From the IMG/VR virus record IMGVR_UViG_3300025012_000035, positions 1 to 64,000 of that record: 64,000 nt of DNA; one strand, written 5' to 3'. This document shows positions 1 through 64,000 of this stretch, one piece after another (within the stretch, counting starts at the first letter, position 1; every line of letters begins with the position of its first letter). The notes under the pieces are model-generated. The model did no database searches. It saw only the letters and a list, made by a program, of their open reading frames with translations, and had not been told where the DNA came from. The stretch comes from a virus. Position numbers and translations under genes: made by a program.

Positions 1-375
1 AGTTTGAACAATAAGAATATCAGTAGTAAGTGTGTCTATTTGAATCCCTATTGTTCTAGTTAAAACTGAATCAAACATAGAAATAACTTTATGAATAGTT
101 AAATAATTTTCATTTAAATTTCTAATTCCAGTATTAGATTTTAATTCATTTTTTAATCTATCTTTTAAATTTCTAATTCTTCTATTTACATTTGTAATAT
201 ATTTATCTATTTTTTCAATAAACTTTTCATCTAAATTTTTTTCCCCTTTTCTTTTCTTTAAAGTATATCTAAATAAATATATTTTATTAAGTTGATTATG
301 TATTTTTTCTTCTTTTTCATTATAAAATGCAGAAGTATCAACCATATATAAATGTATTTGTTTGTCTAGTGCCAA
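1..375 (-). CDS. Hypothetical protein, C-terminus cut by window edge
   Basis: The minus frame is open from a TTG at 375 to base 1 (125 codons) and runs off the window. The start is set by GGAGG at 386-390, ten bases upstream; the first ATG is codon 11 and has no such site. The visible part begins (M)ALDKQIHLYMVDTSAF and is Lys/Asn/Ile-rich with charged helical stretches. I recognise no family. It is the most downstream visible gene of the leftward series that includes the ORF6C and ParB-like genes. Confidence 0.7.
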   Translation of the reverse strand, partial: MALDKQIHLYMVDTSAFYNEKEEKIHNQLNKIYLFRYTLKKRKGEKNLDEKFIEKIDKYITNVNRRIRNLKDRLKNELKSNTGIRNLNENYLTIHKVISMFDSVLTRTIGIQIDTLTTDILIVQT

Positions 376-404
376 ATAATTTATTCCTCCTTTATCTATT
401 AATT

Positions 405-436
405 ATCCTTAGTATATATTTTTTATACTAAGGATA
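405..436. repeat. 13-bp-arm inverted repeat between two leftward genes
   Basis: TATCCTTAGTATA (405-417) and TATACTAAGGATA (424-436) are perfect complements around a 6-base T-rich loop. It lies between the stop of the gene at 452 and the SD of the gene at 375. It could be a terminator or an operator; the weak T-run on the leftward side leaves this open. Confidence 0.6.
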
Positions 437-451
437 AAAATATTACATTTA

Positions 452-901
452 TTATTTTAAATCACTATAAAAATATTTACATTCTTCACACTCTATATTA
501 CTACAATCAACTTTTTCATCTTTCTCTTTATTATGATGGCAATATTTATCACTATCATGATATTTTATCTTATTAACATAATTATCATATAAATTTTCAA
601 AAAATATTGCTCTTGTATCATGTTCAGGAATATCTACCAAGATAGCTAATTCATCATTATAGTTATAATAACTAATTTCTAATGCTGGTTTTAATGTAAT
701 AGAATTAACAAATATAAACCATGAACCATTATTATACCTATTATCATAAATTTCCTTATTATACATTTCAAGCAATGGTTCAAATTTTTCAAGAATAAAT
801 ACTTGTTCTAAATATGATATATCCATAGTTTCTTTACATGATTTAAACTCTAGAACTCCGACAAAATCACAATTATTAATATTGTACACGTTGTATTTCA
901 T
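452..901 (-). CDS. Hypothetical protein with C-terminal Cys cluster
   Basis: 149 aa. The ATG is preceded by AAAAGGAG. The protein is acidic and aromatic-rich, without membrane segments. The last 20 residues hold CSNIECEECKYF, a tight Cys group that could bind a metal, and a His-rich stretch (KYCHHNKE) lies just before it. I recognise no family. It is separated by about 40 bases from the ORF6C-domain gene upstream and probably shares its transcript. Confidence 0.7.
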   Translation of the reverse strand: MKYNVYNINNCDFVGVLEFKSCKETMDISYLEQVFILEKFEPLLEMYNKEIYDNRYNNGSWFIFVNSITLKPALEISYYNYNDELAILVDIPEHDTRAIFFENLYDNYVNKIKYHDSDKYCHHNKEKDEKVDCSNIECEECKYFYSDLK

Positions 902-943
902 AATATTATTTCTCCTTTTATTTTTATAATAATATGTATAGTT

Positions 944-1489
944 TTAATAACCATTCTTCTTAGCATTTTTTTTAGAATTAGCACGTTTATCAATTATATC
1001 TTTTAAATTTTGAATTCCTTCTTTTGGTATCCATGCCTCTACAGAATCAATAATTGTTTGATAATATTTTTTCTTAGTTCTTCTATATGATGCACCCATA
1101 TGATTATCATTCTTTAATGATTTATAACATCTTTGAATAAAAGTCTGATAATATTTAGCAATTTCATCTGAATCAAAATGTAATATTTCAGCAATTCTTT
1201 TCTTTATAGCACTATTAATAGTATTTGCTTGATCATCAGTAATTTCTTCATTAAGTTCAAGTTCTGTCATTCTATCTTTAATGCTAACAATATCATCGTT
1301 ATGATTATTCATCTTACTAACTAAACCACCAATGATAGATTCATTTATTTCTAATCTTTTTAATATTACTGCAGTTGATTCAGAATTATTTTTTACTACA
1401 CTAATAGTTTGACCAAGCATTTGTTGCATAGTCTCAACACTAATTAAATCATTGTCCTCATTAATATAATTAACCATTTCAGTATTCAT
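944..1489 (-). CDS. ORF6C-domain protein (phage antirepressor-type C-terminus)
   Basis: 181 aa from the ATG at 1489. An ATG three codons upstream (1498) is only two bases from the AAGGAG site, so the inner one is preferred. The C-terminal half has the ORF6C pattern seen in phage antirepressors: ITDDQANTINSAIKKRI, then YYQTFIQRCYKSLK and a final YYQTIIDSVEAWIP helix. The N-terminal half is a helical or coiled-coil segment. There is no Bro-N or KilA-N domain, so it may act as an accessory DNA-binding or oligomerisation protein. It sits between the ParB-like gene and an unknown gene on a common leftward transcript. Confidence 0.75.
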   Translation of the reverse strand: MNTEMVNYINEDNDLISVETMQQMLGQTISVVKNNSESTAVILKRLEINESIIGGLVSKMNNHNDDIVSIKDRMTELELNEEITDDQANTINSAIKKRIAEILHFDSDEIAKYYQTFIQRCYKSLKNDNHMGASYRRTKKKYYQTIIDSVEAWIPKEGIQNLKDIIDKRANSKKNAKKNGY

Positions 1490-1526
1490 AAAATACATTT
1501 CTCCTTTTTTATTTATTTTATTTTTA

Positions 1527-2684
1527 TTAATTAATATAGTTCTTCATATTCATTTTCATTGCTGTTGCCCAATTCTCAACCATTTCAATTGCTTTAATAT
1601 AAGATTTTCTTTCAAATTCAGGTAATTCGTTAATATTATCTGATAACCAAACAAAACCACCTGTTTTTTCAATAAAGTCATTAACCCTAGAACAAAAGAA
1701 GATAGCACTTTCTTTAAGTTTTTTTGCATATTTATCTTCTTCTGTAACTGATTTTAAAGAATCTATTTCTTGTTTTAAATCATTTAATTGCTTAATCTTT
1801 TTATCATAATCAGATTTTAAGTCATTATAATATTGCTTGCTGTCTTTAAGTTTTTTCTTTACATCTTCATAATCTTCAGGTATTGTTTCTTTTTCAATTT
1901 CTGGTCTTTCTAATAATTTTACCTCCATTTCTTTAATTTTTTGTTGTAATTTTTCTGATTGTGATAATTTATTTTGCAACTCTTTGTTTTTATTTTGCAA
2001 AACATTTATTTCATTAATTAATTTTTCTGTTTCTTTTTGTGTTAATTTTGGAATTTTATCTTTGCCAATTTCATTAAATAATTTTTCTTGTTCTTCAGAA
2101 GAGAGTTTTGCATAAATTTTATATGCAGTAGTGCCTTTAAGTTCTCCTGATTCTACAAGTTCTTGTAATTCTGGAATAAGATTAGTTAATTTTTTATAAT
2201 CTTGTAGTTGTCTTTGACTAATTCCTAATTCATGTGCTAAATCTTTTTGAGTTTTGTTCTCATGGAGATTATCTCTATCAGACGGAATCCCAAAACTGCC
2301 TTGTCTAATACCATAAATTTTCTCTAATTCAACAATACACTTTGCCATCTTCATAGGATTTACATTGCCAATACCACGTTGAATGATATTTGTACTGATT
2401 AAATCTTCTATAATTAAATCATCTTTAATATTACCTGTTTTTTTATCTTCGTCAGGGTAATGTGTAATCCTGCATGGAATTTCTAATATTCCTAATTCTC
2501 TACATGCTCTAACTCTTTGGTGTCCAGATACAATAATTAAATCTTGTGTTATTACTATTGCTTCTACAACACCTCTTCTTACAATTGACTTTTTAAAATC
2601 TTCCCATTTTCCTCCTTCAATATCATCAAAAAACTCATTATTTCTTGAATGAGGAATAAGTTTTGACACTTCAATCATTTGCAT
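1527..2684 (-). CDS. ParB/Spo0J-like nuclease-domain protein with long coiled coil
   Basis: 385 aa. Residues 3-75 form a ParB N-terminal (ParB/sulfiredoxin-fold) domain beginning IEVSKLIPHSRNNEFF and containing the GHQRVRAC box. This is the CTP-binding arginine motif in chromosomal ParB and the nucleotide site in related nucleases. A helix-turn-helix follows (KDLAHELGISQRQLQDYKKL). Residues about 220-330 are a heptad-rich coiled coil, longer than in classical ParB. No ParA neighbour is visible in this window. It may act in partition or as a phage-type ParB regulator; the family call is firm, the job is inferred. Confidence 0.85.
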   Translation of the reverse strand: MQMIEVSKLIPHSRNNEFFDDIEGGKWEDFKKSIVRRGVVEAIVITQDLIIVSGHQRVRACRELGILEIPCRITHYPDEDKKTGNIKDDLIIEDLISTNIIQRGIGNVNPMKMAKCIVELEKIYGIRQGSFGIPSDRDNLHENKTQKDLAHELGISQRQLQDYKKLTNLIPELQELVESGELKGTTAYKIYAKLSSEEQEKLFNEIGKDKIPKLTQKETEKLINEINVLQNKNKELQNKLSQSEKLQQKIKEMEVKLLERPEIEKETIPEDYEDVKKKLKDSKQYYNDLKSDYDKKIKQLNDLKQEIDSLKSVTEEDKYAKKLKESAIFFCSRVNDFIEKTGGFVWLSDNINELPEFERKSYIKAIEMVENWATAMKMNMKNYIN

Positions 2685-2716
2685 AAATTAATATTTCTCC
2701 TTTTCTATATTTATAG

Positions 2717-2974
2717 TTATCTTTTATGATCCCATCCATAAAATCTATCTCCAATTTCTCTTCGTACCTCATTCCAGTAATCTTTTAAACATTCTCTATC
2801 ACAGAATAAATTATCGTTTTGATCTTTTCTTATGTATTTATCTTTACTATCTATTGGCTTACCACATTTAGCACAGTAATCAGTTGTCACATTTATATTA
2901 ACAAACTTATTTGTTTTTTCTAATCCGTTATTCCCATTAATCCTTTCATCATTAATTTTATTTTTCTCCATCAT
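2717..2974 (-). CDS. Small zinc-ribbon protein
   Basis: 85 aa. It carries CAKCGKPIDSKDKYI and a second pair FCDRECLKDYW, spaced like MYM/TRASH-type or plasmid zinc ribbons (CxxC-x20-CxxxC). It overlaps the 3' end of the preceding leftward gene by 17 bases, suggesting translational coupling. The role is unknown; a nucleic-acid or protein adaptor is plausible. Confidence 0.7.
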   Translation of the reverse strand: MMEKNKINDERINGNNGLEKTNKFVNINVTTDYCAKCGKPIDSKDKYIRKDQNDNLFCDRECLKDYWNEVRREIGDRFYGWDHKR

Positions 2975-3386
2975 CTAATTTTTCTACTCCTAATCCCACA
3001 TTTTCATCCATTGCAATACTGCCAATTTCAATATCTAAATACTCTCCTACTAAATTAAATAGCACATTCTCTAAATCTAATCCATTAATATGATAACTAC
3101 TAATACCATATTTATCATCTAATTTTTTAATTAAATGTCCTTCTTCTTGATAATAGATTTTACAACCTTTTAACACTCTTAAATGTGTATCATTATGATG
3201 CCAACAAATTATTTTCTTTAATATTGTTGAAATATTTACTGATAGAGTAGGGGAGAGTAAAATATAATCTCCTGAATCATTGTAGATAAGTTTACCAGAG
3301 TAAGTAATAATATTTCTTATTTTTAATGTACCTAGATTATTTTTGTAGTTTTTATGATTTGTATTATTGTTTGTTTGATTACTCAT
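2958..3386 (-). CDS. Hypothetical protein
   Basis: 142 aa. The N-terminus is Asn/Lys-rich (MSNQTNNN) and the rest is mixed alpha/beta with an acidic end. The start ATG is preceded by AAGAAGGA. It overlaps the zinc-ribbon gene downstream, so it is probably the first gene of the 3386-to-1 transcript. No motif recognised. Confidence 0.65.
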   Translation of the reverse strand: MSNQTNNNTNHKNYKNNLGTLKIRNIITYSGKLIYNDSGDYILLSPTLSVNISTILKKIICWHHNDTHLRVLKGCKIYYQEEGHLIKKLDDKYGISSYHINGLDLENVLFNLVGEYLDIEIGSIAMDENVGLGVEKLDDGEK

Positions 3387-3704
3387 AATAAATTTCCTTC
3401 TTTCTATATTTATTTTTATTGTTTTTAACGAAATTCAGTCTCAAATTAGCCTTCAAAATCTCAATTAGATACACTTATATAAAAATTCATCTGTCTCTTG
3501 AAATAGAGGTAAAAATTAACGCTTTTTTACTCAAAAAGTGCTTAAAACTATTGTTATTATTGACTTTATGAACAATATGCTTACAAACGTACTATTTATA
3601 AGGGTTTAGAGGCACTTATAGGATTAATGTAAAAATACATTGACGTATGATTTTTTATGTATAATTTTCTGTATTCAAATTTTACAATTATATTTACAAT
3701 CTTA
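3387..3704. other. Intergenic region upstream of the ParB-like operon
   Basis: 318 bases without a gene. I see no convincing -35/-10 pair for the leftward operon. It contains a short TATATTTACAAT tract near 3690 that recurs at 4140, 42765 and 46103, and short T-rich palindromes around 3625-3660. Confidence 0.4.
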
Positions 3705-4034
3705 CTACTCAAAATTAGGGAATATTGATTTATGCATTTTTTGTATTTTCATTATTGTTGCTAATTTAGATAAATCACTTTCAGTGAAATGATAAATACT
3801 TTCCATATCACTACTTATAAATTCCTTTAATTTAATATTTTCTTTTTCTAGTAGTGGAAGATATATATTCTTAGAATTTGTTGATGTAAATAATATTGCT
3901 AATGTAGTTTTACTATAACGATATATGTAGTTTTTGTTTTTAGTTATTAAATATGTATCATGAATATTTTTACTTGGTTTACCTTGTAAATCTTTTTGAA
4001 GAAATACTCTGTAAGTGTTAACATATTTTTGCAA
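3705..4034 (-). CDS. Hypothetical protein, possibly autoregulated
   Basis: 109 aa from a TTG start, with AGGAGGT twelve bases upstream; no ATG is better placed. The protein is basic at the N-terminus with a Tyr-rich middle and a helical C-terminal third. I recognise no family and see no clear helix-turn-helix. Its promoter region carries repeated TTCCCTATT boxes, one of them touching the start codon, so it may be self-regulated or controlled by an unidentified repressor. Confidence 0.6.
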   Translation of the reverse strand: MQKYVNTYRVFLQKDLQGKPSKNIHDTYLITKNKNYIYRYSKTTLAILFTSTNSKNIYLPLLEKENIKLKEFISSDMESIYHFTESDLSKLATIMKIQKMHKSIFPNFE

Positions 4035-4088
4035 ATAGGGAAGTACACCTCCTTTCTTTATATATTTTATTGTTTCATGTATTTCCTA

Positions 4089-4134
4089 TTCCCTACTATT
4101 TGTATTATAACATAATAGGGAAGAGTATGTCAAC
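4089..4134 (-). promoter_or_regulatory. Promoter with palindromic TTCCCTA operator
   Basis: On the minus strand TTGACA (4129-4134) is followed after 18 bases by TTATAA (4105-4110). TAGGGAA (4116-4122) lies in the spacer and its inverted partner TTCCCTA (4089-4095) lies downstream of the -10, a repressor-type arrangement. Further copies are AAATAGGGAA at 4033-4042 over the start codon and TTAGGGAA at 3715-3722 at the end of the gene. Confidence 0.65.
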
Positions 4135-4189
4135 AATTATATTTACAATTTGTTAGAGATTTATTTTTGATTTATTGTGTATTTACATA

Positions 4190-5074
4190 TCAATCATCTT
4201 CGTATTCTTCTTCATCTTCCTCAAAATCATCATTAATCATCTGACTTTTAATATGCTTCTTATCAAAAATGTCGAATATGAATTTACTGATTCCCATCTG
4301 TTTGTTACCATAAAACATAGTAGAACTGATAAATAACTCTTTTTCGGCTCTTGTCATACCAACATAAAGTAATCTTCTTTCTTCATTTTCATTATCTGAT
4401 TTAGAGTGAGGGAGAAGTCCATCGTTAACTCCTGGTAAAAATACAATAGGGAACTCTAATCCCTTACTTTTGTGGCAGGTCATTACCTTAACTTTTTCAA
4501 CAACATTTGAATCCTTAGAGAATCCTAATAAATTATCTACTTCTTCAAGGAATTTATCAATACTATTATATTTATTTGCTAAACTAACCAAAGTATTCAA
4601 ATTATCAATTTTCTCACTTCTAATATTACTCTCAGAATCTTCTTTTAATATGTACTTGTCATAATCTAAATCCTTTCTAATAATATTAATCAATTCTCCA
4701 ACTTTAGTTTTATTTTTCTTCTTAATCTTTGTAATTATATTCTGTATCTCACTAATACCATTCTTATATCTCCATTCATTACTTCTAGGGAAGGATAACA
4801 TACTAACAAATAATGATTTATCATATTTACTTGCATATATATTCACTTCATTCAAGAATACTGAACCTAAATATCTATTAGGTGAATTATATACTTGTTT
4901 AAATGCATCATCATTATTTATGTCTTTGACTAATCTAAGGTAAGACACCATATCTTTAATTTCCTTAATTTCAAAAAATGTTGTGCCTCCGACAATCTCA
5001 TATGGTATATTATTCTTATATAAACTTCTTTCAATTGCTTGTATTTGAAAATTTGTTCTAGTTAAAAATAGCAA
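4190..5074 (-). CDS. UvrD/PcrA-like helicase, C-terminal half (frame broken from 5058-6119)
   Basis: 294 aa called from TTG. It begins exactly where the upstream fragment breaks: LFLTRTNFQIQAIERSLY continues the UvrD motif IV region. It carries motif V (CHKSKGLEFPIVFLPG) and motif VI (EERRLLYVGMTRAEKEL) and ends in an acidic tail. Without the Walker half it cannot be an active helicase. Together with 5058-6119 it makes one SF1A helicase of about 640 aa, somewhat short for the family. Either a one-base insertion or +1 recoding separates them. Confidence 0.8.
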   Translation of the reverse strand: MLFLTRTNFQIQAIERSLYKNNIPYEIVGGTTFFEIKEIKDMVSYLRLVKDINNDDAFKQVYNSPNRYLGSVFLNEVNIYASKYDKSLFVSMLSFPRSNEWRYKNGISEIQNIITKIKKKNKTKVGELINIIRKDLDYDKYILKEDSESNIRSEKIDNLNTLVSLANKYNSIDKFLEEVDNLLGFSKDSNVVEKVKVMTCHKSKGLEFPIVFLPGVNDGLLPHSKSDNENEERRLLYVGMTRAEKELFISSTMFYGNKQMGISKFIFDIFDKKHIKSQMINDDFEEDEEEYEDD

Positions 5075-6119
5075 AATCAGAATAATTACTACCTGATTTA
5101 TTCATTTCAATTATCTTATCAGAAATATAATTTGCTTCTTCTACTTCATCAGTGAAACATGAAAATTCAGGAGATTTATACTTTGGTTTATTTGCAATAG
5201 ATTCATAATAATATTTGTGAGTAGTTTCTTTTGTATTTTTAACTAACTTATTAGACAATTCAACAATATCTTGAGAACTCCTATAATTAATATTAAGAGG
5301 AATAATGGTTGTATCTATCCAATCCTTATGAAAATCAATAAGATAGTTATTGTTCGCACCTCTGAATTCGTAAATATTTTGAAGTGGATCACCTACCACA
5401 AAAACATTATTATACTTCTTACCTAATAATCTAAGAATCTCATATTGTGCCACATTCACATCCTGTTTTTCGTCTACTGCTATAAACCTATATCTATCTT
5501 GATATTTATCTCTTGTTAAATCATTATTTGCTAACAATTTATATGTATGAATTAACATATCATCAAAATCCATAACCTTTTCATTTTTCTTTATTTCTTC
5601 ATACTTTTTATAAATGTCTTGCATAATATTCAATTTATATGGCATGAATTTAGTTTCAATAACTTCATCATTATAATCTAATAAATTATTTTTCTGATAA
5701 GATATAAATGATAAAATATCATTAGTTTCTACTTCGCTTTCTTTTCTTTCAATTCCTAAAACTTTAACAACAATATTATTTATAAATTGTTTTTGTTGCC
5801 ATGATTTTATTTTATTATGAAAATAGTTATATCTACATTCCTTAAGTATGCTATTTCCGAGAGCATGAAAAGTATTTATGGTAATAAACTCCAATTTATT
5901 TTTATCAACTAATTTTATCAATCTATTTAACATATTATCTTTTGCTTTTACACTAAAAGTAATAGCAAGAATATTTCTTGGATCAACATTATATGTATTA
6001 ATAAGATTTGCTATTCTATTAGTTAAAACTCCAGTTTTTCCGCTGCCTCCAGAAGCTAATACACAGCAATTACCTTCATAATGATTAATTGCTTTTAATT
6101 GATTATCATTGAATTCCAA
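5058..6119 (-). CDS. UvrD/PcrA-like helicase, N-terminal half
   Basis: 353 aa. It has the Q-motif start (NDNQLKAINHYEG), Walker A GSGKT at residues 25-29, motif Ia (ITFSVKAKDNML), motif II VDEKQD and motif III GDPLQNIYEFRGAN. These define an SF1A 3'-5' helicase that would unwind plasmid or phage DNA during replication or repair. The frame stops after SDFAIFN at a T5 run; deleting one T gives SDFAILTRTN and joins it to the 4190-5074 frame. It lies directly downstream of an HNH endonuclease gene. Confidence 0.85.
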   Translation of the reverse strand: MEFNDNQLKAINHYEGNCCVLASGGSGKTGVLTNRIANLINTYNVDPRNILAITFSVKAKDNMLNRLIKLVDKNKLEFITINTFHALGNSILKECRYNYFHNKIKSWQQKQFINNIVVKVLGIERKESEVETNDILSFISYQKNNLLDYNDEVIETKFMPYKLNIMQDIYKKYEEIKKNEKVMDFDDMLIHTYKLLANNDLTRDKYQDRYRFIAVDEKQDVNVAQYEILRLLGKKYNNVFVVGDPLQNIYEFRGANNNYLIDFHKDWIDTTIIPLNINYRSSQDIVELSNKLVKNTKETTHKYYYESIANKPKYKSPEFSCFTDEVEEANYISDKIIEMNKSGSNYSDFAIFN

Positions 6120-6140
6120 TTTATTATTTATCCTCCTTTA

Positions 6141-6800
6141 TTATATAGTTTGTTTAAAAATATCTCTTATATCTGTAATTGCCCAATCATAGATTCTACA
6201 CACTATAGATAAATCATCTTTATTTTCTTTATAAAAATCCTTTCTTATAATAATTGGTTTATCATAACTTGTACTTGGTAAATTATACTTTATTTTAAAT
6301 TTACTACACAAACAAAATGAATATACTAAATTAAAATAATCCATGCAAAAATATATAAAATTATGAATATCAAAACTCTCATATTTTATTATATTTTTAA
6401 TATTTTCATTAAAATCTTTAGATTTAATATAATTATTATTATCAATATTTTTAAGTATAGGAATGAATTTATCAATATTTACATAAACAAACTTACTAAA
6501 AATAATATCCTCTTGTTCTTTTTGTTGTAATACTCTATTATATTCACTATATCTTTGATATGTAGTATAATTTATACTGTCACCTATTTTATGAATATTA
6601 AAATGACACTTTTTACAAAGAGTAATTAATTCTTCTAAATTCTCATTACCTAAAAATTCATAAGTTTTATGATGTACTTGTAAATTATTTTCTGAATTAC
6701 ATAATCTACATTTATAATTATCTCTTTTATGTACTTGTTCTTTAATATCTTTCCAATAATCAGACTTTAAATATTTTTTATAATCTATTTTTGTTTGCAA
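6141..6800 (-). CDS. HNH endonuclease
   Basis: 219 aa. Residues about 10-75 are a typical HNH nuclease: KRDNYKCRLC, then LQVHHKTYEF, then LITLCKKCHFNIH. The HH pair would be the catalytic base and metal ligand, and the two CxxC pairs a structural zinc site. The remaining 140 residues are Lys/Asn/Tyr-rich and unrecognised, perhaps target binding. It sits between two helicase genes in one leftward operon, so it could be a free-standing homing enzyme or part of a helicase-nuclease module. Confidence 0.8.
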   Translation of the reverse strand: MQTKIDYKKYLKSDYWKDIKEQVHKRDNYKCRLCNSENNLQVHHKTYEFLGNENLEELITLCKKCHFNIHKIGDSINYTTYQRYSEYNRVLQQKEQEDIIFSKFVYVNIDKFIPILKNIDNNNYIKSKDFNENIKNIIKYESFDIHNFIYFCMDYFNLVYSFCLCSKFKIKYNLPSTSYDKPIIIRKDFYKENKDDLSIVCRIYDWAITDIRDIFKQTI

Positions 6801-6812
6801 AATAATATCCTC

Positions 6813-8330
6813 CTATATCGCATTTTTCATTTCATCCACATACTCTTCATCAAAATCAACAATAAGTTTGTATCTATATTGTTTTCTTTTTAATTTAAAT
6901 CTCCCATCTTCAATATTATATCCCAATGTGTTTATCATAAATTTAATAATTCTATTAAATGTCAAATGACTTTTTGGCAAATCAATTAATTGATATTCTA
7001 TAACTTTTTTAATAATTTCATCTTTATCTTCTTGCTTATAAATCCTATATTTTTCAATATCTTTACCTGTTACATCACTAGGAACTAACCATTTTTTATT
7101 AATATATGTAGTAAACATTTCTTCTTTATTAGATAAAACAAATCTCCTTATTTTTGTCATATCATGATCTATTAAATGACTTATACTATCAAACCATTTA
7201 GTATGATTAACATCACTCATAAATTCCTTATAATTATTTCTACTTTGTGCAAGATAAGATTTTTGATTGTAATTATCTGACCTAATATATGTTTCTGCAA
7301 CAATTAAATTTTCTATATTATATCTACATCTTCCTACCCATTGAGATATATGCAATTCATCTGTAAATGATATTGCTACATTTTTTATTCCACTTATTTC
7401 TCTTAAATTCACACCTTCTCTTAATGTACTTGTAGTAATTAATACCTCTAAATTTCTCCTTTCTGATTCAATAGGTTCTTTAGTTTTCTTATCACGTTCA
7501 AATACTTCTAAATATGTATCAGGTATACTTTCGTTTTCTACTATGTAATCTCTAATTTCATCCATCTCAGGCATATAATATTTTTTATTGCTTTTACTTA
7601 TTAATACAAAAGAATTAGGTATTCTTTCTTTTAATTTGTAACATTCCTCAATAGAATAGCACATTACTATAGTTTTACCTTGAATATCTTTGTTTGCTAA
7701 TAGAAAATGTAAAGTATTGAAATTAGTACAGTATAATTGTTTTGCTTTATAATTAACTAAAATTTCTTTATTAAGTTGTTTAACACTAACTCCCCATTCT
7801 TTTTGATAGAAAAATAATATCCTTGGAGTAGCAGTTAGTCCTATAATATATTTAGTATTAGTATATAAAATATCTCTAATCCAAATTTTTAAAGATTCAA
7901 TATCTTTAATAAAAGTATCTGAAAATATAGTATGACATTCATCAAAAAATATAATTTTAATTTTATTAAGTGTCTCAAATCCTTCTGTATTATCAGACTT
8001 TAATATATTAATAATTTTATCATATGTCATAATATTTATTCCCTTTTGTATAATTGATTCTAAGGAATCTCCTTCACCATTCCAATATTTAATATTATTT
8101 TTATTGTTAGGATTAAATCTAGTTATACCATCTTCTTTAACTTGTTGTTCAACTATAAGAGAACGAGAAGTAATAAATAACATTTCTGATGGTTTAATAT
8201 TTGGCATATGTTCAATAACTTTATTTGATACCCAGTAAGTTTTTCCTGTGCCACATCCTGAAGCAACAATATTAAATTTAGTTTTATCTGCCTTATTAAA
8301 ATCAACATAATCTGAAATAAATTTACTAAT
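6813..8330 (-). CDS. SF2 DEAD/DEAH-type helicase, probable ATT start
   Basis: 505 aa if started at ATT (8328-8330). The first in-frame ATG is at 8207, but starting there removes Walker A. The upstream in-frame sequence encodes VASGCGTGKTYW, with GTGKT at 8238-8252, and no ATG, GTG or TTG lies between. GGAGG (8338-8342) stands seven bases before the ATT. Other motifs are FFDECH (motif II), GLTATPR (III) and QWVGRCRY (VI). The C-terminal 150 residues are unassigned. It is the first gene of the operon with the HNH and UvrD-like genes, behind a good promoter at 8529-8558. Confidence 0.8.
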   Translation of the reverse strand: MSKFISDYVDFNKADKTKFNIVASGCGTGKTYWVSNKVIEHMPNIKPSEMLFITSRSLIVEQQVKEDGITRFNPNNKNNIKYWNGEGDSLESIIQKGINIMTYDKIINILKSDNTEGFETLNKIKIIFFDECHTIFSDTFIKDIESLKIWIRDILYTNTKYIIGLTATPRILFFYQKEWGVSVKQLNKEILVNYKAKQLYCTNFNTLHFLLANKDIQGKTIVMCYSIEECYKLKERIPNSFVLISKSNKKYYMPEMDEIRDYIVENESIPDTYLEVFERDKKTKEPIESERRNLEVLITTSTLREGVNLREISGIKNVAISFTDELHISQWVGRCRYNIENLIVAETYIRSDNYNQKSYLAQSRNNYKEFMSDVNHTKWFDSISHLIDHDMTKIRRFVLSNKEEMFTTYINKKWLVPSDVTGKDIEKYRIYKQEDKDEIIKKVIEYQLIDLPKSHLTFNRIIKFMINTLGYNIEDGRFKLKRKQYRYKLIVDFDEEYVDEMKNAI

Positions 8331-8528
8331 AAAAATTCCTCCTTTTTTAAATTTTTTAGGGTGACAAATCCTTAAATTCGAATATCTAATATAATAAAAT
8401 TTACCCCTATAATTATATTACTTTGTTGAATTTTTTACATTTTAATTTTATTTCTCATTCATAATTTTCACCTCCATAAAATATATTTAATAAAATATTT
8501 AATAAAATTATATTCCTCTCCTATCCGT

Positions 8529-8558
8529 ATTGTAACACAATATAAATATAATTGTCAA
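8529..8558 (-). promoter_or_regulatory. Promoter of the helicase-HNH-UvrD operon
   Basis: Minus-strand TTGACA (8553-8558), 18-base spacer, TACAAT (8529-8534). About 190 bases of leader separate it from the ATT start at 8330. Confidence 0.65.
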
Positions 8559-8591
8559 CAGTAAAATAAAAATAAATAAAAATTATGATAA

Positions 8592-8626
8592 AAATATTTA
8601 GGAGAGTCTTTTCCTCCTAAATATTT
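8592..8626. repeat. Perfect 13-bp inverted repeat, 9-nt centre
   Basis: AAATATTTAGGAG (8592-8604) and CTCCTAAATATTT (8614-8626). A T-rich stretch follows on the leftward side, so it could end a leftward transcript. It also has the arm and spacer size of a tyrosine recombinase core site. On the minus strand the hairpin holds an AGGAGG sequence. Confidence 0.7.
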
Positions 8627-8728
8627 TTAGAATTGTTTGGAATGCACTTCTCCAAACAATTCTCTGTCTGTAAGACTATTATAAAAAGTAAATAGGAGTG
8701 ATAATATGTATAAATATTGTATGATAAT
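8627..8728 (-). CDS. Candidate mini-ORF (33 aa), ATT start, antisense to 8706-8825
   Basis: Behind a consensus promoter (8750-8778) the leftward transcript has AAGGAGG at 8737-8743, then eight bases and ATT (8726-8728). The frame reads IIIQYLYILSLLFTFYNSL and then a charged tail ending HSKQF. The SD-to-ATT layout copies the helicase and Rep-like genes. The peptide would be a single membrane helix with a polar tail. No ATG exists, so this is speculative; the transcript may instead be an antisense RNA to the plus-strand mini-ORF. Confidence 0.3.
   Translation of the reverse strand: MIIQYLYILSLLFTFYNSLTDRELFGEVHSKQF
8630..8662. repeat. Perfect 12-bp inverted repeat, 9-nt centre
   Basis: GAATTGTTTGGA (8630-8641) and TCCAAACAATTC (8651-8662) with centre ATGCACTTC. 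It adjoins the 13-bp repeat at 8592-8626 and shares its geometry. It lies near the tyrosine recombinase gene and is a candidate recombination core site or RNA hairpin. Confidence 0.7.
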
Positions 8729-8825
8729 TATAGTTTCCTCCTTAACCACATTATACATTATCACAATCCATATGTCAACACAATTATATTTATATTATGT
8801 AAATATTTTTTATGGGAACAATTAA
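8706..8825 (+). CDS. Candidate small hydrophobic peptide (39 aa), toxin-like
   Basis: The ATG has AGGAG at 8694-8698, seven bases upstream. The peptide MYKYCMIIIVSSLTTLYIIT continues with a Tyr-rich tail, giving one membrane helix. A strong promoter on the other strand (8750-8778) lies inside the ORF and would make an RNA covering its start and SD, the usual layout of type I toxin-antitoxin loci. No sequence match to a known toxin is claimed. Confidence 0.35.
   Translation: MYKYCMIIIVSSLTTLYIITIHMSTQLYLYYVNIFYGNN
8750..8778 (-). promoter_or_regulatory. Consensus promoter, leftward
   Basis: Minus-strand TTGACA (8773-8778), exactly 17 bases, TATAAT (8750-8755). It is one of the best sigma-A matches in the window, yet no ordinary gene follows; the transcript would cover the 8627-8728 mini-ORF and two hairpins. 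Confidence 0.75.
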
Positions 8826-8856
8826 TACATCACTAATAAATAATGATGTATTAATT
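8820..8856. repeat. Perfect 13-bp inverted repeat downstream of the recombinase gene
   Basis: AATTAATACATCA (8820-8832) and TGATGTATTAATT (8844-8856), centre 11 bases. It starts 21 bases after the recombinase stop. There is no T-run on the leftward side, so it is a poor terminator for that gene. Confidence 0.65.
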
Positions 8857-8877
8857 ATTTTATAAATTATCCTCCAC

Positions 8878-9726
8878 CTACAATCCAATCCTCAAATTAT
8901 TAATTTTACTTCTAATATTACCTTTTCTTGCTTGTGCGTAGATGCCCACAGTATTCAAATTGCTATGACCAAGTTGATTCTGTAATTCTGGTAATGTTAA
9001 AACTCCTTGTTCTATTGCACTCGTAGCCATATGATGTCTCAAACTATGCACTCCAACCTTACAATCACCATCACAATAACTATTAAATATATAATTAACT
9101 GTATCCTTATTTAATTTCTCACTTCTTTCAGTTAAAAATATATATTGACTACTAGCAAATTTATGTTTCTCTCTAATCTTCAAATAATCCTTAATAACTT
9201 TTATTGCAACATCATTCAATAATACAGTTCTTTCCTTATCACCTTTACCAATCAATTTCAACTCACCATTAACTAAATCTAAATTCCTCAATTTTAAATT
9301 TGTAATTTCTTCTCTCCTAATACCTGTATTAGCAATCAGAAAAACAATAGCAATATTTCTTACTCTATGCAAACTATACTTATTATTCACTTTATCTAAG
9401 AATTCAGATACTTGTGATTCTGTTACATCAGTAGGATTACCTTTGCTTTGCACCTTAATAAAATCCCTCTTAATAACCTTTACACTATCAACCAATCCCA
9501 ACATAAATAAAAATTCATTAAACGATTTCAAACTAGATAACTTCCTATTAATAGAACTAGAAGATAAACCACTAATCTCTTCCTTATACTTAATAATAGA
9601 ATCCCTACTAATCTCATCATGTAAAGTGAAGAAGTGATTCAAGTCTGATATATATGATGATATTGTATTACTAGATTTTGCTTGGTTAATTAGATAGTTT
9701 TTATATTGTTCAACTCTATTTTTCAT
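8878..9726 (-). CDS. Tyrosine recombinase (XerC/D-like integrase)
   Basis: 282 aa, full-length for a Xer-type recombinase. Residues 1-90 are the SAM-like core-binding domain (NTISSYISDLNHFF). The catalytic set is visible: R137 in NTGIRREE, Lys in GKGDKERT (161-167), H227-x-x-R230 in VHSLRHHM, H254 in LGHSN, and nucleophile Y263 in GIYAQ. It would catalyse site-specific recombination, either dimer resolution or integration of the element. It has its own leftward promoter, and the inverted repeats at 8592-8856 downstream are candidate sites. No excisionase is recognised. Confidence 0.92.
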   Translation of the reverse strand: MKNRVEQYKNYLINQAKSSNTISSYISDLNHFFTLHDEISRDSIIKYKEEISGLSSSSINRKLSSLKSFNEFLFMLGLVDSVKVIKRDFIKVQSKGNPTDVTESQVSEFLDKVNNKYSLHRVRNIAIVFLIANTGIRREEITNLKLRNLDLVNGELKLIGKGDKERTVLLNDVAIKVIKDYLKIREKHKFASSQYIFLTERSEKLNKDTVNYIFNSYCDGDCKVGVHSLRHHMATSAIEQGVLTLPELQNQLGHSNLNTVGIYAQARKGNIRSKINNLRIGL

Positions 9727-9787
9727 ATTATTTATCTCCTTTTTATTTAATAATTTATTATTTGTAATGTAATTTATTTGTAGATTA

Positions 9788-9817
9788 ATTCTACCATAAT
9801 ATAATTATTAATGTCAA
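9788..9817 (-). promoter_or_regulatory. Recombinase promoter
   Basis: Minus-strand TTGACA (9812-9817), 18-base spacer, TAGAAT (9788-9793), about 60 bases before the recombinase ATG. Confidence 0.65.
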
Positions 9818-9865
9818 TAGGAATATAAAAATAATAATTAAATTTATTCAATTGATTTATTGTTT

Positions 9866-9946
9866 GTCATACACATGTAATACACTAATAATTACCATGT
9901 ATAATATGTCATACAATCAAATATAATTAAATATAACCGTCATACA
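9866..9946 (+). repeat. Three GTCATACA boxes in helical phase
   Basis: Identical octamers start at 9866, 9908 and 9939, spaced 42 and 31 bases (about four and three DNA turns), so they face one side of the helix. They precede the ribbon-helix-helix gene and flank a TATAAT at 9899-9904. They are probable operators for that regulator, or origin iterons. Confidence 0.7.
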
Positions 9947-9992
9947 GTGAATAATAAAATCAACAAATAAAAATCAAAAGGAGTGATTTAAA

Positions 9993-10286
9993 ATGATGAT
10001 TAGTTTTAGATTAAACAGAAAAAATGATAACGAATTAATTTCTCTTCTCAGCAAATATGAAAATAATAATATGTCTGAATTTATCAGGAATGTACTGAGG
10101 AATAGTCTATTAACTAGTAAGAGTATAAGTAGTGATGATATTGAAGATCCATTCTCCACTGCATCCAATACGGATAATGTTGTTGAAATTAGGCAAGTTA
10201 ATAAGAATACAGGTATTAATAATACTAGTAATGCTAACAATAATTGTAATAAAAAAGAATCTATTAAATGGAATTTTCCATCATAG
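9993..10286 (+). CDS. Ribbon-helix-helix DNA-binding protein (CopG/Arc-like)
   Basis: 97 aa. The SD AAAAGGAG precedes the ATG. Residues 1-45 match the RHH fold: beta-strand MMISFRLN, helix A (DNELISLLSKY), turn NNM, helix B (SEFIRNVLRNSLL). The rest is a Ser/Asn-rich, probably disordered tail. Members of this family repress plasmid copy-number, partition or transfer genes as dimers of dimers on short repeats; the GTCATACA boxes just upstream fit autoregulation. It heads the rightward series of small membrane proteins. Confidence 0.8.
   Translation: MMISFRLNRKNDNELISLLSKYENNNMSEFIRNVLRNSLLTSKSISSDDIEDPFSTASNTDNVVEIRQVNKNTGINNTSNANNNCNKKESIKWNFPS
10160..10179 (+). repeat. 20-nt repeat, copy 1 (inside RHH gene)
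   Basis: The 20 bases beginning TGCATCCAATAC and ending GGATAATG recur exactly at 10563-10582. The core ATCC-AATAC-GGAT is an inverted repeat. This copy is in the RHH coding sequence. Confidence 0.8.
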
Positions 10287-10301
10287 GGATAGGAGGATTA
10301 T

Positions 10302-10544
10302 ATGAACAAATTAACTAATGTATTAACTAATGTATTAACTAATATAATAAATTTTATTAAAAGTATAAAATACACAAATAATATAGACATAGATCCATCA
10401 AATGATTTAGTAATGAATACAGATAATGTTGCTAGTTTTATATGTAGAAAAACAGGAATACCTATTGAGATAGTTTTAGAAGTTTTAGGTGTAGAAGATG
10501 ATTGGTTGCATGAAAATGGTTTTTATGATGAAGACGAAGATTAA
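10302..10544 (+). CDS. Hypothetical small acidic protein
   Basis: 80 aa. The SD AGGAGG lies eight bases before the ATG. The N-terminus repeats NVLTNVLTN, from a 12-base DNA repeat (ATGTATTAACTA). The C-terminal half CRKTGIPIEIVLEVLGVEDD is helical and very acidic and looks like a small protein-interaction or HTH-like helix pair. The role is unknown. It lies between the RHH gene and the membrane-protein genes. Confidence 0.7.
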   Translation: MNKLTNVLTNVLTNIINFIKSIKYTNNIDIDPSNDLVMNTDNVASFICRKTGIPIEIVLEVLGVEDDWLHENGFYDEDED

Positions 10545-10562
10545 GATTAATAACTTAATATT

Positions 10563-10582
10563 TGCATCCAATACGGATAATG
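10563..10582 (+). repeat. 20-nt repeat, copy 2 (intergenic)
   Basis: Exact copy of 10160-10179, here 35 bases before the start of the next gene, where it could act as an operator or RNA element. Confidence 0.8.
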
Positions 10583-10617
10583 GAATGATAGTTATTATAT
10601 AGGAGGTATATAGTAAC

Positions 10618-10827
10618 ATGAATATTATTAACACTAGTATTTTTCAAGATATTTTAATTATAGTAGGAATAGTAATTGTTGATTGGTTGACTAATAGTAT
10701 TATTATAGAAGAAAAACAAAAATATGTAAAATTATTTACAACAATAATAGGATTAATATTAATATTATATACGACATTAAAATTATCAATAAGTGTATCA
10801 AAAATGTTCCCAATAGGAGGTTTTTAA
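10618..10827 (+). CDS. Small membrane protein (two TM segments)
   Basis: 69 aa with AGGAGG upstream. Hydrophobic segments lie at about residues 10-28 and 42-60, joined by a charged loop (EEKQKYVKL). Its stop codon abuts the next ATG. Small membrane proteins preceding a TcpA-like translocase are typical of Gram-positive conjugation loci; the role is inferred only from this position. Confidence 0.7.
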   Translation: MNIINTSIFQDILIIVGIVIVDWLTNSIIIEEKQKYVKLFTTIIGLILILYTTLKLSISVSKMFPIGGF

Positions 10828-11124
10828 ATGAGTAAGTACATTTATACTCTTCTACTTGTTATCCTAACCCCCATGCCTTGTTATGCTGTAACTATTTCTG
10901 AATTAATGTATGAAACAGTAGGATATGGTAAACCAGGATTTGCAATAACTTTGATTGTTGGTTTTGCAATTGCCGCATTTTTAGGAGAGCAAATATGTAA
11001 AATAATAGGTAAGCAAAATTTCGGTGCAATATTAGTAATAGCTGCTACATTTGCTGCCACATATCAAATGGTAAAATCAGGAGTAAAAATAATAGGTGAA
11101 TTATTAGTATATTTTCCTAAATAA
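10828..11124 (+). CDS. Exported or membrane protein with signal peptide, pilin-like in layout
   Basis: 98 aa starting directly after the upstream stop, with AGGAGG six bases before. A signal peptide is visible (KYIYTLLLVILTPMPCYA, likely cut after CYA). Two hydrophobic helices follow, one Gly/Ala-rich (GFAIAAFLGEQ) and one AILVIAATFAATYQ. The signal peptide plus two-helix layout and size recall VirB2/TrbC-type pilins, but sequence identity is not claimed. Confidence 0.65.
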   Translation: MSKYIYTLLLVILTPMPCYAVTISELMYETVGYGKPGFAITLIVGFAIAAFLGEQICKIIGKQNFGAILVIAATFAATYQMVKSGVKIIGELLVYFPK

Positions 11125-11136
11125 GAAGGTGATAAT

Positions 11137-11523
11137 ATGTTTCTAATAATAATACCAATCTTAATATTTGCTATAACTTGCTTATGTTTACCTCAATTAT
11201 TGATGCAAATTATTTTAGGTGCTGTTGGTTATTTTATTTGCAGAGCAATGAGAAGAAAAAGTATGGCAAAAATGATAATTATTATAAGTATATTATGTTG
11301 TATAGGTATATTAGTAGAAAAAGTAATGCCTATAGTAAAAGCAGAGCAAGAGAAACAACAATATGTAGAAGATAAAATTGATGATGTTAAGAAATATGTT
11401 AATCCTACTAGTAAATTATTTAATAAAGAAGATATACAATCACCAATTGATAAAGTAATTGAAAAGAATTTACCTGATAATTCATTTCTAAGAAAAATAA
11501 CTGAGTATCCAAGAACAAAATAA
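11137..11523 (+). CDS. Membrane protein
   Basis: 128 aa. Three hydrophobic segments at roughly residues 1-20, 22-36 and 46-64 are followed by a soluble charged tail (residues 70-128). GAAGGTGAT precedes the ATG. It is tightly spaced with its neighbours in the presumed transfer operon. No family recognised. Confidence 0.7.
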   Translation: MFLIIIPILIFAITCLCLPQLLMQIILGAVGYFICRAMRRKSMAKMIIIISILCCIGILVEKVMPIVKAEQEKQQYVEDKIDDVKKYVNPTSKLFNKEDIQSPIDKVIEKNLPDNSFLRKITEYPRTK

Positions 11524-11544
11524 AGAATAGAATGGAGTGATATA

Positions 11545-12195
11545 ATGCAAATTATTATAGTTAATAAAGTTATTATAGGTGCAATGGCATTGTTTGTTAT
11601 GTTAGGATTCAATAGCTTATGGTTTAACAATGATAATATTAATGCAAAAATTTATAATTATAATAATGGGAAATTTTATGGTGAACTAACAGTTAAGGAT
11701 AAAAGATTGCCTTTAATTGTTAATGTTAATGCTGATGCGAATAATGGTAGTAATAGCAATGAGAAAACTTACAATGATAATAAAAATTATAATGAGAATA
11801 AGCAATATAATGAGCAAAAAGATCATAATATTAGTAATAATATCAATAAAAAAGAGGAAATAATTAATAAAGATGATATAAACAAGAGGGAGAATATTAA
11901 TAAGAAAGAAGAAAAATTTAATGAAAATATCAAAATAACTGATGATTATACACCTGGGAGTATTGATATGATAATTGAAAATAATGGTAATAAGATTAAA
12001 ATTAATCGTGATATGGGTAGTAAAGAAATGAGTGATGTTGATAAGGAATTGTGTATAGAAATAATAAGAGGTACAATGGATCATGTTAAGACTTTAAATG
12101 TGCCTGAAAGAAAAAGGTTATTAGATATATTTAAAGGATTTTTAAAACATATAAATAGACCAAAAGAAAGTAAAATTAAATGGTTTAAATGGTAA
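11545..12195 (+). CDS. Single-pass membrane protein with Asn/Lys-rich linker
   Basis: 216 aa. One N-terminal hydrophobic helix (IIGAMALFVMLGFNSLW) is followed by a small beta-rich part. Then comes a low-complexity stretch of N, K, E and D at about residues 75-130, and a helical C-terminal domain of about 75 residues. It looks like a membrane-anchored protein with a flexible spacer, possibly an assembly factor of a transfer channel. Its end faces the XRE gene on the other strand. Confidence 0.65.
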   Translation: MQIIIVNKVIIGAMALFVMLGFNSLWFNNDNINAKIYNYNNGKFYGELTVKDKRLPLIVNVNADANNGSNSNEKTYNDNKNYNENKQYNEQKDHNISNNINKKEEIINKDDINKRENINKKEEKFNENIKITDDYTPGSIDMIIENNGNKIKINRDMGSKEMSDVDKELCIEIIRGTMDHVKTLNVPERKRLLDIFKGFLKHINRPKESKIKWFKW

Positions 12196-12202
12196 TATAT
12201 TG

Positions 12203-12544
12203 TTAATGTTTATAATTATTCAATTTAACTTTATTATATATTTTTCTTTGTAAATTCAAATCACTAAGCAATAATTCCTTTACAGTTAATGAAATCTTAC
12301 CAAATTTATTAAATAATTCTATTTCATCTATTTCATAAAAATCTGCAATATTTTTAATTGTAGTATCACTTGGTAATTTTCTACCATGTTCAATATCACT
12401 TAGGTATGTGGGACTGATATTAATGTATTTTGATGCTGAAGATAAGGTTAAATCTTTACTCAATCTTAACTTTTGTAAGTAGTTACCAGTATCAATGTTT
12501 CTGTTTGTAATATCTTTGAGTTTATCTATGTCTAAATTAATCAC
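12203..12544 (-). CDS. XRE-family transcriptional regulator
   Basis: 113 aa. A Cro/CI helix-turn-helix is clear at residues 20-75: NYLQKLRLSKDLTLSSASKY, then ISPTYLSDIEHGRKLPSD and TIKNIADFYEIDEIELF. It is transcribed opposite to its neighbours, with its start 70 bases from the FtsK-like gene, so it probably controls that divergent promoter and itself. Confidence 0.85.
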   Translation of the reverse strand: MINLDIDKLKDITNRNIDTGNYLQKLRLSKDLTLSSASKYINISPTYLSDIEHGRKLPSDTTIKNIADFYEIDEIELFNKFGKISLTVKELLLSDLNLQRKIYNKVKLNNYKH

Positions 12545-12614
12545 CTCAATGTTATGATATGTTTATTATTTAGTTTGTCTTAGAGAGATAATTATATACA
12601 AGGAGATATTTGTT

Positions 12615-14060
12615 ATGGGAGATAAAAGTAAGAAGGATAAGAATGGTAAGATTAAAATTGAAGGTAAAGTAAATAAGAAAGATATAGTTAAGAAGGATGA
12701 TAAATCTAAAAAAGTAGAAAAAGTAGATATTAAAGAAAATTGGAATAAGTATAAATCTGATTTAAAGGAAAGTTTTAAAAGTTATTTATGGGACTTGAAA
12801 TTAGGTTATAATCCACTTAAACCACCTAAACATGAAGATTTAAAAACTTCAATTAAGAAAATAATTAGAACACGTAAGTCAAGAAGTATAGAGGCAGAAA
12901 TAGAGAATGTATTTATACAAACTAACTGTCATAATAACAGAGGCGAATATCCTTATCATATAGCAACAAATAAAAAAAGTGATATTCATTATCAAGTAAT
13001 GTTTAAATTACCTTATGGATTAAATTTTAAATATATTATTGATAGAAAAAACTATTTTGCAGATTCTATAATAGCACATGTTAATATAGAAAAAAGAAGA
13101 GGATTATTAATGGTTGAAGTTATTAAAGGTGTTGTGCCTGAATTGTATAGATATAATTTTAATTATGCTGAATATATGGATAAATGTATACCGATTCCTA
13201 TAGGTGTTAGTGTTGCTGGTATACCTATAATTGTTGATTTAGCAAAAGTACCACATATGATTATTGGTGGAATAACAAGGTCTGGAAAAAGTATTTTATT
13301 AACTGGAATTTGTGATGCCATAATGCAAAATAACAATGTTAAATTGCTTGTCACAGATTTAGCAATGACTGATTTTGTACACTTAAAAGACCATATTGTA
13401 TTTGGATATAATTTAGATACCGCAGAAATTATATTAGAGTGCTTGATGCAAGAAGTTGAAAGAAGAAGATATTTTCTTGTTCAAAATAATTGTGTAAATC
13501 TTATTAAATATAATGAAAAAAATCCTAATAATAAAATGGATTATATTGTATTGGTTATTGATGAATTTGCTTTTACTTCACCTAGAAAGAGTGATGATAA
13601 GGTAACAAAAAGTAGAAGACAGAGATTGCAAAGTATATGTGCAGATTTAGGTATGATAAGTGCTAAGACTGGTGTACATTTAATTATAGCAATGCAAAGA
13701 CCTTCTGATAAATTAATTCCTATGGAAGTAAAGTCAAATTTTCCATGTGCAATTAGTTTCAAAACTGCAAATTATGGTACTAGTATGACTATATTAGGAA
13801 ATACAGATGCTTATTATTTGCCGAATATTAAAGGTAGAATGATATTTCAATATGGTTCTAATCAAATGGAATTGCAAGCAATGTTATTAGAGCAAGAAGA
13901 AGCAATTAGAAGGTTAGCAATGTTTGATAAGAAATTAGATAGATGTGATAATGTAAATAAAGCAAGTTATTTTTATAATAAAGGTGATGATTTAAATGTT
14001 GACCCATTTATTCAATTTCAAATCAATGACAACGAGACAAAAAGGTTATTACCGAGATAA
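12615..14060 (+). CDS. FtsK/SpoIIIE-type DNA translocase (TcpA-like coupling protein)
   Basis: 481 aa. A Lys-rich N-terminus is followed by an FtsK ATPase domain: Walker A GGITRSGKS at residues 218-226, Walker B IVLVIDEF at 311-318, and a sensor region with IAMQRPSD. It lacks FtsK's four membrane helices and the gamma domain, so it resembles the short TcpA-like coupling ATPases of Gram-positive conjugative elements that pump DNA to the transfer channel. Membrane proteins encoded just upstream could supply the anchor. A relaxase with classical motifs is not visible. It overlaps the next gene by 65 bases. Confidence 0.85.
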   Translation: MGDKSKKDKNGKIKIEGKVNKKDIVKKDDKSKKVEKVDIKENWNKYKSDLKESFKSYLWDLKLGYNPLKPPKHEDLKTSIKKIIRTRKSRSIEAEIENVFIQTNCHNNRGEYPYHIATNKKSDIHYQVMFKLPYGLNFKYIIDRKNYFADSIIAHVNIEKRRGLLMVEVIKGVVPELYRYNFNYAEYMDKCIPIPIGVSVAGIPIIVDLAKVPHMIIGGITRSGKSILLTGICDAIMQNNNVKLLVTDLAMTDFVHLKDHIVFGYNLDTAEIILECLMQEVERRRYFLVQNNCVNLIKYNEKNPNNKMDYIVLVIDEFAFTSPRKSDDKVTKSRRQRLQSICADLGMISAKTGVHLIIAMQRPSDKLIPMEVKSNFPCAISFKTANYGTSMTILGNTDAYYLPNIKGRMIFQYGSNQMELQAMLLEQEEAIRRLAMFDKKLDRCDNVNKASYFYNKGDDLNVDPFIQFQINDNETKRLLPR

Positions 14061-14736
14061 ATGTATAGTTGATATAATAGATGAGTTTGGAGTATTAACA
14101 ACAGAGCAATTATATCTGTTGTTTTTTTCTTCAATAAAATATGGGGTAGTTAAGTGTAGAGAAAGATTAAGGATATTGAAAGGGAAGGGGAAAATTGATT
14201 CTGTTAGGGTAGATATTAATGAGTGTAATATTCACTTTACAAATAAAAAGTATAAGAATAATAGGTTTATTTCACATGATATAAACAGAAATTGGGGATT
14301 TATTTATTTGTTGAGATATATGAATAATAATTATAAGTATTATAAGTTTAATGATATTGAGATAGAGTATGTTATGGAGTGTGGTAAAAGACCAGATGGG
14401 ATTATAGGATTTATTAATTATGTAACAAATGAATATAAGTATTATATTATTGAAAGTGATAAATTTGAAAGTAATAATAAGTTTATGAAGATTATTAATT
14501 ACAATGAGATATTTAAAAATAAATTATATTTAAATGAATATTGGGCAAATAGGGTGAAGAGATTCCCTAATATATTGATTGTGTGTAATAGTGAAAATAA
14601 GAAATTGAAAGTTTTAAAGAGTGTAGAGATAGATAATATTAAGTATGATTATATTGATAATGGTGTTGAGAAAAAAGAAGGGATTAAGTTTATAGTTAAA
14701 ACTGTGGATGAGATTAAATTATATTTAGGATTGTGA
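13996..14736 (+). CDS. Replication-relaxation-like protein
   Basis: 246 aa. The N-terminal winged-helix part (DIIDEFGVLTTEQLYLLFF, then RERLRILKGKGKID) and the later KRPDGIIGF / YYIIESDKFE segment fit the replication-relaxation family, often found beside FtsK-like translocases on Gram-positive plasmids. The ATG at 13996 lies inside the FtsK gene with AAGGTGAT upstream; a second ATG at 14026 has no SD. It probably acts at the transfer or replication origin, but the biochemical function of the family is unsettled. Confidence 0.65.
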   Translation: MLTHLFNFKSMTTRQKGYYRDKCIVDIIDEFGVLTTEQLYLLFFSSIKYGVVKCRERLRILKGKGKIDSVRVDINECNIHFTNKKYKNNRFISHDINRNWGFIYLLRYMNNNYKYYKFNDIEIEYVMECGKRPDGIIGFINYVTNEYKYYIIESDKFESNNKFMKIINYNEIFKNKLYLNEYWANRVKRFPNILIVCNSENKKLKVLKSVEIDNIKYDYIDNGVEKKEGIKFIVKTVDEIKLYLGL

Positions 14737-15323
14737 TATTTAATGATTATTTTTTTTGTAAATTTATTGGTTGTACATTATAATTTGTTGTATAGATAAA
14801 TTATGAGATAGTACAATATGTATGACAATATGATAGGAGATATGAGTTAGGATATATATAAGGATATGTATTGTAGAAGATATAAATTAGTTTGTCCAAT
14901 ACTATTAATTACTTATCAGGTGATTCGGGAGTAAGAAGTTAGAAGTATGAAAACTTCTGTGGTGTATATTTTTTAGGTTTGATTTGTGATGATGCTTGTG
15001 ATATGTGATATGGTAGGTTATAGAATTGTTTAATATACCCCATTATATGGTTAGTTAACTAATTAGTTGATTTATTGCGTGAATAGTTAATTAGATAAAT
15101 GATTAATTAGATAAATATATAATTAGACAGAAAAATAGTTAATTAGATAATAAATTATATTATTAAGTTATTAAAATATTAATTAGATAGTTGATTGATA
15201 TAATAAAAAATATTTTTTATTTTGTGCATAGATTAAAATTTAATGGGATAAGATAAATACAAGATAGGGTAAAGGATTGAATAAAGCAATATAAATAAAA
15301 TGGTAATAGAAAGGATAAATTAA
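14737..15323. other. G/T-rich non-coding region
   Basis: 587 bases without a gene, rich in G and T on the plus strand. It contains a short hairpin AGAAGT-ATGAAA-ACTTCT at 14951-14968 and the AATTAGATA array at 15061-15189. It lies between the transfer-like genes and small membrane genes, so it is a candidate oriT or origin; no relaxase nick site was recognised. Confidence 0.45.
15061..15189 (+). repeat. AATTAGATA iteron-like array
   Basis: AATTAGATA or a one-base variant starts at 15089, 15105, 15121 (AATTAGACA), 15141 and 15181, spaced 16, 16, 20 and 40 bases. A partial copy is at 15061. The tract is almost pure A+T. Confidence 0.6.
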
Positions 15324-15641
15324 ATGGAGAATATGGAGAATGTAGAAATTAATAAAACAATTGATGTAAATGTAAAGAATATAATGTATATATCATCAAT
15401 AATATGTTTATCATTACTTTCTGTAAGTGGATTAATGATAGGAGACATTGGAGGTAAAAGTGGGATTGGGATATTAGGATTAAGTGATTTATTTAGGTAT
15501 ATTAGTTTTATTTGTTATGGATTAGGTGTGTTTTGTGGTAGTTTATTATGGTATTTTGGGTATGTGTATAGGGATCATGGGAATGGGAATAATGGAAATA
15601 GAGATTCAACCTCATCCTTCATAAGAATACATTGTAAATAG
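15324..15641 (+). CDS. Small membrane protein
   Basis: 105 aa. Hydrophobic helices lie at about residues 20-42 and 60-84, followed by a polar Gly/Asn tail. The SD is AAAGGAT. A terminator follows at 15662. No family recognised. Confidence 0.65.
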   Translation: MENMENVEINKTIDVNVKNIMYISSIICLSLLSVSGLMIGDIGGKSGIGILGLSDLFRYISFICYGLGVFCGSLLWYFGYVYRDHGNGNNGNRDSTSSFIRIHCK

Positions 15642-15661
15642 ATGAATGATTTAATTAGTTT

Positions 15662-15691
15662 GATCTCCTTTAATGGGAGATTATTTTTTTT
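15662..15691 (+). terminator. Rho-independent terminator
   Basis: ATCTCC (15663-15668) pairs with GGAGAT (15676-15681) and is followed by a T-rich run. Confidence 0.75.
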
Positions 15692-15775
15692 GATAGTGTA
15701 AGTATAAAGTTTAATTTTATGGATAGATTAATATCAACAAATTATAAATATAAAAAGTATAAAGGAGTGTTATTA

Positions 15776-15994
15776 ATGAAATGTTTAAAGTGTGGGAATA
15801 CTGATTTAAGTATATTGGTTAGAATGACTGTTAATTTTCCTGTAGATTTAAATGGGAATATTTATATTAATGATTATGAAGGATATAATGATTTATTAGA
15901 AGAAGCAATAAATGATGTGGGAAAAGAGGATAAATATTATAGATGTTGGAAATGTGGATTAGAGTGGAGAGTAGATGGGAAGGTTAATAAATAA
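15776..15994 (+). CDS. Zinc-ribbon mini-protein
   Basis: 72 aa from the ATG at 15776, where AAAGGAG lies ten bases upstream; an in-frame ATG at 15719 has no SD. It carries CLKCGNTD at the N-terminus and CWKCGLEW near the end, one zinc ribbon separated by a beta-rich, acidic insert. Confidence 0.75.
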   Translation: MKCLKCGNTDLSILVRMTVNFPVDLNGNIYINDYEGYNDLLEEAINDVGKEDKYYRCWKCGLEWRVDGKVNK

Positions 15995-16024
15995 TGAATG
16001 AATGAATATAAATGGGAGGTAATT

Positions 16025-16276
16025 ATGATTATTAATGTACAGAATATGGATGGATATTATTTAGTTATGGAATTTATTGAAGGTAGTGTGGTTAATTTAG
16101 TTATTAGTGATTGTATTGAGAAAGTATTTGTATTTAGAAAGAATGTTGATGTTATTATTGATTTGGGTGAGATGAATAGAGAGGAAGTTAAAGTTTATGA
16201 GAAATATAGAAAGATGGTTGGATATGGTGATAAGTTTGTTAGTGTTTTGAAGTATAGGAGTGAGTATGTTGTGTAA
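16025..16276 (+). CDS. Hypothetical protein
   Basis: 83 aa from the ATG at 16025, which has GGGAGGT five bases upstream. It is a beta-rich Val/Ile protein (NMDGYYLVMEFIEGSVVNLV) with a helical, Lys/Tyr-rich end. No motif recognised. Confidence 0.65.
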   Translation: MIINVQNMDGYYLVMEFIEGSVVNLVISDCIEKVFVFRKNVDVIIDLGEMNREEVKVYEKYRKMVGYGDKFVSVLKYRSEYVV

Positions 16277-16324
16277 GATTGGAATAATATTAAATACTTT
16301 TTTAAAATAAAATAAAAATTAATA

Positions 16325-16353
16325 TTGACAGATTATAAATATAATAGTATAAT
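16325..16353 (+). promoter_or_regulatory. Consensus promoter
   Basis: TTGACA (16325-16330), 17 bases, TATAAT (16348-16353). It decides the start of the next gene: the TTG here is part of the -35 and not a start codon. Confidence 0.75.
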
Positions 16354-16369
16354 ACAGTTAGGCAGAAGT

Positions 16370-18169
16370 ATGTCTAAAATTAAATTAAAAGGAGAAGATT
16401 ATTTGCAAAGTGAAGTAATTATTAATGATGTAAGAATCCCAATTATAAAAGAAAGTGAGGTGATATATTATCCAATTAGTTATATGGGTAGTAAAGTATT
16501 ATTAAAAGATTTAACAGGTAATCAATTAATTAGAAATGGATATGGTGAGTACATAAGACAATTTGAAATTAATTATGGAGAAGATACAGGTGGAATACAA
16601 AATACATATTGTATATCTGAGTTAGGGTTAAAGGTTATATTGAAGAATAGTAAAATTGGTAGATTGAAGATTGAACAGAAAAGGAATATGAAAGTTTTAT
16701 GTGAATATCTTAATTTAGATATTGATATTGATTATAATGCTAAATTTAAAGATAGTATTACTAAAGAAGAATTAGAGCAACATGATTTTTGGTCAAAATT
16801 ATGTATAAATATATTTATAGAAAATAATGATAATATAATATGGCAAAAATGCAATCAATGTGGGAGATATTATCCTTATCATGAAGAATTCTGGATTAAA
16901 GAAACAAATAAAAATAATAAACAACCATTAAGAGCAGTATGCAATAAATGTAAAAACGTATATATTCATTATTTTAATAATAAAGAATATACTAAAGCAT
17001 ACTATGAGGGAGGAGAAATATTATATAATATATATAAAAGTGGGAATAAAGATATTTATGAAATTTATAAATATTATATAGAAGGTAAATATGAATATCC
17101 ATCAATATTAAAAAATAGTTTAAATACTACAAATATAATTGTAAGATTATATAAAGATATAATCTTAGAAAATATTGATAAATGTACACCTGAATATTTA
17201 AGTAGTTTAACAAAAATACCAATTAAGTACATAAGTATAAAAACATTGGATAGAAATTTATTTCAAAAAATTAAAAAAGAAGAATTATTAAAAACTAACA
17301 TAGAGAATGAAATGCCAAAAGAAAGAAAACAAAGAATATATAGTAAAAAAATAATTAAAAGAATGACATTTGAAGATGCTAAATATTTAGTTGATACATA
17401 TGTACAAAATAATAATATAATAATTGATATAAGTAATGTTTATATATATGACTATGATGAATTATTTAAATCTTCAAAAGTATATTGGTATGTGACAAAA
17501 GTATATAAAGATAAACTTGGATTTGTTATGAGGTATTTTAATAATCAATATGCATCTTATAAATTTAAAAGTGTTATTGGTCAAAGATATTGGAAAGATA
17601 GGGATAATGTAGATTTGACTATGAGGTATTTTATTGAACAAGATATAAAAATACCAATAGAAAAGATACCTTTATATGTAACTAAAATGAATTTACAAAT
17701 GAAAGCAAGTATATTATATAATATATTACGTGAAAAAAGATTTGATAGTAGTTTATTTGAATGGATTAATAGATTATATCCAGATAAATTCATAGAGGAA
17801 GATTTTGCTGTAGGAATAATTAGAAATGAATTTGATTCCATGGAAGAAAAAATGGTTCATGATATGTTGAAACAAGAATTTAAGAATGTTGTTTATAATA
17901 ATAGAAATAGTGAAAATAAAGTTAATATTATGGGAATGATGCCTGATTGGTTTATATTTACTGATTTAAATATTTATATAGTAGAGTATTTTGGTATAGA
18001 AAAAGATCAAAAAAGTAAAAATAAGAGAATTGCATATTATTTAGATAAAACTGAAAGGAAATTAAAGAAGTATAGTGTATTACCATATGCTGAGAAAATA
18101 TATTTATATCCAAGTGATATAAAAGGTGATTGTGAAGGATTTAAAGAAAAAATTAAAGTTATTGTGTGA
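16370..18169 (+). CDS. Phage regulator-like protein fused to zinc fingers and a nuclease-like C-terminus
   Basis: 599 aa from the ATG at 16370, about ten bases after the predicted transcript start. A TTG at 16403 has a better SD (AAAAGGAG, spacer 8) and is an alternative. The N-terminal 100 residues (YYPISYMGSKVLLKDLTGNQ, GGIQNTYCISELGLKVIL) resemble Bro-N/AntA-type phage regulators. A zinc module follows (CNQCGRYYPYHEEFW then CNKCKN). The C-terminus has EKMVHDMLKQEF, PDWFIF and YIVEYFG, the E, D and E-x-x spacing of PD-(D/E)XK or EDxHD-type endonucleases. It could be a homing nuclease or a DNA-targeting regulator; the domains are inferred by eye. Confidence 0.6.
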   Translation: MSKIKLKGEDYLQSEVIINDVRIPIIKESEVIYYPISYMGSKVLLKDLTGNQLIRNGYGEYIRQFEINYGEDTGGIQNTYCISELGLKVILKNSKIGRLKIEQKRNMKVLCEYLNLDIDIDYNAKFKDSITKEELEQHDFWSKLCINIFIENNDNIIWQKCNQCGRYYPYHEEFWIKETNKNNKQPLRAVCNKCKNVYIHYFNNKEYTKAYYEGGEILYNIYKSGNKDIYEIYKYYIEGKYEYPSILKNSLNTTNIIVRLYKDIILENIDKCTPEYLSSLTKIPIKYISIKTLDRNLFQKIKKEELLKTNIENEMPKERKQRIYSKKIIKRMTFEDAKYLVDTYVQNNNIIIDISNVYIYDYDELFKSSKVYWYVTKVYKDKLGFVMRYFNNQYASYKFKSVIGQRYWKDRDNVDLTMRYFIEQDIKIPIEKIPLYVTKMNLQMKASILYNILREKRFDSSLFEWINRLYPDKFIEEDFAVGIIRNEFDSMEEKMVHDMLKQEFKNVVYNNRNSENKVNIMGMMPDWFIFTDLNIYIVEYFGIEKDQKSKNKRIAYYLDKTERKLKKYSVLPYAEKIYLYPSDIKGDCEGFKEKIKVIV

Positions 18170-19048
18170 TGATTATTGTTTAGTTAGTTGATTAGATGGA
18201 TTTGATAGATATGTAGGTAGGGTAATTTAAAATTTATTGTAATAGTAGTTGATATATGTTATCGTATATTGATTACTATTTTTTATTTTTAGATATAAAT
18301 TATTGTGTATATTTGTATCTAATATATGTGTTTATGGGTTATAATATGGAGATATTATAGAGATATTATTAGTTGATATGTAGATGTAATATTAAATATA
18401 GTGGATATAGTTGATTTGAAATAGTTTAATAAATATAATAGTTTTGACGAATGATAATTGAAATGAATTATTTGATTTAATTTGTTTGCCGATAGCATTC
18501 GCAGTCGTTGACTATCTGTATGTAGTAGTAGAATAGATGTTGTGTATATGATAATGATAATCACTCTCATTTTTGTAAACTACACCCCACCATGCTCATC
18601 TCTTCTGAATCTCTCCACATAATAAACCTTATGCGAAGTTATTATGGTAAATAGTGGTAGTATAGGAAATTGTTAGGTTATTTGTTGGGTAGGTGTAAGG
18701 TGTTGACCTGTTGGTTAGCTGGTACATAAAAATACATACTAAAAATAAACTTTGATTTTGATTGAAATAAAGCCTAAATAAGAAGAGATAATTTTGAATA
18801 GGTATAATATGACCTGAGAAATGAAATAAAGGTGAAATATGTAGTTATTTTGATTATATCTGATAAAATATGAATGCTTTATATCCTGGTTAATTAATTG
18901 ATCAATTGATCACAGGATTAATAAAATTGGTTCACTTGTGAAATGTGAGGTGGAACATTATCACCGGGAATAAATTATTACCAGGTACTAAGTCGGAATA
19001 TATAACAAGAAATTTTTTGTTGAACTATTAAATAAGAATAAATCCTAA

Positions 19049-19104
19049 ATAAGAATCATTCCTATCTAGTAAATTTTCCTAATAAATAATGATTCTTATC
19101 CACA
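19049..19104. other. Inverted repeat with DnaA box at the strand-composition switch
   Basis: ATAAGAATCATT (19049-19060) and AATGATTCTTAT (19088-19099) are perfect complements. The consensus DnaA box TTATCCACA occupies 19096-19104, overlapping the right arm. It is a candidate origin element. Confidence 0.55.
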
Positions 19105-20049
19105 TAATTGTATCAAATATCAAACAATTAACTCATAACTATATCCATATAATACAATAATAAATACCACAACACATAATATTATTATCTACTACACATA
19201 GTAATCAAAACTACATCATGTAATAATAAATACCATATCACATATTATACTATATCTATATTATCTATCTAATACGCCTATAGCCTATCTACTATATAAC
19301 TAATACATAGACCAACACAAGTCATTAAACACCACTAATATATATACAACTATATAACTATACAACACTTCAAACAAAGCTATACTACTAATACACTATT
19401 ACCATTATACAATCTAATATACACTCACTATATATTACATCATACTACCATATTATATATACATTGCTACCATACTATGCTACTATTTATATCAGTATCA
19501 TGTTATCACATTATTACTATCTCGTTACCACTGGTAATATATCATACTACCAACTATATCATACCTATATCATATTTTATATTACAGTCTATGCTACCAG
19601 ATACACAATACATAAGCTAACACCTATATACTAGCCTTATTACTATATACCATAGTTTACTACTACCAAACTGCTACCATATCAAACGGTATCACCTAAA
19701 TATCACTCCAACCCAATCCTAACATCAACTCCAACATCACAAAGTATCACCTAAATACTACCAAATCCAAATCCCTTTATTCTCAATTCTCTATACACCT
19801 ACACGCCAAAATAATTATACCCAACTTAAAACTTCTCATATCACCTTTAAACCATATTGTAGAATACACCAAATTTAAGCCTAAAATAAAATAACGTATA
19901 TTAGCACCTAAGCACTATAAATATAATTTTACCTACACAAAAACCCTCCAATCAATCATATTAACTATTCCAAAATTTCATATATAAATAACCTAAAATC
20001 CATCTAAAATAACCTCAATCACACAACACTCCAACCAATCCAACCACAT

Positions 20050-20198
20050 CATTTTGTTACACTATAGTATCATTTTGCTACACTATTGTCACATTCTGAT
20101 CATCCTACTATACCTCTACTATACATACACTGTTCCATTTCAACATACACTGTTCCAATATAGAACATATAACCGTTCCATTACGATACACATTTCCA
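20050..20198 (+). repeat. Two phased iteron arrays
   Basis: Array 1: CATTTTGTTACACTAT, CATTTTGCTACACTAT and a degenerate CATTCTG start at 20050, 20071 and 20092, exactly 21 bases apart. Array 2: ATACACTGTTCCA at 20126 and 20146, a partial ...CGTTCCA ending at 20180, and ATACACATTTCCA at 20186, a period near 20. Two helical turns per repeat is typical of Rep or ParB binding sites. Confidence 0.7.
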
Positions 20199-20363
20199 AA
20201 CTACCACATCAACCTTTAAACTAATCAATATACCCTCCAATATATCCAACCAAACAACGCAAAAAACCTACTAAAATCAACACTTTCAGCCCTCTGTATA
20301 ATCTATACCCTCTTAGGGTATACTACAAATTATAAATATAATTTTGGCATGATTCTTGCAATA

Positions 20364-20397
20364 TATAATAGTGTAAGTCTTCTTTGAAAACTACACA
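20364..20397 (+). promoter_or_regulatory. Promoter -10 and boxA-like element of the structured RNA
   Basis: TATAAT at 20364-20369 has only a weak -35 (TTTTGG, 16 bases upstream). CTTTGAAAACTACACA at 20382-20397 resembles the boxA antitermination element of Bacillota rRNA leaders; 13 of these bases recur at 29754-29766. Confidence 0.45.
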
Positions 20398-20399
20398 TA

Positions 20400-20565
20400 G
20401 GCAGGGAGTACGGCGAATAAGTGACCGAGCGACGATACTGCAAAAGCTGCATGAGGGTAGCCAGTGGAAGGACTGAAAAGTCTGGGCTATGGGTGGATTA
20501 CCACACAGGGAGAACATGCGGAACATGCAAGGAGCAGGTGGACGGTGCCAGAACTGCATAAATCC
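20400..20565 (+). ncRNA. Probable structured RNA, family unknown
   Basis: A G+C-rich, purine-rich island in very A+T-rich DNA, without a convincing ORF. Local stems are visible: GACT-GAAA-AGTC nested inside GTAGCC...GGCTAT (20457-20490), GTGG-ATTA-CCAC (20492-20503), two CATGC copies (20515 and 20524) that can pair with GCATG at 20449, and GCAG...CTGC (20534-20557). It is followed by a long leader hairpin. It is not RNase P, SRP, tmRNA, 6S or a riboswitch class I can recall. Confidence 0.5.
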
Positions 20566-20635
20566 TTTTTAAAGCCTTCAACTATCTTTTATTTACTATG
20601 TTTTGCTTTAACTTTGAAGGTTTTACAAAGGGTTT
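20560..20635 (+). repeat. Long leader hairpin before 20657
   Basis: AAATCCTTT (20560-20568) pairs with AAAGGGTTT (20627-20635), and GCCTTCAA (20574-20581) with TTTGAAGG (20613-20620). The 3' arm runs into the AAAGGAGG site of the next gene, so it could control its translation. Related hairpins occur at 23301 and 23594. Confidence 0.6.
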
Positions 20636-20656
20636 ATAATAAAAGGAGGTTATAAC

Positions 20657-20941
20657 ATGAAATCAAAATTTGAATACATAATAGACCGTGACGACAATAA
20701 GAAAATAACTGGCAGGTCAGTACAAATAACTATAACAGCCAGTACCTTAGAAGATGCAGAAAAGGCTTTATCACATTTTGAAATTTATTTAAAACTGAAT
20801 ACAAATAACAATTATCATTTTTCTGGTTGTCCTTGGGAGTGTAAAGCAAAAAACAATAATTGGCAATATGGCGATACTATAGTAGTTGATGACAAGGAAG
20901 AAGCAGAAGAAATTAAAAAGTATTACAAAAAGTGGAAATAA
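20657..20941 (+). CDS. Hypothetical protein
   Basis: 94 aa, AAAGGAGG upstream. The first half is beta-rich (SVQITITASTLEDAEKAL), the middle has CPWEC, and it ends in a basic helix KKYYKKWK. It is the first gene of the rightward mini-gene array and lies behind the structured RNA and its hairpin. No family recognised. Confidence 0.7.
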   Translation: MKSKFEYIIDRDDNKKITGRSVQITITASTLEDAEKALSHFEIYLKLNTNNNYHFSGCPWECKAKNNNWQYGDTIVVDDKEEAEEIKKYYKKWK

Positions 20942-20946
20942 TAACA

Positions 20947-20988
20947 ATACTCCTACACTGTTGATAAAATCGCTTGGTGTAGGAGTAT
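20947..20988 (+). terminator. Hairpin after 20657 gene
   Basis: ATACTCCTACAC (20947-20958) pairs perfectly with GTGTAGGAGTAT (20977-20988). It has almost the same arms as the hairpin at 21715-21757 and lacks a T-run, so it may be an mRNA-stabilising or regulatory element and not a standard terminator. Confidence 0.5.
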
Positions 20989-21023
20989 AACAAACCAATA
21001 CATAACAAAGGAGGTACATACAA

Positions 21024-21704
21024 ATGATGCATCATGAATTTTGTACTATAACAGCTTTACAAATACCATACGAGCAATACGCCAACGAGATTGAACCATT
21101 ATATATGCAGTCACCTTTACAGAAGCAAGAATTTTGCAGTAAATGGTTAAAGAAGTATAACAGAACCAACAAACCAATAGCAGCAGCCTGCATCCTAAAG
21201 GACGTTAAAAAGGACATTATAACTTCTATCAAAAATGAGATTGATAACAGAAAATACTATAACATTGAACGCAAAAAGCTAGTTGCAGAACAATACAAAA
21301 TTTTCAAATCCCATTATGATTTCTATGAAGATTCAAATGGAAATTGGTGGGAATATATACACGATAACATGAGGCAAGTATTTACCAGAGAAAGATTTAA
21401 TCTAATTGAAAGACATAGTTGTGAATGCCATTATCACATTATTTATAAAGACTGCTCAGAAAGAAATTTCCATTCTGACGATATTATAACAGGACATGAA
21501 AATGCAAAAAACATAAGCTATAACAATATTGTTTATATGTCTATATCCACAGGAGATTATGAAATGGATACAGAGACAGGCGAATTAAACTTTGATGTAT
21601 CTGAAGATGACCAACTTGAGGCAAGAGATAATTATTTTGCAGGTATTGAAATAAAGTATAAAACCAAATGGGGATTAAAACAACTAGCAAAATTAAACCA
21701 ATAA
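21024..21704 (+). CDS. Hypothetical protein
   Basis: 226 aa, AAAGGAGGT upstream. The N-terminal half is helical and Lys-rich; the middle has paired Cys/His residues (HSCECHYHIIYKDCSE); the C-terminal third is acidic. No recognised family. It sits between two copies of the ACTCCTACAC hairpin. Confidence 0.7.
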   Translation: MMHHEFCTITALQIPYEQYANEIEPLYMQSPLQKQEFCSKWLKKYNRTNKPIAAACILKDVKKDIITSIKNEIDNRKYYNIERKKLVAEQYKIFKSHYDFYEDSNGNWWEYIHDNMRQVFTRERFNLIERHSCECHYHIIYKDCSERNFHSDDIITGHENAKNISYNNIVYMSISTGDYEMDTETGELNFDVSEDDQLEARDNYFAGIEIKYKTKWGLKQLAKLNQ

Positions 21705-21714
21705 CACTATAACA

Positions 21715-21757
21715 ACTCCTACACTGCCACCTAACCAGGTAAATATAGTGTAGGAGT
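21715..21757 (+). terminator. Hairpin after 21024 gene
   Basis: ACTCCTACACT (21715-21725) pairs with AGTGTAGGAGT (21747-21757); same arm sequence as at 20947, different loop. Confidence 0.5.
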
Positions 21758-21839
21758 ATAACAACTTAACAGCTTGCACCATACCGATTAATCAAATTAA
21801 CTTATACTAAACTAAAACTAAAAAGGAGATATGAGAAAA

Positions 21840-22034
21840 ATGACACATGAAAATTTCTATGCAGGTAATACTGAATATGTAATAATTTACAAAAATGGTA
21901 CTCACCACATAAAGGAAGTATCCTACAACGACAACGACGACACAATATTAACAACAATTTTCACCGGGAATTATGAAAAATGTCTAGCCGAGAAGGAGCA
22001 CATTATAACAGAGCATGCCGAATCATTGTTTTAA
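21840..22034 (+). CDS. Hypothetical small protein
   Basis: 64 aa from the ATG at 21840, eleven bases after AAGGAG; an ATG at 21831 is too close to that site. It is a polar alpha/beta protein. No motif. A short ATGCAGG/CCTGCAT hairpin follows at 22059-22094. Confidence 0.6.
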   Translation: MTHENFYAGNTEYVIIYKNGTHHIKEVSYNDNDDTILTTIFTGNYEKCLAEKEHIITEHAESLF

Positions 22035-22141
22035 TATATATTTTAGAATCTTTTTTGAATGCAGGAGTGACAAATTAACACGGTCAACCTGCATTTTATA
22101 AAGGATTAAAAATAAATGTAAATAAAAGGAGAATGATAACA

Positions 22142-22519
22142 ATGACTAATATTAACCTAAATAACATTATCCGTGAGGCTAAAATGTGGAATACTCAAAT
22201 TAAAACTTTGGAATCTACCCTAACAACCTTAACCGATACGCATATGATTAATAGTTATAAAAAAGCCATTGCCGATACTGCCGAAATATTAACACCGCTA
22301 AAAGCTAAACTTGATTATTACCAAATTTTTTATACCGACACAATCAGCCCGGAAATAAACAACGTAATAGCACACGAATTAGACTTACATCTCCCAGGCG
22401 ACATTGACAGTTATTTAGAAAATTTATATCCAGGTACGGATCATATTATTGTTGGATGCAGAACCGGAAAAACTATAGAGGAACTAACCAGCACACCACA
22501 TTTTAATTATTCCGTTTAA
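22142..22519 (+). CDS. Hypothetical protein with N-terminal coiled coil
   Basis: 125 aa from the ATG at 22142 (AAAAGGAG, spacer 10); an ATG at 22133 is only one base from the SD. Residues 1-65 are helical with Thr-rich heptads (TLESTLTTLTDTHM). The C-terminal part is mixed and contains GCRTGKT, too isolated to be called a nucleotide site. Confidence 0.65.
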   Translation: MTNINLNNIIREAKMWNTQIKTLESTLTTLTDTHMINSYKKAIADTAEILTPLKAKLDYYQIFYTDTISPEINNVIAHELDLHLPGDIDSYLENLYPGTDHIIVGCRTGKTIEELTSTPHFNYSV

Positions 22520-22550
22520 TCCGTTTAACTCAATAAATTATTTTAAATCT

Positions 22551-22604
22551 AAAAATGTTAGTATTGATGTTATTTTCTAAAATTGATTCAATGCTAACAT
22601 TTTT
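22551..22604 (+). terminator. Terminator hairpin
   Basis: AAAAATGTTAG (22551-22561) pairs with CTAACATTTTT (22594-22604); further pairing inside (ATTGA/TCAAT). Confidence 0.6.
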
Positions 22605-22630
22605 AAAATTCTAAATAGGAGTACCAACCG

Positions 22631-22948
22631 ATGCAACTTTTAAAATTTTCCCTAGAATTAAAAAAAGGTATTTTAACCGAAAAAACCTTAAACTTAGAAA
22701 TTTACAAAGAATCTCCTAAATTTTACTATATTAAAAATGATTATCCTAGCAAAATACACAAAGAAGAAGACATTAATATTTTATCTTTTTGGGAACAGAA
22801 CAGAAGTATAGACACCTTAACAGCTTGGATTTATTTAGATTCAGAAGAATCAATTCCTAAATTTAGGGAGTTAATTCTTAACAGATTTAAAGAAATTTTG
22901 CTAGAGGATAAGTTAAAAATAGAACTAAATTTAACCTGTTTTAAATAA
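22631..22948 (+). CDS. Hypothetical protein
   Basis: 105 aa with a moderate SD (AGGAGTACC). Beta-rich N-terminus, helical C-terminus, high Lys/Glu. No recognised motif. It is followed 21 bases later by the zinc-binding gene, probably on one transcript. Confidence 0.65.
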   Translation: MQLLKFSLELKKGILTEKTLNLEIYKESPKFYYIKNDYPSKIHKEEDINILSFWEQNRSIDTLTAWIYLDSEESIPKFRELILNRFKEILLEDKLKIELNLTCFK

Positions 22949-22969
22949 ATTAAGAAGGAGGTACAAAAA

Positions 22970-23194
22970 ATGAATAAATGTAGTCTATGCGGAAAAGAAC
23001 ACGACACTAACAACTTTATGTATTGCCCGGATTGTATAAAATCTATATTACAAAAATCCGGTATTGATGAATCAGAAATTTTGACAGAAGAAGAGCAGGA
23101 GGAACAAAAAGAGCAACAACAAGAAGTAGAAAATTATTGTTTGTTTTGCCGTGGCGGTGGTTGTGTACAGTGTGAGCCTAAAAATTATCTATAA
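22970..23194 (+). CDS. Zinc-binding mini-protein with two Cys clusters
   Basis: 74 aa, GAAGGAGGT upstream. CSLCGKEH and CPDCI form one zinc ribbon at residues 4-23. A Glu/Gln-rich helix follows (residues 38-52), then CLFCRGGGCVQC, a DnaJ-like Cys spacing. It could be an adaptor or a nucleic-acid-binding protein. Confidence 0.7.
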   Translation: MNKCSLCGKEHDTNNFMYCPDCIKSILQKSGIDESEILTEEEQEEQKEQQQEVENYCLFCRGGGCVQCEPKNYL

Positions 23195-23706
23195 CAATAT
23201 AACATATAATTTATTTTCCGTTAGCCTACTAGAAATGGTAGGTTATGGGAAGGTAAATATAGTATAACAGGAGGTAACACCAATGTAGAGGCTAAAAAAC
23301 CTCTTATAAAGTCCTTCTACACTCTTCCTCCAACACATAACAAAAGAAGGATTTTATAAGGAGTGCCTAACCGTAACATGGGATGTATTGAAACAGTATA
23401 ACAAAGATATCTTTAATTTGCATATTGCCAAAAATCCATATAACAGCTCACCACCAACCACCATGCAATATGTAATCTAAAGGTATTTTAATATTTACCT
23501 TAATATAACATATACATAATATAACAATATCAACCAAATATAAGGAGGTTAACACAATGGAACAAATAAGCTGGTTGATGCAGGGATGAAAACAAATCCT
23601 TTGTAAAATACCTTATAACAGTAAGCAACAAGCATTATACATATAACAAAATAAGGTATTTTACAAAGGATTTATAACAGACAACTAAATTAAGGAGTTG
23701 ATATTA
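23195..23706 (+). promoter_or_regulatory. Double leader region with micro-ORFs and long hairpins
   Basis: Two similar units lie in these 512 bases. Unit 1: GGAGGT, then ATG-TAG (23283-23288), then a near-perfect stem 23301-23318 with 23345-23363. Unit 2: AAGGAGG, a 10-codon ORF MEQISWLMQG (23557-23589), then a perfect 23-bp stem 23594-23616 with 23651-23673, then the SD of the 23707 gene. The order micro-ORF, hairpin, SD suggests translational attenuation. Between them is a 7-codon ORF (MGCIETV) and two small hairpins. Confidence 0.5.
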
Positions 23707-24789
23707 ATGACTGACAATAGCATTCCCTATCTTTGCCAATGGAATTCTACTACCAACAATGATCAACCAATTTGTAAAATCAATTCAGAACACGTTAACA
23801 TACTCTTAGACTTATCCACTATGCCAGAAAAAATTAAAAACAAATATATTCCAAATATGTATTCAATGTTTTATCCAGAGGAACAAACCTGTTTAAATCC
23901 TACATACCTAGATAAATTATCCATTGAATTTAATTCCTTGATTCCTGTTAATTACAAGGAATATAATGACAATGGAGATATTGAAAGAACTATCTTTGTA
24001 GGATTTTTACAATTACCGCATAATGTCATAGATTCAGAAGGGAAATTAATCCCATATTCTAATAGAGATGATTTATTGAAGATAACAGAATTTACAGAAG
24101 ATAACAATTATAATTTCCGTTGTCATTTTACTAAAAATAGTTATTATTTTTCAGATATTGTAATAAATACATATAATTTCTTTAATAATAAAATTCGCTC
24201 ATATGATCAATATTATGCATTTATTGGTAATATGAATAGATTGAATGACAAATTAGCTGATAACACACAAGAATATTATGCAGAAATTAACCGTAATACA
24301 GCAATCAATTCACCACGACTCAACATGGATAATTATAACTTTTCTCATGGTTTAACCGCTTTTAATAATGGTTCACCTGAGAGAAATCTTAATAATATCT
24401 TAAATAGTATAACAGATAGTAATAATAATTATATGGAAATTTGTTGTTCAACTCCTAATAAGCCAATAGGCTTAATGGGAATATTTGTAAAAGGTAAAGT
24501 AGTCATGGCAAGTTGTACCGATTTATATACAGAAATTGGATCTGAGTATAAACGCATATTCGATAACATAGACTATTTTACACCAGCTTTTTCTTATAGT
24601 CAATTATGGAAAAAACACTCAGGAAGGGGAGGTGACAACTGCAACAACGAAATAATCCTAATTCCTGGTGAAATAACAGGAATATGGGTTAAGGAATATG
24701 CCGGAATTGAGACTAAAGAGGATGCTCAGGAAATAGCAAAACAATTAAATGTCAGCTTGTCTATTGTAAGTGCTTGGAGACAAGAATAA
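23707..24789 (+). CDS. Hypothetical protein, 360 aa
   Basis: Started at the ATG at 23707 with AAGGAG nine bases upstream; the in-frame TTG at 23698 lies inside the SD. The sequence is mixed alpha/beta, with HGLTAFNNGSPERNL at about residue 220 and EIILIPGEITGIWVKE near the C-terminus. The final 30 residues form a helical hairpin (KEDAQEIAKQLNVSLSIVSA). No family recognised with confidence; the beta-strand NEIILIPG is reminiscent of, but insufficient for, an ADP-ribosyltransferase-like fold. It is controlled by the long leader hairpin. Confidence 0.65.
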   Translation: MTDNSIPYLCQWNSTTNNDQPICKINSEHVNILLDLSTMPEKIKNKYIPNMYSMFYPEEQTCLNPTYLDKLSIEFNSLIPVNYKEYNDNGDIERTIFVGFLQLPHNVIDSEGKLIPYSNRDDLLKITEFTEDNNYNFRCHFTKNSYYFSDIVINTYNFFNNKIRSYDQYYAFIGNMNRLNDKLADNTQEYYAEINRNTAINSPRLNMDNYNFSHGLTAFNNGSPERNLNNILNSITDSNNNYMEICCSTPNKPIGLMGIFVKGKVVMASCTDLYTEIGSEYKRIFDNIDYFTPAFSYSQLWKKHSGRGGDNCNNEIILIPGEITGIWVKEYAGIETKEDAQEIAKQLNVSLSIVSAWRQE

Positions 24790-24799
24790 TATAATTTAA

Positions 24800-24834
24800 G
24801 TCTACCTTAACCGGGTAGGCTTTTTTATTTTGTC
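24800..24834 (+). terminator. Rho-independent terminator
   Basis: GTCTACC pairs with GGTAGGC (one G-U), followed by T6. Confidence 0.75.
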
Positions 24835-25190
24835 CATTTTTAAATCCATAATTTCCCTAATACCCCAAATCCTCTATAACAGACCAACAAAAACCACCTT
24901 CCATATAGTTCCATAACAGCACATCATAATCCAACCTACCATAAATTCCCACAAATAACTCTTTACATTCAATTCTCAATATGTTATAATGAAATTTACC
25001 GACGCTATTATATATACAATCTATACAATATCCATCAATTAATCATCAATTCATCAACAAATTAAAAAGAAAGGAGGACAGAAGAAAATAGATATAATAA
25101 TATTGCTAAATGTCAATAGTTTTTTATAGAATTGTATAAATAATATGTAGAAAAAGAAAAATAATAATCAATTAGATTAAAGCCAAACGA
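24835..25190. other. C/A-rich non-coding stretch
   Basis: About 355 bases. The first 150 are C/A-rich on the plus strand with two TATAACAG/CATAACAG words. ATGTTATAATG at 24980 is a possible -10 region for the Rep-like gene. No gene seen. Confidence 0.4.
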
Positions 25191-25207
25191 AAAAGGAGGA
25201 ACTATTT

Positions 25208-26398
25208 ATTAATACCACAACAAATGATCTACATGAGATAGTAAAAAGAGTATTATATATTAATCTAATAATCAAAAATTATAAAGGAATGTGTATTTTA
25301 CTAAAGCAAGAAGAAAAGCAAGGAGGAAGAAATAAAAAGCTTCAATTTGAAATATGGAAACAATATTTTAACTGGATTAAACAAGGCCACAAATACATAA
25401 TAACTGAAATATACGATAACCCAATAATCAAAATAGATAATCAAGGAAATAATATCTATAATACATATATAGAAAAGCTAGTCCTTGATCTACTAGTCCA
25501 AAAATACGAATCAGAAGATGAATATAATAAAAGAATATATCTAAGTAAAGATAATATGTTACAATCTCTTAACATGGTTAATACTAACTATCACTATATA
25601 AAATACAATATAGCTGATTCAGCGAACTATATAAAAGTAAAATCAGAAAACATAAAGGAATTCTATGATATAAATAATAAGAATTTTAATAACTCAGTTG
25701 AAAGAGCCTTAAAACGTCTAGCGAATAAATTTCTTGTCAATTGGCAATTTACTCAAACGGTAGCAGTAAAAGAGTCTGATATAAAAGATGTATATGATTA
25801 TGATGATGAATCAATAAAAGAAATACATAGAGATGCTACCAAAATAGAAAGAGAATATATAATAAAATATGAATTATTGATGGCTGAAGAAATGGGATTT
25901 AAAACTAAGCAAGATATATTTTTATGCGGTAAATATTTAGAATTTATAGATAGAGTATGCAATAAACTACGAGAAGAAGAATTTGATATTTTATATTACT
26001 ATACAAGTTATGATATAGTATTTCACGAAAAAGTAATAGAAGAATTAAATAATATTAATCAGTATCTATTAGATTATGAAGAAAGGAAAGATGTTAAGGT
26101 TACTCTAAATGGTATCATATCTAGTAACATAGTAAAGAATACTGAAAAGCGACATATTGAAGCTATAGAGGAATTGCCACCAGTATTAGGTCAAAGAAGA
26201 ATTGATAAATATGATTATAAACAAGCAACATTATTAAGACGTTCTAATGATAATTATATTACTGATAATGATAAAATAATTGATACTGTTATAAACCATA
26301 AAACAAGAAAATTAATTGATAATATTATATCCTACAATAGAAAAGAAAAAGATAGAATAAATAAAGATATAGATAATTTATTATATGGCGATGAATAG
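25208..26398 (+). CDS. Replication-initiator-like protein, probable ATT start
   Basis: 396 aa if started at ATT (25208-25210), eight bases after GGAGG in AAAAAGGAGGA. The first in-frame ATG (25289) has a weak AAAGGA and lies inside the conserved-looking block YKGMCILL. The N-terminal pattern (Y-x3-C-x-LL, GGRNKKLQFE, GHKYIITEIYD) resembles winged-helix proteins of Bacillota plasmids and phages annotated as replication proteins. The C-terminal half is helical and strongly charged. It lies 5 kb right of the iteron arrays, fitting a Rep protein. The family resemblance is recalled, not searched. Confidence 0.55.
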   Translation: MNTTTNDLHEIVKRVLYINLIIKNYKGMCILLKQEEKQGGRNKKLQFEIWKQYFNWIKQGHKYIITEIYDNPIIKIDNQGNNIYNTYIEKLVLDLLVQKYESEDEYNKRIYLSKDNMLQSLNMVNTNYHYIKYNIADSANYIKVKSENIKEFYDINNKNFNNSVERALKRLANKFLVNWQFTQTVAVKESDIKDVYDYDDESIKEIHRDATKIEREYIIKYELLMAEEMGFKTKQDIFLCGKYLEFIDRVCNKLREEEFDILYYYTSYDIVFHEKVIEELNNINQYLLDYEERKDVKVTLNGIISSNIVKNTEKRHIEAIEELPPVLGQRRIDKYDYKQATLLRRSNDNYITDNDKIIDTVINHKTRKLIDNIISYNRKEKDRINKDIDNLLYGDE

Positions 26399-26408
26399 AA
26401 TATAAAAA

Positions 26409-26475
26409 TAAAATTGGGTACTAGAACAGGCAATAGAGTATATATCATTATCCTGTTTGTGTACCCAATTTTTTA
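26409..26475 (+). terminator. Long terminator hairpin
   Basis: AAATTGGGTAC and inner AACAGG pair with CCTGTT and GTACCCAATTT, followed by T-rich sequence. Confidence 0.75.
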
Positions 26476-27540
26476 TTATTTAATTTTATATCATGATATA
26501 TTTATGATACCGTCTATATTATACCTTATAATTATCCTTTTTTTATATCTTAATTTTTACTTGCTACTATTTTATGGTTTATAAGTGACAACTTTTATTT
26601 TACTATTGCTATTTAGGTGTATGGTATCAAATTTTACTTTTTGCTACTTAATATTAATATCACTGCTACCATTAAAAATTATATCGCCTCACTAACCTAT
26701 AGTCTAATCGACAATCGTTGACTGGTATTATTTTTACCCGTTTAAACGGGTAAAAAGTTAATCCAGCCAATTAATAATTTATATTATTTCTATCTCCCAT
26801 TGTTACTTACTATGTTACCGCTTATGCTACCACAAAATTTATTATCATGTTATTAATCATGTTACCATCCAAAACTAAAAATTTAACATCATCTTGGTAT
26901 CATCCAAATATCATCAATCAATCTATTCTTTAATTTCTCTTTCTCTAATCATCAATTTTCCTTCTTCCTTCCTCTATTCCCTCAAGGTACAAATACACAC
27001 TGAATATTTTATACAGCCATTCCTGGGCATTCTGACAAGCCATAAAAAACTCTTATATAATCATAGGTACAAGGATCATCAATGTAATATATTAACAATA
27101 TTCAGTATAAATATACATATACACTCTATTATACATGTATAAATGTATAATTCACCTCATATTTACCCTACATTAACCCTAAAATTATTATATTTATAGT
27201 CTGTCTCAGTGTTTATTTAACATCATGTTACCATTATACTTCTTATTTTAGCATCATATCTATATGGATATTACCGGAAATGTTTATAAATTATAGTTAT
27301 GAAATTATGTAGGGAATTGATTGGTTAATAATAGGTAATAAATGTATATTGTAATATTTCGATATATGAATAATTAAATATTATAATATCGAGATAATAA
27401 TATATAGTAAACGATTGTTAATTTTTATGTATTTATCTTCTGGTTAATATCTACCATAAATTAACAATAAATAATTTATGAAAAGTAAAAATAATAATGT
27501 ACATTTATTATCTATTAGTATATAATAGTAGTTGAAATAT
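26476..27540. other. 1.07-kb non-coding region
   Basis: T/C-rich on the plus strand; the 82-codon frame at 26894-27142 is purine-poor and without an SD, so it is rejected. It holds a perfect 26-bp palindrome (26731-26756) and several GTTACC/GCTACC words at 26640-26880 and 27230. ATTTCGATATAT and ATATCGAGAT (27355-27395) form an imperfect inverted repeat. It could be a second cis-acting locus for the Rep-like protein. Confidence 0.4.
26731..26756. repeat. Perfect 26-bp palindrome
   Basis: The left half is TTTTTACCCGTTT and the right half its exact complement. With T5 on both sides it could be a bidirectional terminator, but no gene ends nearby. Confidence 0.75.
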
Positions 27541-27565
27541 ATTATTTTTTAAGGAGGTTTTACAA

Positions 27566-27883
27566 ATGGCAAAAACAACCAAAAAGAATTATTTTACACT
27601 TGTGCAACTTCAACAAAAATTCTCTGGTACGATTGACAGGGACATAAATATTAAATCAGGGAAAACTAAAAAAGATACATATATAGTCAGTAACCTCTGG
27701 GAACTTGCAGAAAAGTTAAACCTAGTGACAGAAACAGATATAAATATAATGAAAGGATACACTCAATATACTTGTGGGTGTTGGTGTTGGGATAAAAACC
27801 CTGTCAAATGTCCTATATGTAGAAAGATACTCAGAGATCGCACAGAAGCAGAAATAGAAGAGGATAAACTTTGGGAATGTTAA
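27566..27883 (+). CDS. Cys-rich small protein
   Basis: 105 aa, AAGGAGGT upstream. The N-terminus is basic (MAKTTKKNYFTLVQLQQKFS). The C-terminal 35 residues hold CGCWCWDKNPVKCPICRK, a likely zinc knuckle. A terminator follows directly. Confidence 0.7.
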   Translation: MAKTTKKNYFTLVQLQQKFSGTIDRDINIKSGKTKKDTYIVSNLWELAEKLNLVTETDINIMKGYTQYTCGCWCWDKNPVKCPICRKILRDRTEAEIEEDKLWEC

Positions 27884-27915
27884 ACACCTTCTAACAGGTG
27901 TTTTTTCTTTTTCTC
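27883..27915 (+). terminator. Rho-independent terminator
   Basis: ACACCT pairs with AGGTGT, followed by T6CT5. Confidence 0.75.
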
Positions 27916-27965
27916 AAATGCCCAAAAAATCAAGAAAAATAAATATAAAAATATTAAAAAACCTA

Positions 27966-27993
27966 TTGCAATTAATCCGAAAATGTTTATAAT
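27966..27993 (+). promoter_or_regulatory. Cassette promoter for 28039
   Basis: TTGCAA, 16 bases, TATAAT; then AGAAAGTAAATACATA and AAGGAGG. Archetype of the array promoters. Confidence 0.75.
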
Positions 27994-28038
27994 TATATAT
28001 AGAAAGTAAATACATAAATTTTATAAGGAGGTTTTACA

Positions 28039-28290
28039 ATGAAAATGATTAACATTAATTCTCAATTAGGAGAAGAGGTAATATTGGCAGTAAATGGATA
28101 TGGGCAACCTACTACAAAAGGTAAAATATGTAAGATTGAGCCAGATTTTAGACATTATGCTTACAATAAATGCAATCAGTCAATTACCAAAATATGGGTA
28201 GATATTACAGAAAGTAAAAATCCCAGATATATAGGAGGTAGTCAACAGGAATTATTTGACAATGAAACTGGAAATAAATTATCATTTTAA
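28039..28290 (+). CDS. Hypothetical small protein
   Basis: 83 aa, AAGGAGGT upstream. It is beta-rich (EEVILAVNGYGQPTTKGKIC) with a C-terminal polar tail, perhaps a small SH3-like barrel. It is a complete single-gene cassette: promoter 27966, gene, terminator 28289. Confidence 0.7.
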   Translation: MKMININSQLGEEVILAVNGYGQPTTKGKICKIEPDFRHYAYNKCNQSITKIWVDITESKNPRYIGGSQQELFDNETGNKLSF

Positions 28291-28315
28291 ACCCTTTTTA
28301 AAGGGTTATTTTTTT
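28289..28315 (+). terminator. Rho-independent terminator
   Basis: AACCCTTT pairs with AAAGGGTT, followed by T-rich sequence; it begins in the stop codon of 28039. Confidence 0.75.
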
Positions 28316-28412
28316 GTTTAATATGTACTATTTATAAATAATATTAATATAATAATATTAATATAATAATATTAAGCAATAAAAAATACATAAACCATAA
28401 GGAGGTCTCATC

Positions 28413-28640
28413 ATGAATCAATATTCCTTTTATTACAAATTAAATTCCTATATATTAGGTTATACTGCATATTTGAAAATATTTCTAGAATCTTCACTAA
28501 CACCACAAAAGGAGGTAATAAGTATAAAATCTATATTATCCCAGCAAACTGGCATTAATGCAGAAGAATTTATTCCTGTTAGAAAAAGAGAATTCAGGAA
28601 AAATAAAGAAAATTGTGTTTATATAATTGATGATAATTAG
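28413..28640 (+). CDS. Hypothetical small protein
   Basis: 75 aa, AAGGAGGT upstream. Tyr-rich N-terminus (MNQYSFYYKLNSYILGYTAY), then a Lys/Arg-rich segment. A second internal AAAGGAGGT occurs at about 28508, perhaps by chance. A terminator (AGCC-TAC-GGGCT-T) overlaps its end. Confidence 0.65.
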   Translation: MNQYSFYYKLNSYILGYTAYLKIFLESSLTPQKEVISIKSILSQQTGINAEEFIPVRKREFRKNKENCVYIIDDN

Positions 28641-28958
28641 AGCCTACGGGCTTTTATTTTTTGTCCATCCCTCCAACAAAATTTATTACCCTTCCCTCAT
28701 TCACTCCACAACTCCACACAATCCCCATAGCACCACCTAAAAACCTAATTCCCTTACCTTACTACCTCTATTCCTCCAGCACTCCCAAAAAGCCTCCTAC
28801 GGCAATAATTAGATATAAATTCATTAAAATTATAAAATAATTGGATATAATAATTATTTATTTTGCTAGATAATTGGTAGTATATGGTATGTAATTGAGG
28901 CTGGGAAGGTGTTTTGTATTGATTAAAGAATAGAAAAATAATAATTTGTTTATCTGTA
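28641..28958. other. C-rich then mixed non-coding stretch
   Basis: The first 150 bases are C/A-rich with almost no G (continuing the strand bias seen right of 19.06 kb). The rest is A+T-rich. No gene seen on either strand. Confidence 0.4.
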
Positions 28959-28986
28959 TTGACATACTGACTGAATTTGATATAAT
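28959..28986 (+). promoter_or_regulatory. Promoter for 29069
   Basis: TTGACA, 16 bases, TATAAT. A CTTTGAAAATTAAATATAA leader follows, partly boxA-like. Confidence 0.7.
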
Positions 28987-29068
28987 TAATATCAGCAAGC
29001 GGAACACATATTATTTTTCTACATAGCACTTTGAAAATTAAATATAATATATTGGGAGGTTACACCTT

Positions 29069-29548
29069 ATGAAAATTAATGAATTAATGCAAGCCATCGA
29101 AAACAGCTATAATAAATATTTTCCATTATCCAGAATATCAGTTGACTATGTAGGTAATATTTACCGTTCAATTTCCATATGTTGTTATTTGGCAGGTAAT
29201 AGCACAGAAGTATATAATAAAATTTGGCGTAATGATATGCTGAATATTAGATTCTCGATTGATGCAGAATCAGGAGAATTTGAAAAAGGTACTACCGAAG
29301 AATCAGAACTACCTGAGAATTTGAAAATTGAAGTAAATTGCAAAAATTATTTGATTAAGCCTAATAATTCACATTTGGTATATAGTAGAAGGGAATTGAA
29401 CTATAGAAAAACAAAAGGGAATGCTAAAAAAATTATTGCCACATTAGATAAATATTTTATTAAGTTAAAATTGCAATTGCAGGATGATTTGAAGGCTGAA
29501 TTGATTACCGACAACCACAAAGAATTATTATTAACAAAATTAGCTTAA
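29069..29548 (+). CDS. Hypothetical protein
   Basis: 159 aa, GGGAGGT upstream. A helical N-terminus (INELMQAIENSYNKYF) precedes a beta-rich core and a Lys-rich helical C-terminus (NAKKIIATLDKYFIKLKLQL). Stand-alone cassette with its own promoter and terminator. No family recognised. Confidence 0.7.
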   Translation: MKINELMQAIENSYNKYFPLSRISVDYVGNIYRSISICCYLAGNSTEVYNKIWRNDMLNIRFSIDAESGEFEKGTTEESELPENLKIEVNCKNYLIKPNNSHLVYSRRELNYRKTKGNAKKIIATLDKYFIKLKLQLQDDLKAELITDNHKELLLTKLA

Positions 29549-29557
29549 ATTAACTTT

Positions 29558-29607
29558 AAACCCTTACTTGATAGCCTAAAAAGGTAAAATCAAATAAGGG
29601 TTTTTAT
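29558..29607 (+). terminator. Rho-independent terminator
   Basis: AACCCTTA-CTTGAT pairs with ATCAAATAAGGGTT, followed by T5. Confidence 0.7.
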
Positions 29608-29707
29608 TTGTCTGTTTATTGTTTTATGTCCTTTACTCAGCAAAAGTGGATCATATTGTCTCAGTATTAGCTTAAAAATTATAGATAGTAAATATAAAAA
29701 ATAATGC

Positions 29708-29766
29708 TTTACATTGTCTTAAAAATGATTATAATTATATATAGGAATTGCTTTTTGAAAACTACA
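29708..29766 (+). promoter_or_regulatory. Promoter plus boxA-like leader for 29794
   Basis: TTTACA (29708-29713), 16 bases, TATAAT (29730-29735), then GCTTTTTGAAAACTACA, resembling boxA and sharing TTTGAAAACTACA exactly with 20383-20395. A GTAAATATAAAAAATAAT box precedes the -35. Confidence 0.65.
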
Positions 29767-29793
29767 TATTAAATTTTAGGAGGCCATGACATT

Positions 29794-30015
29794 ATGAAAA
29801 ATTTTAGAATTAAAAGTGATAACTACATGGTTACAGCAGGGCAGGAGATAATTAGTGAATTGTTTGAGAATGAACTGGAATCACTAAACGGTAAAAAGAC
29901 ACATTATATTAACTGGTTTAATTTTAATAGTGGCAGTATCTACTATGACAACAATGGCGAAAGGTATATAGTTAAAGAGATAGACCACGAAAACAAAACT
30001 GTAAAATTAGTTTAA
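29794..30015 (+). CDS. Hypothetical small protein
   Basis: 73 aa, AGGAGGC upstream. The second half (GSIYYDNNGERYIVKEIDHE, then NKTVKLV) is beta-rich and reads like a small barrel. Own promoter, boxA-like leader and terminator. Confidence 0.7.
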   Translation: MKNFRIKSDNYMVTAGQEIISELFENELESLNGKKTHYINWFNFNSGSIYYDNNGERYIVKEIDHENKTVKLV

Positions 30016-30041
30016 CCCTCTATAATGAGGGTTTATTTTTT
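30014..30041 (+). terminator. Rho-independent terminator
   Basis: AACCCTC pairs with GAGGGTT, then TTATTTTTTGC. Confidence 0.75.
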
Positions 30042-30087
30042 GCTTAATTTAAGAGATAGTAAATATAAAAATATTAATAAAAAGGTA

Positions 30088-30115
30088 TTGCAATTAATCC
30101 TAAAATGTTTATACT
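30088..30115 (+). promoter_or_regulatory. Cassette promoter for 30162
   Basis: TTGCAA, 16 bases, TATACT, with GTAAATATAAAAATATTAA upstream of -35 and GTCAAATACATATTAA downstream. Confidence 0.75.
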
Positions 30116-30161
30116 TATATGTAGACAGTCAAATACATATTAACTGAGGAGGTTATTATAA

Positions 30162-30452
30162 ATGGATAAAAACGGTAAAGAAATGAAAAAAGGTGACATA
30201 GTAGAAATTAAAAATGGATTTTTCAAGGCTGATAATGGATTGTTTCGGGTTGAACATGCACCAGGAGATCCAAACTGGTTAGGGACTGACTGGTGTTTGA
30301 AACGTGTTAATAAAAACGGTACAGACTCCAAGAGTAAACATAGTACAGCATTTTGGCCACTAATGGCAACTACTAATAATTACCAGAAAAACAGCGAAGC
30401 CAAAAAGCATAATGCACAATTCGCCACAATTGAAATTATAAAATCAGCTTAA
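30162..30452 (+). CDS. Hypothetical protein with KOW-like N-terminus
   Basis: 96 aa, GAGGAGGT upstream. MDKNGKEMKKGDIVEIKNG has the K-K-G-D-x-V turn common in small beta-barrel (KOW/SH3) proteins. A Trp-rich middle (NWLGTDWCLKR) and polar tail follow. Single-gene cassette. Confidence 0.7.
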   Translation: MDKNGKEMKKGDIVEIKNGFFKADNGLFRVEHAPGDPNWLGTDWCLKRVNKNGTDSKSKHSTAFWPLMATTNNYQKNSEAKKHNAQFATIEIIKSA

Positions 30453-30479
30453 ACCCTATTAGGAGGGTATTTTTTTTTG
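30451..30479 (+). terminator. Rho-independent terminator
   Basis: ACCCTAT-TAGG-AGGGT stem overlapping the stop codon, then T9. Confidence 0.7.
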
Positions 30480-30523
30480 CTACTCAGTAAGAAAAGTAAA
30501 TATAATAAATTACTAAAAGGGTA

Positions 30524-30551
30524 TTGCATTTGCTCAGATAATCATTATAAT
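30524..30551 (+). promoter_or_regulatory. Cassette promoter for 30595
   Basis: TTGCAT, 16 bases, TATAAT; GTAAATATAATAAAT lies 20 bases upstream of -35. Confidence 0.75.
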
Positions 30552-30594
30552 TATATGTAGAGAATTAAATAAATTAACAGGAGGAATTAACCAT

Positions 30595-30795
30595 ATGACC
30601 AAAACGGAACTAACCAAAAAGGCAAAACAGCTAAAAGAAAAAATGTTTACTCTTAGAGACGATGCAAAAGGCAGTATAAAGGAAATAATTTTATTAATCC
30701 AATGTAAGCATGAAGGAAATTATAAACCTATGCAGGACACAAAATTATATAATAAATACTCCGGTGAATATTGCCAATACTTAGAAATATTATGA
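30595..30795 (+). CDS. Small basic helical protein
   Basis: 66 aa, AGGAGG upstream. The N-terminal 40 residues are a Lys/Glu-rich helix (TKTELTKKAKQLKEKMF). The tail is polar and Tyr-rich. Single-gene cassette with terminator at 30795. Confidence 0.65.
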   Translation: MTKTELTKKAKQLKEKMFTLRDDAKGSIKEIILLIQCKHEGNYKPMQDTKLYNKYSGEYCQYLEIL

Positions 30796-30820
30796 CCCTC
30801 AATTGAGGGTTATTTTTATT
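30795..30820 (+). terminator. Rho-independent terminator
   Basis: ACCCTCAATTGAGGGT palindrome, then TATTTTTATT. Confidence 0.75.
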
Positions 30821-30854
30821 AGAAAATAAATATAAAAATATTAGTAATAAGGTA

Positions 30855-30882
30855 TTGCAAAAATGTTAAAAATGATTATACT
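30855..30882 (+). promoter_or_regulatory. Cassette promoter for 30932
   Basis: TTGCAA, 16 bases, TATACT, then AGATAGTAAATACATATTAA. Upstream box AAATAAATATAAAAATATTA. Confidence 0.75.
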
Positions 30883-30931
30883 TATGTATAGATAGTAAAT
30901 ACATATTAAATTTCTGAGGAGGTTATTATTA

Positions 30932-31141
30932 ATGAAAAATAAATTTAAAGAATTAGCAGGTTATGATCCAGACAATCTAGTTATAATGGAAGATAATTGG
31001 ATATGGAGCAAAGGAGGAAATAGTAACCCCTATACAGACAATGAAGTATGGAGCGAACAACTTAAAGAATTTAAAAGTAAAGAAGATGCTCAGAAGTTTT
31101 TAGATGAATACAAAGAAATGTATATTTTAGATTCAATCTAA
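30932..31141 (+). CDS. Small acidic protein
   Basis: 69 aa, GAGGAGGT upstream. Acidic, Trp-containing N-terminal half (NLVIMEDNWIWSKGGN) and an acidic helix (SKEDAQKFLDEYKEMY). Single-gene cassette. No family recognised. Confidence 0.7.
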   Translation: MKNKFKELAGYDPDNLVIMEDNWIWSKGGNSNPYTDNEVWSEQLKEFKSKEDAQKFLDEYKEMYILDSI

Positions 31142-31166
31142 CCCCTTTATGGGGTTATTTTCTTTT
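31140..31166 (+). terminator. Rho-independent terminator
   Basis: AACCCCTTTATGGGGTT, then ATTTTCTTTT. A second terminator of the AACCCTT/AAGGGTT type follows at 31217-31247 without a gene between. Confidence 0.75.
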
Positions 31167-31277
31167 CATGACAAAACAGCGATTTTATACAGAAAATGGT
31201 AAAATTAAGGTGCTATAAACCCTTATAATTCAAGGGTTTTATTTTTTGTGTTTTTGTAAAGAAAGTGAAAATAATAG

Positions 31278-31306
31278 TTGTATTTAATATTTACCTGTGG
31301 TATACT
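31278..31306 (+). promoter_or_regulatory. Promoter for 31350
   Basis: TTGTAT, 17 bases, TATACT, preceded by AAAGTGAAAATAATA. Confidence 0.7.
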
Positions 31307-31349
31307 GTTTTCAAGGCAAAATATAATAAAATTTGGGGAGGCCGATATA

Positions 31350-31505
31350 ATGAAAATGAAAAAGGTAGTTTTGACAGACTCAGACACCTGCCGTTGTTGT
31401 GGATGTAAGAAGGAAGAAGGAAACACCCCGAAAGAATCTGTAGCAACAAAATACTTCTGGTGCTTAAATTGTTTACCAAAATTGGAGGTGATTGAGCAGT
31501 GGTAA
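31350..31505 (+). CDS. Zinc-binding mini-protein
   Basis: 51 aa from the ATG at 31350, with GGGGAGG upstream. The longer frame from 31278 begins in the promoter and is rejected. CRCCGCKKEEG and CLNCLPK give two Cys pairs about 23 residues apart, a small zinc ribbon. It overlaps the next start by seven bases. Confidence 0.7.
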   Translation: MKMKKVVLTDSDTCRCCGCKKEEGNTPKESVATKYFWCLNCLPKLEVIEQW

Positions 31506-31633
31506 CATACAACGATTTAACTTTTGTATATGTGGAATACTCTAGCGGAAACAAGGGTTTTACCTTGTACCATCCGAAAACACTGGAAAACATGGAAAAC
31601 CAATTTCCAGGAAAATGTAAATTTAACTTTTAA
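31499..31633 (+). CDS. Small protein, GTG start
   Basis: 44 aa. GGAGG lies ten bases before the GTG, inside the end of the 31350 gene, so the two are probably coupled. The protein is beta-rich and aromatic (NDLTFVYVEYSSGNKGFTLY). Confidence 0.6.
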   Translation: MVTYNDLTFVYVEYSSGNKGFTLYHPKTLENMENQFPGKCKFNF

Positions 31634-31634
31634 A

Positions 31635-31659
31635 TAACCCGAAAGGGTTTATTTTTTTG
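31635..31659 (+). terminator. Rho-independent terminator
   Basis: AACCC-GAAA-GGGTT with T7; the GAAA tetraloop makes it one of the strongest here. Confidence 0.8.
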
Positions 31660-31774
31660 CTCATATTGGCCGGATAAAATAGAATAAAGATATTAAAAAT
31701 AATAGTTGTAATATAATCAGTCCTATGTTAATATAGATAGCAATATAATATTTAATTTTTAGGAGGTTGAATTA

Positions 31775-31942
31775 ATGTTATATAAAGCATTATTTGAAGA
31801 TGAATGCCAAATGGCAATATATGAAGCATCATCTCATGAAGAAGCCATTCAAGAGGCTTTTACATATGAGGAAGAGCACGGAACATTATTTAATGTTTAT
31901 TTGTTGGATGAGAATTATAACGAATTAGAAACAGTATTCTAA
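31775..31942 (+). CDS. Small acidic protein
   Basis: 55 aa, AGGAGGT upstream. Highly acidic (many Glu), helical middle (EASSHEEAIQEAFTYEEEHG). A TTGTAA...TAATAT promoter (17-base spacer) and a GATAGCAATATAATATT leader precede it. No family recognised. Confidence 0.65.
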   Translation: MLYKALFEDECQMAIYEASSHEEAIQEAFTYEEEHGTLFNVYLLDENYNELETVF

Positions 31943-31948
31943 AAGGGG

Positions 31949-32007
31949 TTAAAATCCCTTTTAAAGTCTCTATAATAGTATTATAAAATTAGGGATTTTA
32001 AAAGAGG
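31949..32007 (+). terminator. Hairpin with AAAATCCC arms
   Basis: AAAATCCCTTTTAAA pairs imperfectly with TTAGGGATTTT about 45 bases on. It belongs to the same AATCC/GGATT hairpin type as 20560 and 23594 and leads into the next SD, so it may be regulatory. Confidence 0.5.
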
Positions 32008-32048
32008 TTTTAAACTTAAACTAAAATAAAAAAAGGAGTTGGCGAACA

Positions 32049-32144
32049 ATGAAAGAAATATTATTAATGGCAAGTGTTCCTGGGATTATGGCATATGGAT
32101 TTTGGATGTTGTTGGGAAATATGGCAAAATTGGGAGGTATGTAA
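32049..32144 (+). CDS. Very small hydrophobic peptide (31 aa)
   Basis: MKEILLMASVPGIMAYGFWM and a short GNMAKLGGM tail, with AAAAGGAG ten bases before the ATG. It would be one membrane helix. Its stop codon overlaps the next start (TAATG), and its last codons form the next SD (GGGAGGT), so translation is coupled. Confidence 0.6.
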   Translation: MKEILLMASVPGIMAYGFWMLLGNMAKLGGM

Positions 32145-32488
32145 TGATGATTATAACTACAACATTTGAACAGAAAAGATCTGAACGTATAGAAAAGGCC
32201 AGGAAACGGAAGCAACAAGAAACTGAAGAATTTTTAAATAGTGTAAATGTATTAAGAAAATACGATTCTATTCCTAGTGTTGGGATAGTCAAAGAAACAG
32301 ATAAATGTTACCTTGATTATCATATAGTTAAATATCCAAACTGCCTAAAATATGAATTAATGATGAAAAAGAAAGAACATCCTTTTGATATTTATTATAC
32401 TAGAGAATACTATGATTTTAATAATATACCTGCAAAATATCAAGCAGTGTTTAAGGAATTAGAGCAATATTTCCATACTGGCCAATAG
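32144..32488 (+). CDS. Hypothetical protein
   Basis: 114 aa from the ATG at 32144; the longer frame from 32039 overlaps the upstream peptide and is rejected. A strongly basic helix (KRSERIEKARKRKQQETEEF) at residues 10-30 is followed by a mixed C-terminal domain. No family recognised; the basic helix may bind nucleic acid. Confidence 0.65.
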   Translation: MMIITTTFEQKRSERIEKARKRKQQETEEFLNSVNVLRKYDSIPSVGIVKETDKCYLDYHIVKYPNCLKYELMMKKKEHPFDIYYTREYYDFNNIPAKYQAVFKELEQYFHTGQ

Positions 32489-32503
32489 AGCCAGTTTTTC
32501 TTT
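32475..32503 (+). terminator. Rho-independent terminator
   Basis: ACTGGC pairs with GCCAGT, then T5C. Confidence 0.7.
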
Positions 32504-32699
32504 GTCATTTTTACAATTAAAATAATTAGATAAACTTATACATAATTATACAAATATATACACTAAATTACCTCCAAAAACAGTATAAAAGTATTGTTTT
32601 GTTCAAACAGGATTTTTATGTTTTTAGGTTGACAATTTGAGAGATAAAGAATATAATTAATTATGTTTTTAGATTAAGTTTACTCAGGAGGTGCAACGA

Positions 32700-32762
32700 A
32701 TGACAATTAAAGAATTTGTACAGACCCCGAAAAAGCAAAAAAGCAAAAAAGCAAATCAATAA
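32700..32762 (+). CDS. Micro-ORF (20 aa), basic
   Basis: MTIKEFVQTPKKQKSKKANQ, with CAGGAGGT eight bases before the ATG. It ends two bases before the ATG of 32765, which lacks its own good SD, so it may be a leader peptide enabling re-initiation. It could also be a short real protein. Confidence 0.45.
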   Translation: MTIKEFVQTPKKQKSKKANQ

Positions 32763-32764
32763 AT

Positions 32765-32974
32765 ATGGGAGATTACAAAATACAAATTAAAGAAACTATG
32801 TACGGTCAAGGCAATTCCTACGAGGCCAAAATAATTTATAAAAATGTCTCTCATTGTATTACTTATAATAATTCTTCAATTTTTATGGCTGATACTGATA
32901 TTGAGTTAATAAAAACACTATCCGAAAAATCCTATAAATTTTTAGTTGAATACCATAAAAATAACCTATATTAA
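32765..32974 (+). CDS. Hypothetical small protein
   Basis: 69 aa, beta-rich. No SD of its own beyond the end of the micro-ORF. A terminator (AACCTAT/ATAGGTT + T8) overlaps its end at 32961-32992. No family recognised. Confidence 0.65.
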   Translation: MGDYKIQIKETMYGQGNSYEAKIIYKNVSHCITYNNSSIFMADTDIELIKTLSEKSYKFLVEYHKNNLY

Positions 32975-32992
32975 AATAGGTTATTTTTTTAT
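32961..32992 (+). terminator. Rho-independent terminator
   Basis: AACCTATATTAAAATAGGTT followed by A and T7. Confidence 0.7.
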
Positions 32993-32997
32993 TTTGC

Positions 32998-33026
32998 TTG
33001 CATTATAAATATAATTTTGTTATACT
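32998..33026 (+). promoter_or_regulatory. Promoter for 33063
   Basis: TTGCAT, 17 bases, TATACT, directly after the previous terminator. Confidence 0.7.
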
Positions 33027-33062
33027 TACTTATAAACTTTTTCACTCAGGGAGGTGAACAAC

Positions 33063-33350
33063 TTGACATTAAGCCAGCACGCAAAATTAAGAATGATTCA
33101 AAGAAAAATAACATTAGAAGACATACATAATTGTATATGTCAAGGTGTTCCCTCTGGCAACACAGACAATAGCATAAAATACTTTTATAACCATTTAACC
33201 GTTGTAATAAACCCTGAGACAGACAATATAATAACAGTATATTATAAATCTAAATATTATAATAAGGTAAAATCTTACTGTAATAAAAATAACATAACAC
33301 TAGATTTAGCATTTAATCAGATCAGAAAGGGGTTATTAAATATATGTTAA
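33063..33350 (+). CDS. DUF4258-like protein (ParE/RelE-fold candidate)
   Basis: 95 aa from TTG (33063), with AGGGAGGT upstream; the GTG at 33054 lies inside that SD. The pattern SQHAKLRMIQRKITLEDIHN, then GVPSG and LTVVINPETDNIITVYY matches the DUF4258 family: a His/Arg helix, then a beta-hairpin ending IITVY, relatives of the RelE/ParE superfamily. It could be an RNase toxin or a stand-alone variant; the 33344 gene that overlaps it would be the candidate partner. Confidence 0.65.
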   Translation: MTLSQHAKLRMIQRKITLEDIHNCICQGVPSGNTDNSIKYFYNHLTVVINPETDNIITVYYKSKYYNKVKSYCNKNNITLDLAFNQIRKGLLNIC

Positions 33351-33526
33351 TATTTGTATATGAAAATATAACAGTGGATGCTATTGGTAAAACTGAAGTA
33401 AGAGGGAATAAAAAGGTTAATAATGTAAGTATTCCTTTTACTTCTCAGATTATAGAATCAAAAAAAGGTAAATATTTCTTGCTTGATAACAGGAGATATT
33501 ACCTTAATAAATTTACTATAAAATAG
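33344..33526 (+). CDS. Small protein overlapping the DUF4258 gene
   Basis: 60 aa; it overlaps the upstream stop by seven bases, with AAAGGGG upstream. Beta-rich and basic (KKVNNVSIPFTSQIIESKKG). As the partner of a RelE-like gene it could be an antitoxin, but it shows no DNA-binding motif. Confidence 0.6.
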   Translation: MLIFVYENITVDAIGKTEVRGNKKVNNVSIPFTSQIIESKKGKYFLLDNRRYYLNKFTIK

Positions 33527-33538
33527 GAGGTATTAAAA

Positions 33539-33742
33539 ATGTTAAATCCTATAACAATATTAAATAAAAGGAAAAATGGTGCTTGTAGAAATATTGAAGG
33601 CAAATATGACATACTCTATACTTTCGGTTGTGTTGAAGATGGTATTAAAAAGATAGTTGAAGTATTGGCCTTCTCAGCAAAAGAAGCTAGACAAAAAATA
33701 AAAGAAGGTAAATGCTTAATAATAAAAATATGTAAAAACTAG
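33539..33742 (+). CDS. Hypothetical small protein
   Basis: 67 aa, GGAGGT upstream. Basic, mixed alpha/beta, with KKIVEVLAFSAKEARQKIKE resembling the 'EARQKI' helix of small phage proteins. Third gene of the 33063 transcript; a terminator follows. Confidence 0.65.
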   Translation: MLNPITILNKRKNGACRNIEGKYDILYTFGCVEDGIKKIVEVLAFSAKEARQKIKEGKCLIIKICKN

Positions 33743-33763
33743 CTTTATTCAGCTAGTTTTTTA
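33738..33763 (+). terminator. Rho-independent terminator
   Basis: AACTAGC pairs with GCTAGTT, then T4ATTTG. Confidence 0.7.
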
Positions 33764-33936
33764 TTTGTCTTTTTCTTCTCTTTTCTGTCAATCATCTATA
33801 ACAGCTATAACAGCACCACATAAGACACAAGCAAAAAATAATTGTAGACAAATTAAAGTAAATTTGCTATACTGTATTTATTATATAGTCAATCAAATCT
33901 ATAATAGACTCAGCCAATCAGAAAGGAGTTGATCAA

Positions 33937-34023
33937 GTGCCGAATATTAGTTTAATAAAATTGTTTGTTGCTGGGAGGATTAGCGAACAGGAATTAAGGG
34001 AAAGGATGCAGTGCAATAAGTAG
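33937..34023 (+). CDS. Micro-ORF (28 aa), GTG start
   Basis: MPNISLIKLFVAGRISEQEL and a short Arg/Cys tail; AAAGGAG lies eight bases before GTG. A TATACT at 33872 could be the -10. It precedes a typical AGTAAATACATAATATTAAAAA leader of the 34068 gene. Short but with good signals. Confidence 0.5.
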   Translation: MPNISLIKLFVAGRISEQELRERMQCNK

Positions 34024-34067
34024 TAAATACATAATATTAAAAAATAACTTCATAGGAGGCTAATCAA

Positions 34068-34448
34068 ATGTCAGTTAACATTTCAGAATTATTTAATCTT
34101 AATAACCTAAATATTCCCAAGGAAGATTTTATCCAGCAAGCCAAAGCAAAATATCCAAAAGCTGGCTGCTATATATCAATACAGAGTTATGCAGAAGAAT
34201 TAAATATTTTACTTACTGGTGGAAAATATTACTGTTTGGATAATACTGTATATTCAGTAGCAACCAGTGATCATAGATACATTATATCTCAAGAAGAAAC
34301 TTATGGAAAAATTAGGTATGTAGTCACAATTAAAAAATATAGTGACGAATACCTGCAAAAAGTTAAAATACCTATACCAATACAGAGACAACAGAAAGTA
34401 TTAAATATTCAAAATTTAGATTTGTTGGGAAAATATTTTAGAACTTAA
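34068..34448 (+). CDS. Hypothetical protein
   Basis: 126 aa, AGGAGGC upstream. The N-terminal helical segment starts MSVNISELFNLNNLN; the core is mixed, and the C-terminus carries a basic, Gln-rich stretch (IPIPIQRQQKVLNIQN). No family recognised. Terminator directly after. Confidence 0.7.
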   Translation: MSVNISELFNLNNLNIPKEDFIQQAKAKYPKAGCYISIQSYAEELNILLTGGKYYCLDNTVYSVATSDHRYIISQEETYGKIRYVVTIKKYSDEYLQKVKIPIPIQRQQKVLNIQNLDLLGKYFRT

Positions 34449-34474
34449 CCGCTAACAATGCGGTTATTTTTTTG
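34447..34474 (+). terminator. Rho-independent terminator
   Basis: AACCGC-TAACAAT-GCGGTT, then A and T7. Confidence 0.8.
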
Positions 34475-34718
34475 CTTAATTTTCCTCATACCTATAATTC
34501 ACCTTCCCACAATCGGCCACAACACAGTTAAAAATTGAATTATGTGTCATTGTACCTGCATATGCTGTATGTGGCTGTCAGAGGCGTTATAATTGATTTT
34601 AGATAATTGTAGGGAAAATGCAAGCTGATTAAGGCCACAGGAAGTATAAAAAGTTATAAAAGTTATAATCTCAGTAAAAAAAATAATAAAGAAAGTAAAA
34701 ATAATTATTAAAAATGTA
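34475..34718. other. Non-coding stretch
   Basis: No gene. AAAGAAAGTAAAAATAATTA just before the next promoter is a member of the upstream-box family. Confidence 0.35.
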
Positions 34719-34747
34719 TTGACATACTAATTGCTTTTTGATAGAAT
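34719..34747 (+). promoter_or_regulatory. Promoter of a long untranslated transcript
   Basis: TTGACA, 17 bases, TAGAAT. The next ORF with an SD starts 850 bases downstream. Confidence 0.65.
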
Positions 34748-34749
34748 AA

Positions 34750-35590
34750 GTTAACTTCAAAAACGGAATTCAAGCAACAGCCGAAGCAATTAATTATACT
34801 TCCTCTGGAGTATAAACCTTATCCACACTAATAATTTTAACATGTTGCTAGTGGTATCTATGAGCCACGAAAAGATAGTTATAGAAAGGTATACTTAACC
34901 TTACCAAACAGTAACGCAGGAAAAAGACCATTGCATAAACATATTTTTAATATGGCAATGGGGCATGGAACAAAGCGGAACGCAACTTAACCAGCGGTAA
35001 CTGTATACGTTAACAGGGCGCAACATAACACCAGGAACACAAATTAAAGGAGGAGTTTTATAGAATAGATATATAATAATACATACGGTTTGATTAATAC
35101 CCAAAAATTAATCTATGTCAGAGAATAACGGAAAAAATATTCTCAAAGGTACACCATAACCTATAATATGGGAATGAATAAAAGTTATTTACTATTTTGT
35201 TCCTTGATTTAATCTGGAATTATCCAGAGGTAAACGAAAGAGAGGATTAAGGACAATAACGGTTATAACTTTTATTTTTAATTTGAGTAATAACAGCTAT
35301 AACACCTTAACCGATTTAAAAGTTTAACAGAATCAAACCAGACACAACAACAATAAAAACCTGCTAACAATTAACCTTTATAGAATCATTAGTAAAATTG
35401 TATAAGAAGAATTTGCCAAATGCTTGCAGGAGGTATTACAGATTCTTATACTATATATTGCTAAATATATCTATAATAAAATATTGTTAGCAGGTTATGA
35501 CAGAATATATTATAACAGTATAACAGATTTATTATTTTAGTTGTATTTGCTATAAAAAGCAGGTAGAATTAAAATAATAAAGGAGGTCAT
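34750..35590 (+). ncRNA. Candidate non-coding RNA or very long leader
   Basis: Behind a good promoter lie 840 bases with no ORF that combines an SD with a start. Hairpins include ATACT-TCCTCTGG-AGTAT (34808-34826 region), CCATTGC...GCAATGG (34931-34962), GAGAATA...TATTCTC (35121-35143) and CTGG-AATTAT-CCAG. It also contains a consensus DnaA box TTATCCACA (34819-34827). AAAGGAGGAG near 35046 has no start codon at usable distance. It could be a structured RNA, a cis-acting DNA locus or decayed genes. Confidence 0.35.
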
Positions 35591-35595
35591 GACAA

Positions 35596-35820
35596 ATGAC
35601 AAAAATTTTTAATGGTGAAAGCACAGATATTACAATAGTTACCGATTTAGGCAGTATAATAATACCTGCTAAGGAAATTGTAGAAGTAGAAATTCCAGAA
35701 GATGCGGTTTTTGGGACAGATACGTTTTATGTGGAAGAAGAAGGAAACTGGTACGCTAACCATAAAGGCGTAAATAGTTGTGAAAGTGGTGCAGAAATGG
35801 AAATTTATAACGCATATTAA
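35596..35820 (+). CDS. Hypothetical small acidic protein
   Basis: 74 aa, AAGGAGGT upstream. Beta-rich with EIVEVEIPEDAVFGTDTFYV; acidic throughout. No family recognised. It shares a transcript with 35909. Confidence 0.65.
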   Translation: MTKIFNGESTDITIVTDLGSIIIPAKEIVEVEIPEDAVFGTDTFYVEEEGNWYANHKGVNSCESGAEMEIYNAY

Positions 35821-35908
35821 AAATTTAATTTCTGGCTTATCCCATCTAGATTTTACATTAGTTGGGATATACGAGGAATTGAATACAACAATAACAGGAG
35901 GTTTACAT

Positions 35909-36274
35909 ATGAATTTTTTAGAAGTTATTGGTAGAAACCAAGTTTCAATAATCCCTTTAAATGTCACAGGTGAAATAACTGTAGGATGTTTTCTGAATGG
36001 TAGTCATGTTTATGACAGAAACAAAGAGAACCTTGTCGGTTATGAACTGGAAGTAGATTCAGAAATGGGAACATGGTTATCATGGAAAGTTATGGAAATT
36101 ATCAATAGGAGACATGGTTATACTGACGAACCATTTTTAACTCTTGTTACCATGCCGTTACACGATTCCAGCGGAAACTGTTTCCCAAGAAGAGAAGTAT
36201 GGGAGCAGGAAGGATTGCATAGAATATTACCATGTGGTCATGTTTATGGTTGGTGTACCTGCAACGAAAAATAA
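35909..36274 (+). CDS. Hypothetical protein with C-terminal CGH...CTC motif
   Basis: 121 aa from the ATG at 35909 (CAGGAGGT upstream); the longer frame from 35780 overlaps the previous gene. Beta-rich N-terminus (NQVSIIPLNVTGEITVGCFL). It ends LPCGHVYGWCTCNEK, a Cys/His cluster that could bind zinc. Confidence 0.65.
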   Translation: MNFLEVIGRNQVSIIPLNVTGEITVGCFLNGSHVYDRNKENLVGYELEVDSEMGTWLSWKVMEIINRRHGYTDEPFLTLVTMPLHDSSGNCFPRREVWEQEGLHRILPCGHVYGWCTCNEK

Positions 36275-36356
36275 TCAGTTTTACGGTTTACGGAGGTATT
36301 CGCAAAAACCTCCTGCCAGAAAATATAAAATTAATCTATAACAGGAGGTAATATTT

Positions 36357-36578
36357 ATGGCTAGAACATCAAAGCAAGAACATTATACTAATATGATAAC
36401 TAGAAAGTTAAATAGAGAATTGGAAATACTTAAAAATGCAGTTACACAAGTTGAAGGAATTTTAAATGCTGATTTGTTAGAGATAGAATATAAAGCTATA
36501 AAAACATTTGAAGCAATGCAAAAAATACAATTCGATTCTGAAATATTCAGAGATATAATTGAAATGAAAAAATCTTAA
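36357..36578 (+). CDS. Hypothetical helical protein
   Basis: 73 aa, CAGGAGGT upstream. Almost entirely helical, heptad-like (KLNRELEILKNAVTQVEGIL). No family recognised. A terminator of the AACCCTTG/CAAGGGTT type is at 36602-36631, preceded by TATAACAGCACC. Confidence 0.65.
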   Translation: MARTSKQEHYTNMITRKLNRELEILKNAVTQVEGILNADLLEIEYKAIKTFEAMQKIQFDSEIFRDIIEMKKS

Positions 36579-36601
36579 AAATCAATATAACAGCACCCTA
36601 C

Positions 36602-36631
36602 AAACCCTTGTTATTCAAGGGTTTTCTTTTT
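36602..36631 (+). terminator. Rho-independent terminator
   Basis: AAACCCTTG pairs with CAAGGGTTTT, then C and T5. Confidence 0.75.
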
Positions 36632-36701
36632 GTCAAAACATGACAAAATATAGTTTTTATTCAAATGTGAGATAATGGGCATAATTTCATAAAATTAGTG
36701 G

Positions 36702-36730
36702 TTGACAATTATATTTTAGTTGTGTATACT
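36702..36730 (+). promoter_or_regulatory. Promoter for 36769
   Basis: TTGACA, 17 bases with TGTG before the -10, TATACT. Confidence 0.75.
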
Positions 36731-36768
36731 ATTATTAATCTAATACATATTTTTGAGGAGTGGAACGA

Positions 36769-37245
36769 ATGAAACCTTTAAATCAAATTGTTAATGATAT
36801 TATTAATTCTGAAAGTGTTGCCAACATCCAGCCTAATACAAAGTCCTCCCTGTATGATGATGTATGCAATAATATTGTTAATCAATTGCACGATCAAATA
36901 GGTTACAGGTGCTATAACCCTTATCAAAAAGCAAATTCTTCTGAAAGAAATATAGAAATAATAGGAAATAACAGAAATAAAATTATTTTACGTTTAGAAG
37001 TAAAAGTAGAAAAACATGGAAATGTTAAGTATAGTTATACTAGTGCTATGTACTACAAAGTTAAAAGTATAAAGTTATTAACTTATAGTAGTGTAGGCAT
37101 TAATAAGCCAATTGATGAAATATTTGCTGAGATAGAAAGGGAAAAGTTAGAAATTAAAAAACAGGAGGCCAACCAGTTCCCTAAGATTGTAGAAGAATTT
37201 GAATCTTATATTTTAGGGATTAAAGAGAAATTGAGGAAATTATAG
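36769..37245 (+). CDS. Hypothetical protein
   Basis: 158 aa from the ATG at 36769, with GAGGAG upstream; the GTG at 36760 is inside the SD. Mixed alpha/beta with a C-terminal Lys/Glu helix (EIEREKLEIKKQEANQF). No family recognised. It is followed by a terminator at 37290. Confidence 0.7.
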   Translation: MKPLNQIVNDIINSESVANIQPNTKSSLYDDVCNNIVNQLHDQIGYRCYNPYQKANSSERNIEIIGNNRNKIILRLEVKVEKHGNVKYSYTSAMYYKVKSIKLLTYSSVGINKPIDEIFAEIEREKLEIKKQEANQFPKIVEEFESYILGIKEKLRKL

Positions 37246-37289
37246 AAAGATATAGTGACAGCATAGAAGCCTTAAAAATATTAAAAAAT

Positions 37290-37320
37290 TAACCTCCAAT
37301 TAGGAGGTTTTTCTTTTTCT
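37290..37320 (+). terminator. Rho-independent terminator
   Basis: AACCTCCAATTAGGAGGTT, then TTTCTTTTTC. Confidence 0.75.
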
Positions 37321-37529
37321 TTAACACCTAAACCCTACCACAATTAACACAATCCCCATATAACCCCTTCAAACCTCCAACCAATACAGTCACACCCGGC
37401 AATAATTTAACCCCTCTAAAACAGCCTTAAAACGAATAAAAATAATGCTTGCAAAATTATCTTTATTATCTGTTATTATTAAATCAATCGAGAGATACAT
37501 AATATATTAAATCACTGGGAGGTTATTAA

Positions 37530-37745
37530 ATGGATAATGTAAAAATGAGCAAGAAGCAAACTATTGAGGTATTTAACAGTATATTTAATCAGCTTGAAGG
37601 ATACGAACAGAAGGAATTATTAAGCCAGCTGATTCCTAAACTAAGTAAGAAGGACGTAAAGGAATTAATTGGTTGGAGTCAAGAAAGATTCCCTAACCAA
37701 ACCTATATATCCTTAGTAGAGAATGGAATAATTGAAGAAGATTAA
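37530..37745 (+). CDS. Small helical protein
   Basis: 71 aa, GGGAGGT upstream. All-helical, with FNQLEGYEQKELLSQLIPKL and KKDVKELIGWSQ. TTGCAA-18-TTATTA near 37450 is a probable promoter. No family recognised. Confidence 0.65.
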   Translation: MDNVKMSKKQTIEVFNSIFNQLEGYEQKELLSQLIPKLSKKDVKELIGWSQERFPNQTYISLVENGIIEED

Positions 37746-37772
37746 GGCCAGCGATAAGCTGGTTTTTATTTT
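37744..37772 (+). terminator. Rho-independent terminator
   Basis: CCAGC-GATAA-GCTGG, then T5ATTTT. Confidence 0.75.
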
Positions 37773-37785
37773 GTCTATATTTAAT

Positions 37786-37814
37786 TTGCAATTATCTTTA
37801 TAATGTGTTATAAT
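37786..37814 (+). promoter_or_regulatory. Promoter for 37843
   Basis: TTGCAA, 17 bases with TGTG before the -10, TATAAT. Confidence 0.75.
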
Positions 37815-37842
37815 TGCTTAACGAATAAAAAGGAGGTTGAAC

Positions 37843-38085
37843 ATGTTGACGAAGAAAGAAAAGCACCTGCAATAATACATAGAATACCTTCAGAGTGTAG
37901 GATTTAAACAGAATCAAGTCGGGAATTGGATCGGAAAAGGTATCTATAAAAATATAATAGTTTATGTATCAGGTAACAATTGTAAAGTGAAATACAAAGG
38001 TGAAATAATCTTTAATCAACTAATCAGTAAAACCCCAGCAATAAAACTAGAAACTATTATAAGGCCGATTCTAGGAGGTGAATAA
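37843..38085 (+). pseudogene. Small gene interrupted by an in-frame TAA
   Basis: The ATG follows AAGGAGGT. The frame runs MLTKKEKHLQ, then TAA (37873-37875), then stays open for 69 codons (YIEYLQSVGFKQNQVGNWIG and on) to a TAA at 38083-38085. A promoter precedes and a terminator (GGTG/CACC) overlaps its end, so the whole 81-codon unit behaves as one cassette. Either a nonsense mutation (CAA to TAA would explain it), read-through or an error. Confidence 0.6.
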
Positions 38086-38101
38086 CACCTTTTATTTTTT
38101 T
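38078..38101 (+). terminator. Rho-independent terminator
   Basis: GGTG-AATAA-CACC overlapping the stop, then T-rich. Confidence 0.65.
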
Positions 38102-38146
38102 GTTAAAATATAGGTAAAATTATCTATAACAAATAACAGAAAAGCC

Positions 38147-38176
38147 TTTACAATTATATTGACACTGTGATATAAT
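38147..38176 (+). promoter_or_regulatory. Promoter for 38294
   Basis: TTTACA, 18 bases, TATAAT. An AACCCTTATAAATCAAGGGTT hairpin (38214-38234) lies in the leader without a T-run and could attenuate transcription. Confidence 0.55.
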
Positions 38177-38293
38177 AAATTATCCGAAAAGTTGAAATTT
38201 CCAATTTTACAAACCCTTATAAATCAAGGGTTTACAGCACCTAAAAACATGATAAAACTAGTATTTCATTCAAAGTGTAAAGGAGGTTTTAAA

Positions 38294-38428
38294 ATGAAAT
38301 TAAAATGTGATGATTGTAAAAAAATATTTGTAGGTAATAAATTAATGTTAAAACTTGGCATATGTCCTGAATGCGGAGTAAGTAAAGTAAATGATAAGCC
38401 AGTATTAAATATTATAAAAACAAATTAA
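38294..38428 (+). CDS. Zinc-ribbon mini-protein
   Basis: 44 aa from the ATG at 38294, with AAAGGAGGT upstream. CDDCKK and CPECGV form a compact zinc ribbon. The longer frame from 38192 runs through the leader hairpin and lacks an SD. Confidence 0.7.
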   Translation: MKLKCDDCKKIFVGNKLMLKLGICPECGVSKVNDKPVLNIIKTN

Positions 38429-38447
38429 TATATTTTAAGGAGGCCTA

Positions 38448-38633
38448 TTGATGGATTGTTTAGAACGTGCTGTTTCTTTTGGAGTAGACCCAAAAGAATT
38501 AAAATTTTCAGATACCCATTGTATGGATTTACCATGTTTTGAAGACTGTCCAGTTATTGCTAAATATAAAAATGATTCTATATGTTCAAAATGTGAAGGT
38601 GGTCAATGTTACTTATGTGATACTTGTCAGTAG
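38448..38633 (+). CDS. Cys-rich small protein
   Basis: 61 aa, AAGGAGGC upstream. Nine Cys residues, including CFEDCPV and CSKCEGGQCYLCDTC at the C-terminus, suggesting two metal sites or a treble clef. Same transcript as 38294 and 38667. Confidence 0.7.
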   Translation: MMDCLERAVSFGVDPKELKFSDTHCMDLPCFEDCPVIAKYKNDSICSKCEGGQCYLCDTCQ

Positions 38634-38666
38634 GAAGTTAATACATAATTTTGAGGAGGTTATTTA

Positions 38667-38990
38667 ATGAATAAATACGTTGTTAGATTTAAAGATGCTA
38701 TTCTTGGTGGTGAACATTGTATTTTGATTGATGCAGAAAATACTGCTCAAGCGATTAAAGTAATTATGACAGAACAACCAGACAGATTTAATAATGCTAA
38801 TTTTGAAATCATTAAAATAAATGAGATGAATAATAGTAGGAAAATAAAAGTAGAAGAAATGATAAAAATTATTAAACATAATGCTGATATAAATAAAAAA
38901 AGGTTTGAAGGTAATGACACCGATTATTCAAGAGGGATTTATAAGAGTTATCAGGAAGTATTAAGTTTAATAGAAAAAATCGAAATATAG
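38667..38990 (+). CDS. Hypothetical protein
   Basis: 107 aa, GAGGAGGT upstream. The N-terminal half resembles a small ferredoxin-like fold (CILIDAENTAQAIKVIMTEQ); the C-terminal half is helical (KVEEMIKIIKHNADINKKRF). No family recognised. It ends at an AACCCTTA/TAAGGGTT terminator (39001-39030). Confidence 0.65.
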   Translation: MNKYVVRFKDAILGGEHCILIDAENTAQAIKVIMTEQPDRFNNANFEIIKINEMNNSRKIKVEEMIKIIKHNADINKKRFEGNDTDYSRGIYKSYQEVLSLIEKIEI

Positions 38991-39000
38991 CACACCTTAT

Positions 39001-39030
39001 AAACCCTTATAATATAAGGGTTTTATTTTT
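39001..39030 (+). terminator. Rho-independent terminator
   Basis: AAACCCTTATA pairs with TATAAGGGTTTT, then ATTTTT. Confidence 0.75.
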
Positions 39031-39072
39031 CCAATAATTGAATAAAAGGAAAAATTCATTCAAAGTTTAATC

Positions 39073-39101
39073 TTGACATAATTATAATTGTATTGTATAC
39101 T
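39073..39101 (+). promoter_or_regulatory. Promoter for 39138
   Basis: TTGACA, 17 bases, TATACT, then AGAAGGTAAATATAATAACT and AGGAGG. Confidence 0.75.
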
Positions 39102-39137
39102 TAGAAGGTAAATATAATAACTCAGGAGGTTAATGAT

Positions 39138-39584
39138 ATGTATTTAGAAATAACCTTTAACAACGGGATAACTGAAGAATTCGCTTTAGGTTCTAAATCT
39201 TCTCATGATTTAATTAATAGATGCATTGAGGCAGGAGATACCAAAGAAATTAAATCCGTCGATAAAATTATATATAGAGCCAATAAAGAATATTTTGAAA
39301 AAGTTGATTCTCTTGAATTCTATGCACAAGCAGCAGAAAATAATTCTTGTGGCGTTGATGGTTGGAGGGAAGAAAATAAAAAAATGTCAGAAAGGAAGAA
39401 GCAATATAATAGATTAGTTATACATAATGATTTTATTAAAATGTACGATAGAGCCAATAAATTAAGAATTGAAATATTAGATAATGTTAAAAGTATAGAA
39501 GATAGGAAGGTATTGCTTAGAAGATGTATAAATGTTATGCGTAATATGCAAACTTGGATAAAAGGAGATAAAACTGCAATATAA
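39138..39584 (+). CDS. Hypothetical protein
   Basis: 148 aa, CAGGAGGT upstream. The beta-rich N-terminus (YLEITFNNGITEEFALGSK) is followed by a long helical C-terminal half (KKMSERKKQYNRLVIHNDFI and on). No family recognised. Complete cassette with promoter and terminator (39606-39640). Confidence 0.7.
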   Translation: MYLEITFNNGITEEFALGSKSSHDLINRCIEAGDTKEIKSVDKIIYRANKEYFEKVDSLEFYAQAAENNSCGVDGWREENKKMSERKKQYNRLVIHNDFIKMYDRANKLRIEILDNVKSIEDRKVLLRRCINVMRNMQTWIKGDKTAI

Positions 39585-39605
39585 TAAATGTAAAAATATA
39601 TAATT

Positions 39606-39640
39606 GAGACTGGATAATTAACCAGTCTTTTTTGTTTTTC
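39606..39640 (+). terminator. Rho-independent terminator
   Basis: GACTGG-ATAATTAA-CCAGTC, then T6GT5. Confidence 0.8.
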
Positions 39641-39665
39641 TATAGATATAACATTGATTATAACA

Positions 39666-39694
39666 TTGACACTAAGATATTATTTTGATATACT
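39666..39694 (+). promoter_or_regulatory. Promoter for 39736
   Basis: TTGACA, 17 bases, TATACT, then AGATAATAAATATAATTT and GGAGGT. Confidence 0.75.
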
Positions 39695-39735
39695 ATTACA
39701 AAGATAATAAATATAATTTATTGGAGGTACGAACA

Positions 39736-40019
39736 ATGAAAATAAAATCACCGAACAGGAATATAATGACCGCAAAGCACAAATTGAAGCAAGTATAAAC
39801 CTATTTAAACAACTTGAAGGAAATTATATTTCTGTTACGTTAGATGAAACTAACGACCAGAGTATTAGAGATCAACATGGATTATTTATTAACACCATTA
39901 ACGATGCTTTGTATGTCTTAGAAAAAGAATTACAAAATTTGAAAGATAAATGGAATACAAAAGATTGGACATACTCAGACTATGCAAGTTATAATTTAGC
40001 AGTTAATAATATTGATTAA
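39736..40019 (+). pseudogene. Small gene with a one-base frame break after the start codon
   Basis: The ATG with GGAGGT upstream reads only 20 codons in its own frame. One base added to the A4 run after ATG gives MKNKITEQEYNDRKAQIEAS and stays open to a TAA at 40017-40019, a 94-codon helical acidic protein ending in NNID. Good promoter upstream and a 26-bp-arm palindrome at its end. Deletion mutation, slippage or sequencing error. Confidence 0.6.
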
Positions 40020-40059
40020 TTATAAGAGGTTTTAACCTCTTATAATTAATCAATATTAT
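40006..40059. repeat. 54-bp palindrome (26-bp perfect arms)
   Basis: 40006-40031 and 40034-40059 are exact complements with two bases at the centre. It overlaps the last codons of the 39736 gene and is not followed by a T-run. Confidence 0.8.
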
Positions 40060-40081
40060 AAAAATAATTACATGAATCTGC

Positions 40082-40110
40082 TTGACTTTAGTATCTCAAT
40101 ACTATATAAT
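40082..40110 (+). promoter_or_regulatory. Promoter for 40176
   Basis: TTGACT, 17 bases, TATAAT. Confidence 0.7.
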
Positions 40111-40175
40111 TATAATTGTTGAGAGGGGAATAACCCTAATAAAAATAAAATATAAATAGAAGGAGATTGATAATA

Positions 40176-40664
40176 ATGTTGCAAAGTAATACTTTATGTG
40201 TGGTTGATGTTGCAGGTATTAATATTTATAATTTTTCAAATAGCCAAATTCAGGCAGAAGAAACACTGATTAAAGCTATTGAATCAAATAAAGAAGACAT
40301 TGAAACATGGAGTAACCACTGTAAAAATTATCCTGATACCGTGCAATTTAAAACTTACTTGAAACAGGCACAGGGTAAAAAATATGAAATTATGACATAT
40401 GAAGAATTTGTGCAATTGGAAAGAAAGTATTTCTTAGATAAGCCATTGAAAGAGATTGATGAAGAAATCTGGGAAGAAATGTTAAATGTACTACCTCCCA
40501 TTAAATGGTGTACAATAGATGGCATAGAAATGTTTTGCATGTCGGAGATGTACACGGGATTTTATACTTCTCAGTATATGCACGATAAAAAAACAAATAA
40601 ATACTACCATAAGATGGTTGATATAACAGACAAAACAACATGGGGTTATAACTTCATAAATTAA
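40176..40664 (+). CDS. Hypothetical protein
   Basis: 162 aa from the ATG at 40176 (AAGGAG upstream); the in-frame TTG at 40167 sits next to the SD. Mixed alpha/beta with acidic helices (KPLKEIDEEIWEEMLNVLPP) and an aromatic C-terminus. No family recognised. The 40679 gene follows after 14 bases. Confidence 0.7.
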   Translation: MLQSNTLCVVDVAGINIYNFSNSQIQAEETLIKAIESNKEDIETWSNHCKNYPDTVQFKTYLKQAQGKKYEIMTYEEFVQLERKYFLDKPLKEIDEEIWEEMLNVLPPIKWCTIDGIEMFCMSEMYTGFYTSQYMHDKKTNKYYHKMVDITDKTTWGYNFIN

Positions 40665-40678
40665 CAGGAGGTTTTATA

Positions 40679-40900
40679 ATGAATAATAAATTTCCATTTC
40701 ATGTTCTAGATGATCTACTGAGTGGTTTTACTCATGATGATCTAATAACCGCAGTATTAGCCAATGAGACAGAAATAACAGAACAAACTATTAAGAAAGT
40801 TTTTAATGAGATGTTGCAACAACAAATTAATGAAGCCAAAGCAACATTTAAGGATAATTTGCAGGAAGTTTTAAAAATATGTAAAGAAAGTAAGGATTGA
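40679..40900 (+). CDS. Small helical protein
   Basis: 73 aa, CAGGAGGT upstream. Helical with acidic N-terminal half and Lys/Gln-rich C-terminus (EMLQQQINEAKATFKDNLQE). No family recognised; coupled to 40176 by position. Confidence 0.65.
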   Translation: MNNKFPFHVLDDLLSGFTHDDLITAVLANETEITEQTIKKVFNEMLQQQINEAKATFKDNLQEVLKICKESKD

Positions 40901-41016
40901 AGGGGTTAAAATCCCTTCCCTTAATGCACCTAACCATAAAAAGGTTAGACGGTCACAAGTCCGATACAACGCAGAGTGAGGGAATAAAAATATACATATA
41001 ACAGGAGGCATACACA
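40901..41016 (+). promoter_or_regulatory. Short structured leader before 41017
   Basis: An unusually G+C-rich leader for this window. AAGGGGTTAAAATCCCTT and CTAACC-ATAAAAA-GGTTAG form hairpins; CGG-TCACAAGT-CCG follows. No promoter is obvious, so it is probably an intercistronic RNA element. Confidence 0.4.
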
Positions 41017-41745
41017 ATGAATAAAACTTTAATTTTTGAAGGTGCAGGGAGCGAAATAACAGTAGTAGGCAATTGTCGGATAAGAACTAGAATACGCAAC
41101 ATTGAAGGTAGATTGATTTACATAGAAATAAATGGATTTCAAAACACCAATAAAACTCCAAAATATGCTAAAGGTCTTGATGTTGTAGGTCATGTTGATT
41201 GCTGTTTTTATGCGGATCATACATGGGATACTAGGAATAACAGTTCGAGTCAGTTGTCGCACGTTACTAAATTTCATTTTGAGTATACCAAAGATAACAT
41301 TCTAAAAATTGTCAATGAAAATCTAAATTGTGATTTTGACAATATGGAAGTAGTCAACAAAGGTTTGTATATTTACAACACAGTAGAACCTTTATGTGAT
41401 TGCTCAGTACCAGGCTATACACCCTTTAAAGAAACAAAAATTAATATTAGTGTTCTTGACGGTGTACGGTCTCAACAGTATTATGAAAGTAACTGTCTAG
41501 CACGTTACGCACTGCCTTATGAATTCGTTAAAGAAATTCCTTCTTTGAAAAATTGGATAGAGGAAAGAACCAAAAAAGAACAGGAGGATTTTAAAAAGTA
41601 TGGTTATTATACTACCTTAATATGGGATAAGGAAGGTAATATTTACTCTATGGAAATATCTGCAAGACAGAATTTTGTATGTATGAGTTTTGGATTTGAG
41701 CAATTAGAGAGTGTAATAAAAGTAGTAAAGGGGTATAATAAATAA
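41017..41745 (+). CDS. Hypothetical protein
   Basis: 242 aa, CAGGAGGC upstream. The N-terminal 100 residues are beta-rich; a Cys pair (CDCSVPGY) lies near residue 128; the C-terminus is helical. No family recognised. The stop overlaps the start of the Com-like gene (TAATG). Confidence 0.65.
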   Translation: MNKTLIFEGAGSEITVVGNCRIRTRIRNIEGRLIYIEINGFQNTNKTPKYAKGLDVVGHVDCCFYADHTWDTRNNSSSQLSHVTKFHFEYTKDNILKIVNENLNCDFDNMEVVNKGLYIYNTVEPLCDCSVPGYTPFKETKINISVLDGVRSQQYYESNCLARYALPYEFVKEIPSLKNWIEERTKKEQEDFKKYGYYTTLIWDKEGNIYSMEISARQNFVCMSFGFEQLESVIKVVKGYNK

Positions 41746-41867
41746 TGGAATTTACTTGGTTTTTATGTCCTCACTGTAGGCAAAAACTTTTTAAACTTCT
41801 AGCAGGTGCAGAGGTAAAAAATATAGCTGTATACTGCAAACGATGCAAAAAGGAAATAGTCATATAG
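41745..41867 (+). CDS. Com-like / cysteine-rich KTR zinc-finger protein
   Basis: 40 aa, translationally coupled to the previous gene by TAATG. CPHCRQKLFKLL and CKRCKKEIVI match the small zinc fingers of phage Mu Com and the KTR-type proteins of Bacillota phages (CPxC...KLF...I...CKRCK). Com activates translation of mom by opening an mRNA stem; here the target is unknown. A 9-base repeat (AGTCATAT x3) covers its end. Confidence 0.75.
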   Translation: MEFTWFLCPHCRQKLFKLLAGAEVKNIAVYCKRCKKEIVI

Positions 41868-41910
41868 TCATATAGTCATAACTGAATAAACACCTGAGCC
41901 TATGAGCCAT

Positions 41911-41950
41911 TAACAAAGTATTTTTATAATATTTGTTAGTGGTTTTTTGT
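41911..41950 (+). terminator. Rho-independent terminator
   Basis: CCATTAACAAA pairs with TTTGTTAGTGG (one G-U), then T6G. Confidence 0.75.
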
Positions 41951-42146
41951 TTGTACACTTCTTTATATGAGGCGATTTAATGCTACACATTAGCAAAAGG
42001 TTAAAACAACATAGGCAAACAAATTAAACCGTCTTAAAATCAATCCTACAAGGATACACGTACATATAAGATTATTAATACATATGCTTCTAAAATACAT
42101 AAATATTATAGAAATCTAAGTTTAATAGGAAGGAGTATCCGACATA

Positions 42147-42575
42147 ATGAACATACAACAACAAAAGGAATTATTAAAACTGTATAAGCAGTATCAAACC
42201 ACAAACAAAGACATAATCAAAGCTAACCTAAAATCCTTAATGGATAAGGAGGACTTAAAACCTTCTATAATATCCGAATGGACTGGAATTCCGGTACAAA
42301 CCATTTATCAACTAAGAAAACATAACAACGCATATAAGCCGGATTTTATAACTGCTATGGCTTTATGTGATTTATTAAAAGTGTCAATAACAGAAGTCAT
42401 AAAACCGATTCAAGGCTTGAGCATCCCAGAATCTAATACAAAGTGGGATATGAAAGCTAAACAAGAATTTGTTTATGATTATAATATTATGGAATTAGAG
42501 GAATTATGTAAGAAATACAATATAACACAAAGAACGGCAACAGAGTATAACAAAAACTTTGTTAGAGAGTTTTAA
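42147..42575 (+). CDS. XRE-like DNA-binding protein
   Basis: 142 aa, AAGGAG upstream. Residues 35-88 form a Cro/CI-type HTH: PSIISEWTGIPVQTIYQLRK, then DFITAMALCDLLKVSITEVI. The N-terminal 30 residues are a charged helix and the C-terminus a second small helical segment (ELCKKYNITQRTATEYNKNF) that may be another HTH. Probably a regulator of nearby cassettes. Confidence 0.75.
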   Translation: MNIQQQKELLKLYKQYQTTNKDIIKANLKSLMDKEDLKPSIISEWTGIPVQTIYQLRKHNNAYKPDFITAMALCDLLKVSITEVIKPIQGLSIPESNTKWDMKAKQEFVYDYNIMELEELCKKYNITQRTATEYNKNFVREF

Positions 42576-42717
42576 GAGTAGTTTGTAGATATGGAAGTTA
42601 TATGAGTCTATAACAGCGACAACATGACCACCTTTTGGGAATTTTAAAGTCCCAATATTTGTATAATAGCAACCTAAAAATAGTTGATGAAATAGTAAAA
42701 TAGTATTAAAATTAGTA

Positions 42718-42746
42718 TTGACATAACAGAACATGTGTGGTAATAT
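42718..42746 (+). promoter_or_regulatory. Promoter for 42790
   Basis: TTGACA, 17 bases with TGTGG before the -10, TAATAT. Confidence 0.7.
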
Positions 42747-42789
42747 AGTTATAGAAATTATATTTACAATTTGTGAAGGAGGATTACAT

Positions 42790-43110
42790 ATGAAAATTGG
42801 CGATAAAGTATTTGTTTTTGACGATACAGTAAGACAATACCACGATGACCAAGGCAATAAAACTGTTGGATGTTATTACAAAGCAAAATTTGTACTGAAA
42901 GAAATCACAGGAGAAACAAAGCAAAGCTATATATTTGACGGCTATAGTAAAGTTAAGAAAAAGGAAATAGGAAAAATCATCTTCGCTACTCAGGAAGATG
43001 TTGATAAGCACATTTGGGTGCATGAGAATTATTATAAGATTGGTGAATGGGTTAAAGGTATAAAAGATTATGACAAATTAAAACAGATTGAGGCAATATT
43101 AAATAGTTAA
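42790..43110 (+). CDS. Hypothetical protein
   Basis: 106 aa from the ATG at 42790 (GAAGGAGG upstream); the longer frame from 42733 runs through the promoter. MKIGDKVFVFDDTVRQYHDD and the following strands look like a small beta-barrel; the C-terminus is helical. A GTCTATCTTAC/GTAAGATAGTA hairpin follows at 43130-43178. Confidence 0.65.
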   Translation: MKIGDKVFVFDDTVRQYHDDQGNKTVGCYYKAKFVLKEITGETKQSYIFDGYSKVKKKEIGKIIFATQEDVDKHIWVHENYYKIGEWVKGIKDYDKLKQIEAILNS

Positions 43111-43208
43111 ACTTAATTAATATGTTCTGTTGTCTATCTTACACTTTTAGATTATAAACAACAAGTAAGATAGTATAGAGGACATAATAATTTAAAGGAG
43201 TGGAGTTA

Positions 43209-43478
43209 ATGAAAAAAGTAACAATAGATAGTAAATATTCAGCCACAGGATTAACGAATTTAGAAACTATTAAGAATTTACCTGACTTTATCCTTGGTGG
43301 AATTTATCATGAAGCAGATGAAAGGGTATGTAATAAAGAACCTTTTAATAGTGCAGAATTTCCACTTGAAGGTGAATTGATGCAACAGTATGAAGAAGCA
43401 ATTGAAAATATATTGGAAGAATCTTTTGATGCTTTAATGGGAAGAAATAACCATAAAGTTAAATGGGAAGAATTGTAA
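43209..43478 (+). CDS. Hypothetical acidic protein
   Basis: 89 aa from the ATG at 43209 (AAAGGAGTGG upstream). Acidic, with Cys at residue 44 and a helical C-terminus (MQQYEEAIENILEESFDALM). No family recognised. Confidence 0.65.
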   Translation: MKKVTIDSKYSATGLTNLETIKNLPDFILGGIYHEADERVCNKEPFNSAEFPLEGELMQQYEEAIENILEESFDALMGRNNHKVKWEEL

Positions 43479-43528
43479 AACATAACAAAACAAAGATTTT
43501 ATAACATTTATTGGAAGGAGTGTTAAAG

Positions 43529-43942
43529 ATGAATCAGTTTAAAATCAAATGGGCAAATAATGATTTTACTCCTAATTTATCTCCTAATCATGAATTAACA
43601 ATAATTAACCCATTTTTTGGTATTTATATCGAAAATGAAAAATCAGAAATTATTGCATACCTTACCATTAGAACACTTGATATAAATCCAATCACCGAAA
43701 AACAATTAAATAAAAAACATGAATTATTAAACTTTGATGTGTTATCAATTGATAAGAATCATCAAGGTTTAGGATTAGGAACGATGTTAACTAAAGAAAC
43801 ATTAAACTTTTGTTTACCCAACGATGTTATTTATATTTATCCTATGTCTGATATTGCAAGGTATATATTGGATAAAATAAATGATAATCGTATTGTAAGA
43901 AATTTAAAAATGTCAATAGACAAATCAGAAGGAGTTGTATAA
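43529..43942 (+). CDS. GNAT-like acetyltransferase
   Basis: 137 aa from the ATG at 43529 (GGAAGGAG upstream). Central strand LNFDVLSIDKNHQGLGLGTM, then a helix, is a GNAT acetyl-CoA-binding motif A (Q-x-x-L-G-x-G). The domain is slightly short at the C-terminus (no full motif B). The substrate is unknown; phage GNATs can modify host proteins or tRNA toxins. Confidence 0.65.
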   Translation: MNQFKIKWANNDFTPNLSPNHELTIINPFFGIYIENEKSEIIAYLTIRTLDINPITEKQLNKKHELLNFDVLSIDKNHQGLGLGTMLTKETLNFCLPNDVIYIYPMSDIARYILDKINDNRIVRNLKMSIDKSEGVV

Positions 43943-43944
43943 AA

Positions 43945-44190
43945 ATGGATTTTAACTTTACCTTTAATGATTTACAAAAGAAATTGCAAGTAGTAAGTAT
44001 TCATTGGCAACTTAAAAAGCAAGTTTCTAGGTTATATAAAAATTACAAGAAAGGTAAATTAACCTGGGATAATAGAAAACAGTTAGGTGATATGTTGCAA
44101 AAATATAATATTGCAGATTCAAGATTTGACGATTTTGACGATTTTGATGATAGTTTTGATGCACAGGTTAATTATTATTTAGTTAAGTAA
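43945..44190 (+). CDS. Small protein with acidic FDD repeats
   Basis: 81 aa, AAGGAGTTG upstream, two bases after the GNAT stop. A basic N-terminal half (LKKQVSRLYKNYKKGKLTWD) is followed by a repeated FDDFDDFDD stretch made of a 9-base DNA repeat. The repeat is a possible slippage site. No family recognised. Confidence 0.65.
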   Translation: MDFNFTFNDLQKKLQVVSIHWQLKKQVSRLYKNYKKGKLTWDNRKQLGDMLQKYNIADSRFDDFDDFDDSFDAQVNYYLVK

Positions 44191-44237
44191 GGAGTTGTAT
44201 CAATTTAAAATTAAGTAAAAATATTTTTACAAAACTA

Positions 44238-44266
44238 TTGACTATCTTTACTATATCGTGTATACT
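44238..44266 (+). promoter_or_regulatory. Promoter for 44318
   Basis: TTGACT, 17 bases ending TCGTG, TATACT. Confidence 0.7.
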
Positions 44267-44317
44267 AATTATAGTAGGTAGATGAAGTAAAGATAGCCAG
44301 GAAAGGAAATCGACATA

Positions 44318-44539
44318 ATGTTTGTATCAGAATATATTTCAAATATTTTAAAATCACAAGAACGTCAAAAGAATTGGTTAGCTGATAAGATTAATATTTC
44401 TAAGCAAACAGCAGGTTATAAACTTAAACATAATAGTTTTACTGCAGAGGAATTGTTTGATATTGCTGATGTTTTATGTATTAATCTTGAAGTTATGAGG
44501 GAAGAACGAAGGAAGTATAAAAATAAAATTAAGGAGTGA
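44318..44539 (+). CDS. Small XRE-like regulator
   Basis: 73 aa. HTH: KNWLADKINISKQTAGYKLK, then FTAEELFDIADVLCINLEV. It ends in a basic helix. The SD (GGAAAGGAAAT) is moderate. It starts a run of five closely spaced genes (44318-45483) that it may regulate. Confidence 0.75.
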   Translation: MFVSEYISNILKSQERQKNWLADKINISKQTAGYKLKHNSFTAEELFDIADVLCINLEVMREERRKYKNKIKE

Positions 44540-44545
44540 TATTTG

Positions 44546-44686
44546 ATGATACAATTAAAATTAACTTGTGGGTACTTCCCGCACGATGAAAATTATTTTC
44601 GTAATGGGCAGTGTGAAGGTTGTGAATATGCGGAAGGAATTATACCTATACTACCAAAAACAGCATATTTTGAGAGGAGAAAATAG
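44546..44686 (+). CDS. Cys-containing mini-protein
   Basis: 46 aa, AAGGAGTGAT upstream. CGYFPHDENYFRNGQCEGC puts C, H, C, C in a zinc-finger-like spacing. Six bases after the XRE gene, so co-transcribed. Confidence 0.6.
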   Translation: MIQLKLTCGYFPHDENYFRNGQCEGCEYAEGIIPILPKTAYFERRK

Positions 44687-44703
44687 TCAAGGAGAGAAGA
44701 GTT

Positions 44704-44946
44704 GTGGAATTAGGCAGTATATCCATGTTTTTTAATCCTAGTATCAACAAGATTTTTTGTGAAAATTATAAGAAGGAAGTTATTGGCATTATTTATTTCG
44801 AGGATGTCGATATTCCTGGAAGAGTTAAAGATTTACCTGTTGTAACAAATGACTTAAATAACTGTAACTGGATTTCGTCAGAGGATTGGAACAAAGAACA
44901 TTTATTATACCCAATTGAGAAAGGAACGTTTATATGTCAAATATAA
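44704..44946 (+). CDS. Hypothetical small protein, GTG start
   Basis: 80 aa; AAGGAGAG precedes the GTG. Mixed alpha/beta (KKEVIGIIYFEDVDIPGRVK). It overlaps the next gene by 13 bases. Confidence 0.6.
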   Translation: MELGSISMFFNPSINKIFCENYKKEVIGIIYFEDVDIPGRVKDLPVVTNDLNNCNWISSEDWNKEHLLYPIEKGTFICQI

Positions 44947-45236
44947 TATATACCTTTTCCAGTGACCGTTGTTGCTGGATTAGTAAAATACCGGAAGGAT
45001 ATAAAATCGACACACCTCCTGGGGATGATTTAATACGAGTAGCTGGTAGTTCAGATAGTAATATGGATTGCCTTACCGAATTTACTGATGATTATGTTCA
45101 AAAATCTAATTCAGAGCAATATATCTGTTCTTTATGCAACTCACAATTGCATGACGAAATATATGCACCACATTTTTACTGTGGTAGATGTGAAGTTGAT
45201 GCGGAAGGAGTGAAAATTAATGCAAATAATAGTTAA
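44934..45236 (+). CDS. Zinc-ribbon protein
   Basis: 100 aa. The start overlaps the previous gene. C-terminal half: CSLCNSQLHDEIYAPHFYCG and RCEVD, a CxxC...CxxC ribbon. The N-terminus is beta-rich with CCWIS. It overlaps the next gene by 17 bases. Confidence 0.65.
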   Translation: MSNIIYTFSSDRCCWISKIPEGYKIDTPPGDDLIRVAGSSDSNMDCLTEFTDDYVQKSNSEQYICSLCNSQLHDEIYAPHFYCGRCEVDAEGVKINANNS

Positions 45237-45483
45237 AAAAGGTGGTTGTGAAGATGAAAAATATAACCTCAAAGTTGTAAAAGGTGTATTGATTATAATT
45301 CATAATTCACCTGTATTTGAAGTGAGAGCGCCATATGATTACGAAGGCGACAGCACAGAAATTTTTGTTGCTAACGCCAATAACATTGATATTTCCAGTT
45401 TAAATGCTGATAATATTGAAAATTTCATAAAAGATAATGCTGAAAGTGTCCACTATGATAGAAATGGGTATGGTGAGTATTAA
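45220..45483 (+). CDS. Hypothetical small protein
   Basis: 87 aa, GAAGGAGTG upstream within the previous gene. Beta-rich and acidic. Last intact member of the overlapping cluster. No family recognised. Confidence 0.6.
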   Translation: MQIIVKKGGCEDEKYNLKVVKGVLIIIHNSPVFEVRAPYDYEGDSTEIFVANANNIDISSLNADNIENFIKDNAESVHYDRNGYGEY

Positions 45484-45491
45484 TAATACGT

Positions 45492-45707
45492 CATCCTTAC
45501 TCCCTGTCGTCTGCATGTAATTGTGCTTATGATTGTCATGGTGGTTCACATTATCATATGTCGAGTGAAAATACTACTTTTGTTTTTCATATCATTTCAG
45601 AAAGCCAAGATTATATTCTGGATAATATAAAACATTGGAATTATACTTCTTTGGAAGGTATTGAAGATATACTCCAAAAAATTTACCTTGCGATTAGTCA
45701 AAGTTAA
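45492..45707 (+). pseudogene. Probable frame-broken Cys/His-rich small gene
   Basis: An open frame of about 70 codons (RHPYSLSSACNCAYDCHGG, ..., YILDNIKHWNYTSLEGIEDI) lacks a start. ATGGTGAGTATTAATAATA at 45472-45490 would start it if one base near AATAATA were removed; as written that ATG meets a stop after 16 codons. No SD is clear. Low certainty. Confidence 0.35.
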
Positions 45708-45783
45708 AAAACCATGTTGTAGTAGTCATAATTTAAAACCAGAATGGAATTATTGTCCAATATGTGGTGAGAATATTATTTAA
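45688..45783 (+). CDS. Possible zinc-ribbon mini-ORF, TTG start
   Basis: 31 aa, MRLVKVKKPCCSSHNL, then CPICGENII. The CC...CPICG pattern looks coding, but there is no SD and the TTG start is a guess; it may be the C-terminal part of the broken gene before it. Confidence 0.35.
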   Translation: MRLVKVKKPCCSSHNLKPEWNYCPICGENII

Positions 45784-45811
45784 ATATTTATTAATAATGG
45801 AGGTTTTATCT

Positions 45812-46054
45812 ATGCAAAAGTATTTCATTAAACTACTCTCTAATATAAGTATTGATAAAGGGAGTTTAATAGGTTATTTAATAAAAAATAAAAAAATTGT
45901 TCCTCTAAGTCATGCTTCAAGATTTACTAAGGAGCAAGTAGATAAGATAATCGAAAATCATAATAGCAATAACCAATTATCACACAGATATAAAATAGAG
46001 TTAGTAAAGTGTAAAACAAGGAAAGGAAATACTATTTCTAAAGGAATTGATTAA
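45812..46054 (+). CDS. Hypothetical small basic protein
   Basis: 80 aa from the ATG at 45812 (GGAGGT upstream). Basic, beta then helix (FTKEQVDKIIENHNSNNQL). No family recognised. Confidence 0.65.
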   Translation: MQKYFIKLLSNISIDKGSLIGYLIKNKKIVPLSHASRFTKEQVDKIIENHNSNNQLSHRYKIELVKCKTRKGNTISKGID

Positions 46055-46093
46055 GTATTATCAATAAAACCTCAAATATCCGATAATTAATAC

Positions 46094-46122
46094 TTGCTAT
46101 TATATTTACAATGTGTTATAAT
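46094..46122 (+). promoter_or_regulatory. Promoter for 46169
   Basis: TTGCTA, 17 bases containing TATATTTACAATGTGT, TATAAT. Confidence 0.65.
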
Positions 46123-46168
46123 TAATTATCGGATAAGTAAAGAAATTAATTGAAGAGGTGATACATAA

Positions 46169-46420
46169 ATGAAAAACATAAACAAGAATTGCATTGGCTG
46201 CGAACATAATAACTGGATATTTTGTATCAATTGCGAATATTCTAACTACCTTGGAATAAACAGATACAGTATAAAAATGTTCCTAGAAGTAAAAATTGAT
46301 AATTCCATTCTTAAAACTACTAGTACAGAATTGTTTTATGGTAAATCACCTATAGATGCAATTAACTGTGCAGTAAGTAGAAATAAATCTGAAATTGTGT
46401 GGGCTGAGATTACCAATTAA
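46169..46420 (+). CDS. Small Cys-rich protein
   Basis: 83 aa, GAAGAGGTG upstream. N-terminal CIGCEHNNWIFCINCEY gives two CxxC pairs; the rest is beta-rich and ends in a helix (SPIDAINCAVSRNKSEIV). Probably a zinc-binding adaptor. Confidence 0.7.
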   Translation: MKNINKNCIGCEHNNWIFCINCEYSNYLGINRYSIKMFLEVKIDNSILKTTSTELFYGKSPIDAINCAVSRNKSEIVWAEITN

Positions 46421-46450
46421 CTTAAAATGAAATGAAAGGGGGATTTTGTA

Positions 46451-46639
46451 ATGAATAAATTATCTTGGAAAGACGTTTTACACGTAAAAATGGCATCAAT
46501 ATGTAGTTGGAAAATAGAGGATGCTTGTGAAATGGCAAGTAAACTCAAATATGAATATTTTTCATGGAATGAAAGTGTTTACCAAGTTATTAATGCAGTT
46601 GATTATAAACTATTCTGTTCTGTCGATAATGTAAAATAA
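46451..46639 (+). CDS. Small helical protein
   Basis: 62 aa; AAAGGGGG precedes the ATG. Trp-containing helices (SWKDVLHVKMASICSWKIED). No family recognised. A strong hairpin follows (ACTTGCTCA/TGAGCAAGT, 46660-46690). Confidence 0.65.
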   Translation: MNKLSWKDVLHVKMASICSWKIEDACEMASKLKYEYFSWNESVYQVINAVDYKLFCSVDNVK

Positions 46640-46744
46640 TCTAGTCTGTTATACTTGCTCATTCACATTTTTGCAGAGTGAGCAAGTGTGATAAGATTGG
46701 ATAATAAAAATAAACTAAATATATAAAACAGGAGGTATTCTTAA

Positions 46745-47758
46745 ATGAAAATCAACTTAGTTATTCCAGAAACAAACGTGAACACCAAAGTATTTATTGT
46801 ACCAACATGGGAATTAGCACAAAGTTTACCGTTTGAGGCACATTGCACTGTAGAAGCAGAATACGGAAATAAAGTATTAAAAGGTACTATGGTTACATTC
46901 GCTCATCATGTAGAAGAATTTATAAACCATCCTGCACCATGCAATAATACATTGCCATTGTCAAGTTACTATAATCATGTTTTAGAAACGCCAAATAAAA
47001 ACATAGTAATACTTGTCCCTGATTTAGATACCGTTGGTGGTTGTGCAATTCTAATGGGCAATCAACCTTACTCACGAGAGTATCCAAAGTTTTGGGAGAT
47101 TGCTGGATACCTAGATGTAAACGGAGCACACCATATTCATAAATACGAACAAAAGTATCAAGATATATTTAATGCATATTGGGCATGGTCATCCGAAAAT
47201 AGAACTCCTAGAGTATCTGAAGTTACCGAATGTACAGAAAGTATTTTAAACCATATTCAAGTTATTTCTTATATACTTGGTATTGGTTATGATAACACTG
47301 AATATATAGAAAAAGGTAAAGTATGGGAATCAAAACAGTTAGAAATTGCAGAATCATTATTGTTAGAAGAAACACCAGAAGTAAGAGTTTATAAATCTAA
47401 TGGTATATTCGTTAATGGTTCTTATTTCTCACCTACTTTAAATTCTCTTGCAAATATGATTGTTGCGTATTATACCAAAGATAGTAAAATTACAATATCG
47501 TGCTCAGATGGTACTGTTGATTGTGTAGGTATTATGCAAGAATTGTTTGGTAATTTAGCAGGAGGTAGAAGAGGTATTGCAGGAAGTCCACATGGTCAGA
47601 AAATGACTGAAGAGGATTTTCAAAATACTATTAATGCAGTTAAGAATATCTACAATAAAAAACATTTATATGGCTGTAATAGATGTAACTACACTTGGGA
47701 ATCAGAAAATCCTTCTTTATGTCCGATGTGTAATCAATCACCTACACACGAAAAGTAA
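46745..47758 (+). CDS. DHH-like protein with C-terminal zinc ribbon (tentative)
   Basis: 337 aa, CAGGAGGT upstream. Residues 80-100 (IVILVPDLDTVGGCAILMG) and the late Gly-rich motif NLAGGRRGIAGSPHGQ recall the D-x-D and GGxxxAAG signatures of DHH/DHHA1 phosphoesterases. The classical DHH triad is not complete in what I see. The final 30 residues are a zinc ribbon (CNRCNYTW, CPMC). It is the largest unknown of this part of the array; a nucleotide- or oligonucleotide-hydrolysing role is a guess. Confidence 0.45.
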   Translation: MKINLVIPETNVNTKVFIVPTWELAQSLPFEAHCTVEAEYGNKVLKGTMVTFAHHVEEFINHPAPCNNTLPLSSYYNHVLETPNKNIVILVPDLDTVGGCAILMGNQPYSREYPKFWEIAGYLDVNGAHHIHKYEQKYQDIFNAYWAWSSENRTPRVSEVTECTESILNHIQVISYILGIGYDNTEYIEKGKVWESKQLEIAESLLLEETPEVRVYKSNGIFVNGSYFSPTLNSLANMIVAYYTKDSKITISCSDGTVDCVGIMQELFGNLAGGRRGIAGSPHGQKMTEEDFQNTINAVKNIYNKKHLYGCNRCNYTWESENPSLCPMCNQSPTHEK

Positions 47759-47813
47759 AATTTAATAGTTATAGGTTAACATTAAAACACCATTTTAATA
47801 GGAGGTAATAATT

Positions 47814-48041
47814 ATGTCAAAAGTTAAACTTTACAGTTTTCAAGGTGTTCAGATGGAGGAATATTGTCCTGTATGTAAAGGTGATACTACTAATCCACCT
47901 GAGATAATCAAATCAGGATATTATTTAGGATGTTGTGTAAAATGTAAGGGAGATGGTAAATTTTTAACTCAGGGAGGTAAAGAATTTATTCATTTTATTG
48001 GTCATAGTTTAGGTAAAGAGTTTGGATTTACACAGGGTTAA
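47814..48041 (+). CDS. Cys-rich mini-protein
   Basis: 75 aa, AGGAGGT upstream. CPVCKGD and CCVKCKGDG resemble DnaJ zinc-finger repeats (CxxCxGxG). Ends with a helix. Unknown role. Confidence 0.7.
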   Translation: MSKVKLYSFQGVQMEEYCPVCKGDTTNPPEIIKSGYYLGCCVKCKGDGKFLTQGGKEFIHFIGHSLGKEFGFTQG

Positions 48042-48154
48042 TACTATATCACTATATATTGTATTTATAATTTTCATGCCACACAATATATAGTGGTAAA
48101 CTTTGAATAAAACAATTATTTCATAATGATGTAAATTAAGGGAGGAATTTATCA

Positions 48155-48429
48155 ATGATTTTTAAAAAAACAGTCAAGTAATAATTAACAATGATTTAAC
48201 ACCATTTCTTACAGAAGATGATACTTTTAATTTTCCTAAAACTGCATATGGTAGTGCTCCAATTATATTTGAGGGAGAAACTACCATCCTTGAATGCGAT
48301 GAAGAACGTACCGTTTTATATGTTGTTGATACAGAAAGTTTTAAAATTACTGTTTTAAATGGTCGTGGTGATGTAGAAAATATTTATTCTTTTGAAGAAA
48401 TACCAGAAATGAAAAACTCTCCCGATTAA
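48155..48429 (+). pseudogene. Small gene with a one-base frame break in an A7 run
   Basis: GGGAGG precedes ATG-ATT-TTT-A7. As written it stops after 8 codons. One more A gives MIFKKNSQVIINNDLTPFLT and an open frame to 48429 (92 codons), beta-rich and acidic. A7 runs are prone to transcriptional slippage and to read errors, so it may still be expressed. Confidence 0.6.
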
Positions 48430-48472
48430 AGGAGAGTTTCAACCTTATAGGTAGACTACTTTTATTACTGAA

Positions 48473-48561
48473 TATCAACTACCATAACTTAATTTGTTCA
48501 TTTAGAACATGACTAAGTATATGTTTCAATTCCTCATAGGTAGGCTAAATGGTAGTTGATA
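48473..48561. repeat. 13-bp-arm inverted repeat with 63-nt loop
   Basis: TATCAACTACCAT (48473-48485) and ATGGTAGTTGATA (48549-48561) match exactly. TATAGGTAGACTA and CATAGGTAGGCTA are direct repeats near the two arms; TGTTC-ATTTA-GAACA is nested. It lies between two genes without a T-run. Confidence 0.7.
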
Positions 48562-48624
48562 AATAAAGTATAAATTAAAAATGATAATTTGTCAAATAAA
48601 TTTTATAAATAGTGTTTATGTGTA

Positions 48625-48654
48625 TTGACAACTGGAATCATTCTGTGATACAAT
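48625..48654 (+). promoter_or_regulatory. Promoter for 48692
   Basis: TTGACA, 18 bases, TACAAT. Confidence 0.7.
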
Positions 48655-48691
48655 TATATTAACAATCTTAATAAAACTAAGGAGTGATAAA

Positions 48692-49111
48692 ATGTTTAAA
48701 TCCAATATTGAATTTATGACTGCAATATGGGATAATCTTGAGAAAGTTTCTGATGTAGAATTATTACAGGATAAGAAAGATGCACTAGAAATTTGTGCTG
48801 ATTTAGAAGACCCATTAGTACACTGGGATCAGAAGGTTGACACATATTTAGAATTAGCAGTTATTGAAATGCAACTTAATAAACGTAAACTTGCTAAAAT
48901 GACAAATTACCTAGTAATAGGTACGTATGGTGATGAAGATTGTCAATTTGAATTTAATCCTGATTATGACCATGATTTTTTAGATAATCCTGATTTTGTT
49001 GCATCTCTTGATGTTAGATTTAACCATGATAAATCAGGATTATATTTTAGAGGTACTAAGGAAGAGTATAATGCAGTAATACAGAAAGCAATTTCAGAAT
49101 GGGAATATTAA
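48692..49111 (+). CDS. Hypothetical acidic protein
   Basis: 139 aa, AAGGAGTG upstream. Helical N-terminal half, then a mixed C-terminal half with NPDYDHDFLDNPDFVASLDV. No family recognised. First gene of a group to 50992. Confidence 0.65.
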   Translation: MFKSNIEFMTAIWDNLEKVSDVELLQDKKDALEICADLEDPLVHWDQKVDTYLELAVIEMQLNKRKLAKMTNYLVIGTYGDEDCQFEFNPDYDHDFLDNPDFVASLDVRFNHDKSGLYFRGTKEEYNAVIQKAISEWEY

Positions 49112-49175
49112 TCTCTTCCTTAATTTTTCGAGTGATGATTTAATGAAATGATTAAAAATATAAGGAGGATTTAAA

Positions 49176-49403
49176 ATGTTCTATCGTAAAAATGGGAAAA
49201 CTTATTATATTAAAGATATTAACGGTGGTAAATATCGTTCTAATGTTCTTACAGTAAGTGATCTTAAAAAATGGCATAATTCTGGTGGTAGTAAAGGATT
49301 TAAATGTGATATATTTGTAAGTGTTAAAGAAATATTTGAGTATAGAGTATTAACAGGTGAAGAAGAAATGAAAATGTTCCGTGATTTAGGAATTATTGGT
49401 TAA
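49176..49403 (+). CDS. Hypothetical small basic protein
   Basis: 75 aa, AAGGAGG upstream. Beta-rich, basic N-terminal half (FYRKNGKTYYIKDINGGKYR); helical end. No family recognised. Confidence 0.65.
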   Translation: MFYRKNGKTYYIKDINGGKYRSNVLTVSDLKKWHNSGGSKGFKCDIFVSVKEIFEYRVLTGEEEMKMFRDLGIIG

Positions 49404-49434
49404 ATTAAATGAAAATTAAAGGAGGAATGTCTAA

Positions 49435-50106
49435 ATGAAAAACTTTGAAATTTGGGAATCAGATTATAACCAAAATACTGATCGTGGTGGTATGTTAATC
49501 CCATCTCACGAAATTTCACAGATGATAAACTTATCTAATATCTCAATTTGCAGTATTGCCGATTTACCTGTTGCAGATATTGACAAATTAAATGAAAAAC
49601 TAAAATTATGGAATCCATTACATGACGAAGAAGATCTGAGAATGTTTTTAGCCGATGAAGGTTTTACTTTTGGCAGTATTGACTTACTCAGTAATACCGA
49701 ATCACCAGAAGAAATTGTTTGCTTTGATTTTCATAATAAATCCTTTGATGATTTAAGTTTATTTGAAACTGCTCCTTGGTATCAATGGCATGACGGAAGT
49801 AATCATAAAGAAGAATGGGCAGGAGAAAATATTGCCGTCACAAAGGTATCAGTTGAGGATTCAAAATATCTTGATTTAGATGAATGGGATGGTAGCAATT
49901 TCTGTACTGGTGGTACTAAATCCTATCATGAAACCGTTTATCGTGTAGTTGAGATTGATGGTAGCAAAGTAGATGATATGTTTATGTTATGTCAGTGGTC
50001 ACAATACCAAGGAGATCATGAAACTGCTGTGATTATGACACAGAATGAATTAGATGCACACCTTGAAGAAATTGGTTATGAAGTAGAAAATGAAGACGAA
50101 GAATAA
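49435..50106 (+). CDS. Large acidic protein, unknown
   Basis: 223 aa, AAAGGAGG upstream. Strongly acidic overall, with many Asp/Glu and Trp (APWYQWHDGSNHKEEW) and an EVENEDEE end. The charge pattern fits a DNA-mimic or anti-restriction type protein, but no family was recognised and this is only an analogy. Confidence 0.6.
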   Translation: MKNFEIWESDYNQNTDRGGMLIPSHEISQMINLSNISICSIADLPVADIDKLNEKLKLWNPLHDEEDLRMFLADEGFTFGSIDLLSNTESPEEIVCFDFHNKSFDDLSLFETAPWYQWHDGSNHKEEWAGENIAVTKVSVEDSKYLDLDEWDGSNFCTGGTKSYHETVYRVVEIDGSKVDDMFMLCQWSQYQGDHETAVIMTQNELDAHLEEIGYEVENEDEE

Positions 50107-50230
50107 GAGTAAGATAAATTATAAATCTAGTCTATCAACTCTGCATATTTGATTTTATATAAGTATGCGGAAGAGGTAAGATTGGGTTAAGAATTATATC
50201 TAAAGCTAAAATATAAAGGAGAATGATTAA

Positions 50231-50659
50231 ATGAGTCTTAATGAAGCAATTGAAACTTTAAATCACATAGTAAGGGAAAATCCTGATAAGAAAACTGGAT
50301 TATATACAGCTTGCGATGTTGTCGCAAATCATATTTGTAATGTAATACCTGTAGATGTGAAAATTGCAGCAGAATACGATTTTTCTGATACTTATAAAGT
50401 AGTAGAGGTAGAGGAAAAGTATTACAACGGCACTTTCCCAATACAGGAAACTAATCGGTATTTAATCCAGATACACAGTGTAACTATTTGGGAAGAAGAA
50501 CCTTATGAACAGAAAACTGTGTCCTATGTCAACGGAAGGAAGAAAGATACGATTAAAATTTATCGGGATGATAGAATTAGGCAAAATTATAAAGCATGTA
50601 TGCAGTTTGCGAAAGATGTTAGCAGAGGTTTATTAACTGTGGTTGCTGATTATAAATAA
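50231..50659 (+). CDS. Hypothetical protein
   Basis: 142 aa, AAAGGAG upstream. Mixed alpha/beta with a beta-rich centre (YKVVEVEEKYYNGTFPIQET) and basic C-terminal helix. No family recognised. Confidence 0.65.
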   Translation: MSLNEAIETLNHIVRENPDKKTGLYTACDVVANHICNVIPVDVKIAAEYDFSDTYKVVEVEEKYYNGTFPIQETNRYLIQIHSVTIWEEEPYEQKTVSYVNGRKKDTIKIYRDDRIRQNYKACMQFAKDVSRGLLTVVADYK

Positions 50660-50684
50660 TATTTAAACTCAAAGGAGATATAGA

Positions 50685-50771
50685 ATGTTAAAATTATTCG
50701 TCATTGTATCTTTAGTTATATTGGTATCAGGATCAATTGTTTATTATAAAGTGAAAGTAAGGAGGAAATAA
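50685..50771 (+). CDS. Small membrane peptide (28 aa)
   Basis: MLKLFVIVSLVILVSGSIVY followed by YKVKVRRK, with AAAGGAG nine bases before the ATG. One membrane helix plus a basic C-terminal tail is the usual form of type I toxins and of small phage membrane peptides. No antisense promoter was noticed. It ends 20 bases before the next start. Confidence 0.6.
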   Translation: MLKLFVIVSLVILVSGSIVYYKVKVRRK

Positions 50772-50791
50772 ATAAAAGGAGGTTTAATTCA

Positions 50792-50992
50792 ATGTTAAAT
50801 ACAACATATAAAATTAACCTTTATAAAATACAAAGCGGAGAAGCCATATTTATAGTTACCAGATTCTTAACTTTCGTCCCAATTGTAGATATGGTTTTAA
50901 AATTAAAGCAAGAGCAAGATATGTTAAAAGTTAAATTAATAAGTTATGATTTTGATAGATACGAATTTGATGTATTTGCTGATGTATGTTAA
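50792..50992 (+). CDS. Hypothetical small protein
   Basis: 66 aa, AAAGGAGGT upstream. Hydrophobic middle (FIVTRFLTFVPIVDMVLKLK) and beta-rich end. No family recognised. Confidence 0.6.
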   Translation: MLNTTYKINLYKIQSGEAIFIVTRFLTFVPIVDMVLKLKQEQDMLKVKLISYDFDRYEFDVFADVC

Positions 50993-51051
50993 AACTTGTA
51001 ATAAAAACTTCAATTCATTATGATTTTTCATTAAGAAAGTAAAAATAATTG

Positions 51052-51080
51052 TTGACATTAGTATTAAGGTGTGCTATAAT
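51052..51080 (+). promoter_or_regulatory. Consensus promoter for 51115
   Basis: TTGACA, 17 bases with TGTGC before the -10, TATAAT; AAGAAAGTAAAAATAATTG precedes it. Confidence 0.8.
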
Positions 51081-51114
51081 AAATTATAAGATTAAATAAA
51101 TGGAGGTATGCACA

Positions 51115-51327
51115 ATGATTAATACTCCAAAAGTTATCAGAGACAATAAAGGAACAATATCAATTGGCATTCATAATAATACGGCAAATTTTAACACAAA
51201 AGAAAATTCTCAGAATGCAAAACAAAAACTAGACAATAGTGGATGTTATACAACTGGAAATGTTGAAAGTAAAAATAATCAATATAGTTTTAGTTATTCT
51301 CTTAAGCAAAAAAGTTTACAAGATTAA
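51115..51327 (+). CDS. Hypothetical small polar protein
   Basis: 70 aa from the ATG at 51115 (GGAGGT upstream); the ATG at 51100 overlaps the SD. Asn/Lys/Ser-rich and probably disordered. No family recognised. Confidence 0.55.
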   Translation: MINTPKVIRDNKGTISIGIHNNTANFNTKENSQNAKQKLDNSGCYTTGNVESKNNQYSFSYSLKQKSLQD

Positions 51328-51360
51328 AGATGATGTGTGTTGTGGCGTAACCCATTTAGT

Positions 51361-51412
51361 AGTAACTCGTTCTGGTGAGTATAAATAGAACTTTAGGCCA
51401 GAATGAGTTACT
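51361..51412 (+). repeat. 15-bp hairpin between 51115 and 51460
   Basis: AGTAACTCGTTCTGG and CCAGAATGAGTTACT pair with one mismatch. It precedes two SD-like sequences. Confidence 0.65.
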
Positions 51413-51459
51413 GTCTATAATGGCAGGAGGTAGTTAAAATTAGAAGGAGGAATACATAA

Positions 51460-51783
51460 ATGAAATATTTTAACGTACATTATAATGATAAAAAGATTGA
51501 AAGAATTAAAGGTGAATCCATTCAGGATGCTTTTAAAAAGGCTGGTTTGGATGGGGGAATAATGGGTGCTGTTGATTATTAGGAAGAAGTAACTGAAGTA
51601 CCAATGGAGCAGAAAACAATATATATAAACAATGATGAAATATGCAATCCTTCTTTTATCGAACAGTTAAGAAATTCTTTAAAAAATACTTCAAATGGTG
51701 GGACTGCCAAAGTGCATTTTGCAAATAGAATTTATGAATACATTTTATTAGTGCAAACAGGGACAGAGGCATATTTCTGTTAA
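51460..51783 (+). pseudogene. Small gene interrupted by an in-frame TAG
   Basis: GAAGGAGG precedes the ATG. The frame reads MKYFNVHYNDKKIERIKGES ... GAVDY, then TAG (51580-51582), then stays open for 66 more codons (EEVTEVPMEQ ... GTEAYFC) to a TAA at 51781. Nonsense mutation, or TAG read-through. It lies just upstream of the TnpB gene. Confidence 0.6.
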
Positions 51784-51822
51784 TAGTTTAAAATGTAAAA
51801 ATATTATTTATGTAGAAAGGAG

Positions 51823-53034
51823 GTGAATTTTATACTAATATACAAAACAATAACCGTACCAGTTAATTGTAATAAATCAGATTATCAATATTTAATGCAA
51901 TGTAATAAATATTCAGCAATAATATGGAATAACTGTGTTAAAGAAGACCAAAAGAGCAGAAAAGAACATAATAAATCACTAACAAGATCAGAATTGCAAT
52001 TTATGATGAAGAAAACAGTGCCTATAATTCTTGCTAATAGTATTAATATGGTAATATTTAAGTACATTACTGCAAGAGATTCTATGTGGAAATCAATAAA
52101 AGCGAAACATGAAAATAGTAAAAAGGTTAAACTGCCTTATAAGGAGAAAAAATATTTTAATACTGGTTGGACTCATCAGAATATTAAAATATATAAAGAT
52201 AAAGGATATTTAACCTTAAGTAAACCAGTGTTAGCAGATGAGCAAGGTATAGATAGAAAACAAAAACCATTAAAATGTCACATGAGAGAAATACCAGATA
52301 ATATTGTAGAGATTGAATTGGTTTATCGAAACGATTTGTATCTTCTGATAAAAACTAAAAATATTAACGATAACATTTTAATTCAATCCGATAATGAGGC
52401 AAGTATTGATTTAGGAGAAATACATAGTATTACAAGTATTGATAATAATGAGAATGCAATAATTATTACAGGTAGAAAACTAAGAGAAGTAAAACAACTA
52501 AGAAATAAACATATGGGGAAATTAAAAAGCAGGAGAAGTAAATGCACAAAAGGTAGTAGACAATATAAGAAATATAGCATGGCAATTAAGAGATTAATAT
52601 ATAAAACAGATAAAAGAATTCTAAATATTATACATAAGACTACAAAATATTACCTTGATTACTGTATTAAAAATAATATAGGTAAAGTATATTATGGTGA
52701 TTTAGATAGTTGCACCAGGAATACTAAAAAAGAGAATCGTGGAAGTAGAAAAACGAGACAGAAATTAAATCAATGGAATTATGGATTAATTATATTGGAA
52801 TTAACCAATAAACTAACTAGATATGGTATAGAATTAGTAAAAGTTAAAGAGTATTATACTTCAAAGAAATGTCCAGTTTGTGGATCATTGAATACTCCTA
52901 AAGGTAGAAATTATGAATGTGAATGTGGGTATGTAATGCATAGAGATGTAAACGGGGCAATTAATATCTTAAATGATAATTCAACTTATAAAGTTACAAG
53001 ATACAAAGAATTAAAGTATCTACAAATTATTTAG
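51823..53034 (+). CDS. tnpB: TnpB, RNA-guided nuclease of IS200/IS605 or IS607 type
   Basis: 403 aa. The N-terminal helical part is followed by a split RuvC nuclease: SIDLGE (D196), then a zinc ribbon CPVCG...CECG (350-369) and HRDVNGAINIL (D375). In the usual RuvC-II place the sequence is VYYGDLDS: Gly where Glu is expected, Asp next to it. Glu343 in KEYYTSKKC could be a shifted catalytic Glu as described for rearranged TnpBs. The GTG start lies within GGAGGTG; an ATA eight bases after the SD is an alternative. No TnpA transposase is nearby, so the element is non-autonomous or domesticated. The guide RNA would come from its 3' end. Confidence 0.85.
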   Translation: MNFILIYKTITVPVNCNKSDYQYLMQCNKYSAIIWNNCVKEDQKSRKEHNKSLTRSELQFMMKKTVPIILANSINMVIFKYITARDSMWKSIKAKHENSKKVKLPYKEKKYFNTGWTHQNIKIYKDKGYLTLSKPVLADEQGIDRKQKPLKCHMREIPDNIVEIELVYRNDLYLLIKTKNINDNILIQSDNEASIDLGEIHSITSIDNNENAIIITGRKLREVKQLRNKHMGKLKSRRSKCTKGSRQYKKYSMAIKRLIYKTDKRILNIIHKTTKYYLDYCIKNNIGKVYYGDLDSCTRNTKKENRGSRKTRQKLNQWNYGLIILELTNKLTRYGIELVKVKEYYTSKKCPVCGSLNTPKGRNYECECGYVMHRDVNGAINILNDNSTYKVTRYKELKYLQII

Positions 53035-53155
53035 AAATAAATATGAGTAGTAAATGTTCAGGAATAGAACCTAGTTTAAAGACTGGTAGCTTATTGAAGT
53101 AAAATAAGAAAAGTTAAATGTAAAAATTTAACTGTGTTCCTAACCGATCTTTCGT
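53035..53155 (+). ncRNA. Candidate omega RNA and right end of the TnpB element
   Basis: TnpB guide RNAs normally overlap the 3' end of tnpB and stop at the element's right end. Here AGTTAAAT-GTAAAA-ATTTAACT forms a clean hairpin (53113-53134). CTTTC-GTCATGAAAT-GAAAG lies at the probable end near 53150. The exact boundary, and hence the guide, cannot be set by eye. Confidence 0.4.
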
Positions 53156-53179
53156 CATGAAATGAAAGGAGAAATAAAT

Positions 53180-53347
53180 ATGATAGATAATTATAAATTC
53201 ATTAAAAAATCTATACAATCAATTGATAGTGTATATGATTTAATTTCTGATGATTATATTAAGTGGGCATTAAGAATCATTAAAAATGAAAAATCAAATG
53301 TTCCGTTTGATGTATTAGAATATCTTAATAATGAAATAGCAAAATAA
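53180..53347 (+). CDS. Hypothetical small helical protein
   Basis: 55 aa from the ATG at 53180 (AAAGGAG upstream). All-helical (IDSVYDLISDDYIKWALRII). No family recognised. Terminator ACAGGG/CCCTGT + T5 follows at 53363-53390. Confidence 0.6.
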   Translation: MIDNYKFIKKSIQSIDSVYDLISDDYIKWALRIIKNEKSNVPFDVLEYLNNEIAK

Positions 53348-53362
53348 AATTTATTAGAGAGT

Positions 53363-53390
53363 GACAGGGTGAAATATCCCTGTTTTTATT
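53363..53390 (+). terminator. Rho-independent terminator
   Basis: ACAGGG-TGAAATAT-CCCTGT, then T4ATTTTG. Confidence 0.75.
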
Positions 53391-53475
53391 TTGTATAAAA
53401 CAGATATTTCATGTCAATATTTGGAAAGCAAAATAAAATAGTATGAGATATATCATGTAAAATTTCAAATTGATA

Positions 53476-53504
53476 TTGCAATGATGGTTAATTTATGGTA
53501 TACT
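53476..53504 (+). promoter_or_regulatory. Cassette promoter for 53546
   Basis: TTGCAA, 17 bases, TATACT, then AAAAAGTAAATATAATATT. Confidence 0.75.
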
Positions 53505-53545
53505 TAAAAAGTAAATATAATATTATTAAAATTAGGAGATAATCT

Positions 53546-53875
53546 ATGAACGAACAATTATGGAATCAAATACTTAACAAAGTAAAAGAAATAATTAATC
53601 AATGGTATGAGGAAGGACTCTCAGATTACGATAAATACTTTTCTATACCTTCTCAAACTGTTTTATATAATAAGGTAGAAGAAGAAGTTAAAAAGGAAAT
53701 GGAAAGAGTCATGTTAAACGTGTTGAATGGTAAGGATAGTAGAATCAATGGTAAGAAAATTATGGAAGATATTAAGAATTACTTTATCGAAAAATCTAAA
53801 GAAAACCATAAAGAATTTATAATAAAACATGGAAATATAGATTGGAATAATCAAAAAAGAAAAGGAGATATATAA
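53546..53875 (+). CDS. Hypothetical helical protein
   Basis: 109 aa with a moderate SD (TTAGGAGAT). Helical and charged (VEEEVKKEMERVMLNVLNGK). It overlaps the next start by one base (ATAATG), so coupled. No family recognised. Confidence 0.65.
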   Translation: MNEQLWNQILNKVKEIINQWYEEGLSDYDKYFSIPSQTVLYNKVEEEVKKEMERVMLNVLNGKDSRINGKKIMEDIKNYFIEKSKENHKEFIIKHGNIDWNNQKRKGDI

Positions 53876-54081
53876 TGAATAAATTAATTGAAATGACACT
53901 TAATAAAGCAGGTTATAATTGTCTGCCTACTGAGAGAAATATTATTAATTGTTTCTTCGATTATATAAATGAAGGTGTTTGGCCTAATCTTAGTATTGAT
54001 AATGTAAAACAAAGAATTAAAGATGAAGATATTACTATTGAAGATATGTGTCAAGCAATTATAAATGTAGGTAGAATTTAA
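53875..54081 (+). CDS. Hypothetical small protein
   Basis: 68 aa, AAAGGAGAT upstream. Helical, acidic C-terminus (QRIKDEDITIEDMCQAIINV). No family recognised; translated together with 53546. Confidence 0.65.
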   Translation: MNKLIEMTLNKAGYNCLPTERNIINCFFDYINEGVWPNLSIDNVKQRIKDEDITIEDMCQAIINVGRI

Positions 54082-54128
54082 ATCAATAAAAATTTTTAAA
54101 ATTTAATCAATTATTTTTAATTTAGGTA

Positions 54129-54157
54129 TTGCTTTCTTGTTTCAAGTGTGGTAATAT
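54129..54157 (+). promoter_or_regulatory. Cassette promoter for 54207
   Basis: TTGCTT, 17 bases with TGTGG before the -10, TAATAT, then AGAAGGTAAATATAATTG. Confidence 0.7.
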
Positions 54158-54206
54158 ATCTATAGAAGGTAAATATAATTGTAAAACGAAAAGGAGATGT
54201 TGTTAA

Positions 54207-55694
54207 ATGACTAAGGCTATATCTTTTACACCAGGAAACAAAGAGGTAAAATCAATTGTGGAACAGGTGAGAAAGCAACAAATTACAGTAGGCGGACACT
54301 TGCAGAATATTCTTCTTGCTGAAAAAGAAGCAGAAGGAAGTAAGGTTAAGAATGTTCGTGAATACATGGAGTCACAACGTGCATACGTCTGGGAGACGTG
54401 GAGGGCATCAAATTTAATCCAAAGTTTACTACTTAACATTTTTATCCCTGAAGTAATCCTTTACAGAGCAGATGAAAAATCACAGTTCCGTAGGGTTTTG
54501 GATGGAAATCAAAGATTGACCAGTATTTACCTGTTTGTCACTGATGGTTTTAAACTTGATTTAACCAAAAGTATCTTCCCTACATTTGAAATTGAAGGAG
54601 AGCAATATACATACGAATCCATTCAAGGAAAATTGTTCTCACAACTACCAGAATTGTTTAGGGATGCAATTTTAAACTATGACTTAAGGATGGCAACTTG
54701 CAATAACTGTGATGAAGAACAGGCTGAGAAATTCTTTGTTAGTATGAACGCAGGAGTAAAAGTTTTAAAACCTGCTGAAGTAAGAAATGCAGCAATGGGA
54801 ACAGCAACCAGAAGATTTATTGGTGAAGTGTTAAAGTCCGATTGGGTACTACATACTATGACTGCTAAAGCAGCAACAAGCAACATAGGAAGTGAAGTAG
54901 TATCACAGGCAATAACACTCATGTACAATGTTTCAGCAGTAGAATTATCTAAAGAAAACATTGACAAAGTTATTTACTCCTTCCGAGATGGTGGTGTACC
55001 TGAATCAATGAAGGAAGATATAACAAATGTCTGCAACTACCTTAACGAAGTAACAAGTATCTGGATTGAATTGAAGAAGAAACATGACGAACAGCAAACT
55101 ACCAAAAGAGGTAAAGGTGTTAGCAACTACTCCACATATCGTTTTTCTTTCTTCAATAAAACTCATACCGTAATGTTGATGATAGCAGCCGACAAAGCTA
55201 TCAAAGCCAATGTACCTGTTGAAGAATTCGCCACATGGTCACGTAAGTTCTTTGAATTCCAGAGTGAAGATTACAAGAAGGGTATGGATGGTAAGACTAA
55301 CGAATTGCAAAATGTTGATATGCGTATGCTTGCAATTCAGGATGAAATTAGTAAATTGAAAAAAGGTGAAACTTATGTAGTTAAAAAAACTACAGCTGAG
55401 GAAGTTCAAGCTGTATTAGATGAATTCAAAAATAGTGATACAGTGTCATTATTGATTACTGTATCCGATACCACAGGAACAGATACACTGCCTAACCAAG
55501 AATTAGTAAGTGAATCTACAGATAGCACAGATACCACCAACGATGCAGAAACATTACCGGAAAATACAGATAATACGGAAGAGAATGCACAGGACGATGA
55601 TATTGAAGTTAAAGAATTCACGATTGACGATATTCCTGATACCGATACAGACTTAGAAGATACTCAGGAAGACGACCAAGAACAAGCTAGTTAG
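54207..55694 (+). CDS. DUF262-domain protein
   Basis: 495 aa, AAAGGAGAT upstream. DUF262 (ParB-like fold of GmrSD-type proteins): QRAYVWE at residues 57-63, NIFIPEVILY at 78-87, and the hallmark DGNQRLTS at 99-106; later SMNAGVKVLKPAEVRNAAMG. The catalytic partner domain DUF1524 (HNH) is absent; instead there is a long Thr/Asp/Glu-rich acidic tail (residues 415-495). In GmrSD these domains hydrolyse NTPs and cut modified DNA; a lone DUF262 protein on a mobile element may be a defence or anti-defence factor. Codon use is richer in C than its neighbours. Confidence 0.85.
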   Translation: MTKAISFTPGNKEVKSIVEQVRKQQITVGGHLQNILLAEKEAEGSKVKNVREYMESQRAYVWETWRASNLIQSLLLNIFIPEVILYRADEKSQFRRVLDGNQRLTSIYLFVTDGFKLDLTKSIFPTFEIEGEQYTYESIQGKLFSQLPELFRDAILNYDLRMATCNNCDEEQAEKFFVSMNAGVKVLKPAEVRNAAMGTATRRFIGEVLKSDWVLHTMTAKAATSNIGSEVVSQAITLMYNVSAVELSKENIDKVIYSFRDGGVPESMKEDITNVCNYLNEVTSIWIELKKKHDEQQTTKRGKGVSNYSTYRFSFFNKTHTVMLMIAADKAIKANVPVEEFATWSRKFFEFQSEDYKKGMDGKTNELQNVDMRMLAIQDEISKLKKGETYVVKKTTAEEVQAVLDEFKNSDTVSLLITVSDTTGTDTLPNQELVSESTDSTDTTNDAETLPENTDNTEENAQDDDIEVKEFTIDDIPDTDTDLEDTQEDDQEQAS

Positions 55695-55702
55695 ATTAAT
55701 AA

Positions 55703-55731
55703 AGGGAGAGTTTAAAAACAACACTCTCCCT
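55703..55731 (+). terminator. Terminator-like hairpin
   Basis: AGGGAGAGT pairs with ACTCTCCCT; the T-run is short, so read-through to 55791 is possible. Confidence 0.6.
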
Positions 55732-55790
55732 TCAACCTGAATTAATAGATGATGAATATAAAAATACATATAGTAAAGGAGAGATTAATA

Positions 55791-56729
55791 ATGAAAATTA
55801 ATACAACTGACAAAATGAATAAGTTAAAAGAGCACTTATTGAATACTTATCCTGACGGTAAATTTTCAGCTAATTCCTATACATTCAATAAAATTATAGG
55901 TGCAAATTCAACTGCATATTACATGGAATTGCTAGTTAAAAAAGGATTTTTAAAATTGATTAAGAAAACTACTAAAGAAGGTAAGAAATGGATTCCTGCT
56001 GAGTATCAAATAATTGGTACTAGTGATATTGACGATACTGATGAATTTAAAAATGAAAACACAAGTAATAACGAGAAAGAAAAAGTTACACAAGGTAAGA
56101 TAGACATAAATGATTATATTGAAGAACAATTTAACAATATTCCGGTAAGGCTTTATAAAACAGATAAAGGTTATGTTGTACCTATATCTAATATTATCAA
56201 TGCTTTAAATACAACCAAACAACATCTACATGGACTTTTAAAAGATAATGAAGAGTTATTTGATAATTGGGTGGTCAACCTTACCTTGACTACCGATAGT
56301 GCAGTTAATACTTGCCTTACTAGAGATGGTGTTATCGGTTTATTGATGAAAATATCATATAAAAGATTGACACCAGACAAACAGAAACTTGTCCTTGAAT
56401 TCCAAAAATGGGCAATTGAGAAACTAGGACGACTTATGTCAACAGGTGAAGTAAAAATATCTAATATAGAACATAGCAATGCTAAAGTTAATATTGCTGA
56501 TACTGTTGGAATTTCTAATGAAGACATTGAAAAAATGTTCACAGAGATTCAAAACACAGTTGATGAAAAATTAGGAATGATTAAATTATTAATTGATAAT
56601 AAGAATAAAGAAGTTACTTCTGCCAAGTTAGAAAGAGACATGGCTGTTGAAAGAGAAAAAAGAATGATGTCTAAAATACCTGAAATTGTTGACCAGAGAT
56701 TTGAATTAATGATGAAGAAATTAGCTTAA
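55791..56729 (+). CDS. Phage antirepressor-like protein
   Basis: 312 aa from the ATG at 55791 (AAAGGAG upstream). The N-terminal 80 residues are winged-helix-like. The middle (VRLYKTDKGYVVPISNIINA, then CLTRDGVIGLLMKISYKRL and KLVLEFQKWAIEKLGR) matches antirepressor N-domains of the P22_AR_N/Bro-N type. The C-terminal 90 residues are coiled coil. It would counter a repressor or act as a regulator. Confidence 0.7.
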   Translation: MKINTTDKMNKLKEHLLNTYPDGKFSANSYTFNKIIGANSTAYYMELLVKKGFLKLIKKTTKEGKKWIPAEYQIIGTSDIDDTDEFKNENTSNNEKEKVTQGKIDINDYIEEQFNNIPVRLYKTDKGYVVPISNIINALNTTKQHLHGLLKDNEELFDNWVVNLTLTTDSAVNTCLTRDGVIGLLMKISYKRLTPDKQKLVLEFQKWAIEKLGRLMSTGEVKISNIEHSNAKVNIADTVGISNEDIEKMFTEIQNTVDEKLGMIKLLIDNKNKEVTSAKLERDMAVEREKRMMSKIPEIVDQRFELMMKKLA

Positions 56730-56737
56730 GTTTTAAA

Positions 56738-56766
56738 ATAGGGAGAGTTATCCTTTCCCTATTTCT
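56738..56766 (+). terminator. Terminator-like hairpin
   Basis: AATAGGGA pairs with TCCCTATT, then TCTC. Confidence 0.55.
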
Positions 56767-56792
56767 CAAATAATACATAAGGAGTGACCACA

Positions 56793-57926
56793 ATGCCATT
56801 AAATAAACCTAACCCCACAATCAACCTACAATCAACCTTTTTAGGCTTTACAGACTCCCTTACACCACTTCAAAAATCCAAAGTATCATCAACACTAGAC
56901 ACACAAATTAAGCACAATAACGTCATTATGCCAAAGAAACAATTCATATATCTCAAACTTAATGAAGGTTATATTCCAATCATAGAAGAAGATGTTTCAT
57001 ATTACAGTAGAAAATTAGGTGACTATACTAAACCTAAATCAGAATACAGGCTATCTAATCCAGAAGGAAGTTATTACACAATAACAAAGACTGAATATAA
57101 TTTTGCCACATACCTTATCGAGAATGACTTCTTAGACGTTGTAAAAACTAAACAATACATAGATGCAGAACAAATTAAACTTACTCAACTAGCACAAATT
57201 GAATTTAACCGTAAACAACAAGAGAAACAACACAAGGAGTTATTACAACAACAAAAACAAGAATTCAATAATTGGCTATCTGAACAAGCAGAAAACTACT
57301 CAGACAATACTAAACTTGATCTTGCCAAAACCATTTTTGAATCTGAACAATGTGATTACAATGAATTATATTTATGTAAACTTCTTGTTACAATAGATAA
57401 TATAGACATTACTGCTTGTAAAGAGAAATTAAAAAATTCTTTGTATAGTCATAACAAAACTAGTAAGAAAGTATTTTATCATATAACAGGTATTAAATTA
57501 CCATCAACAGATAAAGGTACAATGGAGATTATTGATGGTTTAACTATGTTAGATTTTAAAGGTATTATTCCTTACAAAAAGAAACAGTTTAAGGCCAACA
57601 ACAATGAACAGCCAAAATTACCAATAACAGAAGTGTTCTATAAGTCAATCAGAAAACCTTCGCCTCATTATGAAGAATGCGCAGGTATTCCATTGAACAA
57701 ATATGGATTAGATATGTTCATAACACAATACTCAGATGGAACATATCAATTATCTGAAGCCAAAAGTGGGATGTTAATGATTGATGCAGATACCAAGAAA
57801 AAACTTATGGATAAATTGAAGGATATTATTAATCTACATGGAATAGAAAAAATAAATAGGATGATTCAAGATAACATAAATAGTAATGGAATTGGTATTA
57901 GTCCAAAGTATAGAGATGTTGTATAA
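56793..57926 (+). CDS. Hypothetical protein with Gln-rich coiled coil
   Basis: 377 aa from the ATG at 56793 (AAGGAGTG upstream). Residues 135-170 are a Gln/Lys coiled coil (EFNRKQQEKQHKELLQQQKQ). The C-terminal 90 residues look globular (KYGLDMFITQYSDGTYQLSE). No family recognised. Its third-codon C content matches the DUF262 gene more than the AT-rich cassettes, suggesting these came together. Confidence 0.65.
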   Translation: MPLNKPNPTINLQSTFLGFTDSLTPLQKSKVSSTLDTQIKHNNVIMPKKQFIYLKLNEGYIPIIEEDVSYYSRKLGDYTKPKSEYRLSNPEGSYYTITKTEYNFATYLIENDFLDVVKTKQYIDAEQIKLTQLAQIEFNRKQQEKQHKELLQQQKQEFNNWLSEQAENYSDNTKLDLAKTIFESEQCDYNELYLCKLLVTIDNIDITACKEKLKNSLYSHNKTSKKVFYHITGIKLPSTDKGTMEIIDGLTMLDFKGIIPYKKKQFKANNNEQPKLPITEVFYKSIRKPSPHYEECAGIPLNKYGLDMFITQYSDGTYQLSEAKSGMLMIDADTKKKLMDKLKDIINLHGIEKINRMIQDNINSNGIGISPKYRDVV

Positions 57927-57976
57927 CAGCATAACAGAAGCACCATAATAAATTTAACAAAACTAAAAAATAATTG

Positions 57977-58005
57977 TTGCATTGTATCTAGTAGTATGAT
58001 ACAAT
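57977..58005 (+). promoter_or_regulatory. Promoter for 58038
   Basis: TTGCAT, 17 bases, TACAAT. Confidence 0.7.
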
Positions 58006-58037
58006 ATATTAACTAGATAGCAAAGGATGATTATTAT

Positions 58038-58160
58038 ATGTTGCAAGGTATTAAGAAATTTATTAAGAGTATGACTAAAGAAGATTATTTTATTATGAGT
58101 GTAGCTATTTTAATTGGTGTATTATATGACATTGGAATGTGGATTTATTTTAAGTATTAA
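58038..58160 (+). CDS. Small membrane peptide (40 aa)
   Basis: A basic N-terminus (MLQGIKKFIKSMTK) is followed by one membrane helix (YFIMSVAILIGVLYDIGMWI). The SD is weak (AAAGGATG). Downstream of a good promoter. Role unknown. Confidence 0.55.
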   Translation: MLQGIKKFIKSMTKEDYFIMSVAILIGVLYDIGMWIYFKY

Positions 58161-58203
58161 TCAACTGGTTATTTTATCATAACTTTTAGAAGGAGGAATA
58201 ATA

Positions 58204-58404
58204 ATGAGTACAAACAACATTAAAAATGAAATCATAGTTGATGAACTTCCAAAATGCGACTTCTGCAGTAACAAAGCAGGATATGACATGAAATTAGCTA
58301 GAGGTGGTTATTGGGCATACCTTTGTGAAGATCATAAGAAACTTGGAATTAAGTTAGGTGTAGGTTATGGTCAAAAATTAGTATTAAGTAAAGGAGGAGA
58401 ATAA
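58204..58404 (+). CDS. Zinc-binding small protein
   Basis: 66 aa, GAAGGAGG upstream. CDFCSNKAGYDMKLARGG and CEDHKKLG, a C-x2-C...C-x2-H zinc site of the type seen in short phage zinc fingers. Confidence 0.7.
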   Translation: MSTNNIKNEIIVDELPKCDFCSNKAGYDMKLARGGYWAYLCEDHKKLGIKLGVGYGQKLVLSKGGE

Positions 58405-58408
58405 TGAT

Positions 58409-58795
58409 ATGACTTATACAATCAAAGAAAAACTAATAATACCAATGAAATTCATTAGTCATTATACCTTTATGGATAAGCACATAGAACCATTCTATAA
58501 AGAAATCTTAAAAGAAGATTATATAGGTGGTTATGATGGATATGTTTCTGCACATGGAGATAAATTTTATTCTGAAAGAACACAATACAAAGATAAAAAC
58601 ATCGGTTTTGCAGTAGGTGTAATGATTGGTATGATTGCTTGCTATGTTAAAAAGTATCGTAAAGAACATGAGAAAAAAGGTTATAATAGTGAATGGTATT
58701 GGAATACTTTTGATAAGATTGTTCAAGAGAATTCTGAAGTAGTTAATAAGTATAATAAACTGTGGTATAATTATGAGAAAACAGGTGAATTATAA
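58409..58795 (+). CDS. Hypothetical protein
   Basis: 128 aa; AGGAGGAG lies upstream, at the end of the previous gene. Helical, aromatic and basic (YVKKYRKEHEKKGYNSEWYW). No family recognised. Confidence 0.65.
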   Translation: MTYTIKEKLIIPMKFISHYTFMDKHIEPFYKEILKEDYIGGYDGYVSAHGDKFYSERTQYKDKNIGFAVGVMIGMIACYVKKYRKEHEKKGYNSEWYWNTFDKIVQENSEVVNKYNKLWYNYEKTGEL

Positions 58796-58829
58796 ATACA
58801 AAATAAATAAATAATAAGGAGGAATTAAT

Positions 58830-59024
58830 ATGACAGAACAAAAATTTACACAATTGCTTTTAGAGAATCAGTTAAATGTCGATGCAGAAACTACACTTAA
58901 ATGGTCAATTGATACACTTATAAACAGTTATACAAGGGAAAGTGGCAAGAATTTGAGTATTGAGAAAGCTAAAGAATTATTGTTGCACAAGGTAAGAACA
59001 CAGATTGAAAAGGAATGGAGATAG
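58830..59024 (+). CDS. Small helical protein
   Basis: 64 aa, AAGGAGG upstream. Helical (FTQLLLENQLNVDAETTLKW). No family recognised. Confidence 0.65.
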   Translation: MTEQKFTQLLLENQLNVDAETTLKWSIDTLINSYTRESGKNLSIEKAKELLLHKVRTQIEKEWR

Positions 59025-59066
59025 GGTATTATTCCTTCTCCAATACATATAAGGAGGTTTAATAAG

Positions 59067-59246
59067 ATGAAAGGTAAATCAACATATTTATATAGTATAT
59101 TGGTAACAATGGATGATTTAACTAATTATAAAAATACAAGTGATATTTATAAAATAGAACCAGCATTTAATAAATTTAATGTACAAGAATTGGAGATTAT
59201 GTCAAAATTGCTTAATATAATCAATGAACAAACAGAAAAGAAATAA
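59067..59246 (+). CDS. Small helical protein
   Basis: 59 aa, AAGGAGGT upstream. Helical, charged (NVQELEIMSKLLNIINEQTE). Same group as 58830. No family recognised. Confidence 0.65.
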   Translation: MKGKSTYLYSILVTMDDLTNYKNTSDIYKIEPAFNKFNVQELEIMSKLLNIINEQTEKK

Positions 59247-59306
59247 TACTATAGAATACGAATTCTGTTTTAACATTATAATTTAAAAATAAAGGAGATA
59301 ATTAAT

Positions 59307-60119
59307 ATGAAAAACAAAGAATTAGATATTAACACAATTGCAATGTTATCTATGGTTATGGGTGCAGATGTAGTAGAATTTCAAGAAAAATTAGGACAAC
59401 AAAATTTATGCAATAGTTGTGAATTGCCAATTAAGTGTCATGATTATGGATATTTTAAAAAATTACACGATATAGGTATTAATATACTTGAAACAGAAGA
59501 AGAAATAAACGATAAATTTGCTAAAAGTGAATTATTTATGAAGGTAGAATTACCTGAAGGTTGGAGTATTAAACGTACAGATCATAGTATGTGGTCAAAC
59601 CTAGTAGACAATAAAGGAAGGGAAAGATGTTCTATATTCTACAAGGCTGCATTTTATGATAGAGATGCACATTTAAGTTTTAATAGAAGATTCCGTATTA
59701 GTTCAAAACAAGCAGATTATAATGAGAAACAATTTGAATATAAGGATGAATATATCTTAGATGGGTATAAAACAGAATTAGTAGAAGAACATATTGAAGA
59801 TAATTATGGTTGGCATGGTTGTGATTATATACGAATAAAAGAAGTTAAAAAACCAATTTACAAAAAGAATCCTGAATATGTGGAATTAACAGGTTATGAA
59901 AAATACTCTCAGCCTTTCCATTATGAAATATATGATTTTGATGGCACAGTATTGTTTAAATCCGATGTATTAAAAACTGATTTTGAATACTCTAGTGATA
60001 AACATTATGAATTTTATAAACACCTTGAAGAAGTAGAAAAGAAAGCAATAGGACAATGTAAGGAATGGTTAGAGAATAGTTATCCTGATTGGGAAAATGA
60101 TTTAGCATATTGGGATTGA
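59307..60119 (+). CDS. Hypothetical protein, 270 aa
   Basis: AAAGGAG upstream. An early Cys pair with CNSCELPIKCHDYG may bind metal. The middle is beta-rich (FMKVELPEGWSIKRTDHSMW) and the C-terminal 60 residues are helical. No family recognised. Confidence 0.65.
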   Translation: MKNKELDINTIAMLSMVMGADVVEFQEKLGQQNLCNSCELPIKCHDYGYFKKLHDIGINILETEEEINDKFAKSELFMKVELPEGWSIKRTDHSMWSNLVDNKGRERCSIFYKAAFYDRDAHLSFNRRFRISSKQADYNEKQFEYKDEYILDGYKTELVEEHIEDNYGWHGCDYIRIKEVKKPIYKKNPEYVELTGYEKYSQPFHYEIYDFDGTVLFKSDVLKTDFEYSSDKHYEFYKHLEEVEKKAIGQCKEWLENSYPDWENDLAYWD

Positions 60120-60222
60120 GGTGAAAATCTCATACCCTCTAAACACTTATAAATTAAGGGTTTACAAAATCCAAAAATAGTATAAAATGTGATATTTATG
60201 CAGAAATAATGAGGTGAAAAAT

Positions 60223-60468
60223 ATGAAACTATTAAAATATTTAAAACAACAATATCTATTATTAATAGGTATAATAATGTTAGGAATTGCAATATATTTA
60301 TTTTCAGAAAAAGATACAGTAATAGCAGGGATATGTTTTTTATTTGCAATATGTACATGGCAATACAAAGATATATCTGATTTAAGTCAACGTATTTATG
60401 ATTTGGAAATAAAGAATTGTGATTTAGAAATTAAAATAAACAAAATAAAATGGAATATTAAAGATTAA
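60223..60468 (+). CDS. Membrane protein with C-terminal coiled coil
   Basis: 81 aa from the ATG at 60223 (GAGGTG upstream). Two hydrophobic helices (residues 13-27 and 34-50) and a heptad-rich tail (IYDLEIKNCDLEIKINKIKW). This is a Bap31- or phage spanin-like layout, but no family is claimed. Confidence 0.65.
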   Translation: MKLLKYLKQQYLLLIGIIMLGIAIYLFSEKDTVIAGICFLFAICTWQYKDISDLSQRIYDLEIKNCDLEIKINKIKWNIKD

Positions 60469-60500
60469 ATAAATGATTAACAATAAAAGGAGAAATAATC

Positions 60501-60692
60501 ATGAAAAATAAAAATAAACAATCATGTTTTTGTTATTGTTCAGAATGTAATAATGAATTATGTGGTACAGATAGTTTTGTTTCAGACGTTAATGGAATTG
60601 TTACATACAAATGTAGTAAATGTAAAGTAGTATCACAGTTTGATTTTAATGTTGCACCAGTACCTATTTTAATAGAAAAGGAGAATAAATAA
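60501..60692 (+). CDS. Zinc-ribbon mini-protein
   Basis: 63 aa, AAAGGAG upstream. CFCYCSECNNELCG and YKCSKCKVV give a rubredoxin-like zinc ribbon. Stop and next start overlap (TAATG). Confidence 0.7.
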   Translation: MKNKNKQSCFCYCSECNNELCGTDSFVSDVNGIVTYKCSKCKVVSQFDFNVAPVPILIEKENK

Positions 60693-60922
60693 TGGGATAT
60701 TCAATCTATAAAATAAATTTTGATACAAACAAGAAAACTATTCTATATGATTGTATAAATGACATTAAAGAAGCAGATTTATTAGCACAATTAGCAATGA
60801 GATATAAAAATGTTAATGAATTAATTTTCATTTGTGCAGGATTGGTACAGGGGGATAGAAAATAATCCTGAAGAATATAATAAAGTATTAGAATTAGCAG
60901 AAGAATATAAAAGTCAAAGGTA
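60692..60922 (+). pseudogene. Small gene with a one-base frame break in a G5 run
   Basis: AAAGGAG precedes the ATG, and the frame runs 57 codons to TAA at 60865. Removing one G from G5 (60850-60854 region) continues it as LVQGIENNPEEYNKVLELAE and on to a TAA at 60922. The added C-terminus is a clean charged helix, so the unbroken form is probably ancestral. A truncated product is equally possible. Confidence 0.55.
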
Positions 60923-60956
60923 ATATAAAGAATTCTATAATTTAATAAAGTTTAAT

Positions 60957-61015
60957 ATTTAGCAAACTAAATAGATAATTTTTAAATTAATCTTAGAGTT
61001 TGCTAAATTTATTTA
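60957..61015 (+). terminator. Terminator-like hairpin
   Basis: ATTTAGCAAACT pairs perfectly with AGTTTGCTAAAT, then TTATTT. Confidence 0.65.
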
Positions 61016-61045
61016 AAACATTATTCAGAAATTTAAAATTAACTC

Positions 61046-61074
61046 TTGCAATGTAAATATAAAAATGCTATAAT
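61046..61074 (+). promoter_or_regulatory. Promoter for 61135
   Basis: TTGCAA, 17 bases containing GTAAATATAAAAAT, TATAAT, then GTAAATATAATAAC in the leader. Confidence 0.75.
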
Positions 61075-61134
61075 AAGAATGTAAATATAATAACAAAGCA
61101 AAAATACATAAGAAATTTAAGGAGGAATCCAATA

Positions 61135-61821
61135 ATGACACAAGAACAACAAGAAACAATCCTAAGTAAAGTTAAAAAATTATTAGCACTTGCAGAGAAT
61201 AATTCTTCAGCAGACGAATCGCAAAGTGCATTTCTCAAAGCACAAATGCTACTCATAAACAATGGTTTAACCATGAATGATGTTGATAGTGTCGAAGAAT
61301 CAAATACTAAGAATGTACTAAATACTTCAATAGATGAATCTTCAAGAATGGCATGGTGGAAGAAACAATTAGCAAATATAATTAGTAATAACTTCCGTTG
61401 TAAATCGTTCACATCTTTTATGAGTGCTAATACTAGAATTTGCATCATTGGACCAGAGGAAGATGTCAATATTGCCACAGAGATTTATAACTGTGCAGTA
61501 AGAACGATAGAACATCAAAGTAAAATGTATGTAAAATTGAATAAGAAGTCTGGTAAATCCGCAGGTTTAAAGAATGATTTTATTATTGGTTGGTTAAAGG
61601 GATTAGAAGATAAGTTTAAGAAACAAGTAGAATCTGTTAAGGAATATGGATTGATACTTGTTAAGGATGCATTGGTTGTTGCTGAAGTAGAAAAAATGAA
61701 GTTAAGAACAGGGCAAAGAAGTAAAATAACTGCCAATAGGGATGAGGATGCAAGAAAGGCAGGTTATAGGTCTGGTAATAATTTTAATGGGAATAGTAAA
61801 ATGATTGGATGTAATTTGTAG
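61135..61821 (+). CDS. DUF2786-domain protein
   Basis: 228 aa, AAGGAGGAA upstream. N-terminal DUF2786: ILSKVKKLLALAENNSSADE, then AFLKAQMLLINNGLTMNDV. The rest (AWWKKQLANIISNNF, IIGPEEDVNIATEIYNCAVR) is the usual C-terminal part of phage DUF2786 proteins, and the end is basic and disordered. The function is unknown; the family is frequent in phages and plasmids. Confidence 0.85.
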   Translation: MTQEQQETILSKVKKLLALAENNSSADESQSAFLKAQMLLINNGLTMNDVDSVEESNTKNVLNTSIDESSRMAWWKKQLANIISNNFRCKSFTSFMSANTRICIIGPEEDVNIATEIYNCAVRTIEHQSKMYVKLNKKSGKSAGLKNDFIIGWLKGLEDKFKKQVESVKEYGLILVKDALVVAEVEKMKLRTGQRSKITANRDEDARKAGYRSGNNFNGNSKMIGCNL

Positions 61822-61854
61822 TTGTTGAATTGTTGATTAATAATTGTTAATTTT

Positions 61855-61905
61855 TATCATTCTCTTGAAGAATTGTTTAATGTTCTTTGAGAGAATGAGT
61901 ATTGC
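61855..61905 (+). terminator. Terminator-like hairpin
   Basis: CATTCTCT pairs with AGAGAATG, with more pairing inside (GAAGAA/TTCTTT). Confidence 0.55.
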
Positions 61906-61941
61906 AACAAAACAAAAATATAATAAAAACGAGGTGATATA

Positions 61942-62199
61942 ATGTCCAATACCATATCAAGATTCTGCAATGAATGTTCATTTTACAATAAGGATAGATT
62001 CTACAGAAATGATATTGAAGGCTGTATTTGTAGAATGCAAAAATCCATCAATGGCAAACCAACATTTTGCCCAAGAAATGATATTATTTATAATAAAAAA
62101 GATATATTTTCTATTGATAAATATGAAGTTGTTCATGTGAAACATATGGATAAGTATGAAATATGGATGTGTGATTTTATTTATAAGAATGTGGAGTGA
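61942..62199 (+). CDS. Small Cys-rich protein
   Basis: 85 aa; ACGAGGTG precedes the ATG. CNECSFYNKDRFY, CICRMQ and CPRND supply five or six Cys in a spacing like small ferredoxin- or zinc-type phage proteins. The second half is beta-rich. Confidence 0.65.
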   Translation: MSNTISRFCNECSFYNKDRFYRNDIEGCICRMQKSINGKPTFCPRNDIIYNKKDIFSIDKYEVVHVKHMDKYEIWMCDFIYKNVE

Positions 62200-62214
62200 A
62201 AGGAGTAATACACA

Positions 62215-62436
62215 ATGCAAATAATTAAAGAACAAGAATACATTGAAAAATACATTATGACTAAGCAAGAATATGAAGAACAATTAAAAATAGAATTTAA
62301 TAAAGGTAGAAAAGATTTTGCTAATGAATTGATAAATATGGCTAAAAATTTTCCACATCGATTAATATCATGGAAAGCATTAGATGAATTTGCATCAATG
62401 TTAATAAGTAAAATAAAAGATGAAGTTCAAAAATAA
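62215..62436 (+). CDS. Small helical protein
   Basis: 73 aa, AAAGGAGTA upstream. Helical and charged (KQEYEEQLKIEFNKGRKDFA). No family recognised. Confidence 0.65.
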   Translation: MQIIKEQEYIEKYIMTKQEYEEQLKIEFNKGRKDFANELINMAKNFPHRLISWKALDEFASMLISKIKDEVQK

Positions 62437-62535
62437 ATAAAAGATTGACTTGGTCTTGTTTTTGATATTAGCAAACACATTATTTACAACACTTTATAAA
62501 AATGATAAAATAATAAAAATAGGAGGAATAAACAA

Positions 62536-62895
62536 ATGAAAGAATTCTGGACAACAGGAATAACCGTTAAATATGCAATTGGTGCAGAAAATAAACTTCT
62601 TGGTTGGGTTGCTGAATGTAAATTTTATGGTGGTTACTTTAATACTAATGGATGTATGGAAGGTACTATCAGGACTAGATATTTAGAACATACTATTACC
62701 GAAGCTGTTGACTATGTTTTAGATTGTATCAGAACATTTGGAATTAAACTTTGTAGTGAGATTGAAGAAATGAAAGTAATGGAATTTGCTTTATACAGAG
62801 ATGAAAATGAAAATTATTACACAGAAGAATTATTACAAATGATTGTAGACGAGGCAGAGCGTAAAGGATGGAAATATTATGTTGAAATTGAATAA
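62536..62895 (+). CDS. Hypothetical acidic protein
   Basis: 119 aa, AGGAGG upstream. Mixed alpha/beta with EHTITEAVDYVLDCIRTFGI and an acidic helical end. No family recognised. Confidence 0.65.
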   Translation: MKEFWTTGITVKYAIGAENKLLGWVAECKFYGGYFNTNGCMEGTIRTRYLEHTITEAVDYVLDCIRTFGIKLCSEIEEMKVMEFALYRDENENYYTEELLQMIVDEAERKGWKYYVEIE

Positions 62896-63009
62896 ATAAT
62901 TAACTACATATAGTATTCAAGTGTATTTACTTATACTATATATAGTAGTAAAATTATGTAAAATCATAACCAAAGAGAAATTTTGTTAAAATATTTAGGA
63001 GGTTATATA

Positions 63010-63462
63010 ATGAGAGATAAAATAAGTTTAGATGTAAGATTACCATTGTTCATAAATGAAAAATACTTAGCAGAATTATTGTTGAATATAAAAAATACCA
63101 TAAACAGTGATGATATATTGTTTGAGTTAAATACTGACCATACCAATATTCTTGTTTATAAGAAGAACGGAGCAGAAATTAATATAAGCAATACTACTTT
63201 TAGTTTAGAGTATAGTATAAATAATATAAACTTAAAAAAATTTATTGATGAATTAATAAGTGAATATAGTATATTAAAAAATATGTGTAAATACTTAGAT
63301 ACATTATATGAATTTATTATTTACGCATCAAGTATTTACAAAGATGAAATTAGAAATCAATTAGTAGGATTGGGAGTTTTGTTTGAAGAAGATAATATGA
63401 AAAATGATATTGATACAAGATCATTTTTTAAAGTGCGTAGTCATGTAAAATTTTATAGTTAA
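63010..63462 (+). CDS. Hypothetical protein
   Basis: 150 aa from the ATG at 63010 (AGGAGGT upstream); the in-frame TTG at 62983 precedes the SD. Mixed N-terminus and long helical middle. No family recognised. Confidence 0.65.
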   Translation: MRDKISLDVRLPLFINEKYLAELLLNIKNTINSDDILFELNTDHTNILVYKKNGAEINISNTTFSLEYSINNINLKKFIDELISEYSILKNMCKYLDTLYEFIIYASSIYKDEIRNQLVGLGVLFEEDNMKNDIDTRSFFKVRSHVKFYS

Positions 63463-63474
63463 GGAAGTGAATTT

Positions 63475-63663
63475 ATGAACGAAGACTTACTACACAGATA
63501 CAGAAAAGCACTTGAAGGATTAACTGTAGGTGGATCTGAATACTATAATAATCTTGAGAGATGTGCAGAGGATATAAGACACAGGTTGAATAGTCAAGGT
63601 GAGTTAATTAAGAAATTGATTAAGGAAAGAAAAGAATTAATAAAATTAATAGGAGGAGAATGA
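63475..63663 (+). CDS. Small helical protein
   Basis: 62 aa; GGAAGTG precedes the ATG. Helical, basic end (LIKKLIKERKELIKLIGG). Its last codons form the next SD (GGAGGAG). Confidence 0.65.
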   Translation: MNEDLLHRYRKALEGLTVGGSEYYNNLERCAEDIRHRLNSQGELIKKLIKERKELIKLIGGE

Positions 63664-63665
63664 TT

Positions 63666-63794
63666 ATGAAAAGAAAACTAACATTATCTGAAAGTATTGA
63701 TTTTAATATTTATATTGATAAATTAGGCATTACTAATAGAGAAATTTATCGTGCAATATTAGAAGATTATCTTGATGGATGTATAAAAATATGA
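63666..63794 (+). CDS. Small protein (42 aa)
   Basis: GGAGGAG upstream, two bases after the previous stop. MKRKLTLSESIDFNIYIDKL then a helical, acidic end; the first part looks like a short helix-turn-helix-like unit (GITNREIYRAILEDYL). It overlaps the next start (ATGA). Confidence 0.6.
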   Translation: MKRKLTLSESIDFNIYIDKLGITNREIYRAILEDYLDGCIKI

Positions 63795-64000
63795 GTAATG
63801 AATGGATTTCCACTATTGCATTTTTATCAGTCATGTTTACTATGTCAGTAATATCATTAATTTCATTAATAATATTTAAATTAAATAAAAATATGCAATT
63901 ATGGAAAATTATATTTATTTCATTATGTTTAGGTATTCCAATTAGTTTAGTAGTGATATTTGGTTTTCTTAGAATATTATATGAATATCAATATATTAAA
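63791..64000 (+). CDS. Membrane protein, cut by window edge
   Basis: Open from the ATG at 63791 to the last base (70 codons), so the C-terminus is missing. Two hydrophobic helices at about residues 8-29 and 39-61 with a short basic loop (FKLNKNMQLWK). Coupled to 63666 by an ATGA overlap. Confidence 0.6.
   Translation, partial: MSNEWISTIAFLSVMFTMSVISLISLIIFKLNKNMQLWKIIFISLCLGIPISLVVIFGFLRILYEYQYIK

What the first reader, a model, noticed from the sequence alone, without database searches (positions are those of the whole stretch)
18170..20300. Abrupt strand-composition switch at an inverted repeat carrying a DnaA box
Non-coding DNA left of about 19060 is G/T-rich on the plus strand; right of 19080 it is C/A-rich with very few G for 1.2 kb. 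C/A-rich intergenic stretches continue to about 37.4 kb although the genes there run rightward. The switch point carries a perfect 12-bp inverted repeat (19049-19099) and TTATCCACA (19096-19104). The polarity (G-rich to C-rich) is terminus-like for bidirectional replication, but could mark a unidirectional origin or a transfer-strand boundary.
Basis: partly seen in the sequence, partly recalled or inferred. Interest (0 to 1): 0.7.

Follow-up and report, generated by a model that had tools for sequence, protein, structure and literature searches.

The report
Phage dif-like site at skew switch
A large bacterial virus carries what looks like a bacterial chromosome's end-of-replication marker (a dif-type recombination site) where the make-up of its two DNA strands flips, and its relatives keep the same arrangement, which suggests that the virus handles its own DNA like a small chromosome.

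Summary
The switch is real. In 18170-20340 the G fraction among G+C falls from 0.70 to 0.14 at about 19040. It is not a gene-direction effect: third codon positions of rightward genes fall from about +0.7 to -0.15 GC skew, the largest same-strand step in the 142.8-kb record. Seven distinct loci, the window included, share it. It is local (about 10 kb each side), not replicon-wide.

The switch spans a conserved, compositionally neutral block of about 500 bp. In all seven loci this block holds a 28-bp, 11-6-11 dif-type Xer site (window 18612-18639). A weight matrix built mainly from published dif sites ranks it 1st of 285,322 positions in the record. The window encodes a Xer-like recombinase with its catalytic residues and an FtsK/SpoIIIE ATPase; each is found at 6 of the 7 loci.

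Best reading: a phage-borne dif/Xer terminus-like locus inside a zone of opposed polarity, as dif is in chromosomes. The 12-bp inverted repeat and TTATCCACA exist but are not the conserved heart. Fork convergence and recombination are inferred, not shown. Known KOPS/SRS motifs are not enriched, and no host copy of the site was found in 391 sampled genomes. Convergent transcription remains the main rival.

The parts
18612..18639 (-). 28-bp dif-type Xer site, 11-6-11; on the - strand ACTTCGCATAA GGTTTA TTATGTGGAGA
   Evidence: Rank 1 of 285,322 positions in the record with an arms-only matrix of 26 dif sites; counterpart in 7 of 7 loci
18536..19060 (.). conserved, compositionally neutral central block between the two skewed flanks
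   Evidence: 7-locus alignment; change points on either side of it
18551..18590 (+). conserved left block GATAATGATAATCACTCTC...TTTGTAAAC...CCCC
18800..18816 (.). conserved AGGTATAATATGACCTG element (window, L045, L074)
18943..18958 (.). degenerate counterpart of the 16-bp palindrome TGTTCCACGTGGAACA (parS-like) that is exact at the block in four other loci; no copy within 2 mismatches in this record
   Evidence: L065 sequence
18993..19028 (+). core motif TCG-N6-(G/T)ATAACA-N6-9-TTTTGTT-AACTAT; a match in 7 of 7 loci, single in each of six records scanned
19096..19104 (+). TTATCCACA (DnaA-box-like); also in the L065, L074, L078 loci
14061..18545 (+). left flank, C-depleted on the + strand (third positions about +0.6 to +1.0)
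19100..28000 (-). right flank, C-depleted on the - strand; 19100-20340 noncoding, then rightward genes with third positions mostly about -0.2 to -0.4 up to 25 kb and near zero after that
8878..9726 (-). Xer-like tyrosine recombinase, 282 aa; R137 K161 H227 R230 H254 Y263 invariant in 6 sequences
12615..14060 (+). FtsK/SpoIIIE-type ATPase, 481 aa
   Evidence: Pfam PF01580 8.8e-15
13996..14736 (+). 246-aa protein, weak Replic_Relax match below cut-off; gene overlaps the ATPase gene
1527..2684 (-). ParB-like protein (not found in 11 related records)

Best explanation
The locus is a phage-borne, terminus-like control region built round a dif-type Xer recombination site. In bacterial chromosomes dif lies where strand polarity flips from G-rich to C-rich, inside a polarised zone of about 10 kb per side, where FtsK brings dif sites together and Xer recombinases resolve dimers. 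Here a large tailed phage has a 28-bp dif-type site at the same kind of junction, on the same scale. I propose that the phage spends part of its life as a circular replicon; that DNA synthesis reaches this locus from both sides and ends there, so that the strand pointing at the locus is repeatedly single-stranded and loses C to T; and that the dif-type site resolves multimers or concatemers, using the phage Xer-like enzyme or host XerC/XerD and the phage FtsK-type ATPase. SHOWN: the switch, its independence from gene direction, its conservation in 7 loci, its local extent, the dif-type site, the intact recombinase residues, the ATPase gene. INFERRED: circular state, fork convergence, deamination as the cause, recombination at the site, ATPase involvement.
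For: The largest same-strand step in third-position GC skew lies at the site in all 5 contigs long enough to compare widely (0.73-0.90, against at most 0.57 elsewhere and then mostly of opposite sign); G014 (0.49) has 5 comparison points and G001 (0.65) none. Inward strand C-depleted in 14 of 14 noncoding flanks, 2.3-10.7% C against 17.2-25.1% G. Same-strand gene skew +0.76 at -4 to -2 kb, -0.16 at +2 to +4 kb, +0.3 to +0.4 beyond 40 kb. dif-type 28-mer in 7 of 7 loci; matrix rank 1 in 4 of 7 sets, with runners-up at other places of 14.1, 10.2, 9.7 and 10.4 against 16.4, 23.4, 25.6 and 25.6 bits. On the - strand its XerC arm ACTTCGCATAA equals arms of published dif sites, and L045/L075 carry the published XerD arm TTATGTAAACT. 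Change points lie within about 460 bp of the dif-type site in 7 of 7. Xer-like gene at 6 of 7 loci, FtsK-type gene at 6 of 7. dif activation zone of about 10 kb each side (PMC5357621, passage). Control phage pCD1602_4, of similar base composition: largest same-strand step 0.32.
Against: Three of 7 loci carry a symmetric variant of the site that ranks only 9th, 13th and 15th by the matrix. G013 has the site but no Xer-like homologue in 70.9 kb, and G001 lacks the ATPase in its 15.2 kb read. SRS and KOPS-like motifs are not enriched (GAGAAGGG 0 and 0; GGGNAGGG 2 inward, 0 outward; GAAGAAG 14 and 13), and no other polar k-mer stands out beyond composition. No FtsK gamma domain was reported in the ATPase. 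A parS-like palindrome and DnaA-like boxes beside it look origin-like. Far-field skew shows no opposed replichores. The record is a fragment, so the origin is unknown. Recent turnover of right-hand genes could blur or shape the right-hand decay. A published simulation of chromosomes favours fork-trap over dif-stop termination (PMC3317982, passages), so a dif site need not itself be the stop.
Confidence: 0.5

Rival explanations
1. Convergent transcription. Rightward early genes on the left and a long leftward antisense transcript on the right both stop at the control block; displaced non-template strands deaminate, giving the opposed skews without any role for replication.
For: Genes almost everywhere show a sense-strand skew of about +0.2 to +0.5, also in pCD1602_4; left genes run rightward; within single contigs the right-hand effect ends at different distances, about 4-12 kb.
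Against: Right-hand genes also run rightward, so antisense would have to dominate over several kb in seven lineages; promoter-like sites in 17.5-22.5 kb are at chance level (37 found, 38.4 expected) and no terminator-like site was found; does not explain the dif-type site.
Confidence: 0.2
2. attP for integration at a host dif site, as in Xer-exploiting mobile elements; the skew is a by-product.
For: dif-type site plus tyrosine recombinase in a phage; Xer-exploiting elements are known (PMC5357621, passages).
Against: No copy of two site variants within 3 mismatches in any of 391 sampled genomes of the class of Clostridium thermobutyricum (host unknown, no positive control run); integration alone would not make two opposed flanks.
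Confidence: 0.15
3. Replication origin and partition region: DnaA boxes, a parS-like palindrome and AT-rich DNA start replication here.
For: TTATCCACA at 4 of 7 loci, with a second, inverted TTATACACA at two of them; exact TGTTCCACGTGGAACA at the block in 4 of 7 loci and a one-base variant in L075; genes diverge about 9 kb to the left.
Against: The polarity is the reverse of that of outward forks on both sides; no initiator was recognised among the ORFs scanned; the palindrome is degenerate in this record.
Confidence: 0.1
4. A fixed DNA end (packaging cut or hairpin telomere): 5'-to-3' resection exposes the strand whose 3' end points at the site.
For: The sign of both flanks and a decay over several kb fit resection from a break; palindromes of variable sequence lie near the switch.
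Against: All eight related records with the block run through it unbroken (loci L045, L065, L074, L075, L077-L080); no ResT/TelK protelomerase in the record; TerL lies about 36 kb from the site in G011.
Confidence: 0.08

Closest known systems
Chromosomal dif / XerCD / FtsK system
   Same: 28-bp 11-6-11 site at a G-rich to C-rich switch, polarised zone of about 10 kb per side, Xer-type recombinase, FtsK-type ATPase
   Different: On a phage; opposed polarity is only local; no recognised KOPS/SRS motif or FtsK gamma domain; one Xer-like gene; a variant symmetric site in some relatives
Single-recombinase Xer systems (XerS/difSL, XerH/difH, archaeal XerA/dif)
   Same: One recombinase gene near a dif-type site; best NCBIfam match XerA_Arch 1.2e-43, below its cut-off
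   Different: 11-6-11 site of classical dif type; recombinase gene 9 kb away; no homologue found in one of 7 relatives
Xer-exploiting mobile elements (IMEX; CTX-type phages)
   Same: dif-like site in a phage
   Different: Large dsDNA tailed phages with their own recombinase; no matching host dif in 391 sampled genomes
SPbeta group
   Same: MrpR-like repressor fold, NAD-dependent ligase, large low-GC genome
   Different: No nucleotide match of the first 24 kb in the phage collection; SPbeta origin or terminus not examined here

Membership tests
dif/Xer terminus system | 28-bp site, 11-bp arms round a 6-bp centre | tested here: met
   7 of 7 loci by layout; matrix rank 1 in 4 of 7, 9th-15th in 3
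dif/Xer terminus system | Single best site per replicon | tested here: inconclusive
   Best in the 142.8-kb record, but the record is incomplete; not best in G006, G011, G012
dif/Xer terminus system | Lies at a G-to-C skew switch | tested here: met
dif/Xer terminus system | Catalytically complete Xer-type recombinase | tested here: met
   Catalytic residues invariant in 6 sequences (their identity as catalytic is recalled); gene at 6 of 7 loci; below NCBIfam XerC/XerD cut-offs
dif/Xer terminus system | FtsK motor with gamma domain | tested here: inconclusive
   Motor domain found; no gamma domain reported; gene at 6 of 7 loci
dif/Xer terminus system | Polar guiding motifs (KOPS/SRS) pointing at the site | tested here: not met
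   a lineage-specific motif cannot be excluded
dif/Xer terminus system | Opposite the origin; forks meet there; recombination occurs | not testable with these tools
   Needs a complete replicon, read depth and assays
Replication origin (oriC/oriV type) | C-rich to G-rich switch | tested here: not met
   Opposite polarity
Replication origin (oriC/oriV type) | Cluster of initiator boxes and an initiator gene | tested here: inconclusive
   One or two TTATNCACA; no initiator recognised among the ORFs scanned
parS centromere | 16-bp palindrome of the parS type | tested here: not met
   No copy within 2 mismatches of TGTTCCACGTGGAACA in this record; exact copies in relatives
Hairpin-telomere phage (N15 type) | Protelomerase | tested here: not met
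   PF16684 absent in the record, control genome rang; record incomplete
IMEX / dif-integrating element | Site shared with host dif | tested here: not met
   0 of 391 genomes, two variants, up to 3 mismatches; host unknown
oriT / conjugative transfer | Relaxase | tested here: inconclusive
   Replic_Relax 17.2 bits against cut-off 25.3; structure model unusable

The most novel reading that the evidence does not exclude
A lineage of large tailed phages carries a miniature chromosome terminus: its own dif-type site, its own Xer-like recombinase and FtsK-type motor, and a self-made activation zone of opposed strand polarity about 10 kb wide on each side, created by recurrent inward DNA synthesis ending at the site. 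The 246-aa protein whose gene overlaps the motor gene could act as a separate DNA-reading module in place of the missing gamma domain.
Probability: 0.3. Interest if true: 0.8.

Novelty: new variant of a known kind. Interest (0 to 1): 0.6.

Why it matters
Chromosomes need dif, FtsK and opposed polarity to separate daughters; whether polarity arises from fork convergence or from selection for guiding motifs is hard to separate there because the scales coincide. Here opposed polarity is confined to about 10 kb round a dif-type site, free of gene direction and of known guiding motifs, in seven related phage loci. If replication causes it, termination alone would be shown to leave such a footprint; if not, antisense transcription or resection would be shown to mimic a terminus, a warning for skew-based origin and terminus calls in phages.

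Tried and rejected
Hairpin telomere: no PF16684 match. KOPS/SRS or another polar motif as cause: not enriched. Primase-site enrichment: TAG on the inward strand is only weakly enriched, z 2.5-2.8. Rfam: nothing credible at the switch. Phage and plasmid nucleotide searches: no match. Exact pattern ATTCCTATCTAGTAAAT: 2 records, one of them a chance match, L046. The core motif as a dif arm: set aside once the 28-mer was found about 400 bp away. A conserved hairpin beside the core: z below -2 in 4 of 7, absent in the window. Pattern control: 27 viral contigs hold TGTTCCACGTGGAACA-N35-64-ATAACA; the six of this lineage show the switch; of the other 21, 19 could be judged on both sides and none shows it, and two (L113, L125) had too little DNA on the right. 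Structure of the 246-aa protein: mean pLDDT 40, unusable. Substitution spectrum between the window and L074: mirror-like but confounded by composition, not used. Genome-collection scan with UvrD: 4 distant hits (30-35% identity), no synteny followed. Viral scans with the ATPase and with the 614-aa protein: no relative found. Counts use a home-made ORF chooser, not a standard gene finder. L078, L079 and L080 (three contigs, near-identical at the site) are counted as one locus.

Full report
What was given. The window is bases 1-64,000 of a 142,796-base IMG/VR virus record with no end repeats, probably a fragment. I fetched the rest in four stretches.

Observation. In the noncoding stretch 18170-20340 a single G/C change point fits at 19036-19044 (2-unit interval 19022-19061), with G making up 0.70 of G+C on the left and 0.14 on the right; lnLR 102 against a maximum of 8.7 in 500 shuffles. 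Over 14-25 kb the best point moves to 18562, because about 500 bp between the two points are compositionally neutral.

Not gene direction. Rightward genes have third-position GC skew of +0.5 to +1.0 from 11.1 to 18.2 kb and mostly -0.2 to -0.4 from 21 to 25 kb, then rise slowly. In 6-kb windows the same-strand step at the site is 0.90, against a largest value of 0.57, of opposite sign, at 252 other places in the record. A control phage with similar base composition, Clostridioides phage pCD1602_4, shows no step above 0.32 in 250 places and keeps about +0.2 to +0.5 in gene orientation in most bins.

Relatives. Protein searches found L045 with synteny on both sides, then L065 through UvrD and the recombinase, then L074, L075, L077 and L078-L080 through the 246-aa protein. 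With the window these are seven distinct loci (L078, L079 and L080 are near-identical at the site and counted once). All seven show the switch. Steps at the site are 0.49-0.90 in the seven contigs; among the five with many comparison places the site is the extreme of the contig. Pooled, rightward genes run +0.32, +0.41, +0.51, +0.76, +0.68 from -10 kb to the site in 2-kb bins, then -0.05, -0.16, -0.14, +0.01, -0.03, +0.17 from the site to +12 kb, and +0.33 to +0.43 beyond 40 kb, the last from one contig only. Leftward genes further left have +0.2 to +0.5 in their own orientation, so the anomaly does not reach them. The strand that runs towards the block has 2.3-10.7% C and 17.2-25.1% G in 14 of 14 noncoding flanks.

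Anatomy. The neutral block is conserved in order: a GATAATGATAATCACTCTC...TTTGTAAAC...CCCC block; a 28-mer; a palindrome TGTTCCACGTGGAACA, exact at four loci, one base off in L075, variant in L045 and degenerate in the window; a variable hairpin, significant in 4 of 7; a core motif matched at 7 of 7 loci and single in each of six records scanned; TTATCCACA at 4 of 7 loci.

The dif-type site. The 28-mer has 11-bp arms round 6 bp: window 18612-18639, L045 9066, L065 8876, L074 13086, L075 12976, L077 14634, L078 12312. Two forms occur. L045 and L075 read AGTTCCGATAA-TAAATC-TTATGTAAACT; its right arm equals the XerD arm of the Myxococcus site printed in PMC2731167 (passages) and of B. subtilis dif (recalled). 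The window's left arm ACTTCGCATAA equals arms printed there for Thiobacillus and Methylobacillus. An arms-only matrix from 25 printed sites plus B. subtilis dif ranks the site first of 285,322 positions in the window's record, first in G013, L075 and L045, and 13th, 15th and 9th in G011, G012 and G006, which carry a more symmetric form. Change points lie within about 460 bp of the 28-mer in 7 of 7.

Machinery. The window's 282-aa recombinase (8878-9726) matches XerA/XerC/XerD models at 1e-41 to 1e-43, below their cut-offs, and keeps the six catalytic residues of the family (their roles recalled) in six sequences. A 481-aa FtsK/SpoIIIE ATPase lies at 12615-14060. Of the seven loci the recombinase is at six (not G013) and the ATPase at six (not G001). 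A ParB-like protein in the window was not found in 11 related records. Related records G011 and G015 carry TerL and portal (G011) and a 2609-aa ORF of tape-measure size (G015), so this is a tailed-phage lineage.

Mechanism. The inward strand loses C. That is what repeated single-stranded exposure of the strand pointing at the block would do, whether by inward forks, inward transcription or resection from a break. Outward forks give the opposite sign, so an origin does not explain it. Published work places dif near terminus skew shift points, though its simulation favours fork traps over dif as the actual stop (PMC3317982, passages), and describes polarised regions of about 10 kb on each side of dif (PMC5357621, passages). 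The phage locus matches the position and the scale. Guiding motifs of known type are absent, so a mutational cause seems likelier than selection for KOPS. I give 0.5 to the terminus-like dif reading, 0.2 to convergent transcription, 0.15 to an integration site, 0.1 to an origin, 0.08 to a DNA end; these overlap in part.

Literature. Searches for phage GC skew and termini, SPbeta and its origin, phage-plasmid with parS or terminus, dif and skew shift, replication-relaxation with FtsK, terminal repeats with resection, dif-like sites in phages, and phage-plasmid with dif listed no paper that from its title or abstract start describes a dif-type site with a local opposed-skew zone in a tailed phage. 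The library is open-access only. Of the papers cited I saw passages only (PMC3025954, PMC3317982, PMC10516654, PMC5357621, PMC2731167).

Limits. Record fragments, no read depth, no transcripts, unknown host, home-made gene choice.

Noticed in passing
window 20372-20575: GC-rich noncoding block, 96.6% identical in relative L074 14336-14539, downstream of a sigma-54-like promoter (GG-N10-GC near 20345-20361; also in L045, 2 of 7 loci). No Rfam match; fold no better than shuffles (z +0.5). Candidate noncoding RNA.
   Followed up: partly
window 4190-6119 (-): UvrD-type helicase split into two overlapping ORFs, also in L045; one 589-aa ORF matching the same helicase family (phrog_1967) in G011 (L083 9511-11280). 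Possible frameshift or a split gene.
   Followed up: partly
window 51365-51435 (+): Pistol ribozyme above Rfam's gathering score.
   Followed up: no
G011, G012, G013 about 9.7, 12.0 and 14.6 kb right of the site: A second exact TGTTCCACGTGGAACA in each; could be a ParB or repressor site that bounds the right-hand zone in some contigs.
   Followed up: no
window 18551-18564: GATAATGATAATCA resembles the Fur-box consensus (recalled) and is conserved in several loci.
   Followed up: no
L004 12330-13322; L003-L004; L006: MrpR-like SPbeta-type repressor; SpoIIID, AgrB, DndB-like proteins; an RNA-repair cluster of RNA ligase, RlaP-type nucleotidyltransferase and tRNA nucleotidyltransferase, with an NAD-dependent DNA ligase nearby.
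   Followed up: no

What the first reader, a model, noticed from the sequence alone, without database searches (positions are those of the whole stretch)
20364..20565. Unassigned G+C-rich structured RNA at the head of the mini-gene array
About 165 bases of G/A-rich sequence stand out sharply from the surrounding A+T-rich DNA. They contain several nested stems, including a GAAA-capped helix inside a longer stem, and follow a -10 element and boxA-like sequence. No ORF with an SD explains them.
Basis: partly seen in the sequence, partly recalled or inferred. Interest (0 to 1): 0.7.

Follow-up and report, generated by a model that had tools for sequence, protein, structure and literature searches.

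The report
New structured RNA heading gene array
A short stretch of unusually G+C-rich DNA in a bacterial phage- or plasmid-like element encodes a highly conserved folded RNA, matching no catalogued family, in front of a group of small, rapidly exchanged genes; it is probably a leader RNA that helps those genes to be transcribed, but that function is inferred, not shown.

Summary
The 150-base window at 20401 is 55% G+C in a record averaging 26% (next highest window 43%). No Rfam family matches. One other element (L112) carries the same sequence: 20350-20590 is identical except 7 substitutions, all inside one 14-base hairpin. They change three base pairs on both sides and keep a GNRA loop (GAAA to GUAA), although the elements otherwise differ by 6-19%. 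This favours an RNA over the short ORFs. The '-10' overlaps a perfect sigma54-type site (TTGGCATGATTCTTGCA), also kept where the RNA is absent; its predicted start, 20371, is the first base of the 5' hairpin. 'boxA' is not supported. The RNA lies between this promoter and a Shine-Dalgarno followed by unrelated genes in the two elements; the first strong terminator is at 24798. Best mechanism: a gene-independent cis leader RNA, most simply an antiterminator like put, EAR or canT (inferred). Main rival: a stable trans-acting RNA. No third copy was found, so only one helix has covariation support.

The parts
20123..20157 (.). two direct repeats ACATACACTGTTCCA, 20 bp apart; possible activator sites (inferred)
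   Evidence: repeat region also found by blastn in L117-L119
20305..20321 (.). palindrome ATACCCTCTTAGGGTAT, possible regulator site (inferred)
   Evidence: kept 40-41 bp ahead of the promoter in L112 and L117-L119
20344..20360 (+). sigma54-type -24/-12 promoter TTGGCATGATTCTTGCA; predicted start 20371 (inferred)
   Evidence: TGGCA-N6-TTGCA once in the window, 0.06 expected; kept in L112 and L117-L119; Clostridiales consensus TTGGCATNNNNNTTGCT in PMC6615313
20371..20396 (+). 5' hairpin GUGUA...UACAC containing the boxA-like string
   Evidence: outer pairs predicted with probability 0.98-0.99; identical in L112
20400..20558 (+). G/A-rich structured RNA core, 159 nt
   Evidence: covariance model R1
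20470..20483 (+). GNRA-capped hairpin, the only variable part: GGACUGAAAAGUCU here, GGGUAGUAAUACCU in L112
   Evidence: three pairs changed on both sides, loop stays GNRA
20558..20637 (+). long 3' hairpin abutting the core, ahead of the SD; like other intergenic hairpins of the array
   Evidence: pair probabilities near 1; similar hairpins
20657..20941 (+). first mini-gene behind the RNA (94 aa); an unrelated gene occupies this place in L112
21024..24789 (+). further mini-genes of the probable transcription unit
   Evidence: no strict + strand terminator before 24798; no intergenic sigma-A site of 10/12 or better before 23.7 kb
24798..24822 (+). first strong intrinsic terminator behind the RNA

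Best explanation
The segment is a conserved, structured, noncoding RNA made as the 5' leader of a mini-gene operon in an A+T-rich phage- or plasmid-type element, probably of Clostridia. Transcription starts near 20371 from a sigma54-type promoter under an upstream regulator and runs through a 5' hairpin, the 159-nt G/A-rich core and a 3' hairpin into about seven small genes, up to the terminator at 24798. The leader works in cis and independently of the genes behind it. The simplest such role is antitermination: the folded nascent RNA binds the elongating polymerase so that it passes the hairpins between the exchanged genes, as put, EAR and canT do. Shown: composition, conservation, one compensated hairpin, a conserved promoter-like module, exchange of the next gene. 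Inferred: the transcript and its start, sigma54 use, and the antitermination step.
For: Outlier composition. 20350-20590 identical to L112 except 7 changes within one hairpin, three pairs compensated and GNRA loop kept, against 6-19% divergence elsewhere; clustering by chance about 4e-10. Promoter and palindrome conserved, also in a lineage without the RNA. No strict terminator between RNA and first gene or before 24798. The constant block ends at the SD and the next gene is unrelated in L112, which fits a gene-independent role. Hairpins lie between the following genes.
Against: Only two copies; one helix tested. No measured transcript. The hairpins between the first genes are not strict terminators, so the need for antitermination there is unproven; many later genes have their own promoters and terminators. 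L117-L119 do without the RNA. Neither sigma54 nor its activator is encoded in the record. Folding energy is not above shuffles.
Confidence: 0.4

Rival explanations
1. A stable trans-acting noncoding RNA or RNA-protein particle with its own sigma54-type promoter, released from the leader by cutting near the 3' hairpin; the genes behind it are bystanders.
For: Nearly every core base is fixed, as in RNAs with a complex tertiary fold; the gene behind it changes; orphan RNAs without known partners are carried by phages, such as ROOL and GOLLD (PMC12286853).
Against: No terminator ends the RNA ahead of the first gene; it runs directly into an SD.
Confidence: 0.3
2. A cis leader acting on the first gene only: a riboswitch, translational switch or mRNA stabiliser.
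For: Position directly upstream of the SD and a long 3' hairpin next to it.
Against: The first gene is unrelated in the two elements while the leader is unchanged; the SD lies outside the predicted hairpin.
Confidence: 0.15
3. A small protein: the 46-codon GTG ORF 20421-20561 with two CxxC pairs.
For: Frame open in both elements.
Against: All differences fall in four adjacent codons and restore a stem; no silent change elsewhere; poor SD spacing; no Pfam match; the other crossing ORF is broken in L112.
Confidence: 0.03
4. A recently acquired G+C-rich insert with no function, shared by two elements through recent exchange.
For: Outlier composition and a sharp block of identity.
Against: Seven changes in 14 nt and none in the other 226 nt do not fit a neutral recent copy; they restore pairing.
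Confidence: 0.06

Closest known systems
canT antiterminator of Tn916 (PMC11658703)
   Same: orientation-specific element probably acting as a cis RNA in a Gram-positive mobile element, ahead of element genes interrupted by terminators
   Different: 452 bp, tested experimentally; no sequence similarity seen to anything in the plasmid collection; here the promoter looks like sigma54-type and function is untested
putRNA of phage HK022 (PMC9378689)
   Same: structured RNA just behind a promoter; acts without regard to the gene downstream
   Different: about 70 nt with two stem-loops; this core is 159 nt with a different predicted fold
EAR of the Bacillus subtilis eps operon and conAn2 of pLS20 (as described in PMC11658703)
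   Same: RNA elements of Gram-positive bacteria that promote read-through of long operons
   Different: no Rfam match of any kind and no match in the plasmid collection; conAn2 works with a protein, ConAn1
ROOL and GOLLD RNAs (PMC12286853)
   Same: complex orphan RNAs carried by phages and prophages; function unknown
   Different: ROOL (659 nt for the solved one) and GOLLD (often over 800 nt) are far longer and often near tRNA islands; no tRNA in the window, no Rfam match

Membership tests
any Rfam 15 family | covariance-model score at or above the family's threshold | tested here: not met
   no match to the island at gathering score; nothing over the core with E up to 5; none for L112
structured RNA | compensatory changes in predicted helices | tested here: met
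   three pairs of one hairpin; all other helices invariant, hence untested
RNA processive antiterminators (put, EAR, canT) | raises read-through of terminators in cis | not testable with these tools
   needs a reporter assay
RNA processive antiterminators (put, EAR, canT) | located in the transcript ahead of a unit with terminators | tested here: inconclusive
   ahead of a co-directional array, but the first strict terminator is at 24798 and a new promoter follows at 24962
boxA-dependent (nut/rrn-type) antitermination | a boxA sequence above chance and accessible | tested here: not met
   not above chance with one mismatch; predicted paired
sigma54-dependent promoter | GG-N10-GC -24/-12 elements | tested here: met
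sigma54-dependent promoter | dependence on sigma54 and an enhancer-binding activator | not testable with these tools
   neither is encoded in the record; the host is unknown
ROOL / GOLLD large RNAs | length above 500 nt and match to the family model | tested here: not met

The most novel reading that the evidence does not exclude
A previously undescribed class of RNA antiterminator, driven by a sigma54-type promoter and placed ahead of a slot of exchangeable mini-genes, so that any gene landing there is transcribed.
Probability: 0.2. Interest if true: 0.75.

Novelty: new member of a known kind. Interest (0 to 1): 0.48.

Why it matters
It adds a well-delimited RNA without a catalogued family to the short list of conserved structured RNAs in large A+T-rich phage/plasmid elements, with two natural variants that can serve directly as test constructs. 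If it is an antiterminator, it would extend RNA-only control of read-through (put, EAR, canT) to a sigma54-type promoter and a fast-changing gene array, and help explain how such arrays stay expressed while their genes are exchanged.

Tried and rejected
Rfam at gathering and permissive thresholds on window, record and relatives: no family. blastn to phages and plasmids: short chance pieces only. Four exact-pattern scans of viral contigs: only L112; the other hits score as chance with the covariance model. A 17-mer in GTDB genomes: 21 hits; blastn against the RNA extends none of them beyond about 30 nt, so taken as chance. Covariance model on 1.4 Mb of held sequence, 11 related records and 391 genomes of one class: nothing beyond the two copies. 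Homology to the larger G/A-rich island at the same place in G001 (L113:14157-14757): not detected by blastn or the model; the global alignment is not convincing. boxA: not above chance and paired. One operon for the whole array: rejected because of internal promoters and terminators. Protein-coding reading: rejected. Sigma-A reading of TATAAT: no acceptable -35 at 16-18 bp, and the start it implies would cut into the 5' hairpin.

Full report
What the window is. The window is bases 1-64000 of a 142,796-base IMG/VR record. It carries FtsK/SpoIIIE, ParB, UvrD-like and integrase genes at one end, then a long run of nearly all + strand genes from 20.6 kb to 141 kb. A 683-aa protein of the record belongs to phrog_1735 and has relatives in many large phages, the nearest being Clostridioides phage pCD1602_4 at 64% identity. 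The host is unknown; 'Clostridia' rests on that relative and on base composition and is inference.

The observation. The 150-nt window at 20401 is 55.3% G+C; the record mean is 25.9% (sd 4.8%) and no other window passes 42.7%. It is G/A-rich, directly after a G-poor 2-kb stretch. Its folding energy is no better than that of dinucleotide shuffles, so stability alone does not argue for an RNA.

Comparison. Relatives were found through the neighbouring 246-aa protein (alignment A3), giving eleven loci. L112 holds the same island. From 20350 to 20590 the two are identical except for seven substitutions inside 20470-20483: GGACUGAAAAGUCU becomes GGGUAGUAAUACCU. Three pairs change on both sides, the outer G-U and G-C pairs stay, and the tetraloop remains GNRA. 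On the other strand the loop would be UUUC or UUAC, so the GNRA rule points to the + strand. Three double changes that all restore pairs have a chance of about 0.09 under uniform substitution, so covariation alone is moderate. The clustering (all seven in a given 14 of 240 positions: about 4e-10) and the lack of change in the other 226 nt, against 6% (best gene) to 19% (backbone) divergence, are the stronger part. If the hairpin was replaced in one event, these count as one observation.

Coding alternative. Two sense ORFs cross the island. The 63-codon one (20464-20655) meets a TAG at its fourth codon in L112 (sequence). The 46-codon one (20421-20561) stays open, but all its differences fall in four adjacent codons with no silent change elsewhere; its SD is poorly placed and it has no Pfam match. 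A loose SD filter of mine did accept these frames, so the SD argument alone is weak.

Promoter. TTGGCATGATTCTTGCA (20344-20360) is a perfect -24/-12 site. TGGCA-N6-TTGCA occurs once in the window where 0.06 is expected, and the wider motif occurs 9 times in 1.36 Mb of this and related sequence. L112 and L117-L119 keep it, with the palindrome ATACCCT-N3-AGGGTAT starting 40-41 bp upstream; L117-L119 are identical here and count as one lineage. The Clostridiales consensus is TTGGCATNNNNNTTGCT (PMC6615313). With the C of the -12 element at 20359, the start is 20371, which is the first base of the 5' hairpin. The promoters of other array genes are sigma-A-like. No sigma54 or activator domain is encoded in the record, so a host would have to supply them.

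Anatomy behind the promoter. 5' hairpin 20371-20396; core 20400-20558 with predicted stems 20401-20404/20554-20557 and 20447-20453/20515-20521 and hairpins 20470-20483 and 20493-20504; 3' hairpin 20558-20637 abutting the core; SD and first gene at 20657. The 3' hairpin resembles hairpins ahead of other array genes. In L112 the sequence is nearly constant up to the SD and then an unrelated gene follows. In L117-L119 the same promoter module leads straight to a protein gene. G001 has a different, larger G/A-rich noncoding island at the same place, not detectably related.

Transcription unit. No strict terminator lies on the + strand between the RNA and 24798, and no intergenic sigma-A site of 10/12 or better before 23.7 kb; a sigma-A promoter follows at 24962. 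Terminators (14 against 1.6 expected) and promoters (40 against 11) are enriched at array genes. So the RNA most likely leads a unit of about 4.4 kb, not the whole array.

Function. Independence from the next gene speaks against a gene-specific riboswitch. Two readings remain: a cis leader acting on elongation, like put (PMC9378689), EAR, conAn2 and canT (PMC11658703), or a stable trans-acting RNA. I put the first slightly ahead because the RNA runs without a terminator into an SD and because hairpins lie between the genes behind it. I hold the noncoding structured RNA at about 0.9, a cis leader role at about 0.55 and antitermination proper at about 0.35; the last two are inference.

Limits. 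Two copies only; one helix tested by covariation; no expression data; scans of metagenome contigs were not available.

Noticed in passing
window 18170-20300: About 2 kb of noncoding, strongly G-poor DNA (GC skew about -0.5 to -1.0) with 15-21-bp direct repeats; parts are conserved in L112 and L116-L119. Possibly an origin or partition region.
   Followed up: partly
window 51365-51435: Pistol ribozyme a few hundred bases upstream of a TnpB-like gene at 51823-53034.
   Followed up: no
L003:9489-9558 (record 92989-93058): RAGATH-18 RNA just behind a TnpB-like gene; RAGATH-18-derived RNAs are described as TnpB guide RNAs (PMC11061315).
   Followed up: no
L113:14157-14757 (record G001): A different, larger G/A-rich noncoding island at the same place, ahead of the array, with no Rfam match and no blastn match in phages or plasmids.
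   Followed up: partly
L050:1501-1516 and about 1814-1831 (record G001): Two sigma54-like -24/-12 sites on the strand opposite to the array in noncoding, A+T-rich DNA.
   Followed up: no
window 23594-23673, 20947-20988, 21715-21757: Long perfect inverted repeats between mini-genes, directly ahead of SDs; a recurring intergenic hairpin type of the array, with T-runs inside some.
   Followed up: partly
L005:6678-10383 (record about 129.5-133.2 kb): RNA ligase, RlaP-type nucleotidyltransferase and CCA-adding-like genes in a row: a possible RNA repair cluster.
   Followed up: no
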